64,000 bases of DNA from assembly GCF_030704535.1 (NCBI RefSeq), contig NC_081818.1:24467001-24531000 (forward strand). Direction: 5' to 3'. Shown piece after piece: positions 1-64,000 of this stretch. Position 1 is the first letter of the stretch. Each line of letters starts with the position of its first letter. The position numbers and the translations under genes are program-made. Source of the stretch: Vitis vinifera. Taxonomy: Eukaryota > Streptophyta > Magnoliopsida > Vitales > Vitaceae. The notes beneath the pieces were generated by a model. It saw nothing but the letters and a program-made list of their open reading frames with translations, searched no databases and was not told the origin of the DNA.

Positions 1-600
1 AAAGGCTAATGTCTTTACAAGGGTTTGATAATTGAAGCTCTCAGTTCAGGAGACTCCTACTAGATGTGGGCAAAAAATCCAACTCTATTTGTTGGCCTCA
101 AGTACACGATCAAATGCAAATCAAGCAATTCATCCGATTCTTAAACTGAACAATTTTTATGTGGGATTTCTTGGACAAAGAAATCATTAGCCAAATGGGT
201 GCAGAAGGCCTAGAAACTGCTGGATGGATTCAGAGAAGTTTCTAAGCCAAATTGACTTTTGGAGAAGGCTCCTCACAGAAATTCCAAAAGAAGTAAGGTG
301 GGCACTCCAGTGGTTTATTTCCATTCCTTTTTAAGGATGTTGTTGCAGTTTCAGACTTAGTTTTTAGTTTTCTAGAAGCTAAAATGACAAAACTTGAGAT
401 CCAATTTTTTAAGCCTCTTGCTATTCAGAGACCGCACAGAGGATTATTGTTCTCTATCTGTCTTCTTACATATGTCTTTATGTGTTACCATAAAGGAGTG
501 GTAGTGGTGGTGAGGCTTCGGATATTCCTTCATCCATCTGTCTTAGCTGCAGCTGTGATATCCAAATAAACAAGCTCTAAATAACTTTACACAATCATTT
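1..600. other. Left-edge sequence with no recognised gene
   Basis: No reading frame here resembles a known protein and I see no repeat boundary. A 61-codon open frame on the + strand (384-569) has no family features. This is probably intergenic DNA or the edge of the decayed duplicated block that starts just to the right. Confidence 0.4.
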
Positions 601-3550
601 GGAATACACAGCAAGAGTTGGAAGAAGAAATGATCTATCTTCTGATGTTGTTGATGCCCCTACTTGTTTGATTTTCCGGGGCAACCTGAACCGAGGAGAA
701 TAACGAAGGAGGCTGCTGCTGCTGCTGCCCCCACCACCGGTGCCAGAATTATGGTTGTGGAAGGTTTGAGAAAGCCGTGACCTACAGAGATAATTCAAAA
801 AGAGTTAGAAATTCTTCATAACTCCACATTATCAAAAAGGTGAGATTCAGCAATCTCCAATGAATGGGTGGAATAGAGCCAGGAGTACAGAGAAACCAAC
901 ATTATCTGAACTCCACCCTCTTGGCTTCCCCAGCTTCTCCTTTCTTAAGACATTCGGATAAAGCTTAGAAAGGCCATGAGGGAGAGAGTTCAGATAAAGT
1001 CAATTTCTCTTGAACAGCACATTGACCCTCCATTTATGCTATCATCAAGGAACAGTCTCTTCTTGAAGCGAGAAGAGGAAGAAAGAAGTACATGATCAAC
1101 CCCATTTATAGAGGGTGGGAAGGTATTCAAAGCCAAAAGCCTGCGATCTCTCTGTACAATTTCCAATATCCTATTGGTAGGGATTCTACTTCTTTGTTTT
1201 TCACGCCCAAATCTTTGGTGCATGAAGTTGCCAAGCAATTGTATCGAAGTTGCAAGGCAATAGTATAGTACACGTTAAAAATAAGTACCGAGGCTTAATC
1301 ACATGTAGTACAATTGCTTCTTTATGCCCACTATGCGCAGTACAATGACTGCAAAGGGGAAGAAGAGACTGATCCAGTCCGAGTAGCCAATGAATGTAGA
1401 GGTAGTGGAACTGTTGATTCCAAGGAGATCAACCCACCAAAACAACATCAATGAGGGGGGGTTGTCCTTTTATTAAGACAAACTTATCTGGGAAGCCCAC
1501 AATGCTTGTCCTTTTCTGCTTGGAGTTTTGACATCCCCTTGGCCAGGATGAGCTCCTCTGTGTTCTTGTTTTCACAGCCGTTCCCATATCCATAGGTTCA
1601 GAATGGAAGTTCCAAGTATTTAACTGCCGGCTCCACTAGGTTGAGCCTGAAAGGCATTGGAGAATATGAAAGAGTAGGAGGTGGCCCTCATTGGCACGAA
1701 TGGGAGACAACATCAAGGACCCTCAACCTGGGTTAACGGAGAGGCCCCCCAGCATCACCGTGGAACCAAGGTTATTACCCCCTTTGTTGAGGGGAACCTC
1801 AAGCCAGAATCTCTCCCTATGTGAAATGCACTCAGACAAGGGAGACTCCTCAACTTTGGCAGCAAGGTGGGGGGATCAATCATTCAAGTGTCCTCAGATA
1901 ACACTTGTCCCAAGATTCCATGGGCATTTTTGAATATCAATATTGATGGCATGGCAAATGAGACAGAAAGAACATCGCCTTACAATTTAATGGAGCCCCA
2001 TTTACTACTTCAGTTTCATGAATGCAAGCTGAGTACATATATAAAACCTCTGATGAAAATGGTGTGAAGATTCAGGTTGAAAGAATGACACACAAGGCAA
2101 AGAGAGAACCGATGATACCAAATTAAGAGTGTGTGAAAAGCGGATGATTTGATTTAGATATGATCTGATTTAATATATTTTTTCTGGGTCATCCCTCAAC
2201 TCTCCAACAGGAAACATGATATGGACATTATAGCTCTAATTCAATCATCACCATGTTGTTGCAGTTATGTGGGTTATCCTGATGCCTCTGGTAAAATGCC
2301 CACCCATAACCCAACAAATAAAGTACATTACAGTCTATTTTAATAAAGCACGTTACGGTCTGTTTCAGGGATTGGCTACTTTCTCAGTAATTTTGGCCGT
2401 GTACATTCCCAAAACGGGTATGATCAGATCAAGTTGATTCAATAATAGACACCTGTTTGCATTCCAAACTTCTTTATCCTTTTAGGGCCTATACAAAAGA
2501 GAATCTAGTACTTCATGGTCATGAATATCTGAACAGGACGAATCACCCCGTTCCTTTGGAATAAAACAATTAGAATTACGCTCGGTCACCTACAATGCCA
2601 CAAAAGGTTTCCATTTCAGCAGCCTCTATATTCTCCAACAAGCCCCAAAACTTTCAATTCAAGGATTATAGAATATGGTTCGCCAAGACAAACATGCTTA
2701 TAAATTAAACCTCACCCACATATCCTAAAGCACAAATGACTAGGCATTTTTAAGTCAACACACTACATGATGCAGGAACATCTATCACTCATTTAAGCAA
2801 TCTCATAATAAAATAAAACAGAAGACAACCTGGTTAGTTTGCAACTTATTAGATAAAGGGCAGTCCCAAAGGCAAGCAAAAATTCTATTCTATTCTACTT
2901 TCCGAACTTCCAGTGCTTTTGGCATAATCATCAGTTTATCAAGCCTTGTAACTACAACAACCTGTAGTTGGGTTCTCGTGCACTATCCACGGCTCATCTA
3001 GGGTGGTTGAAAAAAATTTGAGGCCAGAGATAATATGTTCCCTATCTTCTTTTTCCTTTAAAAACCTAATCATATTTTGCTAGACAAACAGTGGATTTGT
3101 TATCATAATCTTCCATCTGAGACAACCATTATTATCAAGAAGCACACATTGACATGCAGATTTGGATGATCTTTCACACTTACAATCCTTGGAAACAAAC
3201 ATGGATCAAGCCTAATGCATATAATATTTAAAGCACTCTAGAATGATTGGGCCGATTTTCTCACAATAGTAATTAATATATAGCAGGGCAAATAACTTAT
3301 TTTCGTCAATCAAGCCTCCAACTGAAGGAAAGAAACATGTACAATATGACTAAGCCACTACAGCATCGAGGGACAATACAAGAGCCAATAACAACAATAA
3401 CAACTGTGCTGAGAAAATCATGTGAACTAACCAAAAATGAAGGTATCCTGCACAAGTAGGCAGAATACTTAATTGACAAGAAATCTTAAACATAATAAAT
3501 TCCAATTTATTTAAACTTCATATTTACTTGAAAGGGTTAGTCTTGTATGG
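600..3550. repeat. Unit A of an old, diverged tandem duplication
   Basis: This block is collinear with unit B to its right. Matching stretches seen by eye (A to B): 740-815 to 3690-3780; 860-1250 to 4290-4660; 1640-1860 to 5020-5220; 2070-2270 to 6070-6270; 2570-2760 to 6270-6310 plus 6490-6600; 3090-3260 to 9205-9390; 3440-3500 to 9590-9655. Shared strings include gagggagagagttcaga (A 975, B 4385) and acatgatatggacat. Open frames differ between the copies (for example A 990-1238 and B 4361-4588, both minus), so the block looks non-coding or decayed. Source unknown; boundaries approximate. Confidence 0.7.
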
Positions 3551-6316
3551 TCCACAGATTGCCTTGTCCTGGGATGCTGGTTAGGTAATGGGATCTGTAT
3601 TGAGGTCATTATTCTCACTGATGGTTTGATTGTCTGCAGCAAGTGGAGCTGAGGAGACTGAAGGTTACACCTGCTGCTGGAAATACGGTTGTGAGGCCTT
3701 TGAATTGGGTAGGATCTGTAGGTTTGAGAAGTCAGGAAACTGTCTAACAGTGACAATCACAAAATAGATAGAAATTCTTAATATTCTATATATCACATGG
3801 TCATGTTACTGAAGTTGTCAAGTAGTGATTTGTTGTTTATTCCCAAGGGAAAAAAGAATGGAAGTAGTCCAAATCCCACAAAGGTGACACAAAGACACCA
3901 TAGAATATTTAATATTACATCTATGTCCAGCTTCTGTTTACAGGATTGCCGACATCTTAAATATTGAAAAAGCCCTACAATTTCTTCAAATAAATGTTCA
4001 CAAATGCCTAATAACTAGTTCTTTAAAAATTAAGAAACAAAAAACAAAAATAAAATAAACTATGAATTAAAAAAATAAAAAACACAGATGAACGCTAGCC
4101 ATAGCGGCCACCATGTCTTTCTTTTGGATTGAAGAGGTATTGGCAGGATGAAGGAAGTCACCATAACCTGTACCTAAAAATACAAAGATGGTGAATGCCA
4201 TCAATCATAGAGATGGAATTGTTACAGATGGGCAGACCAAGATTGGTGCCATTAAAATAAACCAACTGCCAGAGCACCCAGTAGAATAGAGAGAGAAAAT
4301 CCAACATTTTCTGAAATCTTCCCTCACGGCTTCCTCAGCTTCTCCCTTTTCTCTAGATGTTCAGACAAGCTTAGAAAGCCAATGAGGGAGAGAGTTCAGA
4401 AAATGCCAGTCTCCCTTAAACAGCACATTTTCATTTATGTTCAGTATTGGGGCTAAAACTTTTCTTCTTGTAGGGAGAATTGGAGAAAAAGGGACTTGAA
4501 CCCATTCATATAGGGTGTGAAGGAATAATAATCCAAGAGCCTTCGTAACAAAAGATGAGATTTCTCGGTACAATTTCCAACATACCATGGCAAATATTCT
4601 GACTTCTTTGGTTTTTTCACCAAATCACTTTGGTTGATGAAGCTGCAAGGAAACTGTATGCATAAAAACAAAGTTTCGAGGCAAGTGTAACACAAGCTAG
4701 TAAGCAAGTGGAAGGAGGGACTGACGCAATCCAACTACCTAATGAATGTAAAGCCACTAGGACTGAAGATACCGAGGAGATCCACTCGCCTGAACAACAC
4801 CAATGAAGAAATAATAGTAAACAAATCCAGTGGACGTAGATTGGCACAGTAGTCAGAAATATCAAGACAATTATCAAGTGTCGTTTTCCCCTTGGAGTTT
4901 GACATTTTTTTGGCCAAGATGACCCCTCTGCCTTCTTGTTTTCACAGCCCTTTCTACATCCATACGCAGAAATAAAAGTATCTCACAGCTGGCTCCACAA
5001 GCATTCTGCCTGATATGGCATTGGAATATATGGAAGAGTACAAGGTGACCCTCACAAGGCTATAGGAGATAACATCAAGGAACCAACCCTAGAGTATAAA
5101 GGAGAGGTCCTCATTATCATTATGGAACCAAGGTAAGTACCTCTCCCTTGGGGGAAAACCCCAAGGCAGAGATGGGGAAAGATTCCCCTCTTGAGATCAA
5201 TGCACTCGAAAGAGGAAGAAGGTCCTTCCCTCCTTAAACCCTTTAGAGTCTGAGGTAGAGAGGAGGGAACCTTCCCAAAATTAGAACCAAGGTGGACCAA
5301 GGATAGACAGAGTGAGAGAGTCCTCCATCTCAGCCTAGTTGCTTCCATTGAAGACTGGAATCAAAGTTGGATTGTGCAGCCTGCTGTCAAACAGGAGAGT
5401 ACTCTACAGCAACTCACATGTGAATGGACAATTTTCTTTCACCTATACTTAATATCAAAAAAGAGGCTACCTTGCTTCCACTTGATCCTCTTCACCTATC
5501 CAGATTGGTCATATCTAGATAATAGGTTCGTTAGCCTATTAGAATGGATTCAACTGCATGGGTGTAGAAAAAAAAAAATACAAATGCAAGGTTCAGAATA
5601 CAAGCATCAAACTACTCCATGACTGCTTCTTTTCCTAACAAAAGATATAGAAAACTCTGAAGATGCGTGTGTGCACAAATTGTTGCTGCAAATCAGGACC
5701 ATTAATACTCCTATTAAACATGCTATGAGTAAGATGTCGAAGTTGGCTAGTCCATCAAGTTTTTTCATAATCCAGTCTTAAACAAGTACAATTTGGTCTT
5801 ATATATTTGCCAAAGGATGATACTTATGCTTGATCAATTCCCAGCCTCCAAAGTTCGATACAAAACATGCAGTTACAACAATGAAGCCACAACAACAGGA
5901 ATCTACTAAGCATGAATCTGAATAGATCAATCACTCATACAGTTTGAGATAATGCCTATCCCAAAATTTTGGAGATATGGTTGGAATTAGTCATGAATAT
6001 CAATATCCATGACATGACAAATGGCAAATAGAACAAGATTAATACATACAAATCTCTCCTGGAAACATATTAAGATTCGGGCTGAAAGAATAGCACACAA
6101 GGGAAACAAGTAACAGATGCTATGAAACGAGAAAAGTAAAAGAACGTGATGTGATTCAGATATTGATTTGATTTATTATATTTTTTTATGGGTTATATAT
6201 TCAATAGACACATGATATGGACATAACACTAATTTGATTATCATCATCTTGATGCAGTCATCAATGATATCTTCATGCAATGCCACAAAAGCTTTTTATT
6301 TCACCAGACTCTAAAC

Positions 6317-6497
6317 TTTTTTTTTTTTTTTGATAGGTAAGAAAAAACGTGTATTAAAAAGAAAAACACCAAAAGAGCACCTCAAAGTACACAGGAAGTA
6401 TACAAAGAGCACCAACAACACCAACAAAAAGATAAGAGGGACTAACAAAAAACAACACCCCTCAACTAGCCCCTAACCAATCCACACAAAATTTTTA
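6317..6497 (-). mobile_element. Short LINE 3' end (5'-truncated)
   Basis: A T-tract at 6317-6331 followed by gataggtaag is the complement of a LINE tail ending ttacctatc plus poly(A). The same ending occurs at 15719, 19710 and 21471. Only about 180 bases of 3' sequence remain. It splits a segment that is continuous in unit A (2570-2760), so it inserted after the tandem duplication. Confidence 0.7.
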
Positions 6498-6659
6498 ACT
6501 GAAGGATCACAAAATGTAGTCCACCAAAACATGCATATGGTAAGCCTCTTCCACCTATCCTAAAGCACGAATGACTATAATCATTTTTGAGCCAACAGTA
6601 TATGTCTCTCCTCTACTTTTATCCACAGTTTTCAGTCTGTGAATCTATAGCTGAATTTT

Positions 6660-8085
6660 TCTTTTTTTCTTTTTAATTTTTTTAATAGGCAAAAAAGAAG
6701 ACATTAAAAGCGCCTGAAAAAGGACATATTAAGTACAGACAATGTATAAAATAAACGCCAATACTCAATAGTCAAGCAAAAAGGGAGAGAGAAAATAAAA
6801 AACAACTGCCTCTCCCTATTTGGGACTCTACCAAACTATAGAGCTTTTCATGGTCAAGGAATAATAACCTATGTATACTCTAGCCCAATCCAAAAAGCTA
6901 CACCAAAAGAAAGATTTGATTGCTTGATCCGGTTATTCTGTATTTTTTAATGGTCTCCTATTCCTTTCCTTCCATAACATCCAAAGTAGGCACAAAGGAG
7001 TGGTCCTCCATGTTTGCTTCCACTTCTTCCCAACAAAAGAACATATCAACACAAGCTTTCCTCTTACTGAAAAGTGCTTCACCTGGGCCACAGAATTCTC
7101 ACTTTGGAGCAGTGAAGGAGCATGAAATAAGCCGACTCTTCTTCCCCTATATACATGTAACATTTATCCAGAAAAATCCAGTTCCTCCTTCCGAGTTGAT
7201 CAACATTAAAATTCTTCCCCAAATAGCTTCCCAAGGAAAAAACTCACTTTCGTTGAAACACATGGGTTCCAAACTACGCTTGCAGGGAAGAACTCATTTT
7301 TCCTTTGAATTAAGGAATTGTGGAAAGATTTGACACAAAATTTGCTGCAATTAGTTTCTTTCCAATCCAATCTATCCTCCTCATCCCTACTAATTGAGCT
7401 CGTTTGCAGTCTCCAAAAAAGAAAAAAAACTTCCACTTCTACCAATTCCCAATCATGAAACTGTCTGTGAAAACAGGTGTGTTCCACTGCATCCTTCCCT
7501 GACCTGCTCCTACATTTTTGCAACCCAAAAGTCTTTATCAACGGCTATAGAGAATAGCACCAGAAATGACCCTCCCAAAGAACTTTGTCCATGCCAACTA
7601 TCTTTACAAAACGTTACTCTCCATCCATTACCCACTATGAAGTGAGATCTACATCTAAAAATCTCTCACCCAATTCTAATAGTCTTCCACAACCCCACCC
7701 TATAGCTATCCCTCACAACCCTCAAACACCAACCCCCTTCACCTGCCCCAAAATTTCCTACTATGCCTTGTATCCAATTTACCATATGTAGCTTTTCTCA
7801 AGCCCCCCTTCCCCAAAGGAAATCCTTTAAATCTGCTCCATACTTAAGTTCACCTTTCTTGAAATGATGAAAATAGGGACATAAAATAAATTGGAACACT
7901 TGACAATGTACTCTTGATCAAAATGAGTTTCCCTCCTTTTGAAAGGCATTGTGTCTTTCACAAAGCAAGCCCCATGTGAGCAAACAGAACAAAACGTATG
8001 AACAAAGTGCCTAATAAGAAAAAGGGAGAAGCAAATGTACATGGGAAGCTCAAAAAATCAGCTAATACTACTAAATTAACCAATT
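6660..8085 (-). mobile_element. Degenerate LINE reverse-transcriptase remnant
   Basis: Read on the minus strand, conceptual pieces match the 3' half of plant LINE ORF2: near 7800-7900 a thumb-like stretch equivalent to [19 protein letters not shown], near 7700-7760 the motif GGWC then GLWK, at 7206-7330 VVWNPCVSTKVSFFLGK, and at 6933-7010 PLCLLWMLWKERNRR. These correspond, in order, to the better copies at 15719-18160 and 22314-23776. Frames are broken repeatedly by stops and indels. The 3' end near 6660 is T-rich with aataggc. It is a dead copy, older than the other LINEs. Confidence 0.7.
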
Positions 8086-8099
8086 GTATTATCCACAAA

Positions 8100-8560
8100 A
8101 TTCAATAAGGGCAAAAAAGAAGAGCCTACCTCCCTAGCACTCACCTCTACCTCCACCCCAAACACAAAAATAAAATTTTGAGAAGCACATCTTTTAACTC
8201 CAAGCAAGACTACTCTAGACCTTCCAACATGATTCCATCATGCTCTTTCCAAGTAATCCCAAAAAAATGCACAACAAAATCAACCCCTCCAATGAAGGTA
8301 CCATGCCATATGCAAAGGACATTTTCTAACTGAATGGTGAAGCACCCAAGATATGCTAAACAAAGAACACCATACACCTTAGTCCAAAGTCCATTTGCAA
8401 TGAATAAGTGTGCGGGATGATGATGTGAGATCTTCATAGCAAAGACAATACCTATTGACCAAATTCCAACCCCTTTTCATAAGGTTTTCTAAAGTCAAAA
8501 TTCACTTCCATGCTGCTTCCCATGAAAAAAAGATTAAAAAAAGGTCATCATACCTTAGCA
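8100..8560 (-). mobile_element. Second degenerate LINE fragment (zf-RVT region)
   Basis: Minus-strand frame 8210-8437 resembles the C-terminal zinc-finger-like (zf-RVT) region of plant LINE reverse transcriptases: a His-rich stretch, then LWTKVYGVLCL, then a W-containing tail ending near ITWKEHDG. It does not continue the neighbouring copy smoothly, so it is probably a separate or rearranged piece. Weak similarity only. Confidence 0.4.
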
Positions 8561-9903
8561 CTACAATAATTTAATTATGTTCTTGTCTGCTCAACACAGC
8601 TCAACTAGGATGTTTTGACATTAGCTTGATGCACAACTTAAATGTTCTTTTTTTAGTAAATAAAAAATACAATCTCTTTCCATAAGAATAGTCATCATGA
8701 TAAGTTGAATAATAAAATGAAAAATGCATTCATGAGAACAAAGAAGAGGCACCACTAGGTCCATGAAGATAGGAAGACAACAGAGATAGTATACTCATCT
8801 GCAACCAAAACCAATGACTGAAAAACTCGAATAATAATGTAAGTTAAGGCCTTTGTTAGAATCTTTCCATCCCTCATTTATCATCCAAAAACAATTTAGT
8901 TATAAAAAGATATAGAAACTCTCACAGCCCTAATAAGGCAACTATTTACTCTTTCTAAATATCCAATCTTCAAAATAGTCATTTTGTCTTAAGTGAGAGC
9001 CAATCCATGACAACTCCATCCAAGCCCTGTCCATGGAAATCCTAACACATTCATCACTACTTAGGCAAGATCTATGAAACACCACACTTCAACATGCATC
9101 ATTATGTAAAGAAACTCAACTAACATAAAGTTACATACAAGAAGGTCTTATAAATCAGAATTTTACATCCCCTTTATCTAACTTTAAATCTGTAATGAAA
9201 CCCTGACGTTCCCAATCTCCCATATGAAACAACCATTATTACTAAGCAGAAATTGAAAATAAAATTGAAAAGTAAATTCTGATTATCCAAATGACGAATG
9301 GGCTTCCACAGTAAACATGTTCAATCCTTGGAACCATACATGTGTAACCCAAATGCATACCAAATCTAGTGCGGTCTACAATGACTGTTCATATGTGCCA
9401 GAGTAGTGAGACAGATAGATAAGAGAGCCGTTACATCAAAAGATGCTGGATAGACTGGACAAAGCTACAAAAACCTTGCCTTCATCAATAGAGCTTTGTA
9501 CTGAACAAAATAGATGGCACTTGAAATATGCCGTGCAACAATAAATCTATGGGAATAATAGAAATATGAGAGGAAGCAAAGAAAAAAAAGGTCAACATGT
9601 TGCACTGCACAAGTAGCCAGATTACCTAATTGACAAGGAATTCTTAGTCAAATTCATGATCTAAAGGGAGAATCACGAAAGCAGTGCAGAAACAAAAATT
9701 ACCCAGCATAACATGTATAAAAAAGAGAATTGTAAAGTAAAGAGGATGGAGAAGAGAGAATATAATGGGGAGTTGAAACAAAAAATGAGACCTTGTATAC
9801 ACTAAACGTCTTCAGTTTCTTGGGATTACACTGTTTCAAATGAAAAGGTAAAGCAACACATTCTGCAGATTCGATATAAGGAAAAAAAAAAACATAAAAA
9901 GAA

Positions 9904-10824
9904 TCAAGCCTGTGTGCCAGCCAAGGTCTTCATCTGAATATGGTTCGAATCCGCAGAGGATAGAGTTGGCAACGCCTCGTAGGAGCCCGTCCTCCTGATG
10001 CCAACAGTCTTAGCAAGAACAGCATAAGTGGCCATCAAAATGAACACCACAAACATGACATAAACCACAAAGACCAGATCCAGAATGGCCACGGCTCTCA
10101 ACCTGGATTCCTCTAAGTCACACTTGGTGGATCCCTCCACCCCACTCACCACATCCAGCAGCTTATGGCAACCCTCCGGAATAAAGGCCTCCACGTAGAG
10201 CGCGAGTCCGGTCTGCAATGTCCAGAGGCCCTGCAAAATCACGGAGGCCCCCAGGGCCAGGTCAGCCACAAACAGCCTGGGGAGACAAGCGAGGATGATG
10301 CAGAGGAGGGACGAAAGAGCAGAAACGCGAGCCGAGACGGAGTCGCATTTGGCCTGGAGATCGGAAGTCTGAACGGAGGCGGCCGAGGAGGAGACGGTGA
10401 ACTGCAAGTAGAATAGAGCGGAGGCGAGAGCGAAGAAGAGATCGGAGGGGAGGGGGAGGAGAGAGGTGGTTTCGGAGAGGAGAATCGCAAGGGCGAGGAT
10501 AAGAAAGAGGAAGAGGACGGCGGCGGATTGGAGAGAGGAGAAGCGGTGGACGGGGGTACGGCCCTTGAGGAGAGGGTCAGCGTCGGAAGAGACTAGGGTT
10601 TGGTGGACAAAGGCAATGAGAAGGAAGAGAATGATGACGTAAAGCTGAAGGTGGCGGAGACGGTGAGACGAAGAAGGAGAAGAAGAAAAAGGGTGGTAGA
10701 GCTTGGCGGAGTAATCCCGAGCGGGGTGGTGGAGATGGGTCTTGATCGCGCATACCAGGTGGTATAGTCCAAGTGTAATGAGTGACGCAGATGAGAATAT
10801 CTCATAGATTAGAGCTGATCCCAT
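9904..10824 (-). CDS. DUF716 / TMEM45-like multi-pass membrane protein
   Basis: Single-exon gene, 306 aa from the methionine at 10824 (MGSALIYEIF). The frame stays open upstream to a methionine at 10905, which would add 27 polar residues. I prefer the internal start because family members begin with a short M-G-S/T leader running straight into the first hydrophobic helix. About seven hydrophobic segments are visible: SSASLITLGLYHL, LQLYVIILFLLIAF, SAAVLFLFLILALAILL, LFFALASALFYLQF, LSSLLCIILACL, LALGASVILQGLW and AILDLVFVVYVMFVVFILM. The tail is short and polar. The family (plant DUF716, animal TMEM45) has no firmly known biochemical role. GC content is well above that of its surroundings, as expected for an intronless coding sequence. 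The tandem repeat units lie just downstream. Confidence 0.85.
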   Translation of the reverse strand: MGSALIYEIFSSASLITLGLYHLVCAIKTHLHHPARDYSAKLYHPFSSSPSSSHRLRHLQLYVIILFLLIAFVHQTLVSSDADPLLKGRTPVHRFSSLQSAAVLFLFLILALAILLSETTSLLPLPSDLFFALASALFYLQFTVSSSAASVQTSDLQAKCDSVSARVSALSSLLCIILACLPRLFVADLALGASVILQGLWTLQTGLALYVEAFIPEGCHKLLDVVSGVEGSTKCDLEESRLRAVAILDLVFVVYVMFVVFILMATYAVLAKTVGIRRTGSYEALPTLSSADSNHIQMKTLAGTQA

Positions 10825-12640
10825 TTCATCAGTTCCGATCACCGATTTCCGATTTCCGATCGTTGATTCCTGATACTCCCTCTCCCTCTGCTGCTGGCTT
10901 TTCACATTTCACATCCCTCTTTCCTCGTATACGTTGACGAACTCAATTCCTCCTCAATCCTGTCCGGACCATAATACCCCTCCCCACCCTCTTTTGTTCC
11001 ATTTTCAACCATCTCCTTCCTCTCTCACAAATTTGGGACCAAACACCTCGAGCTGCTCAACGCCCCGCAGCAACCAGTCCCATATTTGTAAATATTGATT
11101 CATTTTATATCTTAAATTATAAATATCAATAATACTTTTACCAATTTACTTGTAATTATCCTATATTAAGAAATTAAATAATTAATTTTTTTTATATATT
11201 TATAAAATTATGAAAGATATTTATTATTTTTTATAATTAAAAATTAAATTAAATTCTAAAATAGGTATAAATTTTTAAAATTTTTAATAAAGAAATATAG
11301 AAAGGAAAAAAAGTAATAAAGTTTTGCTCTTACTTAATTTAATTGTTTATAAAAACATTTTAACATCAGTGCAATTTTCCCCCTTACATTTTATTTTATA
11401 ATATTTAAATATTAAAAAAAATATCTTTTAATAATTTTCTTTTCTTTCCTCAACATATTAAAACATTCACCATCTTTTCTTAGGTTAACTTCGACAACGA
11501 TTCTAGATAATATTTTTAACATTTTTAACATTTAAAAAAATTTAATTTTTCAAATATTAGAAAAATTATAAAAACTTCATAAAATCTCTATCAAATGCAT
11601 TTTTAATAACAACCTATAAAATTTGATATTAAAAGTTTTAAAATCTTAGGTTATGTTTGGTTCTTAAAAAATATTAAGAAAAAAAAAATTGTTAAGAAAA
11701 ATGGTTTTCTCATGTTTAGTTTCATAATAAAAAATATAACATCAAATCAAATATAATAAAAATTAATTTAAAATTTATATATTTTAAAATTATTTAATTT
11801 GTTATAACATAAAGAAATAAGTTAAATGAGTTTAAAGAATCATATAAAAATAATTTATTAAATTTAAACTTTTTTTTCTTACTTTTTCTTTCCTGCAAAT
11901 TTTCCCATTATATCTCCTATTTGCTTATGCCTAGGTTTGGGCCCAAGGCCCAACTACACCCAAATGATTAACGTGGCTTCGTTGGGCGTGTTATCCCATT
12001 TGAATAAAATAATTTATAATTGATTGAATGAATCATTTTAATTTTTTATAAATAAAATAAATGTGAATAAGTCCACAAAATTGTCACTTGGACACACACT
12101 TGTTCAATATCAACCTCATGATTCCTCTAATTTATACATTACATATAACATTATTTTCGTATGATGTTACTATCATTTTGAGGATAATCCACATGATTCT
12201 ATGATATGTTAGACGGTAGATTTTAACTAGATGCATTCACAAATCACTTTATGGATTATAAGTATTTCTTAATGATTTAAAGAACTAACAATCATTGTTT
12301 GTTTTACAAATCTTCATGTTACAACAATATTGTCGCAAGTAATTACATATCTTATTTTACATTGAGCTTTATGAGGGTATAAAAGATAACATACATTTAC
12401 GATTTTGAATTTTCTAAATAAAATAAATTTATATTAGTTGTTCCACAAGAATAGTACAGAACATATTTGATATTATTCTAATATTTTCTAGTAACAAAAA
12501 AATTATACCTTACTAATAAATTGATTGCAAAAACAATTGAACCAATTACGCTAAGGTATATGGTATTTTAGGACCAAGTAAATCTTGGTCATCTTCACGG
12601 AGAAAATGGGTCTTCACCTCAAGTGAAGGAAAGACTATTA
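10825..12640. other. Promoter side of the DUF716 gene, then AT-rich intergenic DNA
   Basis: The first 100-200 bases (to about 10980) are pyrimidine-rich on the + strand and probably hold the leader and core promoter of the minus-strand gene. From 11090 to 11900 the sequence is extremely AT-rich. At 11643 the words gttatgtttggttc open a stretch resembling the MITE-like block at 47885-48100. No gene seen. Confidence 0.5.
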
Positions 12641-12646
12641 ATGAGT

Positions 12647-12880
12647 TTAATGGATGGATAAATATTTTACTTGAAACATGCTCAAGCTATAAGCTAAAAC
12701 AAAATTTTGTTCAAAATCTTTCATTTTGAATTCATTTTTCAAATAAGTTGTTCTTTTGAATTTTTTGGGAGTTTTAATAAAATTTAAGTCATCAACATGT
12801 AATACAATAATTGCAAATTTGATTTTTGACTTCTTGATTAAAATAAATTGGCAAATTGAATTATTTGCATGTGTCAACAT
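12647..12880 (-). pseudogene. Ty1/copia reverse-transcriptase relic
   Basis: The minus-strand frame of 77 aa contains CQFILIKKS, then IIVLHVDDLN (a mutated copia catalytic motif, H for the usual Y before VDD), then a LKNEFKMKDF stretch. This is the order found around the active site of copia reverse transcriptases. It is isolated, with no recognisable LTR or other domains nearby (12900-14600 is AT-rich with no convincing coding), so it is a dead fragment. Confidence 0.6.
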
Positions 12881-12889
12881 TCATCCATA

Positions 12890-14880
12890 TTTCATGGTAT
12901 GACATCCTTATCAATACTAATTATGTCCATGATCACTTGAAAAGAAAAAACATTATGAATAATAGTGTTATTTTGATCCAATTTTTTCTTGGTGAGCCAT
13001 TGAAATCTCTTCTTTTCAAGCATAATGTTCCTTTAGAGGCAAACCTTTTAATTTGTTTCTTGTAGGCCTACTTGATTTTTTGTCTCTTTATGGTGACCAT
13101 CTCAACTTGAAAGCAAGTGATAATTTCTATGACCTTTTTCGAATTCTAAACTTTTCAAGAGTTTCAACATTTTCATATATTCTTCTTAGTATTTTCCTTT
13201 ATCAAGGAATTGTATCATTTGAGTCATCTATTTGTTAATTCTCAAGTAGGAACAACAACCCGTGTTGGAGGATTTTTAGCTAAGATATATAACTTTATCC
13301 ATTTCTTTGTGTTAATAAATGCATCAAATAATTTATTTGCAAGACATTGCAAGTGAATGATCCTCTAAGCTTCTAATTCACTTTGATTTGATTAAGGATC
13401 GAGATAAGATGAAATTGATGCATTCAGAAATCAACTTTTCTTCCCTCGATGATTGGCAAACAGTTTTATTAAAATTACAATTCACAAAACGTGTTGTAAA
13501 AAAGGATCACTTGTTAGGAGTTTAAGATGATAGATGAAGAATCAAGACCCTACATAATAAATCTCAAATCTTGAAAGGAACCCATTTTAGTGTTTTGTGT
13601 AGGTGCAATTGATGCATATATTACACAATTGAAGATTTGTACATAGGAGATATTTGATTGTTTTCCGATTACAAGTTGTAAAGAGTAGTATTTATAGTCA
13701 AGTGCAAGTCAAATTTGGATTAAGACCCTACATAATAGCATATCCTAGGCATAAAGTAGAAAATTTGGATTTCATAAGGCGTTGAACAATCAATTAGAGA
13801 TATGTAATGAGGAATTAATCCAAATTCACATATAATGGTTAACAAATATTTTGGATGTAAATTCACCAACATTATGTACACATTGTGCTAATTAGATAAT
13901 CCGTAAATTGAGACATAATCAAATTTCTATGCAAGGAGTCTATAAAATACAACATTGCTAGTAGAAAGTAAGCAAAGTGCAACATTATGAGTAGAAAGTA
14001 GACAAAGGAGTGACCACCTAGTTGAGGTATCTATTAAAACCTTGAAATATCAATGACCCTAAAGATGGGTGGATAAGCTCGCATACGTCCCCTTAAAATT
14101 GTTTTAAAAAGGCTATTGACTTGTAGACATTGTAATAACAAATGATTTAATGATCAATTTACCTCAAAACTAATAACACAATACAAATCATTGGCTAAAA
14201 GAACCTTCTAATTCTTTAAAGGATGCCTATGAGAATTGATTATGATAGGATGTATCATAAAGAGGAGCCTAGGAAGTCTATAAAACAAAGCATCAACCAA
14301 TGTCACAATTTGTAAATAATTTACATATGATTTTACTAAACCAATTTATGGAACGTGTTAAACGATTATGTCATATTACCCATATGATTATCATGATCAT
14401 CTTAAGTCATCATAAACTAATTATTAAACATGTTCGAGTTTAGTAAATTTTCAACATTTGATGCATTGAAACCCAACAATGAGATTTTGGTGTCATGACT
14501 CCCAACATACATAGAGCAACATCACTAAGATTCTCCTTCAATGGAGATGAAACCAAATACAGTCATTTTTATTTATTCATCATACCAAATTGTAGAGCAT
14601 CTAGTTTATTTTAGTTCAACCTTTCTTTCTTTCCACACTTTGCAAGATAAAGAACATAAATCTCCAATATAGAAGACAAAAAAATTCAGAATTAAGGAAG
14701 GCAGAGACCACCACCATCCACACAAACCCAACATAAATGTACAAGTAGTAGTATTGTCCCTGTAAACAGAGAGGAACAGCAAAGAAAACCAGTATTCCAC
14801 TTTAATAATATAAAGATTTATCAGACTAATAAAAAAAGGGAAAAGGGAACACACCGGACACAAAAATTCCCCAAACCACA
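12890..14880. other. AT-rich intergenic DNA downstream of the syntaxin gene
   Basis: Several open frames of 60-107 codons occur by chance, none with family features. The part adjacent to 14883 is likely the 3' untranslated region of the minus-strand syntaxin gene. The copia relic on its left may extend into 12890-13250, but I cannot recognise domains there. Confidence 0.45.
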
Positions 14881-14882
14881 CA

Positions 14883-17800
14883 CTATATGATAAGCACAAT
14901 AAGAAGAATGACCACCACCAACACGACAATTGCCAGCACCCACCAACACTGTTGAGAAACAGGTATAGATAATGTAGTCAGGGCGAAATCAAAGATTTTA
15001 ACAAAATCATGAAAAAAAAAAAACTGGAACAGAACATTCAGATTCTGAAAGAAACTAGTAGAACACTCGCAAACATTTTTGCATCTTTTCCACCTAGAAC
15101 TTATGATATACTTAAAGGCTTATACTATCATGACACCTTTCTGATGTAACCTTATGAAAATGCCTTTGGATACCCAAATTTGAATTTGGGAGTTTAGTCC
15201 CTATTTGACAACTCTTTTTAAAAACTATTTTCTCTTCTTTAGAACAAAAAAACAGGAAAACACTTTTGACAATAAAAAACTATTTTCTATTTTTTGTTCT
15301 CGAAAATAGAAAACATGGTGTTTTCAAATAACATCATTTAGTTGTTTTCAATTGTTTTTACTTGTTTTCTAAAGACTATTTTAAAAAATAATTGTACAAA
15401 CATGAAGAATGATTAAAAATAAAACACTTGATATAAAAATTATTCTTAAAATATATTTAAAAACATTAAAAATAGGTTAAAAACAAATTAGGTCCAAGGA
15501 GACTTACTTTACAAAACATTATATAACTATTCTCACAAACTGTTTTTGAGAACTGTTTTTGAAAACGGTTACCAAACAAGCCCTTAGTTTTTTATTCCAA
15601 GTGAAAAATGAATATTCTTACAAGCAATAGTTTCTTAGGGCTGGATATGGGCCCCCAACAAATCTACCATTGTAGGAAGAAACAATTTAATCTCTTAGCA
15701 TTTTTTCATGGAATTGATTTTTTTTTTTGATAAGTAAAGAGAAATATATTAAACAGAAAGAGGAGACACCAAACTAGCGCCCTCTAGGTATACACGGAGT
15801 ATACAAAAGCAGCCCACAGACTCTAAACCAAGGAAGGGGAAAGAACAACCCCTACCCTTACTTAAAGCCTAGCCACTCAAAAAAGCTAATAAGAGAACAA
15901 GAGCTCAAAACTATAAACACCCTAACCCAAGACCACAAATTACATACAAAAGAATGTTTCAGCCTTCGGAGTGAAAACACCTCATCCCCAAAAGCCAACA
16001 AATTTCTTTCATTCCATACTGACCAAAATATACATAAGGGGGTCATTTGCCACTCCTTTTTATGGGTTTTCCCCACAAATGCTCCATGCCATCCAAGGAG
16101 AGTTTCCTTAACTGAACCAGAGAGAACCTAAGCCACACCAAAGAGAGAAAAAAGAAGATTCCACAATGCCTGCGTCTTAACACAATGAAGTAAAAGGTGA
16201 TCCACCGTTTCTGCTTCAGAAAGGCAAAGAAAACACCTATTTGCTAAAGAGTACCCCCTCCTCTGGAGTTGCTCCAAAGTTAAGATTTTGCCCCAGGAGG
16301 CTTCCCAAGGGAAGAAAGCTACCTTAGGAGGCACATACGCTCTCCAAATACTATCATAAGGGAACAAAGCAGATTCTCCAGAATAGAATAAAGCGACTTG
16401 AATGAGAAATCTCCACTTCTAGATGTTGTCCAAACCACCTTATCCTCGTCCCCCCTTTGCACCCTAAAGGCTTGGATTTTTAGCATAAACCACTCCACCA
16501 TCTCAATTTCCCAATCATTAAGCGCCCTTGAGAAAAACGGGGTCCAACCATCCCCTACACCATCTGGGTTCCACACATCCAATACCCAGGCATCTTTAGC
16601 CAGGGAAATGGCAAATAAAGAAGGGAAGGACTCGCAAAGAGGCTCATCTCCACACCACTTATCCTTCCAGAATCTCACTCTCCTACCATTACCCACGCGG
16701 TAGGCTAAACTACTATTCATACCTAACCACTCCTTTCTAATAGCTTTCCAAAGCCCTACTCCATGCCTCCCACTTACGGCCCGCGTACACCATCCCCCCT
16801 CCTCTACACCATATTTGTGATTGATCGCTTGCTTCCACAAAGCCTCACTTTCAATGGCAAAGCGCCAATTCCACTTACCCAAGAGAGCTTTATTCATCAA
16901 AGCTAAATTTCTCACCCCCAAAGCACCTTTCTTTCTTTCCAGACAAACCAAGTTCCACCTAACAAGATGTGGCCTCTGTTCAAGTGCACCTCCCCCCCAC
17001 AGGAAGTCCCTCTGAATCTTCTCCAACCTCAGCCTTACTTTTCTGGGCAAAAAGAAAAGAGACATGAAGTAAATCAGCAAACTAGATAGAGTGCTCCGAA
17101 TTAGGGTGAGTCTTCCCCCTTTTGATATATATTGTCTCTTCCACATAGCCAGCCTTTTCTGAAACCTCTCTTCAACACTATCCCATACCACCTTTGATTT
17201 GAAGGGTGCCCCCAAAGGCAGACCCAAATAACAGGAAGGCAAACCACCCACTTTACAGCCCAACTCCAAAGTCAAATCCTTTATATCATTCACCCTCCCC
17301 ATCGGAATAAGCTCACTCTTCTCCAAGTTAACTCTCAACCCTGAGCAAGCCTCAAACCACATGAGAAGCCAGCTTAGATTCATTAACTGATCCTGAGACT
17401 CCTCACAAAACACCAAGGTGTCATCCGCAAAAAGCAAGTGAGATATTAGAATCCCTTCTCCACCCCTACCTCTTACTCTCCACCCTGATAAAAAGCCCCC
17501 ACTAATGGCTCTTCTCATTAAGCAACTAAACACCTCCATAACTATCACGAACAGATAAGGGGATAGGGGGTCTCCTTGTCTCAAACCCCTTGAACTTTGG
17601 AAAAATCCGGAGGGAACCATTTATAAGAATAGAGTATCATACAGTAGAGATACACCACTCTATCCACTTAATCCATCTCTCCCCAAAGCCCATTTTTTTT
17701 AGCACCGCCAACAAGAACTTCCAACAGACGTGATCATAGGCTTTCTCTATATCCAACTTGCACATCACACCCCCTTGATTGCTTTTCAACCTGGAATCCA

Positions 17801-20800
17801 CAACCTCATTTGCAATCAAAACTGCATCAAGAATTTGTCTACCCTCCACAAAGGCATTTTGGGGTTCCGAAATCACTTTTCCCATTACCTTCTTGATTCT
17901 ATTTGTCAACACCTTGACCAATAACTTGTAAAGGCTTCCCACAAGGCTAATCGGTCTGAAATCTTTCAAATCTTCTGCACTTCCCTTCTTAGGGACTAAA
18001 ACCAAGAAGGTGGCATTTAGAGATCTTACAAATCTGCCCCTTTCATGAAATTCTCTAAAAAAGCCCATAATCTCACCTTTACCACATCCCACCCAAAAAG
18101 CCAAAACGCCATGGTAAAACCATCTGGCCCCGGGGCTTCAAATGGGGCTTCATATCCAAATACATTTGAAATATATTTGAAGAATCTTCAAGGCCTTCAA
18201 ATCTTTAAAGCCTCTTTGAATTATCAAAATCTTCAAAGGTTCAAAATATGAAAATACTAGGGAAAAAAAAAAAAAAAAAAACTCTTCTATCCAAGCAAAG
18301 GCTGCAAAAATTTAAATACATCCAAGATCAAATTGATTAAGTCCTCAAGCAAATGAAGGTTGCAAAGGCCCAAAAAGCTTCTCTTACCTGAGATCAAGCT
18401 GCTCAAGCTCCTGACCAGCATTGTTCAAGTCAAGTTTCAGGAGCTTAAGGAACCTTTTCTACAGTTGGACCTTAATAAAGCCCATCAAGGTTTGGAGCAG
18501 TTTGTCTTGCAGTAAAGAAGCTTTTGCAACCTTAACTAGGAAAATGCTAACAAGGGCTTCGACATAAATGATCTCAGATAGAAGAAGCTTGGTACCAATT
18601 TGAATCTTAAAGAACTTGACAACCAAGGTGTGGAGCAGTTTGTTTTGCATTCAAGAAGTTTTTGCAACCTCAACGAGGACAATAGCAATAATGGCTTCAA
18701 TAGCTTGATCTTAGAAAAAAGAAGCTTCACGGATATTTGAATTTTGAAGATCGTGACAACTCAAAAAAACTTTCAAGCCTTGAAAATCAAGAAGACTTTG
18801 AAGATCTTTGAAGCATTTTTTGAATCTTGAACATGTTGACAACTAACAAAAGCTTTCAAACCTTGAAGATTTTCTAGACTTTGAAGAAGATCTTCAAGGC
18901 ATTCAATATTTTCAAAGACTTTGAAGAAGATCTTTGAAGCATTCTTTGAATCTTGAAGATCTTGACAACTAAAAAAAGCTTTCAAGCTTTCAAGCCTTGA
19001 TGATCTTGAAGATTTTGAAGAAGATCTTCAAGCCATTCAATATCTTTTAAGACCCAAAGATGCTCTAAGAACCCGAAGCCTTTCACCTAAAGAAGCTTGG
19101 AGACCTTTCTCTTGAAGAAATTTTGAAAACTTTCAAAGAAGCTTTTCTCTCTCTCCAACTTTGCATCTTTTGAATTGTGCTTTGAAGAATTAGAGTTTTC
19201 CCCTACTTATAAAGGTTAGAATTTGGGGTAGGAAGACAATAGCCCTTAATTTTTTTGAGGGGATAATTTAATATTATTTAAATAATTAATAATTTAATTT
19301 AATTATCTAAGTGTCTAAATTTATTTTTTATTTAATCAAAAAATAACTTATGTTCCTATCGTGTGGGCCCTTTGTATACATGTCATTTTTTGTTCATAGA
19401 AATTCATACCATGTGACAACTTCTAATTGGTTAGAATTTGATTAACTATACACTTTATTTTTATTTTTTTTGTTGGTGCATATTAACTTGATTTGTTCCT
19501 TTTTTTATTATTATTATTATTTTATTTTATTTTTATAGGCAAACAAGAGAATATATTAAAAGTGCCAAGAGAGCTAGCACACGAGAGTCCACAAGACGTA
19601 TACAACGGGCACCAAGAGGTAAAGCAAAAAAGAGAGAAGACAAAAAACTACTCCCTCCCTCAATAGAAAACTGGCCAATCTATAAAATTCAATAAAGACA
19701 GAGAGCCTTTTTTTTTTGATAGGTAAATAGAAGAATAGATCCAATAAAGACAACGAGCCTTTATCTATCTACACCTTGAGCCACAAATAGAGATTCTTAA
19801 GGAAAGTGCTTTTGAGACTTTGATCAGGCATCTCCTCAATATTAACTTGATTTGTACATATGGAATATCATAAAAGTTAAATTTCAAACACTACATGAAG
19901 GAATTGTCTGATCACAAAAATTTCTTAGCGTTGTGTACAAATTTTCTAGTTAGCAAGCAAAAGATGAAATTGAAGTTCTGTGCCTATATCAAGTATTCTA
20001 GTTGTAACCTCTCCCTTTCAACTTTATTTAGTTTTTGGTTTTTCATCTTCAAACTTACAAAAGATACCTATATATCTTACCAGAATGAAAGATGCAATTA
20101 TCTATATTAATACTTTATGGCCTATTTGATGGTGGAATGAGAACTATTATTTGCTTTCAGAAAGACAAACAAAAAATAACACAAAGAAACTTATTTCCTA
20201 CCGTGGTTTCAAAAACTGTTTTGGAAAACATTTAAAAAAAATGAACATTTTCACTATCATCAATTTTGAAAATGAAAATGTTCTTTTTCATTTCTGCGAC
20301 CAAACAAACAATAATATTTGTGAGAGCATCAAAATTTAGACAGCCTAAAAAGGTCCCTTTTCCCAATTTCATCTACTGATCTATTTATGGTGTATCTATA
20401 AATAGAGCAAGTGAAGCAAGCCAAAAACTGTGTTAATATTTTATATTAATTGGATGCAAAGGTGTTCACTACTTACCCATGAAGATCTAGATTTCACACT
20501 TTTAGAAGCCTTAGAAAGCTGTGCTGTAGCTTGTGTTGTTGCGGCAGAGGAGGCCTCGATATTTGAGTGAATGTCATCTGTTATAATAAAACAAATTACC
20601 TTTAAGATAAAGCAAAAGCAGAAAGCTCCATAGTTGGAAAGAAAGAAAAATAATCCTTTTAGTGAGTATTATGAAACTTACCAATGACCACACCCTGCTC
20701 ATGAACTAGAACAGCTAGGTCCCTAAATATCTCATTTGCCTGTCCAATTTGATCTTGTATCTCCTTAATTCCCTGTTCTCTCTCCTCAATTATGGCCTCA

Positions 20801-23800
20801 TTGAATGCAATTTCATTTCCCAGAAATAGTACCTCTTGCCTGCAAGTATTTTGTTTAAAAAAGCTGATTGTGATAGGAGGTTTTTCCAAGTTGCCCAAAA
20901 CAAATAATAATGAAGTGCCATAAAGTAGATTGGATCAATATATCGTAAGGTATATATGCCGGCTTTAAAATGCTAGAACTACATTTTAAAATAAGATGCA
21001 GCAATGCTAAGTTCATATTGAGAAACTATGAACCTGTTTAGAAGCCATCCATACTCACTAACTTTAATGAACAGATATAGACATAAATTGAAACTTTAGA
21101 ATCTTATAGCAATCTATTCAGAAAGGTCAAATTCATAGTGTTCTTGCTATAAGTGTCCAGTGTCAACTAGATCAACAAGCTATACTTCAAGAACATACCA
21201 TTGAAGTTCACCATGAATCTTTGGGTACCTATGATGATGTTTGTTGATACTATCATTTCCCTCAGCTTTGATAATTACCAAGTTGCCTTCTGCCAAACAG
21301 TTTCAAGCCTTTTGGTCAAACAGTTTAAACCAGATTTAATTATCATCCTACAGTGCTTCCCTCTTCTTTTTTCTTTTAATAAACACCTCCATGAGTTCTT
21401 CATCTTGGACACCTTGCTATTTAAGAAGGTGATACGGAGCCCAGCTATAAAAAGGTGTTTGGTCGTATGCTTTTTTTTTTTGATAGATAAACCCACAGAA
21501 AATATATTAGAAAAAGGGTGCTTAAGAGGCAACCCGAAGCATACATGGAGTATACATGAGTCACCAAAAGGCAAGAATAAAAAAGGCAAACATTCACCAG
21601 CCCTCAACAAGAACCCAACCAATCAACAAAGTTAATTAAAGAAAAGGGTCCTACATCTAAACAAGACTTACCCCAAGACCAAAGATTACAAACAAACGAA
21701 TTTTTCATTCTTTGAATCGACAAATCTTCATTATAAAAAACTATCCTGTTTCTTTCCTTCCAAATCATCCAAAATAAACAGAGAGGAGCTGCTAGCCAAG
21801 CCTTTCTATACTTCTTGTCCACAAAGGAAGCAAGCCAACCTAAAAGAGTGTCTCTAAAGGCCTAGCCGTAAGCGGAAGGACCCAATTAACACCAAACAAA
21901 GTAAACACGAGATCCCACAAAACCCTCGCCTTGGAGCAGACCACATCTGAAAAAACTTCTCTATGATCTCCATACAAAGTTGACCTTGGTCAGGAGTATG
22001 GTTCTTATGAAGAATGGACTCCTACAATTTTGGGACCGCTACAATGTTAGAGACTTAGGATCATCTCTCCTCAGACCAAAGATTAACCAATATAATGGAC
22101 TTAACCCATGAACAATGTGGTTGATTAACCAAACTACAGGCATGGATATAAACCAACTAACGGTTTTTAATAAACATTGACGAGTAGTTGGCTTCATGCT
22201 TCCCATCATCCTTTTCATTCTCAATGAAGCAACTAGGAATTGGAAGCAGAAGACAGAGGGAAAAGGTACCCAGTTGACCACGCTTCAAATGGCATAACAG
22301 AAGCTGAAGGACCTTTTTTTTTTTTTTTTGATCAGTAAGTGATATATGTATTGATAAAGAGACGCTAAAGAAGCGACTCAAATAGATACAGTATAGAAAA
22401 AACGACTCACCCCCTTACAAAAGAACCCACCCCTCTATGAAAGCACAAAAAACCCTCTTCCTTAATACATGCACACCCAATCTATAAAATCTAATAAGGT
22501 CGAAGGACCATCTTTTATCCACACTTTGGTTTCTGACCATAGCAAATACACAAAGGAAATTTTCAGCTTTTGTATAGATAGCACCCCGTCCTCAAAAGCA
22601 ATTGAATTTCTAGCCTTCCAAATGACCCAAAACAAGCATAACGGTCCCAAAAGCCACGTCACCTTCCTCTTCTTGCCCATAATGGAACCTCTCCAACCTA
22701 TTAGAGTTTCCTTAACCGAACGCGGAAAAACCCAAGAGACTCCAAAAAAAGAGAGGAGCAAGGTCCACACCTCCCTTGTTCTTTCACAATGAAGGAGGAA
22801 GTGGTCAATTGACTCCCCGCACTTTTGGCAAAGAAAGCACCTATTTGCCAAAGCCCAACCCCTCTTTTGCAGACGGTCCAAAGTTAGGACTCTATCCCAC
22901 GACGCCTCCCACACAAAGAAGCTTATCTTGGGTTGAGCATAAGACATCCAAATAATCTTTGAAGGAAACCAAGCTGACGACACCGGCTGCATTACCCTAT
23001 ACAAGGACTTTACCGAAAAAACCCCATCCTTTGATTCCACCCATCTCACCCTGTCCTCCTCATCCATCCTCACCATCTTTCCTTCCAAACACCTAAGTAA
23101 CCTTCCCACTTCTTCCAATTCCCAATCATTAAACGGCCTATTGAAAGTAGGAGTCCAACTTCCCCTCCTATCCCCCTCGGCTGTCCACACTTCATTTACC
23201 CATGCCTCTTTTGACGTTGCTATGGAAAATAAAGAAGGGAAAGTCTCGCTTAAAGGGCTGGTACCACACCACTTATCTTTCCAAAACCTCACATTCTTAC
23301 CATCCCCCACCTCATAGCCAAAAAAAGGGGTTACAAATTGTCCGACCTTATTTATAGCTTTCCACAAACCAACCCCATAAGCCTCCCTAATCTCACAAGA
23401 TCTCCATCCTCCTTTCTCCTCCCCATACTTCCTTCTAATCACCTGATTCCATAAGGCCGTTTTCTCGTTAGCAAAACGCCATGCCCACTTTCCCAGGAGA
23501 GCCTTATTGAACAAACCAAGACTCTTTACCCCCAACCCTCCTTTACCTTTATCATCACACACAATCGACCACCTTACTAAGTGAGGTTTCTGCTCAAGAG
23601 CGCCTCCTCCCCACAGAAAATCTCTTTGTATCTTTTCCAGTCTTATCCTAACCGCCCTTGGAATTTGGAAGATGGACATGAAATAGATTGGCAAGTTGGA
23701 CAAAGTACTCCGAATTAAGGTAATCCTTCCTCCTTTTGAAATGTACTGTCGCTTCCACATAGCCAATCTCCTTACAGCTATACAGTTCCCCAAGTTTGAA

Positions 23801-26800
23801 TGCTTATTTATAAAGAAAATGCATACTTTCTATCCACTTAAATCTTCAGATTTGTCAGCATTGCAAATAATGAGCATGTTTATGGTTATTTTTACTAAAT
23901 AATTCGAAGTGAATTGAACTTCTGCCGAATCCACCAAGTTCCTTTATTTGTGCATTTATTTATTTGGATTTGATAAGTTCCTGATAAGTTGGGCAATCCT
24001 ATTAAATGGAAAGAGAAATACTAAATGAACACTCAAAATTTTTTATGACAATACCAAGCTCTGAAAACTCCACTCAAAGAATACAATGCAAATCATATTT
24101 TATATGAATTACAATCTTTAAAATTGATATCTTTTGAGACACCAGTAATTTATGATAAGCAAATTCCAATTACATCTTTAAGTTTAGATGAGATGCCACA
24201 GAGAGATGAAAAAGATACTGAAATCTCTATTAATAATAACAATTAAATCTGATTTGCCGGGGTAATCAAATACTTGCCTCTTCTGTCCTACTAGAAAAGG
24301 CTGGTTCTCCTGATCCATATTAAGTGCCAAGTACTCATCAGAGCTGGAGCTGTGTTTGGAAAGCCAAAACATATTAACTATAAAACCAACTGATGACATC
24401 AAGAAAGTAACTAATTACTGAAATACAAAAAGGAACATGTATCTATTTTTACGCTGGAGGTATGGATGATGGAGCAGAAGGCGAATAAGTGGACTCGCGC
24501 TCAGCAGCAAGCTGTTGAACTTTCTGGAATTCTTGCAAGGTAGTTTGAAAATCTCTTGCAAGCTTTGCATCCTCAACTTTCTTACTTGGCTGAAGAATCG
24601 ATCAAAAATAATGTTGGACATTTCAATCAGGAGTTAGAACACACAAAGCCTTTTCATAAATAAAAAAAAGCCAATCAAGGCATATTGATGCCATTTAGAA
24701 ACATGTGTAGAGAATCCGTGAAGAATCTTTTTTCCTTAATTAGAGTTTTTGGTTATAATTGTATATTAGCTGGCTGATTTGATTTATTAGTCAGGATATT
24801 ATAGGAAATTAGGTGTATTAGCTGTAGAGATACCTTAGTCCTCATAGTCTAGCTGGTAGTCTCAATTTCCCTTTTTTATTCTTAACAATACTGTGTATAT
24901 ATTCAGCCCTTATATAAAAATTTGGATTTCTTTTCCTAAGAAAACCACATGGTATCAGAGCCGAATATTTGGCCAGAGAGTGAGTGATATCGTCACCTTC
25001 CTGAAAGAGAGATGGCAGAGAAAGGATCTGAGGTAGGAGAGAAGCTGGCGGCCATTTCAAATCCCTCTTCGACTGAAAACCCAGCGATTTAGATAACAGC
25101 CCTTAAACTGAACTGAGAAAATTTTCTCCGATGGGCACCATCAGTAAGATTCTTCATAAGTGGTAGAGGCAAGATGGGGTATTTGGATGACACACACAAG
25201 CCTGTTTTGCCCAAAGAAGCTGGGTATCAAACCTGGTTTGTTGAAAACTCAATAGTGATGACTTGGTTGATCAATTCTATGGAGCCAGAAATCAGCCAAG
25301 GGTATATACTTTACAACACAGCAAAGGAGATTTGGGATGCAGCTAATCTAATGTACTCAAATCTGGGAAACGACTCTAAACTCTGAGTTGAGTGAGAAGG
25401 CAAGGGCAATTCAGCAAGGAGACTTGCTGGTAATGACCTATTTCACTTCTTTAAATATTCTGTATCAAGAAATTGATTTGTACCAGGATATTGTGTGGAA
25501 AAACCCGGAGGATCATGCCACATATCGAAAGTTGATTGAAAAGGAAAGAGTCTTTAAATTTCTTTCTGGTTTGCGATATGAATTTGATCAAGAAAGGGGC
25601 AGGATTTTGAGTAACTCGCCCATTCCATCTCTTCGGGAGGTCTTCAACTCGATAAAGAGAGAAGAGAGTCGCATAGGCTTTATGATGAGTGGACTGAAAT
25701 CAACAACAACTGAAACATCTGCATTATCAACAGCAAATCAGCCAACTGCAGGAAACAAAAATATTGGAGCAAATTCGGTCTATGTTGCAGGGAAAAATGA
25801 AGGGAAGAAGGATGACAAGGATAGTATATGGTGCGACCATTGCCAAAAACCACGACACACAAGAGATAGCTGCTGGAAAATTCATGGGAGACCAGTGAAT
25901 TTACCCCAGAACTTTGGCAAAGGTCATGGCTAGAATAATGGTGGTGGAGGACGAGGCTGGAACCCAGCATTAGGTGGGGGCCGAGGCTTTCAAGCAGTAG
26001 CAGATTTTTCAAAACAGACCAAGCACAAGGAGATACTGGAGTTCCAAACCCTACCAAAGAGCAACTTGAGCAATTCTATAAGTTTATATTCTAAAATTCC
26101 CAAAATGCTACTTCTGCAAATTTGGCCCAAGTAATTTTAGTACAACCCTTTCTACTAAGTACTTGAAATCTGACTCCTGGATCTTATAGATTCAGGAGCA
26201 ACCGATCATATGACTGGGAATTCAAGTATGTTTTGTTCTTATACTCCTTGTAATGGGACTCAAATGGTAAAAATTGTCGATGGTTCCTTAACTAAAGTAA
26301 AAGGAATAGGCATTGTTCAAATTTCTGAGAGCCTGAGTCTCAAATCTGTATTACATATGCCTAACTTGTCTTGCAATCTTGTTTCCATTAGCAAACTTAC
26401 CAAAGACTTGAACTACATTGCTAATTTTCACCCAAACCATTGTGTTTTTCAGGATCTGTGTAAGGGGAAGAAGATTGACAATGCTAGGGAGGTTGATGGA
26501 CTATGGATGTATCTTTCTTTGAAAATCAGCCTTACAACACCCAAAATTCTCTTCAGGGGGAGATTAGAGGAGAAGAGAATTTTTGGGAAGTATCCCAAGG
26601 AAAGGAGATGGGGGAAGAGATAGGAGAAATTGGAGGAGTTCTTGAGATAGGAGAAATTAGAGGAATTCTTGAAAATATTTCAGTTGGAGAAGAAAAAAAG
26701 GGAAAGAGCCAGAAGAAAAAATTGAGAAAGAGAAGGAGTGCATTACATATTCTAGGAGAAGAGGAAGAAATCCATATCCTCCTATAGAGGGTCAATCTTC

Positions 26801-29800
26801 AACTCTGGCAACAGAGCCGAACACTCGGGTAAATCCAACTCCTCAACCCTTATTTGATGATCTAGATTTACCTATTGCTCTCAAAAAATCTAGTCGATCC
26901 TGCACACAACATCCTATTGCTCAATTTGTTTCGTATGGTGCTTAAGGGGCTCATTTAGAGCATTTACCACTAATTTGTCTCGTGTTAGTATTCCTCGTGA
27001 TATTCATGAAGCACTGCAGGTTCCAGAATGGCAGGAAGTAGTTAATGAAGAGATGAAAGCTCTCTTTAAAAATCATACTTGGGTAGTTACTAATCTTCCA
27101 ATAAGAAAGAAACCAGTGGGGTGCAAGTGGGCGTTCATAGTCAAGTTCAAAGCAGATGGAAGCATAGAAAGACATAAAGCAAGACTGGTGGCTAAAGGTT
27201 ACACCCAAAACATTTGGTATTGACTACCGGGAGACCTTTGCCCCAGTAGCAAAGATAAATACAGTGAGAGTTCTACTGTCTATTGCAGAAAAGATGGATT
27301 GGGCTCTACAACAACTTGATGTAAAAAATGCCTTCTTACATGGTGACTTGGAAGAAGAGGTGTTCATGGAGTTGCCACCAGGTTTTGAAAATCGATTGGG
27401 CAAAGGAAAAGTGTGTAGGCTGAAGAAATCTTTGTATGGCTTGAAGCAATTGCCAAGGGCTTGGTTCGAAAATTTCACTCAATCGGTGAAAAACATGGGA
27501 TATACTCAGGGGCAGACCAACCACACGATGTTTTACAAACATTCTTGTAATGGTAAAATAACTATTTTGATAGTTTATGTTGATGACATTATCCTCACAA
27601 GAAGTGATGAAGGAGAGATGCTAAGATTGAAGAAAGCTTTGGCACAGTCATTTGAAATCAAAGACTTAGGAAACTTGCGATATTTCTTAGGTATTGAGGT
27701 AGCTTGATCAAGAAAGGGAATTGCCCTGTCTCAAAGGAAGTATGTTCTAGATCTTCTTAAAGAGACAGGCATGTTAGGATGCAAACCTATTGACACCCCA
27801 ATAGATGTGAACATCAAGATGAGTACTCATATAGGAGGTAAGGAGGTTGATAGAGAAGGATATCAAAGACTAGTGGGAAAGTTAATTTACCTCTCACACA
27901 CTCGTCCAAACATTGCCTTTGCTATTAGTTTAGTAAGCCAATTTATGCACAATCCCAAAGAAGATCATCCACAAGCAGTATTTAGAATCTTGAGATATCT
28001 CAAAGGGTCTCCTGGAAGAGGACTCTTATTCTCTAAACAAGACAAGAGTTTAGATGTGGAAACTTTTACTGATGGTAATTAGGCAAGTTCTATAGATGAT
28101 AAAAGGTCTACCTCAGGTTGTTGTACATTCCTAGAAGGAAATCTAATAACGTGGAGAAGTAAGAAGCAAGCAGTTGTTGCGAGGTCTAGTGCGGAAGCTA
28201 AATTTAGAGCATTGGCTCTTGGAATCTATGAGCTTATTTGGATAGTCATTGATGAGTGAAATGAGAATGCCCCTAATGATACCAATGAAGCTCTATTGTG
28301 ATAATAAAGCTGCCATTAGTATTGCACATAACCTAGTTCAGCATGATAGAACCAAGCATGTGGAGATTGATCGACATTTCATCAAAGAGAAGATAGAAGT
28401 TGGGCTTATAAACTTGTCTCATGTTTCTTCAAGTAATCAGGTAGCAGATATATTAACAAAAGGGCTTGTTGGACATCAATTCAAGGAGTTCATAAGCAAG
28501 CTAGGAATGAAAGATATCTACCATCCAGGTTGAGGGGGAGTGTAGAGAATCGGTCAAGAATCTTTTTTCCTTAATTAGAGTTCTTGGTTATAATTGTATA
28601 CTAGCTGATTTGATTTATTAGTCAAAATATTATAGGAAATTAGGTGTATTAGCTGTAGAGATACGTTAGTCATCACAGTCTAGCTGGTAGTCTCAATTTC
28701 CCTTTTTTATTCTTAACAATACTGTGCATATATTCAGCCCTGTATACCAATTTTTATATATGAAAATTTGGAAATCTTTTCCTAAGAAAACCACAGTATG
28801 TTCTAACATACCCAAAAAGGAAAAAAGAAAAAGGAAAAAAAAAAAAGTTTAAGCACCAGCAAACTAACTCAACCAAGCTGGGTTTCAAGTTGACCCGCAA
28901 TAAGCAAGCAACCAGATGAACCTAAATTCCTTATAATCAGTACCAACTAAAAATAAGTCAACAAAAGTATGAACTCATTTTCTTTTTCCTGCAAAATACA
29001 GTGAGTTTATCTAAAAAAACATACACATCTTAAACTTAAGTATCCGTTTGGATACACTTCCTGTTTTTTGTTTTTAAAATTAGAAAATAGAGCCTTATAT
29101 TGAAAAAGTAATGTTTTCAAAACTATTTAAAAAAATTGAGGTATCAAAAAAATTTTATTAACACAAAATTTAAATTCTCTTAAAGTGATTTTTAAAGATA
29201 CAAGGTAAATCTATATTTTTTGTACAAAATGTTCTACTTTTATATAGAAATTTCTGATTTTAAAAACAAAAAATGAAGTGTAACCAAACAGATACTCAAT
29301 AAATCTTTTTCTAATGCTTCCCCAAATTTATTTCTCTTCTCTCCCCTATATAAAGAATGAAGCATTTGAAAATACATAAATTTTTCAAACAACTATCATC
29401 ATATTTGATTCTCTTTGCATTTTCCCAAGTAAACCAAACAAGAGATTTTGAGTTCTTTCCATAGAACTCTCCATGATCCAGACAGCCATAAAGAATGAAG
29501 AATTTGAACATGCACGTATTTTTAACAGTTTTCATTGTATTTTATTTCGCTTAGTACTCTCCATGGTAAATCAAACAATAAATAGAGTTTGAGATTTTGC
29601 ACTATTTTTTGTTCCCCCTTTTCTTAGTTTTCCGAATATTTTACGAGAGAAATTTAATTAATTCATCCTTTTAGTTGCAACCCAATTTTTTAGTAAGCTA
29701 TCTAAGGATTTCCATTTTAACCTTGTATGGTATCCAAGTGCAGGCAATCTATAAACAGTAATGATCCTACTGTTTAGGGTTGGCAAGAAAACCTGCTCCA

Positions 29801-30413
29801 CCACCCCACATTACAAAACACCATAAGATCAAAACAAATCAGTCCAGCTAGGGATTCAGGACCATCGTAAAACCAATAAGAGGGCATCAATCCTCAAAGT
29901 TGAGGATGAGAGCAGCAGCAACAGCCACCAGAAGCTGGAGTATTTTTCTTTCTTTTTTTAATCATTAAAAGAAAAAAAAAAGAGGGAAGGACTAAGGTGT
30001 AAAGTAAAAAGGAGAAAGGGAAAAAGAAGAGGGAGATACATTGACATTGGCAGCATGATCGGATTCGCTGAGGGATTTGAGCTTAGCGGAGGTCTCCTTT
30101 ACCAATTGCAGTATCCTTTGCCTCGAACTATGCCTGCGAAAGAAACAACCGATTAGGCTGCTAATCTAAAAAAGGAATAATAATAAAATTAAAAAAAAAA
30201 AAAAAGGAAGAAAGATGAAGAAGGGAGAGCAGACAGCTTCTGACGGTGATCAGGAGTGTCCTTGGAGGTTCCGATGGCATCGACGAGTCGACGAAATCCG
30301 GCGACGGCAGTGTTGATCTGAAAAATGCCGGCGGCGACGGCCTGGGAGGGGGAAGTTCGAGAGAGGGAGGAAGATGAAGGCTTTGCTCCATTTTGAAGAT
30401 CTTGGAAGCTCAT
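14883..30413 (-). CDS. SYP2-like: Qa-SNARE syntaxin, SYP2 (SYP22/VAM3, SYP21/PEP12) family
   Basis: Seven coding exons (minus): 30235-30413, 30040-30133, 24453-24589, 24278-24349, 20682-20839, 20477-20577, 14883-14948. They sum to 807 nt, 268 aa, the length I recall for Arabidopsis SYP22. The protein starts MSFQDLQNG, then has an N-terminal Habc-type region (residues about 25-130), the SNARE motif (about 174-236) with the central glutamine Q209 in LVHEQG, and a C-terminal anchor [20 protein letters not shown]. Known role of the family: t-SNARE for fusion at the prevacuolar compartment and vacuole. All junctions keep frame. Intron 4 (24277-20840) has a GC donor (AG|GCAAGT) with a normal AG acceptor. 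Introns 2, 4 and 6 are packed with transposons; the last exon lies 5.5 kb beyond the sixth. Which SYP2 member it is cannot be decided by eye. Confidence 0.9.
15190..15590. mobile_element. MITE-like AT-rich block in syntaxin intron 6
   Basis: The left edge (ttagtccctatttgacaac) and right edge (ggttaccaaacaagccc) are roughly inverted to each other, each followed inward by runs of ttttaaaaac / gtttttgaaaac. The interior is AT-rich with no coding. Similar blocks with gtttgg ... ccaaac edges lie at 29039, 47885, 55476 and 56008. Likely a non-autonomous DNA element; the superfamily is not assignable. Confidence 0.45.
15719..18160 (-). mobile_element. LINE (L1/RTE-like plant non-LTR retrotransposon), 5'-truncated, with RT and zf-RVT
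   Basis: Antisense poly(A) at 15719-15728 followed by gataagtaaag marks the 3' end. The 5' end is lost around 18160, just before the RT motif APGPDGFT. Minus-strand coding runs in pieces: 18104-17637 (RT fingers; [13 protein letters not shown]), 17620-16319 ([13 protein letters not shown], then catalytic FADD at 17420-17431, thumb), 16367-16128 (zf-RVT with CFLC ... HLLLHC) and 16076-15858 (tail, [11 protein letters not shown]). A stop and frame change near 17620-17637 and another near 16320-16370 kill the frame. The endonuclease and ORF1 are absent. It sits in syntaxin intron 6 in the same orientation as the gene. Confidence 0.9.
16319..18104 (-). pseudogene. LINE reverse transcriptase, frame-broken
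   Basis: Two long frames (155 and 433 codons) of one former ORF2. The upstream piece includes the RT palm motif KAYDHV and ends in a premature stop after WCIST. The downstream piece begins near [17 protein letters not shown] and carries [10 protein letters not shown], the catalytic FADD box. Downstream are the plant LINE connection region ([19 protein letters not shown]) and KWCGDEPL. No protein from this locus should be functional because the palm is split. Confidence 0.85.
18180..19090. repeat. CTTCAA/TTGAAG-rich imperfect tandem repeats in syntaxin intron 6
   Basis: The stretch is built from short words such as cttcaa, ttgaagat and aagaagctt. Two levels of tandem repetition are visible. 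A unit of about 138 bp appears twice (ggagcagtttgt at 18494 and at 18632, each followed by a gaagctt-containing tail and gacaac). A unit of about 126 bp is anchored by gatctttgaagcatt at about 18803 and 18929. It abuts the 5' break of the LINE. It may be the inner or untranslated part of a lost LTR element; I do not recognise the family. Confidence 0.65.
19500..19740 (-). mobile_element. LINE 3'-end fragments
   Basis: T-rich tracts at about 19500-19545 (then ataggcaaacaagagaat) and at 19709-19718 (then gataggtaaatag) are two antisense LINE tails. The first is followed by about 150 bases resembling other LINE 3' ends here (agtccacaagacgtatacaa, compare 15790 and 21545). Both are short and non-coding. 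Confidence 0.6.
19740..20476. other. Remainder of syntaxin intron 6 (exon-6 side)
   Basis: AT-rich intron DNA. About 20120-20310 contains complementary edges (tggcctatttgatgg and gaccaaacaaac), another possible MITE-like block. If intron 6 is not removed, translation after exon 6 reaches an in-frame stop within a dozen codons (near 20440), giving a protein without its membrane anchor. Confidence 0.45.
21471..21965 (-). mobile_element. 5'-truncated LINE, C-terminal coding plus tail
   Basis: T-tract 21471-21481 followed by gatagataaac is the antisense poly(A) tail. Minus-strand frame 21822-21604 (72 aa) reads through [14 protein letters not shown] and [12 protein letters not shown] to DWLGS, the C-terminal end of plant LINE ORF2. 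Upstream to about 21965 a second frame gives a piece resembling [16 protein letters not shown]. It lies in syntaxin intron 4, sense to the gene. Confidence 0.8.
22314..23776 (-). mobile_element. 5'-truncated LINE with a long uninterrupted ORF2 C-terminus
   Basis: T-tract 22314-22329 (then gatcagtaag) is the 3' end. The 5' break is near 23776, where LINE-like coding starts at [14 protein letters not shown]. From there to the stop at 22462 the minus-strand frame has no stop codon: thumb region ([14 protein letters not shown]), [20 protein letters not shown], zf-RVT ([18 protein letters not shown]) and the tail FVYLLWSE. The RT catalytic FADD is upstream of the break and missing. An open frame over about 440 codons suggests a younger insertion than the neighbouring LINE copies. 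In syntaxin intron 4, sense to the gene. Confidence 0.9.
24706..24949 (+). repeat. Left LTR of the copia element
   Basis: About 244 bp, starting tgtagagaat and ending aaaaccaca. Compared by eye with the right LTR it shows roughly a dozen substitutions plus an extra ggct and a 10-15 bp length difference near the end. The copies are therefore clearly diverged and the insertion is not recent. Confidence 0.93.
24950..24963 (+). promoter_or_regulatory. Primer-binding site of the copia element
   Basis: The sequence tggtatcagagccg directly follows the LTR end. TGGTATCAGAGC is the standard plant copia primer site, complementary to the 3' end of initiator methionine tRNA. Confidence 0.93.
25012..25933 (+). 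pseudogene. copia gag remnant with zinc knuckle
   Basis: Reading starts at ATG 25012 ([11 protein letters not shown]). An in-frame TAG and TGA follow within about 110 bases, and a TGA plus frame change occurs at 25384-25388. Recognisable gag pieces: [10 protein letters not shown], a WLINSME segment, [21 protein letters not shown], and a CCHC knuckle at 25832-25873 (C-x2-C-x4-H-x4-C). Coding capacity is destroyed. Confidence 0.88.
26185..28533 (+). pseudogene. copia pol remnant (protease, RT, RNase H; integrase deleted)
   Basis: Protease motif [10 protein letters not shown] begins at 26189, downstream of a frame disruption. The integrase catalytic core is absent (junction near 26500). RT resumes at about 26950 ([32 protein letters not shown]), with the catalytic YVDD at 27576-27587. 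RNase H follows ([30 protein letters not shown]) and ends at 28533. Breaks: a 1-base shift near 27210, TGA near 27705, TAG at 28079-28081 and a stop near 28257. Not functional. Confidence 0.9.
28526..28540 (+). promoter_or_regulatory. Polypurine tract of the copia element
   Basis: Purine-rich aggttgagggggag immediately precedes the right LTR, the expected position of the plus-strand priming tract. Confidence 0.85.
28541..28795 (+). repeat. Right LTR of the copia element
   Basis: About 255 bp, tgtagagaat to aaaaccaca. It is followed by gtatg, which matches the left flank acatg at three of five positions. Confidence 0.93.
29039..29296. mobile_element. MITE with long terminal inverted repeats
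   Basis: The left end agtatccgtttggatacac and the right end gtgtaaccaaacagatact are inverted copies with a few mismatches. The match continues inward through a gttttttgtttttaaaa / ttttaaaaacaaaaaat segment, giving inverted repeats of about 40 bp in a 258-bp non-coding element. In syntaxin intron 2, right of the copia element. The superfamily is not clear from the ends alone. Confidence 0.75.
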
Positions 30414-32542
30414 TTTGCCGGCGGTCTTCCCAATCCCACTGCACCGACGGATCAATGATCCATCCAATGACTATAAAAAACAGCAGATTCGGGAAGAGAA
30501 GTAGGAGTGGGTAGCAGTGGAGGTGTTAGTCCAATCAATTCTCAATTAATGTGAAAAAGTATGCGTCTCTCCCCCGCTAAAACTCTAAGCATTACGAATT
30601 AATCAACGGTATTTGATATTTGATGTTGCTTGCTGGGAGTGGGGACCACCTTGTTATCTTTCCCCTTCTCTTTGTCTCCGTTTTGCCTTTTCCACGGGAC
30701 ATCATCTACCTGTCCCTATATATATATATTTTTAAGATTATTTTATTAAAAGCATGAAATAATCCTAATTTTATAAATATAACCTTTCACATATTTTAGG
30801 GTTATTTGATTAAAAACATCCTGAAAACCCAATTTTAAAAATTTAATCCTTTTATCATTAGTATTATAATTATTTTTTTTGTAAAAATAATCATTTTAAA
30901 AAATATATATATAATATAAATATTTGAAATAATTAAGGGTATTTAAGTAAAAAAAATGGATTATTCTTGAAACAAAAATATGAGAGGATAAATTCACAAA
31001 TATAAAGGTATTTCATTTCTTTGAACCAATTATTTTTATATTTTAACCGATCCATTTTTGATAAAAACATTTTTCATTTTTTTCTTATAAAAATAATCTT
31101 TCTTTTCTAAAAAAAAAGGTCTTAAATAAAAATAATATAAATATTAAAGGACCGTTTGGTATTTTCCAAATTTAAATATGAGAAATGTTACTTTCATAAC
31201 ATTAAGATTATTTCATTCAAATATGATTATTTTTATTACTGCAAAAAGCTTTCACACCTTTCAAATTATTTAAGATAATTATGTAAACATGTACTATTTA
31301 CAAAATATAGATAAAAAGATAATTTAAGAAAATCATTTTCATTTCATATGACGTGCATATGAGAGAAAATAATTCACATTTCGTGCATATATGTTTTGGT
31401 CTTAAAGTAATACATTTTGTTTATTAAATGATGTACCCTCCTCACTAAGTTGAACCGGTATGGATGACAACTCGTATATATTTAAGAGTATTTTCGGGTA
31501 AGATTAAGTAAATATTATTTATTGTGAATATATTTAAGAATATTTTCGGATAAGATTAGGTAAACACTATTTCAACACATGAAATAAGAATTATTTCCCT
31601 TAAAATACACTTCCCGTGATATTGATCTTTTTGGGATCCCTTTTTATTCAAATAAACAATGCATGTTTAAATAATTTCCCCCGAGATTACTTCACTTTTA
31701 TTTATTTATTTATTTTTCTGATCCAGGTAGTCAAAATTATTAACTACTTGTGGACCACTCATCACGTCCTTCTATGTTGTGAACTAAAACAATTCTCAAT
31801 TCGCTTGACCTCATGATCCAATATTTTAATTTGAAATTGAACTGACCAACCAGTCAAATTTGAATTTCCCCTGCTTGACCTTTCTTTTTCAAACCAACCC
31901 CTCAACTCAACTACATGAAGCCTGCGTGACCAGTTACCATCACTGTCCCTGCTGCTGGTTTCTGCTGTTCATTCTGTTTGTTTACTAAGAAATAATTAAA
32001 CACCGACCACATCGAGACCCTGAAGGCAGGTTGGATCAAACAAATATTCCAAATTCCCTGGGATGGATTTTACAGATTGTAAGAATATGGTTTAGAAGTA
32101 GCACAATCTGCAGTCTTCTCTGTTCCCCACCTGGTCCCCTTCACCTCTGTATGTGCATCATCCTGCAAAGCAAAATTCCAGTCAGAACAACTAATGCATC
32201 TAAATAAATGGCAATCTCAACACCTCTGTGGCTTACCTTGAAGAAGCAAAATATGATTCTGATCAGTGTCTGGCACCCATGTTAGGAATAAATTTTCAAA
32301 TATCTAATGCTTTGTCTCAATTTTTGTTTTAGTTTTTGAACATCTCATGATCTTTACAAGGGCATCACAGCTTTGAAACATCATGAGGGTGGCAGCCCCT
32401 GGAGCTTTGGTGCTACTTCCGGGGTTTCTTGGTGTTCGTTTTCAGGCCTGAAGCAACCATGTAATCTTGATTGATGTTCAGTGGGGGGGGAACCCGATGA
32501 TATAGCAAGTCTGAAAGAATGGGCATTTTTCTGTAAAGAGGA
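30414..32542. other. Syntaxin promoter side and TRCF 3' side, AT-rich
   Basis: From 30414 to about 30700 is the leader and promoter side of the syntaxin gene. The middle (30700-31900) is very AT-rich and includes a 52-bp direct repeat (about 31476-31520 and 31528-31572; shared word ttttcgg.taagatta). From about 32100 to 32542 the sequence is probably the 3' untranslated region of the minus-strand helicase gene. No other gene seen. Confidence 0.5.
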
Positions 32543-35500
32543 CTAGTACTTAATAAGGGCTGGCAGGGAAGCATGCAGTTCAGCCAAGCATTGGAAAACC
32601 CAATTGAGGAACTGCTCTCTCGGTAGCTCCAGAAGTAGTTCCGCCTGTGAGACAAGGAAATGGCATGAGGACTAATAAATGAACTTCAAATAATGCTTCA
32701 ACCTTGAATTCAACATGAAGTGAATGGAAATGGCACAAGGACTGATAAATATTACTGCCACCCACCAAAATGGAAAAAGCAGAAAGAAATATACAGTTGA
32801 TACCTTAATCTGGTTCTCCTCAAAAACAAGAGAATTTCTGATGATGTCAGAAGCCATAGAATCTGTTATCAGCTTGAAAACCTTTTTATTCATTTTTGTT
32901 CTCATGATAACCGTCTTTCCTGAAGCATATATCCTGGTAATCCCAAGATCTGCTGCCATTCTCTTCACATAAAGCTTTTTCAATAGAACCTCCATTGAGT
33001 AAGGCTCTTTCCCATATTGACGGCGCAGATTCTCTGTGAATTGCATCAAACTCCAAATGTCCTCTTCAGCAGATTTCTCAGCTTCACTAATTATTTCCAT
33101 GGGGTTCTCCAGATAATTTATATACTCAGAAGGGAGATGAGGGTTTATATTTATGTCAAACTGGCATAGGAAAAATGGGAAAAAGAAAGTAGAAATTAAA
33201 AGACAGCCAACACACACCATAAACCATTGAAAGCCAATATGGCAATCAAAAAGAAAAGCAAATGTTTATACAGTGTAGTCTTAAATATATGGTAGACAGA
33301 TTTATCCAATAAAAGAAAGGAAAAGAAAAGAAAAGAAAATGAAAAAAAGATGCACGCAGGTTTATTATTACCATAAATACAATAATGGTTTGCAGGGAAA
33401 ATATATAGGTGTCTGGATCAACCATTATACCACATAGGAAACTAAGGTAGCATTTGTTTGTTTGTTTGAATTTTTTTTTTTTTTTGTCTTAAATCTAAAT
33501 AGACATTAGTTCAACTTAAGTCTAGATAATACTTAAAAACTATTAAGTATTAAGTTGCTTATAACCTTTTTTTTTTACATAAGTCATAAAGCAAGTTGCT
33601 TTAAAACTTTCAAGTTATTTTTAAAATTGTTTGTTTTCAATTTATCACTTTTTCTAAGATAATTTTGTCTTAATGGAAAAAGTATTTTTTTTTTAATAAA
33701 TTTGATCTCAAATCTTAAAGCAAGTTGTTTTAAGACTTCAGTTAAAAAAAAAAAAAAAGCAAACCACCCCTAAGTCTAAAAGATCCAGTTTAGATTTATG
33801 CATTCACGTAATGGGCTCATTATGATTATTACTTTGAACATTAAATTTCTTTGGAGCATAATGAAGCAATGAATTGGATGGTTGCAATCAGCTAATCAGA
33901 CTAATATTTGATCTAAGCATTTCCCGGGTCCCATTATGTTCAACCCTCTGATTCCACCAAATTTTGCATTTCAATCTCATGCTAAAAGTTTTGGCATTAC
34001 GTTGGGATTTTAAGACATCACCTCTTTCTCACAAACATTCAAAAACTTTTTCTGCAACATTAAAATTCAAGAACTCTATAGATGCAATTATCAGAACCAC
34101 ATAGATATACATAAATAAATACCTGCACTGATTGGTAAGGAACTGAAATAAGACGGTGCTCTTCAACCTGGAAAATCAAACAAGAGAAAAACGAAGGGAT
34201 GGTAAGTGCAACCAGTTACAGTAGAAAAGTAGAAAGCCAATTCCACCAATAAAAATAAAGTACAATAAAATAAACTGAACTGGCCATCCATTTTCTTCCT
34301 GATTGGGCAACAAAAATTATGAAGAGTTGTCATATTGCATATTTATGCCCTCTTTTAAACGAACAAACCATAAACAAAAAATAAAAGCAAAGCTGAAAGC
34401 ATTGAAGATGACAGCAAAAGCCTAAATATGATTATCACAACACATCAACCCCCAATCCCTCCCACCCGCTTAAACTTAGAGTTCAATCTCTTAGGAGGGT
34501 CACAAACCAAACATACCTTTGACAAGCTCTCAAAAAGCATTTCAAAGAAGAGATCAATGCCTACATTTCCAACATCCCCTGTCTGTTGCTCACCAAAGAT
34601 GTTACCAAAGCCTCTTATACCCATGTCTCTCTCTGCAAGTTGAAAACCTTGACCAAGGTCACGACATTCTTCAAGAGCTGACAGTCTCTCCTGAAGTGCA
34701 ACCAAAATTGTGAGTTTTTTCCTTAATTCAAAGAAACAATTAAAATTTCTATTAGATTAGGTACAAATAAGTTCATGTAAAAACAAAAGCAATCATTAAA
34801 AGCTAGGGAGAATTCTCAAGAAGTGGTAAAGCACAAAGATGCGTACAAACCACATTCAGTACATTTGATAACCTACTAGGCATTTAGATACCAGTAGAGA
34901 AGTAGATATTCATGAAATAGAACATACCAGTGCTTGATCAGACAGCAGTGACTTATCAGGGTAAAACAAGTATGCATGAGCTTCCTTATCTGCACGCCCC
35001 ACTCTTCCACGCAACTATTAGATATCAAGAGAGAAAAAAAGAAAACATTTAGGTCTTGTTTCATGAATAGCAATCATAACATAAACTAAATAAGTGAGCA
35101 TAAATCATAACATAAACATTTACAATACTATATACGATACATGCATCCACCCTTCTATGACAAGAAACCTCCAAATCAGACAGGTGGAAATGATCAACCA
35201 GGCAGTTGGTTGCATTGGAGGCCAAAGTGTTCTGTCATGATCTGTGGGTCAGTAAGCCCAAAGGATACACATACTACAGAACTACTTAAACCAGATAGTC
35301 AAAGTACTGGAACAGTAAGCAGTCTGGACTCGAGTTTCCTAAAGGCCTGGTTTTTACTTTATAGAGAAACACAATGGATCCTGAAATACTGTAAAAGAAA
35401 ATACATTTTGAGATTCCACAAACAGATTATACAAGGGATATGCATTAGATGTTGCATTAGATAAACTTTCAAAATTGTTTTTGTAAGAAACAGAAGATTG

Positions 35501-38500
35501 TCTTCAAAAAGGATACAGGGAAAAGAATTCTACCAAAGAAATGGAAAACATATACAATTGAACCAAAACATAAAAAAAACAATATGCGCCCCAGAAAAAA
35601 AAAAAAGAGAGATGAAGTGATATTTCATACAGAGTCATATTTTTCAAGAAAAAATGTTTTCTTTTCTAATTTTTTTATTTTTAATATTTGCTATTAAAAT
35701 CAGCCTTGTTGAGTCAGAAAGTTGAGCAATGTGCTCCATGAATCAATCATCTTTCAGTTCAAGCTCCACTCCAGGTTACAAATATTGGTGTAGTATTGAA
35801 AAGTGTTACCACAAAGAACTCTCTGGTTGTTTGTGTCTGTGTGCATCTTCAATAGAATGGGTCTGTGTATGAGTCCCACTATATTAAAGCTTGCTTTAGG
35901 GAGCAACTATGGCCACCTTTTCATTCTGTTAAACATATATATCCACTCTACTCCCTCTCTCTCTCTCTCTCTCTACTGCTCTAACAAAAAAATTGTCTAT
36001 TTAAATTTCTTGATATTCCTAATATATCAGCTTTGAGGCTGATTTATGTTGCATGCTAGATGATCAAGAAGGTTAAATGCTCCCAGAAAAAGAAAATATG
36101 TCACCAACACCAACAAGGGAATATTATAAACAAAAAACACCAACAAGGTGTCCCAAAGGACACAGGAAGTATACAATGAACGCCTAAAGGCGCCTCCAAA
36201 AGAAACGGTGAGGGGGAGAACAACAAAAAAAAACAGCCCCCCTCAATCTAAGCCCAACCAGTCTACAAAATCTACTACAGGTGGGCGATTAGAACTTAAA
36301 AATAACTTAGACCAAGCCCAAAAATTACAAACAAAAGAGTGTCTTAGTCCTTGAATGGAATACTCCTCATTTCCAAACAATCTACTGTTTTTTCCTTCCA
36401 AATTGTCCTAAATAAGTATAAGGGAACAGTCCACCACTCTTTTTTCCGCTTTTTACCCACAAAGGAGTCATGTCATCCTAAAAGCATCTCTCTAACCAAA
36501 GAGGGAAGCACCCAATGCAAGCCAAAAAGGGAAAATAGAAGACATCACAATACCTTTGTTTTGACACAATGGATAAGAATGAGATCAATGGACTCTTACT
36601 TTAACTGACAAAGAAAACATCCGTTTGCCAAAAACCACCCTCTCCTCTTTAAATGATCTAAGGTTTAAGCTTTTTCCCAATAGTATCCCAAGCAAAAAAG
36701 CCTACCTTCAGCAGCACCCAAGAGTTCCAAACCACACTCACCAGAAACAAAACTGTACTTCTAGGATTTAAATTCGCATAGAGGGCTTTAAAAGAGAACT
36801 TACCATTTTTTGATCTGACAAATTACCTTATCTTCCTCTTCACTGCACACTCTCATCCCTTGCAAACTCATGAGGAAACGCTCCAAATATCCACCTCCCA
36901 ATCATTTAGGAGCCAAGAAAAGTGAGAGGCCACAACCACCTCCATCTGACAGGTCCAAACATCCACCACCCAAACCTCCTTAGAAGCAACAATAGCAAAA
37001 TGAGAAGGGAAACTAGTACACAACGATTCATTACCATGCCACTTGTCCAAAATCTCACCCTCCACCTATTACCAACTAAGAAGGACTTTACCAGCCAAAA
37101 GATCCCAATCCTTTCTAAATGCTTTCCATTACCCTATCCCATAACTTTCTCACTTCCTTGGATCACCACCCCCTATCTTCTACCCCGTACTTACCACTTA
37201 TAACTTGCTTCGACAAAGGCCCCCTATCCTCAGCATACCATCAACTCCATCTACATATAAGGGCTTTGTTAAGTGTCAATAGATTCCTTACCCCCAAGCT
37301 ACCCTTACTTTTGTTTGAGCAAATGATAGACCACATTACTAAATGAGGTTTCTACTCAAGGGCCCCTCCTCTCCATAAGAAATCCCCTTGAATCTACTCC
37401 AACCTCAACCTGATTGTCCTTAGAATGCAAAATAAAGACATCAAATGGATAGCATGCTAGATAAAGGGCTCCGTATTGGGGTAAGTCTCCCACCTTTGGG
37501 GATATATTATTTCCAAAGGTGAAGAATCACACCATATACATAAAAAGGGAGATACAATTAAGAAGATAAATTAGGACAACTATTTAAAGAAAAACAATGG
37601 AAGAATCACATATGCAAACACGGAATTTCTCACTAGGCCAAGGACTCGACACTCACGTTCAGGATTAAAAATATTCATATTCTCAAAAGATGCTAAAATT
37701 CCCAAAAGAGTTTCCAAATCAAATGTAGAAGTTCCACCAACTTATGCCTATTCTAACATAAGTTTTCAAGCACAAATTTCTACTGTTGTTCTTCCAAGTT
37801 CAATGCATCTCTGGGAAATTTAAAAAATAAATAAGACATAAGGGAAATGGAAAAAAAACCAAGACCTGGTATAATTGTGCCAGGCCAAATTGTTGAACTT
37901 CCTGAATTATGATGGTGTTTGCATTCTGAATGTCAAGTCCACTTTCTACTATATTTGTGCATATAAGAATCTTAATTTCTCCTTGTGCAAATCTATCCAT
38001 GGTTTCCTCAAGCTGCTTTGAGTATTGCTGCAAAGATGCAATAGCATATTGTGTGAATAATCAATCATCAGGGTGGTAGCAACAGTGAACAAGTATGACA
38101 TGAAACTGGATACTTATCACAGTTTCCTTCCTAAAATATCAAGTTTCAATCCAGTAATTAGAATCAGAGCTAGTGCACAAACTGCTTTCTCAGGTAAGAA
38201 AACATGAAATGTAAACTTTTCAGCAACTGACAAGTAACATGCACAATGATTAACATAGTGTGGAACTATGCCCCATAAGTACAGGACACGGATGGCTGGT
38301 TCTTTCATCTGCTTCACTTTCTCATCAAACAGAGAAGCCACCTTCAAAGGCACCATAGTAAAACTTTTATTTTAAAAAGCATCAAAATGAAAGAGGGTTC
38401 CAAAAAATCACACTTGGATACATGTGAATGGTAAAATTGCAAAAAGGGATTTCTGACAGTAACTAAGATACTATATGGGCAGAAGAAAGAAAATAAATAG

Positions 38501-41500
38501 AGGAAGCCCAACAACCATAGACATTACAGGCTAAAAAGTCAAGGACGTGTTAAAATTCTAACCACCAATAGCATCTAACGCAGGTTGGAGCATGTCTTGA
38601 TTTTCCATGATGCACAATCAATTGCTCAGTTGTACTCATCAATTACCAGTTCCTAAGAAAGAATGATTGTCTCTGCCGTCATTCATGGGTCTATCAGGAG
38701 AACCAAGAGTTTTGGAAACTGGATATTTTGTTACACAAAATCATTGACCTCTGTAAGGTTTGGGTTATTCATACAATTGGATTCCTCGTTCAATTAACCA
38801 ATCAGTCTGCCAAGAGAGGTGCCACACAGCTAGAGATTTTTATAGGAGATTTCATGCCTCCACAAGTTTTAATTTTTCAGGTTCCTTTGTTGGGCCATTT
38901 TGGTGTTGTTGCAGCTGTTTTCATCCCTTCCTGTCTGTTTCTGTAATTTATCCTGCCAACTTAATAATGTTGCTTTAACTAAGGATTGCAACACCCATAC
39001 AACTCAAATAAGGAGAAGACCAGCTGCCATAATAAGCTCGCCTTAGTACAGCGGAGGAGGATGTGCTCACTAGATTTCTCTTCACCTTTACACAAAATAT
39101 TTGTTCATCAAATTCCAACCTTGCCTCTTTATAATGTCCATATTCATCTAATCCTCACAAGCCTCACAGTAAATCAATGTATCATCAGCAAACTATTGGT
39201 ACAGAAGTTGATGCTCATTGTAAGTAGCTAATCTTATTTCATATGATTAGGGAAGCCCCAGAGGCCTGGACAAGGGGGGAAAGGGATAGAGGTGGGAAAG
39301 GAGAGGTTCCAGATTCAGTTCCATGTACCAAAAAAGGAAAAGAAAAGGCATGAGACGATAAGGGATGGCTCCCTGAATGGTACAAGCACCAAGAAGGGCT
39401 TAAGAAGAAAATCAGACTGAACATGGGATGATGTGAACTGAAGACTTGAGAAATACCATATAAGAAGAAAAAGATAATCTCAATCTCTCAAATTTCATTT
39501 AAATGCATACTTCTGCTGCACATTGTTACAACAGATTTTGAGGCCACATAGTGCTCAATCAGAATCACTTTGCCACCATCCCCAGATTAAAGGTGATTAA
39601 TCTTAACTAAGATCAAAAGTATGCATAACTTTCTTTTAAGATATCAGACATAAAATCCCAATTTCCCAAGGCATAAATTTCAAGAAATGGTATGATGCAT
39701 TTCAAAATTTGGTATGCTATGCCTATCGATGATGAAATAATATTTTGCTTTCAGGGCCTAAATAAGAATTATCCTAGTGTTTTGGCATATAATATAATAA
39801 ATTATAGAAGAAACTACCTTGCCATGTGCAATAGCTATTTCAACATCTGGAAATGAGCATTCAAGAAATTCCATGACTTCTTCAAGTCCTGCAACAACAT
39901 ATATATATATATATGTCAATGAACCCATAGCAAGAAACCAAGACCGAAGCTGTAAGAAGTATTCTTAGAAAGAATCCACCCCAATCTTATACTTGGTGTT
40001 CTTAATAGGTCTTTAGGATGAGAGGGCAATAGCAAAGTATGGTGAGACAATACTAGAAGAAAAGTGGTTAGTTTTACACACAGAGAAACATATACAGAAA
40101 ATCATTACTTATATAGGCTAACCTTTTATACGAGGCAAAACATAGAAAATTTGGCCACCTCGGCCCAGCTCAAACTTGATTGCCGATATTATCTTCTCTT
40201 TATTGTATGCTGAAAGATGAGTTATGATGGGAACTCTTTCTGGAGGTGGTGTTGAAATCAAACTGAAAAGATAAAATGGAAATATATTCTAAATCAGTGA
40301 AGTTGCATGGAGACAACTAAATTAGTGAAATACCCATCTTGGACATATTTTGGATTATGTTTTTTTGTATGGCATTTTATGCAAATCATTGGCTACAGAC
40401 TATTTTCATATCCATATGAGCTTTCAAAACAAACAACATGATATTAGTAAGCTTATCAACCTTTTGTTTATGCGACTGACAATATATTGTTAAATCTAGC
40501 TTGTTCTATAAATATAATTCTTCAATGTTCATTAAAGATACCAGTGTCCAATCCAAATTTTTCCTAGGCTACCAAATTAATATTGCATACTTTCATCAGA
40601 TTCAGGCACTCATTCTATACTCATGCTAGGTTTTTTATTGAGTTTAAGTTGCATAATAAAGGGATATTTGTGCTTTCTTAACACTCCATATGTTATATTG
40701 TTTTTTTTTTTTAATCATTTACATATTAGAAATTTTATGTTCATCAATGGCATAGTTCAGCAACTTCCCTTGTTCTCAGGTTTACCATGCAAAACAAACT
40801 AAACATGTTGATCATATATCAGCTCAAGTACTTCGGGAAATAAGGGTATGCTCAAATCTGTGGCAAGCTTATTACCTAGCATCACGAAACCCAGTCAATG
40901 CTAGATAAAGGGTTCGTGGGATGGGTGTTGCAGAAAGAGTGAGAACATCAACTGAAGTTTTAAATGAAGCAATCTTCTCCTTCTGTTTGACACCAAACCT
41001 CTGTAAAGCAACAAACATTCTTCTGAGAGTTAGACGTCAGAAGCGTAAGTTGTTTAACTTATTTCAGTATAATTCAACAATACTAGAGTGAGGTTAAGAA
41101 ACTGGAGTACGTAAATGCTTTCAATTTACTTTTCATTTACCCTCCCACTCCATGGAGGTGTAAAGAAGTCCCTTCATAAATATAAATATGAATTTGTTTC
41201 AAATCTGACTTCAATAGTGAGAAATGTTGTCCTTTTACTGTGAGTAGTAGATAATACAGCAATAAATAAGTAAACATAATGCATTATGAATTCATGGTAA
41301 ATAGCAACATATACAAAGCAATATTGTGGCAACTATGCAATACAGATGCAACTATAATTTAAATTGTTAAAAGTAAAATTCCATATATTATTTGCTAACA
41401 GTGATTGAAATGATGCTTCATTCAAGCAGTTAAATAATCAAATCCAAATAAGTATGAAAGGAAAATAGTTGAAATGCCAAAAAAAGTTAACTAGAAAGTA

Positions 41501-44500
41501 AGAATACACATGCTCGTGCAAACACACACACACACACACACAGAGGAATTGCGACTCACAACTCACTAACTACGCCAACGCAAAATCCAACCCAGACACA
41601 CAGACAGACAGGGGAATTGGCCCTTTCCATACACTAACTACTAGATGACAAGCAACAACAGTGACTCACACGCACAGAATTGCCCCTCTTTGTCAACTAA
41701 ATATTTCAGTGAGGCTAGAAAAAAATTCCAACAGAACTCTGAATGCCTTAAGGAATTGTATCAATTTGCAGATTTAGAGAAGGTGGATTTGGATTCAGCC
41801 CCCAAATCCAAAATATTCTTTGGAAAGTTTACTCAGACATGGATTTAAAGTCATAAAAAATTCCCAGATAAATGTTAAGCCCCAATTCCATGGATTTGAA
41901 TAATTGGTTAATGAGAAGAGGACATGTTGCAAATAAAAGTAAAGAGAATTATGAGTCAAACCTGTTCCTCATCGACCACAAGAAGGCCTAGATTACTATA
42001 AACAACACGATTTCCAAGAAGCGAGTGAGTTCCCACAATAATGTCTAGATCACCATGTTTAATCATGCGCAGATGCTTCTCTTTCTCTGCTGTGGTCTGC
42101 ATATTGTAACATGGTGGGTAGTCTCAGAAAAAAGAATTACATGATAATGAACTGCAATGGTGATATTATTTTCGATCATTGAACTTTCACAATGAAGCAA
42201 TCAATGATCCCTATATGAAACTTCCTATGAGCTTCTTAATGTTAATTGTTTACTTTGCAAGATATAGCCCCTCTATGCAAAACATAAAACAATAGAAGTT
42301 TGAATTTGCAAAAACTCAAGAAAAATTATTAAGCATTTGAGGCACAAATTAAACAGTGAAGACAAGTGTAGAATGGCAAACCCATTTTCAGGACTTCACA
42401 AATCATTGACCTTTTTTGGGGAGTTATTTGGCATTCACCTAGGTCTCCTCACCTATAGGGTTTTCCTTTTTATTTTATTTTCTTACTAAAAACAATTTTT
42501 TTAAAAAAATGAAATGAGACTGGAAATTAAATAAAAATTAATTTTTTTTTCCAAAAATGAAAAATGCCACATGACAAGGTCTATGACAAGCAATGGTTCA
42601 TGCATACCATCATGCCATAGGGTATGATCATTTATACAACGAGAAACCATACATCAGAATTCATTTGAAAACTAGGAAGCAAATAGAGAATGCCAGAATT
42701 GAGGAAGAAAAAAAAATTGTAAACAGCTTTCTTCAGTTACAGTTGTTAACCCTGCATGTCCAAGAACCAGTGAAGAAAAATTCACCCAATCAAAACAAAA
42801 ACAAGTGAGTTGGAAACAAAAGTCAAAACAGCAGACTAACAAGGTATGTTCATTCACTATAATGCCATTTATGAATCAAAAGATCATCTAACAAGCACCA
42901 TACATTGAATCACATTGGAAGTGTGGATAGAATATTTTAAAAATAATCAGGGAAGAAAGAAAGGTATGCCAGCATATGTGGGAAGATACCCATTTCAACA
43001 GAGAATGCAACTGAAGAAAGTTCCCTTCAAATGCTAGTGGTGCCTAAGGGTAACTGATGCTTGACTGAAAGTTGACAAATAAAGACAGCAATTAGCTCTT
43101 TTATGTATTTTTTCGAAAATAGAACATGACGAAAGGGGGGTGTATCAGGCTTCAACTATCAGCAGTTCACTCAATGTTTAAATAAGTTCTAAAGCACTTC
43201 CATGTAAACTTGATCACCAGATAGAGACTGATCCTGACTCACAACCATTTGATTAGTCCAAGAGAATTGGTCAATCCAACACCAAATTTTCTAATACCTG
43301 AAATCTGCTCAGAAGCCCGACCTTGATGTTAGGATACTTAGAGAACCGCTCTGTAATAACATCAAAATGTTGTTTGGCTAAAACAATTGTAGGTGCCAGA
43401 ACCATAGCTTGCTTCCCTGCTGAGACAACACAAAATATTGCCCGTAGTGCAACTTCAGTTTTGCCAAACCCAACATCCCCACAAATTAATCTGTCCATTG
43501 GAGTTTCTCTCTCTGTCAAGTCCTCCTCAACATCAATGAAAGCCTGTAATAGGGCCCAAATGGTAAGAAGCGGAAAGGAAATCCGAAAATCCATCTATAT
43601 CTGAAATAGTTCAATATCTTATTTGGCTATAACTGATTACAAGGACATTCCTAAACCTATCACAATTAGAGAAGAATTTATGTAAGCACAGTAAAACCAA
43701 TGTAAAGAAAAAGTGGTAAGCATCCAAAAGAATTTTGAGGGGGAAAGGTTACTAAACCTGTTTTTGATCCGGTGTCGGCTCATAAGAAAACTGAGCTTCA
43801 AACTCAGCCATGCCAGGACTCTTTGGATAGGGAGGCCTTTTTTGTTTCAGCCGATGTAAATACAGCTCCATCAAATCAACAACCATCTTCTGAATGGCAA
43901 CCCGACCTTTTATCCTTCTCCTTTCCCATATACTAGTATCACTTAACTTGCTCAATGTGCGGGGCCTTTTTGATTCACTGGGGCTGAAAAAACAACAAAG
44001 TATCACGAAACAATTCCATCTCTGGCACATCAAATACGACCTCAGCATGAGTCTATGATATCAATTCTAGAAGTAATTGGCAATTACATAGGTTTCGACA
44101 GAAAAGACCTTCCCCTGTTAGCTGTAGTAGTGAAAGTCCCCAAACCCATATGAAGCAGACAAGCATCAAAACAATAAACAATGCAAAGAGTAGTACTTTA
44201 TATCGGCAAGCACCTTGACAAATATCTCATGTATTAAAGGACAAGCAAACATTCTCATATGACTTGGAGAACTTACAGATTATATCGATAAAGCATACGA
44301 GAAGCTTGCTTCACCGGAAGCTTTGCCATTCCATCTGCATACTCTATAAACACATACTCAATTGGGTTGGAAGAATCCTTGGGAACGTCCAACTTAATCC
44401 CGACAAATCGCCCGATACCCACCTTCTTATGCACAACATAATCTCCAGAACGAAGCGTATAAGGATCAACCTTATAACTGAATTGCCCATTCTCCTTCCC

Positions 44501-44878
44501 CACCCTCTCACCCTTCAGCTTCTGCAAACCCCTCCGCTGCTGCTCCTTCACCAGCTGAATATACTTATCCGCCTCCTCCGAATCCACCACCGGAGCCCTC
44601 GAAACATCCCTCTTACTCTGCTCGCGACGAATCCTCTCGTTCAGAATCGTTATGTCGTCGCTTTCCGGCTCCATCCTCTCCCGTCGTTGCACCGACCGGG
44701 TGATTGAAACGCCTTCGGTATAAACAGCGGTGGTGAGTAAATGGGTGCGTTTGATTCTGGCATGGCAAGGACACGCGAAGAAGAATCTCCAAACCCTAGG
44801 AGACGACCCCAGAAATGAGGAGGAGACATCGTGTTCAGAGACGGAAATGGGGGAGAGATGAGCTCTAGCGACGGCCAT
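32543..44878 (-). CDS. Plant TRCF/Mfd-type ATP-dependent DNA helicase, organelle-targeted
   Basis: Thirteen exons (minus): 44277-44878, 43758-43983, 43298-43543, 41962-42096, 40876-41000, 40123-40262, 39818-39888, 37866-38027, 34928-35014, 34517-34690, 34123-34167, 32804-33160, 32543-32644. Total 2472 nt, 823 aa; all GT..AG and in frame. N-terminus ([10 protein letters not shown]...) is Ser/Arg-rich like a transit peptide. Then a CarD-type RNA-polymerase interaction domain (about 143-198), helicase motifs GDVGFGKT (298), DEEQ (400), SATPIPRT (426), [10 protein letters not shown] (539), LRGRVGR (570), and a TRCF C-terminal domain (about 675-800). The bacterial UvrB-like N-terminus is absent, as known for plant homologues. 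Expected role: ATP-driven handling of stalled RNA polymerase or DNA repair, probably in plastids. A methionine at 44968 could extend the start; I prefer 44878. Intron 8 holds a LINE relic. Confidence 0.93.
33440..33785. repeat. T-rich MITE-like block in helicase intron 11
   Basis: Edges aggtagcatttgtttgtttg and gcaaaccacccctaagtc are loosely inverted. The interior contains T-tracts and repeated ttaag / aagcaagttg words. Possibly a degenerate non-autonomous DNA element. Confidence 0.3.
36080..37520 (-). mobile_element. Degenerate LINE in helicase intron 8
   Basis: Minus-strand fragments match the same LINE 3' half as elsewhere in this window: at about 37065-36868 [19 protein letters not shown] then DVWTC and LNDWEV; near 37370-37300 the complement of a DFLWRGGAL-like stretch. 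Stops and shifts are frequent. The 3' side near 36140-36180 keeps cacaggaagtatacaa, as in the LINE tail at 6390. It lies between exons 8 (37866) and 9 (35014), sense to the gene, and does not touch coding sequence. Confidence 0.75.
41520..41545. repeat. CA microsatellite in helicase intron 4
   Basis: Run of about ten CA dinucleotides (acacacacacac...), flanked by CA-rich sequence to about 41660 with cagacagacag. A likely length-polymorphic site. Confidence 0.8.
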
Positions 44879-45819
44879 TACAATACAACAGTAGAGAAGG
44901 ACCCAACCATGGGGAATTGAGGTGGGTGGGGGTTTTGGCAGGGTTTTAGCAAATCCCGAAAAAATCAAATACAGATATTTGTGGAAAGAGCCAGTGAGCC
45001 AATGGTGATAAAATTTTCTTGACTCTTATTTCCTACTTTCTTGTCTGTTTGTCTCCCGCCAAAACGCACCGTTTTTGGGTTTGCGCACCTACCCTTTTAA
45101 GTTAACCAATTGTTAAATTGCCATCCAATTTTCCTAATGTTCGGAATTTCTTATTCAACCAGTCATAATTATTGGTTATTTAAGTAAGAAATGCAGTGTG
45201 TATTTTTTCAAAAATTGGTAAATATATATAACAATTCTGAAATTATTCACGATGTTCAAAATCTTCTTAATAATTCCCGAATCATAATGTTGTTGTATAA
45301 GATTACATTCTTTAAAACCTCCTTTAGGATACCCTCTTATTTCTTGATTCAGATAAAAGTCGAGATTTAAGTTAAAATCATGTAAGTTTTAAAGCAAAAT
45401 ATTCATATTATAAAAGTTTACCCTCTTATTTCTTGATTCAGATAAAAACCGATATTCAAGTTAAAATCATATAAGTTTTAAAGCGTAATATTCATATTAT
45501 AAAAGTGTTATTAAAAGTGAAAGAGCTTCTTGTATAAATCGAAGTGAAGTTTATACAAGAAGTAATATTTTTCCAAGGTATTTCTTAAGTCATAAACCGG
45601 AACAAACATTAAAAATCTTAATAAGTTTCAAAAAAGGAAAAAAAAAAAAAAAAAGCTTGAACCCAAAAATATTATGTACCTCTACATTGAAATTGAACAA
45701 TATGTTTAGTATCAAAACAGGCACAAGTACATTTTCTTTTGAATCCAAAAATGGGAAATACAAGAATGGGGGAAACTAGCTCAATCACTGAAGTAGCTTC
45801 ATACACGTATCTGAGTGGA
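44879..45819. other. Helicase promoter side and spacer to the lipid-transfer-like gene
   Basis: Bases 44879-45060 are probably leader and core promoter of the helicase gene. The rest is AT-rich and contains an 89-bp tandem duplication (listed separately). The right part includes the 3' end of the lipid-transfer-like gene. No gene seen. Confidence 0.5.
45331..45508. repeat. Tandem duplication of an 89-bp unit
   Basis: Two head-to-tail copies beginning accctcttatttcttgattc (45331 and 45420), both ending with attcatattataaaagt. They differ at only a handful of positions, so this duplication is recent compared with the large one at the left end. Non-coding, upstream of the helicase start. Confidence 0.85.
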
Positions 45820-46411
45820 TCAAGTTAAAATATTCTTTGATCCCCACAGGATATGAATGCTCATGGAGAAGGCTGCAACCACTTTCATGATCAGGGATGG
45901 AGACCAAAAGATGCTACCAGAATTTGGAACCGAGTCCTTGGAGTTGGGTGGACCTGAAAAACAGTCACACAAACATGTTTTGGGAGATCAGGACATTGGA
46001 ATAATGAACTGGTCAGACACTGAGATCTGATGATTTAGAAGGCTGCATGTGAAAAAAAAATCATTAAAATGAATAGGAAATGAGATGCATACTTGAAAGA
46101 CAGGAGAGAGGGTTAACATGTTGTCCACATCTTCCAGGCAATTGCTGGGCCTCGGTCACATTGATGCCGGCCTGCCTAGCCTGGCTGGTGCCTTTGGTGC
46201 TGATCATACTACACAAGCATTCTGGTTTCGACTTGATCACCGACTTCAGAGGGTCGCAACAACTATCAGGAGGGTCTCGGGTGCCATTAAGGTAGTTCAG
46301 GCAAGGTGCGAGCTCGTTCAGGCAAGATGAATCCTGAGCCCATCCCTCCGGCACCAAAGTGACCAAGACTATAACAGCAATCCCACAGCATGCCCAAAAC
46401 TTCAACTCCAT
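45820..46411 (-). CDS. Non-specific lipid-transfer-like protein with GPI-type tail
   Basis: Two exons (minus): 46093-46411 and 45820-45953; donor A|GTATGC, acceptor cag|GT; 150 aa. Residues 1-25 (MELKFWACC...GWAQ) form a signal peptide. The eight-cysteine LTP/2S-albumin framework follows in order: C, C, CC (DSCCDP), CxC (ECLCSM), C (GRCGQ), C (PLSCLS). Exon 2 adds a Ser/Pro linker (SPPNSKDSVPNSGS) and a hydrophobic stretch (PSLIMKVVAAFSMSIHILW), the layout of GPI-anchored LTP-like (LTPG/YLS3-like) proteins. The hydrophobic tail is interrupted by charged residues and ends in KNILT, so GPI attachment is likely but not certain. Expected location: outer face of the plasma membrane or wall, binding lipids. 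Confidence 0.88.
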
Positions 46412-47289
46412 CTTTTTTTTTTTTTTTTTGCTTAAAACACCAACACATATATACCAGATAGAGGGTTAGGAGTTGGTTGTCCAACCTGTGGCTCACTAGT
46501 TGACTCTCCTTGGTGATTGCTTTGTGACAACTCTGGGGGAGGGCTTGCAGTAGATAGATGGCCTTTATGGCCGTTGAATGGGTTGAGCTACTTTGTTTTG
46601 AGAACATGCCTACCAGTCGGCAATATATATATATTTTAAATATTATATACATAGATATTACCCAATTACCCATCATAGAAAAAAGTGTTCTTCAAATAAT
46701 AAAGCATAAGAAATGGATCCTTCACTGTCATTCTTTAGCCCCATTAATCTGATCTTGGAAAGTAGGTGCGAATATTATCCCATTTTTCTGAGAGTTTTAC
46801 CCCATTCTTATCTATTTCAGTAAGGCAAAAGCTTTGCCTTCAAACATGTATAGACTATTTGCAGGAGCATACATCAAGGAGTTTGTCATCTATGAATTAG
46901 ATAGGCATATAATGAATTTAAGACAGGCCACAGAATCTGATTCAATTGCTATTGTAGCAAGCAATCAATGGAGACTGAAACCAAAGCCACGGCACGTTAT
47001 GATTACATATTTACACAAATGTCATCCTTCCATCTGTACATTCACATTCCAATGGAGAGTTCCAACTCAAGTCGGTTTCCACACCAGAACCCATATTTGT
47101 TCAACCTCTAACTCAGCAACACACAAACTTAGACTTGCAACTGCAGCATTATGTACAAAACAACACTCACATATTCATACTAGAAAGTTTGGGGGAGGGG
47201 GGAGCTGGGATCAGAATCCGCCTAAACAACCTAGAAAATTCAGCAGCAAGAATGCTCCTCAGTGTCAAAACATTTCTGCTTCTGATCAA
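46412..47289. other. Spacer between the lipid-transfer-like and unknown-protein genes
   Basis: The left part is the promoter side of the lipid-transfer-like gene (a T-tract at 46411-46429 directly upstream). From about 46830 the sequence is probably 3' untranslated DNA of the next minus-strand gene. An open frame on the + strand (46834-47457) runs antisense into that gene and has no family features. Confidence 0.45.
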
Positions 47290-48667
47290 CTATGCACGGG
47301 CAGAAATGCATTGAGACTTGGAACCCCTACAAGCAAAACCCTCAATTCGTACCATTGGTTTCTCTGCAGTTGCTGTCTCATGAGCTGGAACTCCGACTTC
47401 TCTTGCCAGGGGATATTTCCCTCCATGGGTATTTCCAGATGGAGAATCAAGGATTAGGGTCTGACGATTGAACTGTACATCATGGACAAGTGGGTTGTTT
47501 GTGCGCACTGGAGGTGAACAGCTGAGTAAATCCATTTGGCAGCTACCAGTATCCAATTCATCTACCATGTCATCCTTTGTAGAACAAAAGGAACAAGGAC
47601 AAAGGAAAACAACATGAACATTAGAAAAAAAAGATCATGAGAACTGCAAGATTTACGCCACTACCACTAAGAATGAGGGGATCAAGTACAAGACAGTACC
47701 GTGGCTAAAAACAGATTGAAGATGTCAAGACTGGGGTCACCCCTAAGGGAAGGCAAGTTCCTGCAAGAAAAAGATGCATGAAATAAGTAACACAAGTTAA
47801 TACCTAAATGGATGTTTCTGTTTATCAAAATAACAAAGGCAGCACCAAGACCGTAAAACATTTACCCTATATCTTGTTCTTTCTCGTGTTTGGTTCACTA
47901 TACAAAATATGGAAAATAAAATAAAATATAATTAAAATTTTATATATTTTCAAATTATTTAATCTTTATATAAAAAGGAAAAAATAAGTTAAATAAGTTT
48001 CAATAAGCATGTAAAAATAGTTTATTAACTTCAATTTTTCTCTCTATTTTCTTTTCCCACATTTTCCCTCTAATTTTCAAAGAACCAAACATAAGGTTAT
48101 TGAGGGTTGACAGAATACTTCACTGCCACCTCCTTCCATTCTCATCCCTCCATGCACAACCAACTAAACACAAATCCCCCAATCACTTCCTGTTTCAGAC
48201 CCTACAGCACATCAGCCACCGTCACCACCAGCAGATTTATAACAAAAACTATACACCACCACCTCCAGTAATTATTTGGCGTCCATTAACCCAAAATATC
48301 ATAAACAGTGATTATGAATTCGAGCCAGAAAACAAACTGCAGTTCCTTATGAAAAAAATGAGAAGGTATAAGAAAATAATAATCATAGTTCCTCACAGAA
48401 GCAATTGCTTAAAAAGAGAAAAAAACAGAACAAACATAGAGACAGCAAAATGAACCTTTTAGCCTTGCAGTTTGGTCTGTTGAGGTTATCCAACATAAAT
48501 GGAACCCTGGTAGAGCGATGGGGCTCTGGGCATAGGACTTCCCTTGGGGCAGATACTGGTGGTATATGGAAAGTTCCCTGCTCATTGCATTTCAATTCTG
48601 AAGCACAACCCAGAATATTATTAAAAGATATTTGGTCAAAGTTAAGGATTCTTGAGCAAGTTTCCAT
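47290..48667 (-). CDS. Uncharacterised plant protein, 185 aa, three coding exons
   Basis: Exons (minus): 48456-48667 (acceptor at 48679, so the ATG lies 12 bases into its exon), 47700-47760, 47290-47574. Junctions AAAAG|GTTCA..ttgcag|GAAC and CACG|GTAC..caaag|GAT keep one frame with no stop for 185 codons. The protein starts METCSRILNFDQIS, contains PPVSAPREVLCPEPHR and RVPFMLDNLNRPNCK, then LPSLRGDPSLDIFNLFL, and ends GSKSQCISARA. It has no signal peptide, membrane segment or motif that I recognise; several Cys are scattered without a finger pattern. The coding start just after a splice acceptor implies an upstream non-coding leader exon, probably in 50170-50410 where the minus strand is GA-rich. 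The function is unknown; the splice model is my reason for calling it a gene. Confidence 0.65.
47880..48100. mobile_element. MITE-like block in intron 1 of the unknown-protein gene
   Basis: Left edge cgtgtttggttcac and right edge gaaccaaacataagg are inverted; the interior is AT-rich with ttatttaat words. A similar left edge (gttatgtttggttc) and interior occur at 11643. It lies between the coding exons at 47760 and 48456. Confidence 0.55.
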
Positions 48668-49509
48668 CACAACCGATTCCTGCAAATAAAAGTGTGGTTA
48701 AGAGCAGATGATTTACAGCAATAAACTGCAGATATTTGATGACAAAAAGGCAAGTCACAAAAAGCTAATTAAAAAAAAATGTAAACTAGCACCAGTTCCT
48801 CATGAAATTATAGTATGATCAGCCAGAATGCAAGAGAGTATGAAGGACCAGATTTCCCATTTAATGGCTGAAGTCACCACAGGAAAATACAAGTTGCCAA
48901 CCCATGCAAAGTATGTGAAACAGTAAGGGAATAGGAAGGGGGGGGGACCCCTTTAATCAGATAAAAGAACTAATACAATCAAATGATTTTGATGCATTTG
49001 AACTACTATATAGGATTCATTAGGTGGCACCCTGATCCTTCCACATGCTGACCAGATAAAATTAGTGAAAGATTCTGAAACAACACAATCTCCAGTTGGG
49101 ATTCCAATCCTTTTTATGCTAATGTGATCGATTTATGGTTGAATCTTATGTAATGCCGAAATCATTTGACTTTTTTGCTATGGTGCATAGGACATGACTT
49201 TAATAGTTATTATCATACAATACTTAAAACTGTAGAGACAAAACAATCCAACCAAACTTATTGTTGATGCATTTGCTCTCCTAAGTGATCCATTAGGTGT
49301 GCGCTCCTGTTCTTAACACTAACAAAGCACCATATCAAATGAAGATCCATCAAAAGGTATGTCATAATAATCCTTTCATACTAAAATGATGCAATTTCTT
49401 GGTTATTGGACCATCTTTGTGGTGTTGACATGACGCAGTTAATTGAGTACTTCACCATTTTGCTACTGAGTCTGCTGACACAACATGCACTAATTTATCG
49501 GTGGTTGGA

Positions 49510-49511
<2 letters not shown>

Positions 49512-49542
<31 letters not shown>
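49512..49542. repeat. AT microsatellite
   Basis: An unbroken run of about fifteen AT dinucleotides, in the presumed leader intron of the unknown-protein gene. Confidence 0.9.
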
Positions 49543-49544
<2 letters not shown>

Positions 49545-50169
49545 GGGAAGAATTAGAGAGAAGTGGAACCCAGCCAGATTTGTGATGCCCAGAGATAAAA
49601 TGTGCCCAGATATGCTAATATATAAGATGCCATGCCTAACTCTTGAATTTTTCTACACAACTAGATGTGATCCAATCACCATGATACCTAAATTTGATTC
49701 CTATTGCAAAGAGAAGAAACACAAAGAGGTGGTTAGGAGAGGTGGCATTGGTCATAATAGATAAGTGCAGCAAGGTTGAGGCTCAAGTAACCAAAACAAG
49801 TCCAATGAGGGTAAAATGGGAATAGTCACAGAGCTCCACTTAAAAAGGCTAAACAGGCATGCACACAGAGACAACCACCATGGAACTCCCAAAATCTAGA
49901 CTCTTGAAGGCAAATAAACATGCTTGCCTTAAAGATTTCAGGAACCCCTTCACCAAGAGGATAGGATACCAACCCATTTCTGTACATTTACAAACAAAAG
50001 CACTTGAATTGAAAAGCAACATTGAATTTTAAGGACAGCAACCCTTCACATAATGCCATTGCTGCCTAACGAAGACCCATAAAGGGCAAAACCAACAAGT
50101 GAAAAGGTGAAAAACTGCAGCCCGTAAACACCAACATCAGTTTAAGCAAACCCAAATAAAAACCAGTGG

Positions 50170-50410
50170 AAATCAAGCAGAATCCTCAAAAATCAGAAAC
50201 AAACCACAAAACCAAAGCGAGAATCTTAATTCGGAAATGGAGATCCGGATCTCGTACAAGGAGAGAAACCCTATCGCCGCTTCAGTGAGAGGGGAAGAAG
50301 AGATGCCGTATGGAAAGAGAAGAGGCAGCAATCTGCAGTGGATTTGCAGCGCGGAGCAGGCGACTGCTCCCCCTTCTCTCCCTCTCCCTCTCTCTCTCTC
50401 TTCCGACGCA
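50170..50410 (-). promoter_or_regulatory. Probable 5' leader exon/promoter of the unknown-protein gene
   Basis: GC content rises sharply here, and the + strand carries ccctctccctctctctctct (50381-50402), that is GA repeats on the minus strand, as also seen before the potassium-transporter start. Read on the minus strand it resembles an untranslated leader. Open frames of 117 codons exist on both strands but neither looks like a protein. Assignment to the gene at 47290-48667 is an inference. Confidence 0.4.
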
Positions 50411-50709
50411 GCAATTCCGACCTTCGCCGGCGTTTCAACACTGCCCTCCACCCTTCTATTAGTCACTCTCTCTCTGACTACCATTATTAAACCTGTTTTC
50501 ACTGATTTACTTTTTACGTCACTCACTTTTACCTTTTTGCTTTCCTCTTTTACCCCTACTCTCTTAATATCTTCATTTTTAATTAATTGATTAGAAGGAC
50601 GAAATAATCCTTATATTATGAAATTAACCTCTTTTATATTTTTGTCTGGGAAATAATCCATTTTGACATAAATGCATTTAATTATTTTAAATATTTATAT
50701 TTATATTTT

Positions 50710-50711
<2 letters not shown>

Positions 50712-50782
<71 letters not shown>
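50712..50782. repeat. Long AT microsatellite
   Basis: About 35 uninterrupted AT dinucleotides in AT-rich intergenic DNA, able to form a cruciform or slip during copying. Confidence 0.92.
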
Positions 50783-50785
<3 letters not shown>

Positions 50786-52936
50786 AAAAAATATATTTTT
50801 ATCAAAATAAGACCAAAAATAAATGAATGGTTAGATTTTCAAAATTAGGTTTTTAATAACAATTTTAATTAAATAATCTTAAATTTAATATAAGTAATTT
50901 AAAATTAAAAAAAAAACAAAATATTTAAAACTTTGGGCTCAACTTTAAATTATAATTTTAAGTCCTATTCTCTCATTAAATTTAAATTAAAATATATTTA
51001 ATTTGAATTTATATTTGAAAAATGCTAAAAATGATTTTTATAATTTTAAAAAGGATGATGCTGTATGTATTATTACTTCTATTATTATTATCATGAATTT
51101 ATGTGTTGGAGGTGATGATTAATTGTGATCATAGAAATTTAATCCCCACTTATCATGTAATAGTGCAATAAAATTTTTTGTGGAAGTGAAAGTTGGAGCC
51201 CCCTTTTCAAAACTACATGTACATCATGTTAAAATCGAAAATTCAACCACTCATTATATGTCACGTGTATAATTTGATCTTATTACTATATATTTAACCC
51301 GTTTGGTCATAATTTTTGTATTTTAGTCACATTTATTTGTATTTACTTCCATTTATTTATGTTAAGTCTAAATTTTACCATTTTTTAATATTCAAAATTA
51401 GGAGTGATAATTCATATTGGTGGGTTGTATTTGTATCAAGTCAAAGTTTAAGTCTAAGTATTATATATATATGTAAACCTAAACCCGATAGGAATAATAA
51501 TCGTGTCAAAATACATAAACCTAAATACCACCAAATCAAGTTGAACGAGATATTGTACATATACGTATACATATATGATTAATGTCTCAACCAAACATAC
51601 TCATAACTCAGTTGATCTATTTATTTAAAAACAAATTTAAAATGAGTTCAATATGAGTTAAACGGTTTTAAGATATAATTAAATTAATAACAAAATTATT
51701 AAATGAGTCAATTTGGATCAAATTCATATTATCCAGATTGATTCAAAGATTACCTATTTATTAAACGGGTTATGTATATTGATATGAATTTGATCAAAAC
51801 TCATTTATGTTCAACTCAAACCTGCAAAAAAATGTAGGGAGGTTGTATGGTATGTACATATCATATGAAACTTTATCAACCCTAAGATTGAGATGTAGTT
51901 GATAGGGTATACCTCCATTTTCTTAACTTTATCCAAATATCCTTGAAGATAGTCTATAAGGGTCAAATATGGTATTTGGGGTTTAAAATCCATTTTCAAG
52001 CATTTTGTGTCTTAAACTGAGAAACTTAAATAAAATTTAGTGACAATGATCACAAAAATACAGCAGAGTGCGAAGCCAACCTACACATGGCTGTCCCAAG
52101 AACATTGATATGAGCAGATATTTATGGCGGCTAACTAACAGATGAACGCACACGTGTGAAGCAATAATTTGTTGGAGTAGTAGCAGTAGTTACGTCGGTA
52201 ATTTTTCGCGCGGAATTACATGGGCAGGTAAATGGGCTCTTCGTAACGAGGAAGCAAACAGATGGAATCAAAAGTCTCTTTGCTACTAAAGCATGAAAAG
52301 GTAAGATGACGAAGTGGGTCTCTTCCCAAAAAAGCTTGGCTTCTCTTCTTATATATGAACCTTGGTACATGAGAGATCGGATGATCTGGGTAGGTTTTGA
52401 ACATATGAAATCTGTAGAGGTCAGGGGTCTGGGTTTTTGAAAAGATGGTGTTTTTTCTCTTTTTGTGAGGGTGGGTAGCCAATTTTGAGGACTGAAACAA
52501 CCAAGCAAGTGAGCATATTTAAATAGTAAGTTCAAATACTTCATGAATGATTGAACTAATCATTGATTCACTGTTAGTACCATCCTGTTTTAAGTATTGT
52601 GCAATTGGGGCATACTTGTTGTATGAACTCTAGCAGATGATCTTGTTTCATGGTGGGGTTGAGATGGGGCTTAAGAACTACTTGTTTTGGGGCCGGGAAT
52701 GGTCCATACTTGCTTTCCGAGTTTGTTTTATTGTTTTGATTATATCACTGTATTAGTTTAGGATTTCGGATTCTGCGAAAAAGTGGGATGGTACTGAGAG
52801 TTGTGTAGAGATTTCAACTGGGTTCTTGGTGGTGTTTAGCATAGAAAAAGAATTCTAGGGAACTGCTTGTCTGCAGAGCACTGTTGCATTTACCCTCTCT
52901 TTGGTGCAGGTAGCTTTTCAGTTTTCAGGAGATACC
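50783..52936. other. Intergenic DNA and promoter side of the RBR-like gene
   Basis: Very AT-rich to about 52000, then more balanced. I looked for the missing N-terminal RBR domain on the + strand here and found no exon resembling it. The segment 52590-52920 is T/G-rich and may be the leader of the RBR-like transcript, with possible acceptor sites (gtgcag at 52905-52910, tttcag at 52923-52928) just before the ATG. Confidence 0.45.
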
Positions 52937-55900
52937 ATGAATATCTGTGGCTACAAGGTATCTTCTTCTGCTTATGATATGACAAACTTTTCTTCTGCTA
53001 AAACTTCAGTTAATTAATATAAGTTTTCTTAATTGTCCATGCTCCTTTTCCCTTGCTTTCTGCAGAGAAAATTTGAGGCTATAGTCTCCCCAGCAGACAC
53101 TACAAGCCAGCTTTCTCCATGCACTCCTGCACAGTGGCTCCAAACTGTCATTTGTTCACTTCCTGCAAAACCATCTGCAGAATTGGAGAGGTTCATGTCA
53201 TCATGTGATGGGAATGTAACTGATAAGGTGATATGCAGGGCCAGCATAATATTGGCGGCCATATTTCCCAGGGGTTGTAATGGAAACCGATGTATGAGTT
53301 CTGGTTTGCATAATAGCAGCTTGATGAATAGTGGGTGGATAGAGCAGAGACAAGAGGAAGCTCTGAAATTATACTATAAGGTTTTGGAATCCATTTGTGA
53401 ATCTGAAGCTCAAAAGCTGCAGGGAAGGAACTTGACCCAGCTGTTAACTAATGAGAGGTTCCACAGATGCATGCTAGCATGTTCAGCTGAACTGGTTTCA
53501 GCAGCTCATATGGGAGTTAGGATGCTGTTTCCTAGAGTATTGGAGAGAATTGGTATAACTGCATTTGATCTGAGCAGAGTGACTGAAAGTTTCATTAAAC
53601 ATGAAGGGTCACTTCCAAGAGAATTGAAGAGGTACCTGAATTCTATGGAAGAGCAAATGTTGGAGAGCATGGTATGGGGAAAAGGTTCCTCCTTATACAA
53701 TTCTCTGATTGTTGCAAGACCATCCCTTGCTGAAGAAATACGTCGGCTCGGCCTACTCGCAAAGCCTATGCCATCACTGGATGCAATTGCTGCAGATAAT
53801 CTTCTTTCATATGGAGGCTTGCCTCACCCACCTGGTAATTCATTTGTATTTCAGCTAAACTATATGGACTAATCATCATTTTATTGCTCAGAACCTGTGT
53901 ATTTGACCTTAATTTTACTTCCAATCCATCACATATTTTTCAGGCCAGAATGGAAATGCTAGGTCTTCAGAGAAAGTATCCAGTGAACTACACAACTCCT
54001 CTGCATTACCAATGAAGGAACATTCACCTGCTCTTAATGATCAAAAGCCAAGGAAGCCACCACCATCACCCCCTCTGCTGTCTGCATTTGCCAGGTACCA
54101 CCACTACATGAAATGATTTTTTTAGAAGAGATTTTCTTTTATCTAACAAAGAACACCATATTTGCATACTTCAGTCCAACACAGCCAAATCCAGGAGGCA
54201 GGGGCTCTACTTGCTTGGACACAGGGATTAAGCTGCTCTTTGAGAAGGTATAGTAATGCATCGCCCTACCTCACTACCAAATTATGTTATCAGTTTATGA
54301 CGTTGTGATATCAGAAGCTTCAATACGAATATATTAGTTCAAAAATACAAAGACCAAACCATACACCTACTACAAAAGTACACGAAGTTTTAACATGGTT
54401 CAACTGACTATGTTTACTTCCACGGACAAGAGAGCATTTGACTATATCATAAAGAAGGGTCTCGGAACATCCCATGCTTCCAACATTTTGTATCTACACC
54501 CTAAACATCGAGTCCTCTTACTCCATCAGGTGTCTACCACTCTTCCTCAAATCTCCATCCATCCAATGTAGTTTTCACAAAACCATCTTCGTCTCATGAC
54601 CTTTTTCCCTCATAAATATTTATAGAGATATTGCTAATACATTTCCTTATTTTATAAGGAATCAAATCACCATAATTATAAAATATTTTATATAATATTT
54701 TAATAAAAAAATATGTATATCAATTAGGAATTTAAGACGCTCTCTAACATCCGATTTTGTTGCTTCACTTTGGTCATGGGATATCATTTCTATTTTTTCT
54801 TTCCATGGATCATGCACATTCATGAAGTATTGTTTTGCTTGCAGGTGGCAAAGTTAGCAGCAGTACGAATCAATCATCTGACTCTGAGGCTAAAACCGTT
54901 GCAGCCGATCAGAGAGATTGTCTATGGCTTATTTCATCGGATCCTAAATCAAAAAACTGCCCTTTGTTTCAACCGGCATGTTGACCAGATCATCCTCTGC
55001 TGTTTCTACATCATTGTAAAGGTCTGTAAATAGACTCATGATCTAATCTTTGTTCATTCTCTTCCCCACTGACTTCATGGGTGGCTTACAGGACTCTAAA
55101 CTAGAACTGACCTTTAAGGAGATCAAAGACAGCTATGTGAAGCAACCACAACATGGACCTCAAGTGGTCAGCCATGTGTTTGTTAACAGGTCACCAGCAC
55201 ATGGGAATGGGGTATGTTCATTGATTATAGTCACACTCTTGTAGCTTCCAATTTTCCAGGAAAATCTGATGCTGTTTGTGATTTGGGACCCAGAAAAACA
55301 GGGAGGATCACATTGATATTGTCGCATTTTACAATGAAATCTTCCTCTGGGCTGTAAAGCCTTTACTGGTTGAGGTTAGACCTGCCAAAGTGTCTGACCA
55401 AGCTCCTGATGAGGCTGCAAATAATGCTGATGGTGTGCTTGCTCTTGATCTTACTATTTCTTTGCATATTAAGGTTTGCTGGATAATTGTTTTTAAAAAC
55501 AGTTCCAAAAAACGGTTTTTAAGAACAAGTTTTATAATTTATATAGGATAAATGTAATTTTGAAACATTTTTAACCTATTTTCTATATTTTTAAATATAT
55601 TTAAAAAATAGTTTTTATATTTAACACTTTATTTTTAATCATTCTTTATATTTTTATAATTATTTTTTTAAATAATCCTAAAAAAAATATAAAAATATTT
55701 TTTAAAACACTTTGTTTTTTATTTTTAAAAACAAAAAATTATTTTTATCATCAAATATGTTTTTTTTTTTTTTGAAAAATAAAAGTTTATTTTTAAAATA
55801 GTTGTAGAATATGACCTAATTTATTTATTGTCCTTATTATGAAAATTTTTCCTTTGTTGTCTAGATGAGTGTCCCGGTTCACCTCGGATTTCTCCGTTTC

Positions 55901-56791
55901 CAAGCATTCCTGATTTATCTCCGAAGAAAGTCTCTCCCTCGCACAATGTCTACCTATCCTCACTGCAACCATCAAAGGTAAGAAGTTCTTTTACCCTGTA
56001 TCCTTAAGTGCCGTTTGGTAATTTTTTTTAGAATATTTTTTTTCTTTAAAATAAAAAAATTCATAAAAACATATTTGACAATAATTTTTTAAAAAAAAAA
56101 AACAGTTTTTAAAGAAAACATGATGTTTTAAAAAAACATATTTTAGTTTTTCGTTGTTTTCTAAAAATTATTTTAAAAAATAATTATATAAATATAAAAA
56201 ATAAAGTATTATATATAAAAATTATTTTTAAAAACATAAAAAACATTTTAATTCATCAAACTAATTTTTGTTTTATAAAACATTAAAAAACAGTTTTTGA
56301 AAATACTTCCTAAACCAAGACCTTATAATTTGGGGGTACAATTACAGAAGGAAGCATTGATCTCAAGGGGTGCTAAAAGCTATTATGCCTGTTTTGGGGA
56401 GAGCACTCGTGCTTACCAGAGCCCCTCCAAAGATCTCACTACAATTAACAACTGTTTGCGCAGGTACGCCACTTTCATACCTACCATATCACAAAAAAAA
56501 AAAAAAAAAAAAAAACCCTATTTTCAAACAAATTCTTAAAAAAATATTTTGTGGAAAATAATTCCCCAAAAAGCTCTTAAATGCTAAAAAAATCCCATGG
56601 GATTGAGGCTACTCCATATTTGCCATATGGAGTGACAACAAAAATTGAAATTGCTTTATTTTCTATGTGGCATTCCAATTTCCGACCAATGATATATTTG
56701 CAGCAGGCCAAAACTGAGACGCCGTCTGGATGTAGAGTTTGTTAGTCACTCTGAAGTGGCCAGGGCCCTCTTCCATCATCAATCAGCATGA
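52937..56791 (+). CDS. Retinoblastoma-related (RBR) paralogue lacking the N-terminal domain
   Basis: Ten exons (+): 52937-52957, 53066-53834, 53944-54094, 54175-54247, 54845-55021, 55092-55211, 55294-55432, 55865-55977, 56348-56463, 56707-56791. Total 1764 nt, 587 aa, GT..AG throughout, no internal stop. Pocket A (about 30-240) includes [25 protein letters not shown] and [20 protein letters not shown]; a proline-rich spacer follows; pocket B (about 315-455) includes [17 protein letters not shown] and [13 protein letters not shown]. The C-terminal part keeps SP sites ([17 protein letters not shown]) and [14 protein letters not shown]. Canonical plant RBR is about 1000 aa; the whole N-terminal cyclin-like domain is missing. 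Residues lining the LxCxE cleft are kept (Y393, K397, Y450, N451). RBR proteins repress E2F targets and control cell-cycle entry; this one could act as a short pocket protein or be an expressed relic. Confidence 0.88.
54300..54770. other. Large intron 4 of the RBR-like gene with possible insertion
   Basis: The intron (54248-54844) is about 600 bases, several times longer than its early neighbours. The middle has more balanced composition (taacatggttcaactgacta, aaagaagggtctcggaacat) than normal intron DNA here, suggesting an inserted repeat that I cannot name. Confidence 0.3.
55476..55800. mobile_element. MITE-like AT-rich block in RBR-like intron 7
   Basis: Runs of gtttttaaaaacag and aacggtttttaag at the left, and ttttgaaaaataaaag at the right, with an AT-rich interior (ttaaatatatttaaaaaatag). 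Resembles the block at 15190-15590. No clean terminal repeats or target duplication visible. Confidence 0.4.
56008..56330. mobile_element. MITE-like AT-rich block in RBR-like intron 8
   Basis: Left edge agtgccgtttggtaa and right edge cttcctaaaccaagacc are loosely inverted, with cagttttt... motifs inside both ends. It directly abuts the acceptor of exon 9 (56348), leaving little room for a normal polypyrimidine tract. Confidence 0.45.
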
Positions 56792-57397
56792 CAAATGGAC
56801 TTTCTCTTCAGGACTGGGTCATATCATTGCTTTGAATTTACCCTCAAAATCTGAGAAAGCCAATTTTTTATGCTTCTTCGGGCCATGTAATCATTTTTAT
56901 CATAGGTTAAGTGTATCGAATGATCTATAAGTAAAAATAAAACTACGATTAATTTATCTGATGCTATGTTTAAAGGTTCTACCCGCTAATGCACATGCAA
57001 CCCGAGCGTGCACACAAAAGCAGTCCAACATACGGTGGCAGCCTCCAACCCCTTTCTTCCTGCCAGGACTTTCATGTTTGATATTGACACCAGATGTAGC
57101 CGTTTCCTTCACTAATATTATTTACAATTTCAAGTGAAACAACATCTCAAAATCAAGATTGAATTCCGGCCATCCTCTGATCATAATTGATATTGAAAGC
57201 CTAAATAACTCATCAAGGGAAGTCATAAGAGTTTAAGATTATCTGTACACATGGAAGAAGGAAGCAACAAAGGAGTGTGCTTACAAGCATTACCTCCAGC
57301 ATACCTCCTCCCACGCTAGAAAGCAATGGCCATTTCTAGCCCACCCCTTCAGAGAGACACGCATTAGGATCAATGCGTCTAATCTAACTCCTAATGT
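56792..57397. other. Convergent 3' regions of the RBR-like and potassium-transporter genes
   Basis: About 600 bases separate the two stop codons, which face each other. Both 3' untranslated regions must lie here. No coding or repeat seen. Confidence 0.6.
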
Positions 57398-60300
57398 CTA
57401 CACGTAATATATCATGCCAACTTCAATAAGGCTGATGTGAGGAATGTTAAGCGCGACAGCTGGGCCCCTGCAGTTCTTCCTGAGAAACGAGTATCCCATA
57501 TCAATCACAAGCTTTTTCAAGAATGAGGAAGATCTCCTGGCCTTCACATATGAGTGACCCATTATATAAGCAACCCCCGCCTCCTTGGCTTGGATCAAGT
57601 CGATCAGCTCTTCCCTTACTGAAGCATCCATCCCAGGGTTTGGTGGCAACTGGAACCTCACTCGGCGCCTCCGAATCTGTGGGTTCTCATCATCATAAGC
57701 AGATAGCAAACCGGGGAGGCTTAAAGATTTGCTGCTTTGGAAGGAGTTGCTCACACCTAAGCCCTCTTGCTCAGTTGCCATTAAGGTTGAGCTGGACTGA
57801 ATCGTTCTAGTGCTTATAACTGCCATCCTCCCATCAATTGATGAACTCTCCGAGGTTGAAAACTGGGGTTCTTCTGCTTCCATTTGGATGAACTCAGCAA
57901 TGCTTTGGACAAGCAGGTTCTCAAAGTCTCCATCATCACGTTGGATGTCCTTGTACCCATACCTGACAATGCACCGGTACATACGGTATGGTCTTGGGCA
58001 AACTCGTCCAATGAGGAAGCGCTCCTCAGGTGAGACATAGGGGACTGGAACCGATTTTACACAAACAAAAACTAACACGTTATGAAATGCAGGGAGATTT
58101 GTTACAAAGTGAGAAAAGATTGCAGGAACACCCGTTGCCAATTCTGAGTATATAAGGCCTATTCCAGGCACACGAACGATGCCAAGGCTGGGACCTAGGC
58201 CAAGCAACCATTTTAGAGAGACTTTATTGTGCAGATCGAAGTTGTACTTCTTACAAGTCCCATAATGCCAGACATACATAATACCCATGAAGATGCATGA
58301 GAGCACAATAGGGACCCATCCACCCTGAGGAACCTTCATGAATGCCGCAGTTAGGTAGACACCCTCAATGAACCCGAAGAAGAGAAGGAACAGGGCAGCT
58401 ATTAGAACACTTTTCTGCCAAACAAAGACTATGACCAGTGTCATGAGACAAGTGGTGATGAACATAACTGTCACACAAGCAAGACCTGGGAGCCAATAGC
58501 CAAAAATGAGCAATCAAAAATCTCAGACAAAGTAATATGAGAATAATCAATCAGTAAGAAGCTGTTCTTGCTGCCTCTGTTGTAATAATGCCATTTTACA
58601 GTTGATTGACAGCATAATGGACGTCACATGAAATAAAACTGAATATATGCCTACAAACTATGCTTCTGGTCCAAATCAAAGGAGTATAGAGCAAATGTGA
58701 GTAAGAGACGGACCAGCAATTTAAAAATCTTTATTGTGGGTGTGCACCAACATATCATATGCATGTAACTAGCTCAGACATTAGCAAGCAGAGAAACAAC
58801 CCAAAATCACCATGATAATATTGTGGTTCAATGGAGATTTTCCAAAGTTTTATTGTCTTGAATACAATTTCCAAAATCTATATTTTAGAACTTTATGAAG
58901 ATAAAATTTAGCCAATGGGTGCACCTGCAGAACTCGTCCAATCCATGCTACCAACTGAATGGGAGATGGGATCAGAGGAGCAATAGCATCCAAATCTTCA
59001 TGTTCAAGGGTTGTCATTGGGTGTACCATGGCACCTAATGTACAATGCTCTTGTTACTGAACTTCGGGTAAAATAAAGGCATGCCAATAGTCTAAGATTC
59101 TGACACAGGTACCTTGGAGATTTTACTCAATAGACTCTGACTAGACACCATCATATGGGGGTTTTCTTTGGACAAAGGGATGGAACTGAATCCCCTTGTC
59201 AGGGTTACAGATATATGAGAAATTGTCTCTATATAAGATAGCTAAAGACATTAGTATCTACTTGTTTCTTGGCTTTCTAGCCACATGTAGGACAGAATTA
59301 TGCAACAGATGAAACAATAATCCTTTCTATTTACACATCCTGAAGCAACAAATACAGTCAAGAGAGAGAGAGAGAGAGAGAGAGAGAGCTACTTTACATT
59401 AGTGGCCAACTTACCATAAGCATTCCCTATTAAGGTCGTGTCTCGAAATCCAATAGTAATAGCAAGAGTAAGGATCATAAGGATCCAGTTTATCTCTGGG
59501 ATATAGATCTGCCCATAGATATGTCTTGAGGTGTGGACAACTTTGACTCGTGGAAAGCAACCAAGTGCATGGCATTGTTTAATTATGGAGAAGGTAGCAG
59601 TGATAACGGCCTGACTGCCAACAATAGCTGCAAGTGTGGCAATAATGAAGACAGGCCAAAAAACAGTGTCTGCAAGACAAGCAAGAATCAAAGTAAGTTT
59701 GAATTTGAGACCAGAATGGAGGGAGTGATATTTATCAGAACAAGAATGAACTAACCAGGTATTGAGTCATAGAAGCTGGAACTAATGGAGGGGATGTTCT
59801 TAGACAGGAAAGCAGCCTGACCCATATACTGTACTACCAAACAGGGGTATATAACAAATGCAAATGCAAGCTGCAAGAACAAGAACAACACTCAGATTCC
59901 TCACACAGTACAAACATGCAAACAGCAAACTTGTAAGGCCAGATATACCATATGATACATTATGCTAAACAAAGCCTACAAACCACAATGGCTTGAGGTA
60001 GATAAGTGACAGCTGTGCCATTTCTTGAATTATGTAAAATTGTTTTCCAAGCCAACAGCTTTTTCCTCCTTACCATCCAAATAGTAGCTTGGATAATAAT
60101 GATTATCAAGCTGGCTTGACTTTTAGTAAGGAGACCTACCAGGTGGCAAAAGAAATTGTAGGTCTGTCACCCATGTGTCAATATCCCAAACAAACCATTT
60201 TTATAATCATATATCCAGAATATCTTTTTTTCTGCCTAAAATAATGATCAGGTTGAAAATTTACCCTTATCGAAAAGGCAGTGAAATGACCAAGATCAGC

Positions 60301-63300
60301 AAACATAGCTTCAGTACCTGGTGGCCCAGAAAAAAAAAACCCAATAGTTGGTGGATAGGAACTGGAAATATACAAGAGTGGATCTGGTACTCTAGGTAAT
60401 TAATGAATTCTGGAACTCCAATAAAGCCCAGTTTCTCATCAATTCAACCACATCCACAATGTTGACTTGCACAACACAGTGCAGCAAGTCAGTAAACAGA
60501 TTATGCATGCCTAATAATTTTTTTCACTCATATCCAGTTCCAACATACCTGTAATAGAAAGGAGGATCCCTCCCAGGGAAATCCAGCCCTCTTTACCAGT
60601 CTCTCTAAAGAACTTGATGATAAAAAGTGGGGAAAATGCGCGCACAATTTTTGGGTTCCAACGTATAGTGTTGTAGAGCCCAATGCAAAAAATTGATAGC
60701 AACCAGATGATAACTACCGGTGCAAATATAAAAGCTACCCTGTGGGTACCAAAATGCTGCAGAGCAAACAATCCCACCAATATGACACAGGCAAGCAAGA
60801 GGACTACACCTACAAAGAACAAAGACCATGAACCATATATAAGAAAAAATAAGTCCTAAAGAAATAATTATAAGCAGCCATAAGCATCACGAAACAAATT
60901 CAAGAGAAGCATAGAAAGAAAGAAAGATGTTTACCATCAGTTAATTTATTTTCTGTAACTTGCAAGCCAGATACTGATGATAGAACTGCAAGAGGGAAAA
61001 AAACATGCCAGATTTAACCCCTAATCCACAAGAGAAAAATATTAAAAGAAAAAGTTTTCCAAAATCCTACTGTTTTAGATAATTAATTACATAACATAGA
61101 GCCGGCAGATCATCAGAAGAGCCTAGAGTGTCAGCATGGGACCTAACTCAACTTCAGAACCCAAGAGCCTAATGTCCAATATGACATTTAAAAACCACAC
61201 TTTTCTTTCCTTCCTACATTAACTCATACAACATGATGAAAGATATTATTTCAATTCTAGATTCAATAAAGTTGCTATAAATTAGAGAGCAAACAGATAT
61301 TTAGAAGTATATGATGCAACCAAGCATCAATCCCAACAGTTCACATGATGGCAAATTTTAACCACAAAACAGACCAAGAACTAAACCAAACAAATATTTA
61401 TAAGCACCTAATTTACAGATAAACTGAGTGTAGGACATGGGCTAGGGCCATCTATATCCTGTAGTACGGTTGCCAGCCAGACTGAATGGCCTGATAGATT
61501 AATTTTTTAACATAAGAACAGGTGCAATTTATGGAGAATGTTGCAACTGTGAACATCTTTTTCATATTCACTCCAACCCTCATACACACAGCATAGACGA
61601 AGTAGAAAACATCTTTTGTTTTTTTTGTTGTTCCTTCAGTGCTAAAAAAAAATTGAAATTTACGGAACAGAATTATATAAATTCAGGCATAATCACCAGG
61701 ACAAGCTGGACTCAAGAACAACATTTACAGAAACTTCAGATGAATCACATTTAGATTATACTTTATCAGTATATTACCTGAAATTGCAGGAGTAAGCACT
61801 CCGTCACCTATGACCATGCAAGCACCAAATAATACAACAAGAAGTAAAGCAGTTCGCAGCCTTTTGTGCTTCTCAAGAAATCTCTTTAATGGAGAAGATC
61901 CCACGGCCTGTGTTAAAGGACCATATTTGTAGGCAGAGAGCTCCTCATCAGCGGCTTGTTGATTGGGAAGTAAACTAAACCTGGCATGCCTACAAAGCAG
62001 CGAGTAAAGAGCAAATGTCCCACCTGACATGAGTTAAAATATAATCAGATGCACTAGAGGCTTAATTAACTAGTTTGACTTTAGAAACTGTAGTGTCCAA
62101 TAAACAAAGATCTATGTCATACCATACCTTCACCATTATCATCTGCACTCAACAGGATGAAAACATACTTGAGCAAAGGTACCAATGTAAGGGTCCAAAA
62201 GATCAAGGAAAATGCGCCAAATATTGCTTCCTCATTTTGATGATTTTGCAACTTCCCTATAAATGTGCTCTTATAAACATAAAGTGGTGAAGTGCTCAGG
62301 TCTCCATATACCACACCAAAGCTTTGGTAAGCTAATACTAGATTTCTGGAGAGATTCACCCATGAAAGCTGCAAGAACATACATCAAGTTTATTTAAAGC
62401 TTAAAGTAGTTAAGTACTTCTAAAATTACAGGTTTAGAGAGTATTACGGATACAGATGATGCTTAGTCCAGTATTATTCTGGAGAGATTCACCTTGTTGT
62501 CTTTTGTTACTTTTGCAATGATAAATTTTTATTCTGTTGCATCACTCTTCGCTATAAATTTGCCGAATTAATAAAAAACTAAATTTCCCATTAGATCATT
62601 GGGGATAATCTTCAGTACATAAAACATTAGATATACCACATAGGTTTGACAGCACTTGCCATTATTTCAACATATGTAAAAACTATATCATGCAGCCTGC
62701 ATCAAACCCAATACATGTGAAAATGGAATTGATATTAACTAAAACAAGCTCCAGTTTTGAATTCATATAAATTCACACACTACAATGGTCAAAGCCAAAA
62801 GAAATCCCCCTATCTGTAGTATGGAATATGGAGTCAATAGGCACTCAAAAGGCTACAACAGAAGCCTGCAACAAGAGGCCCAAACCATACTCCATCTGAC
62901 AGCATGGACATAATCCTAGCATTCTAATAGCATAGATCAACTTCCCAATTTCAACAGACATCAAAGGCCTTGGAAAATAAAATAAAAATGAGAAACACCA
63001 ATCCTAACATCAGAACAATAATAATAAAAAATAAATAAATAATACGAGAAAACAACCTGCAACAAGTTGACTAATAGAGTGGAACATCAAAATATTAAAA
63101 AAAAAAACATCACTCAGAAGTGAGGTAGGATGACCGTTCATCTCGTCAGAAGCCAAAAACCGTACTAACAGAAGTCAATCTCACAAACACATCCAATTCT
63201 AAATCGCAGTACAGATCGAAAATACTGAAAATGAAGGGATTTAAATCCTTCAACTTATTCAAAACCAAAACAATCAGCAACCACTTCAATAAAACCTCGC

Positions 63301-63650
63301 CAAATATGATCGATTCAATTCCTTGTTCAACTTCCAAAACAATCGGAACAAAACCTAGCCCGCTACCTACTATCACCAAAACCGAATTCAAAGATAAACA
63401 ATAACAATCGGAAGAGAAGAACAGCAGAAAACGAATTGAATTGAACTGAATTGAATGACTCAGACATTGATCAAGAGCATCCCGTAGTTGGATCCATCGA
63501 ATAAAAGAACAATCCTACACACCGAACTTGATCGATTGCAGTTTAAATTTTTTTTAAAATAAATAAATAAATAAAAATAGAAGCAAGAATCATCTCAGAA
63601 AACCTAACCTGGGAAGGGTTTCGGGAGGAAGTTCCAGATTCCGGCTCCAT
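57398..63650 (-). CDS. KUP/HAK/KT-family potassium transporter
   Basis: Nine exons (minus): 63609-63650, 62128-62368, 61778-62023, 60935-60985, 60549-60809, 60265-60317, 59756-59870, 59415-59669, 57398-58485. Total 2352 nt, 783 aa, all GT..AG and in frame. Start [10 protein letters not shown] at 63650, then the family signature [15 protein letters not shown] (about 32-46), [50 protein letters not shown], and about twelve membrane helices, followed by a long cytosolic C-terminus ([40 protein letters not shown]). Length is typical (about 770-800). Function: proton-coupled or channel-like K+ uptake at the plasma membrane or tonoplast, linked in the family to growth and osmotic control. It looks closest to the KUP1-4-type clade, but I cannot fix the member. 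A GA-rich leader lies upstream. Confidence 0.95.
59362..59388. repeat. GA microsatellite beside potassium-transporter exon 8
   Basis: A run of about thirteen GA dinucleotides lies in intron 8, about 27 bases beyond the exon 8 donor (59414-59413), which reads as CT on the transcript strand. Confidence 0.85.
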
Positions 63651-63699
63651 ACTCTCTCCCTTTCTCCGAAGAGAAGTAGAAATTCAATTAAATCACACA

Positions 63700-63720
63700 C
63701 TCTCTCTCTCGCTCTCTCTC

Positions 63721-63757
<37 letters not shown>
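63700..63757 (-). promoter_or_regulatory. CT/GA-repeat leader of the potassium transporter
   Basis: Nearly continuous CT on the + strand (GA in the transcript), 50-105 bases upstream of the start codon at 63650. GA/CT tracts in plant leaders and core promoters can bind GAGA-type (BBR/BPC) factors; binding here is only an inference. Confidence 0.5.
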
Positions 63758-63758
<1 letters not shown>

Positions 63759-64000
63759 GTTCTCTCGGCTACGTCAAGAACAATAATAATAGAAGCATCC
63801 CATCTTCCCTAGCACAGGAGGAACAGCCTCAATCCAGTTTGTTGTTTATACTAACACCACACGCGGCTCCCACGCGTTCTTTATCCCACGTGCCCCACAC
63901 CACCTGGCCTGCTTCGTTTCAACCTTCCAATTATACCTTCTCCCACCACCCATCTTGTAAGTTGTAACGCAATCCCACTTCCAAAACGACTGCGATTGAT
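63758..64000. other. Upstream region of the potassium-transporter gene
   Basis: Moderately GC-rich sequence containing cacgcgttc and cccacgtgcc (63870-63895), the latter a G-box core CACGTG. Probably promoter. No coding seen. Confidence 0.4.

Follow-up and report, generated by a model that had tools for sequence, protein, structure and literature searches.

Does the grape genome carry, beside full-length retinoblastoma-related protein (RBR), a second gene that encodes the RBR pocket without its N-terminal domain, and is such a gene a working pocket protein or a decaying duplicate? This question is raised by a locus on the forward strand (52937-56791) of a 64-kb stretch of Vitis vinifera DNA, hereafter referred to as the window, in which an initial annotation had described an intact, N-terminally truncated RBR paralogue.

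Gene structure and domain content

The ten exons (Table 1) join into one 587-aa frame, with 588 codons including the TGA at 56789-56791, and all nine introns are of the GT-AG type. The donor at 55432 yields an open frame and matches the homologous full-length RBR intron in position and phase. Another possible last acceptor lies at 56704 and would give one extra residue. Pfam searches of the protein identified RB_A (PF01858; E = 5e-62, profile 6-196 of 196) and RB_B (PF01857; E = 4.8e-36, profile 2-144 of 144) and no other family up to E = 1, and the nearest solved structures were the pockets of human p107 and RB. Exons 7-10, which correspond to RBR exons 15-18, encode a C region with the conserved tail present but shortened. 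The initial annotation had claimed a single 587-aa frame, both pocket halves plus a C-terminal tail, and the absence of stops and broken splice sites; all three hold in the rebuilt model, with RB_A and RB_B complete and all 18 splice dinucleotides and 587 codons intact. Judged by RB_A, RB_B and the C region, the predicted protein is a member of the pocket-protein (RB/RBR) family.

Table 1. Features of the truncated RBR copy and its upstream DNA (positions in the 64-kb window)
Feature	Position	Strand	Content and full-length RBR counterpart
E2F consensus-like site TTTCGCGC	52204..52211	+	Candidate by motif; 733 bases upstream of ATG
Exon 1	52937..52957	+	Encodes MNICGYK; homologue of 3' end of RBR exon 9
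Exon 2	53066..53834	+	Pocket A box (RB_A) plus flanks; RBR exon 10
Exon 3	53944..54094	+	Pocket spacer; RBR exon 11
Exon 4	54175..54247	+	Spacer / B box start; RBR exon 12
Exon 5	54845..55021	+	Pocket B box; RBR exon 13
Exon 6	55092..55211	+	B-box part with the LxCxE-cleft segment; begins with the codon of the substituted Asp; RBR exon 14
Exon 7	55294..55432	+	B box end (FYNEIF) and C region start; RBR exon 15
Exon 8	55865..55977	+	C region; RBR exon 16
Exon 9	56348..56463	+	C region; RBR exon 17
Exon 10	56707..56791	+	Shortened C-terminal tail and stop; RBR exon 18

Full-length RBR and origin of the duplicate

As had been proposed, a full-length RBR of which the truncated gene is a paralogue exists elsewhere in the genome, at C4:2308388-2315508 (18 exons, 1006 aa). 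The truncated copy covers RBR exons 10-18 and, before them, the final seven codons of exon 9; its start ATG corresponds to a Met inside the full-length frame, and the similarity to exon 9 DNA begins at 52920. The nine introns share positions and phases with those between RBR exons 9 and 18, which marks it as a copy made at the DNA level; a processed retrocopy is ruled out by their retention.

Synonymous divergence of the pair (dS = 1.14 by maximum likelihood (ML), 1.21 by NG86) lies within the range published for the grape gamma event (1.05-1.25 and 1.22 for Vitis, in the text of PMC6204039 covered), which for one gene pair is weak evidence. No collinear gene was found among the best 60 clusters when 164 kb around the window gene were compared with 150 kb around the C4 gene; beyond RBR itself, the two neighbourhoods shared in these clusters only matches to transposons and hits that were weak or fell in several places. 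One neighbour per side was also checked, and none of the listed relatives of either lay on the other chromosome.

The N-terminal domain and upstream DNA

The N-terminal domain (DUF3452, PF11934) was not detected in the 587-aa protein by Pfam. A tblastn search with residues 1-371 of full-length RBR found no relic of it on either strand of the window, the best score (21.9 bits) falling among the best scores of ten mononucleotide shuffles (20.8-26.6). Genome-wide, the domain model exceeded its cut-off at C4 only, where the domain is encoded by exons 1-9 of the RBR gene, and four more matches lay below the cut-off. Likewise, neither RBR exons 1-8 nor the larger part of exon 9 could be found in the window. 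An upstream N-terminal domain, which would have counted against the initial annotation, was thus looked for and not found, and a hidden upstream copy of the domain was rejected on the shuffle-level tblastn result and the genome search.

We also considered that the real transcript may begin upstream and join other coding sequence to the pocket. In favour of this explanation, 52908 and 52920 are possible acceptors directly above the ATG in a frame that remains open there (VAFQFSGDT...). Against it speaks that no RBR N-domain was found in the window, as do six ORFs (114-221 aa, 46792-52559) with no Pfam family above cut-off and a nearest upstream Pfam-supported ORF, among those scanned, that lies on the opposite strand (LTP, 46067-46465). 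We regard such an upstream start as very improbable. In a search omitting simple repeats and very common words, the DNA at 51900-52940 matched itself only. The E2F consensus TTTSSCGC has two matches over both strands of the 64-kb window (0.06 per 2 kb), one of them at 52204.

Divergence and selective constraint

The truncated and full-length proteins have the same residue at 351 of 581 positions. The ML omega of the pair is 0.255, and omega = 1 was rejected (2dlnL = 134). On the branch of the truncated copy, omega is 0.395-0.468 (2dlnL = 62.8-41.6 against omega = 1) if the full-length branch is assumed to evolve at 0.30-0.10 of that value. Every fitted region shows constraint, with omega at 0.21 in A, 0.25 in post-A, 0.23 in the spacer, 0.32 in B and 0.23 in C; the 28-codon start, which lies outside these five regions, gave an NG86 ratio of 0.50. 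A dN/dS near 1, named in the initial annotation as a sign against its reading, was thus not found: the ratio is well below 1 for the pair and, at about 0.40-0.47, for the copy's own branch, and neutrality over its whole history was rejected. Under neutral change the probability of a stop-free frame would be below 1e-16 at d = 0.6 and 0.04 at d = 0.05, or 0.007 with all 36 splice-site bases unchanged too. A plain pseudogene was rejected, given the intact frame and splice sites and the low omega. At pocket columns where human RB agrees with full-length RBR, the truncated copy keeps 81 of 96 residues, against 112 of 208 at other columns. By these measures, it is an old, intact, selectively constrained pocket-only paralogue.

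Its change has been fast. Over 575 columns, 141 residues are unique to the truncated lineage versus 21 to the full-length one, with a provisional Arabidopsis RBR1 sequence serving as the third. When human RB was taken as the outgroup instead, the rate check told little and did not reproduce the asymmetry obtained with this nearer sequence: in the pocket, 15 residues are common to RB and full-length RBR only and 18 to RB and the truncated copy only, an even split that may reflect chance matches at saturated sites.

Constraint on the copy may have been lost recently. A duplicate long constrained, now little or not expressed, and intact in frame as its decay is recent would fit the 141 unique residues, the branch omega of about 0.40-0.47, and interface residues that are kept no better than background (see below); neutral evolution for d = 0.01-0.02 only would still leave the frame stop-free with a probability of 0.53-0.28. 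On the other side stand 18 splice dinucleotides and 587 codons intact after a dS of about 1.1, together with omega below 1 in each fitted region. We hold this dispensable duplicate to be unlikely, yet a reading of some weight.

Binding surfaces

Comparisons of the interfaces used provisional lists of LxCxE-cleft and E2F-contacting residues. Equivalents of human Y709, K713, Y756, N757, E533, E554 and R661 are kept, as is that of F721. Within the LxCxE cleft the Tyr/Asn pair (Y756/N757) is thus retained, and the V714-equivalent Ile has become Asp, the Gly at G710 has become Ile, and a Pro beside the M761 equivalent has become Trp. At the positions of I532, F650 and K652, on the E2F-binding side, the copy has Thr, Leu and Glu. 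Truncated and full-length proteins agree at 9 of 16 LxCxE-list and 17 of 26 E2F-list positions, close to the overall 351/581; preferential retention of binding-surface residues was not seen. The alignment shows Ile at the G710 position in human p107 as well. Given the fast evolution and the changed residues on both surfaces, we lean towards an altered, rather than simply retained, function.

One such alteration would be a dominant-negative pocket, which binds E2F, recruits no LxCxE partners through its weakened cleft, shields E2F from full-length RBR and so favours S-phase genes, with an effect like that reported for grass RBR3: in the text covered, MCM2-7 expression is stimulated by maize RBR3, which is itself under E2F control and subject to repression by RBR1 (PMC4171995). 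The three cleft substitutions and the E2F-like site at 52204 would suit this proposal. However, the equivalents of Y709, K713, F721, Y756 and N757 are kept, the Ile at G710 has its parallel in p107, some E2F-side residues are altered too, and the likeness to grass RBR3 is one of description, not sequence. We consider it improbable.

CDK sites

The truncated copy keeps two of eight full CDK consensus sites, with 1.7 expected from divergence, and seven of 15 SP/TP sites, with 5.3 expected. Since this loss matches the divergence prediction, it gives no evidence of selection for CDK resistance, and selection for CDK-site loss was rejected in favour of background change. Equivalents of S885, S898 and S942 are kept; those of S685, S911 and, by the alignment used, T406 are gone, and there are five further SP/TP sites. 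One further TP lies near the lost T406 site, and another placing of the deletion could equate the two. The linker threonine of human RB (T373) docks the N-domain. Arabidopsis T406 is the counterpart of T373, and RBR is regulated by phosphorylation; a T406-defective variant alone left meristem size unchanged in Arabidopsis (PMC11649800, text covered).

Proposed function

What can be said of expression, binding, regulation and role we infer from sequence. With a probability of about 0.6, the locus encodes a working pocket protein of RBR type, the second one in this genome. The gene would derive from an old DNA-level duplicate of full-length RBR in which exons 1-8, with the greater part of exon 9, were lost or never copied; translation would now start at an internal Met and give a 587-aa 'large pocket' (A-B-C) that lacks the N-domain. 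This protein would bind E2F/DP through its A/B cleft and C region and occupy E2F beside full-length RBR. Its CDK control is predicted to be altered, cyclin-CDK releasing it differently from RBR, because the N-domain, apparently the linker threonine, and most full CDK sites are absent. The candidate E2F site in its own promoter suggests expression when E2F is active, as a feedback. The copy may thus be a separate cell-cycle regulator beside full-length RBR. We find doubtful the more specific proposal of a long-kept dicot pocket without the N-domain and docking threonine, altered in its LxCxE cleft and E2F-driven, that competes with RBR for E2F; if true, grass RBR3 would have a natural counterpart in a dicot, either insensitive to CDK or dominant-negative.

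Comparison with known systems

According to the text covered of a 2020 review, various RBR paralogues seem to exist in monocots and one only in dicots, and the function of the N-domain is not yet characterised (PMC7404004); an older review, more careful, places grasses above most dicots in RBR number (PMC4171995). In the literature searched, including the part of PMC3224931 covered, we found no report that grape or any other dicot has a second RBR. An 'RBR1_1' is named in grape buds, with coordinates absent from the text covered (PMC8067045), and may reflect more than one RBR1 entry in the grape annotation. Were a eudicot to have an old second gene of RBR type under constraint, a strict one-RBR-per-dicot rule would no longer hold, and the truncated copy would be a natural experiment on the N-domain.

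The copy resembles C4 full-length RBR and Arabidopsis RBR1 in the A and B pocket, C region and intron positions, and differs from both in lacking the N-domain, in its shorter spacer and tail, and in its much faster change. Grass RBR3/RBR4-type genes, RBR3 being an E2F target, are likewise a second, diverged RBR type beside RBR1 (PMC4171995, PMC7404004, in part); they are known from grasses, are presumed to be of independent origin, and were compared by description alone. Drosophila similarly has a canonical pocket protein and a diverged second one, Rbf2 (PMC4502384, PMC11631494, excerpts). The human RB large pocket (residues 379-928) shares the domain extent of the copy, with A, B and C but no N-domain; the text covered describes it as the minimal stable E2F-binding, growth-suppressing fragment (PMC5348811, PMC2082274). 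That pocket is a laboratory fragment of one gene, whereas the grape truncation is a separate chromosomal gene; if expressed, the grape genome would carry a built-in pocket-only gene resembling the human large-pocket constructs.

Two retinoblastoma-related loci in the grape genome

The gene model of the initial annotation proved exact: ten exons at 52937-56791 on the plus strand, separated by GT-AG introns, give 587 codons and a stop. Both pocket halves that had been assigned to this RBR-type paralogue (hereafter the window copy) were recovered, with Pfam RB_A and RB_B complete in the protein and no other Pfam family matching up to E 1, and the nearest solved structures are the human p107 and human RB pockets. 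Joining at donor 55432 keeps the frame open, and the homologous intron of the full-length RBR gene in this genome agrees with it in position and phase. Past this donor the frame stays open through 55433-55473 (+); a second donor after 55473, with a longer exon 7, a frame-shifted exon 8 and stops following, is a possible alternative splice. The 23-A run in the last intron (see table) may be an inserted element's tail.

We searched the assembly (495.6 Mb, 21 contigs) for pocket domains and found RB_A and RB_B matches (E up to 0.001) at two loci only, the window and contig C4 near 2.31 Mb. The latter is the full-length RBR that had been anticipated: it occupies C4:2308388-2315508 on the minus strand, and its 18 GT-AG exons encode 1006 aa, including a match to the N-domain (DUF3452, PF11934). 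Its exons were traced with the help of an Arabidopsis RBR1 sequence that fits published landmarks in length (1013 residues), in T406, S911 and N849, and in its sixteen SP/TP sites, grouped 7, 5 and 4; the model itself is based on C4's own open frame and splice sites.

The seven codons that end C4 exon 9 have their counterpart in window exon 1, and C4 exons 10-18 theirs in window exons 2-10. Of the window introns, 9/9 lie at homologous positions in the same phases; next to a gap of one residue, the last is displaced by a single alignment column. At the DNA level, similarity to C4 exon 9 starts at 52920, 17 bases 5' of the window ATG, which together with the exon 1 correspondence indicates that the window copy starts at a Met internal to the full-length reading frame (MNICGYK in the window protein, MSISGAK at the C4 equivalent). 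As initially described, no N-domain was found upstream in the window: tblastn with C4 residues 1-371 reached 21.9 bits at best, inside the range of the best matches in ten mononucleotide shuffles (20.8-26.6 bits). Genome-wide, the N-domain model scored above cut-off at C4 only, with all 4 other places listed below it, and the 1041 bases at 51900-52940 had no genome match except themselves in a search that skipped simple repeats and very common words.

One review assigns one RBR to dicots and several to monocots (PMC7404004), and another credits grasses with more RBR than most dicots (PMC4171995). The openly accessible literature searched, chiefly titles and opening lines of abstracts, yielded no account of a grape RBR that is a second copy or pocket-only. 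The window copy may well already be in the grape annotation. In a grape bud transcriptome study, 'RBR1_1' is up in endodormant buds, a name whose suffix suggests that the annotation used there lists RBR1 more than once (PMC8067045).

Constraint and age of the window copy

The window and C4 proteins are identical at 351/581 residues (581 codons aligned), with Ks 1.21, Ka 0.285 and a ratio of 0.235 by NG86. The paralogue had been proposed as an intact regulator candidate, and the ML omega (dN/dS) between the two copies was well under 1 (0.255, dS 1.14; omega 1 rejected, 2dlnL 134), with regional values of 0.21 (A), 0.25 (post-A), 0.23 (spacer), 0.32 (B) and 0.23 (C); the 28-codon start, outside the regional fit, had an NG86 ratio of 0.50. 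Across 575 three-way columns, unique residues numbered 141 in the window copy, 21 in the C4 copy and 36 in Arabidopsis RBR1, and some of the 141 would belong to the stem and not to the window-copy branch if the duplication is older than the grape-Arabidopsis split. Human RB as outgroup gave no asymmetry between the copies (15 v 18), an even split that we take as too little power at this distance. Given the 141:21 asymmetry, omega on the window-copy branch is 0.448 (1 rejected, 2dlnL 46.7), and assumed ratios of 0.30-0.10 yield 0.395-0.468 (2dlnL 62.8-41.6 against 1). Without constraint, a frame of this length would be hit by about 64 stop-creating changes for each unit of d; the probability of no stop is then 0.04 at d = 0.05 and falls below 1e-16 at d = 0.6. 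The window copy keeps 81/96 pocket residues where human RB equals C4, and 112/208 elsewhere. Together, the omega tests, the stop-free frame and the RB-matching residues kept show that the window copy was under protein-level constraint for most of its history; this constraint may have been lost recently, at d about 0.02 or less.

The ML dS of the pair (1.14) equals the published range for gamma, the paleohexaploid duplication of grape (1.05-1.25 and 1.22 in PMC6204039). A comparison of 164 kb of sequence around the window gene with 150 kb around the C4 gene revealed no collinear genes among the best 60 clusters, with transposon matches and weak and multi-place hits set aside. For one neighbour of each locus, a relative on the other chromosome was absent among the matches listed; the closest relatives of the KUP/HAK gene lie on C14, C2 and C1, with 0/30 matches listed on C4. 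The window copy may date from gamma itself, or be a transposed duplicate of comparable age.

Among the neighbouring features, the TRCF and CarD/RID ORFs look like opposite ends of a single Mfd-like (TRCF) plant gene that spans about 12 kb of the minus strand. The LTP_2 ORF, on the opposite strand, is the nearest Pfam-supported ORF 5' of the window copy among 16 ORFs scanned. The LINE-type remains match similar remains near C4:2382000, and the RVT_2 fragment is probably from a broken copia-type element. TTTSSCGC occurs twice in the whole window, both strands counted; the upstream site fits E2F control of the window copy but proves nothing, and the E2F-like sites of the C4 gene lie about 1.5 kb 5' of its ATG.

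Features of the window around the RBR-type paralogue
Feature	Position	Strand	Remarks
DUF716 ORF	9907-10908	-	334 codons
LINE-type reverse transcriptase remains	16322-17620, 22465-23829	-	RVT_1, zf-RVT
ORF	25352-25930		no Pfam match
RVT_2 reverse transcriptase fragment	27168-27704	+	
TRCF-domain ORF	32675-33265	-	Pfam
CarD/RID-domain ORF	44276-45025	-	Pfam
Small lipid-transfer-protein ORF (LTP_2)	46067-46465	-	Pfam
E2F-like TTTSSCGC site	52204		one match, 733 bases 5' of window-copy ATG
23-A run	56493-56515	+	inside last intron of window copy
KUP/HAK potassium transporter gene	57401-59766 and beyond	-	tail to tail with window copy

Binding surfaces and CDK sites

Both pocket surfaces were scored with lists of human RB residues. 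In the LxCxE cleft, the equivalents of human Tyr 709, Lys 713, Phe 721, Tyr 756 and Asn 757 are kept, and that of V714 is Asp (first codon of exon 6), with Ile in C4 and Arabidopsis RBR1. On the E2F side, the human letter is present at the equivalents of E464, E533, K537, R544, E554, K653 and R661; those of I532, F650 and K652 are changed to Thr, Leu and Glu (Ile, Phe and Ser in C4). Better-than-background retention was rejected for either surface, with 9/16 LxCxE and 17/26 E2F residues equal to C4 vs 351/581 overall.

Along with the N-domain, the window protein lacks, by the alignment used, the threonine equivalent to human T373 and Arabidopsis T406; T373 is reported to regulate E2F and LxCxE interactions in RB (PMC11649800). 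A nearby TP, T27 of the window protein, could correspond to T406 if the deletion were placed differently. Six of the 13 SP/TP sites common to C4 and Arabidopsis RBR1 are kept (equivalents of 375, 385, 712, 885, 898 and 942) and seven lost (382, 389, 406, 423, 665, 685 and 911). The window protein has 12 SP/TP in total vs 15 in the corresponding stretch of C4, and 2 vs 8 full S/T-P-x-K/R sites. General divergence predicts as much, with 2 full sites kept vs 1.7 expected (of 8) and 7 SP/TP vs 5.3 (of 15); selection for CDK-site loss was therefore rejected, and the loss is read as a consequence of divergence. Fewer sites may still affect regulation of the protein.

Predicted function

A human RB large pocket without the N-domain is sufficient for E2F binding and growth suppression (PMC5348811, PMC2082274), and the simplest reading is that the window copy is a second, predicted E2F-binding pocket protein. 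Its release by cyclin-CDK would differ from that of RBR. As described in PMC11649800, phospho-defective Arabidopsis RBR variants are dominant, particularly pocket and C region ones, LxCxE-cleft mutation partially rescues phospho-defective variants, and a T406-defective variant alone leaves meristem size unchanged. From these effects, a pocket protein that keeps its LxCxE cleft intact and escapes release by CDK would be expected to act as a strong repressor. The altered cleft of the window copy could instead make it a shield of E2F without repression, for which maize RBR3, reported to stimulate MCM genes (PMC4171995), would be a model.
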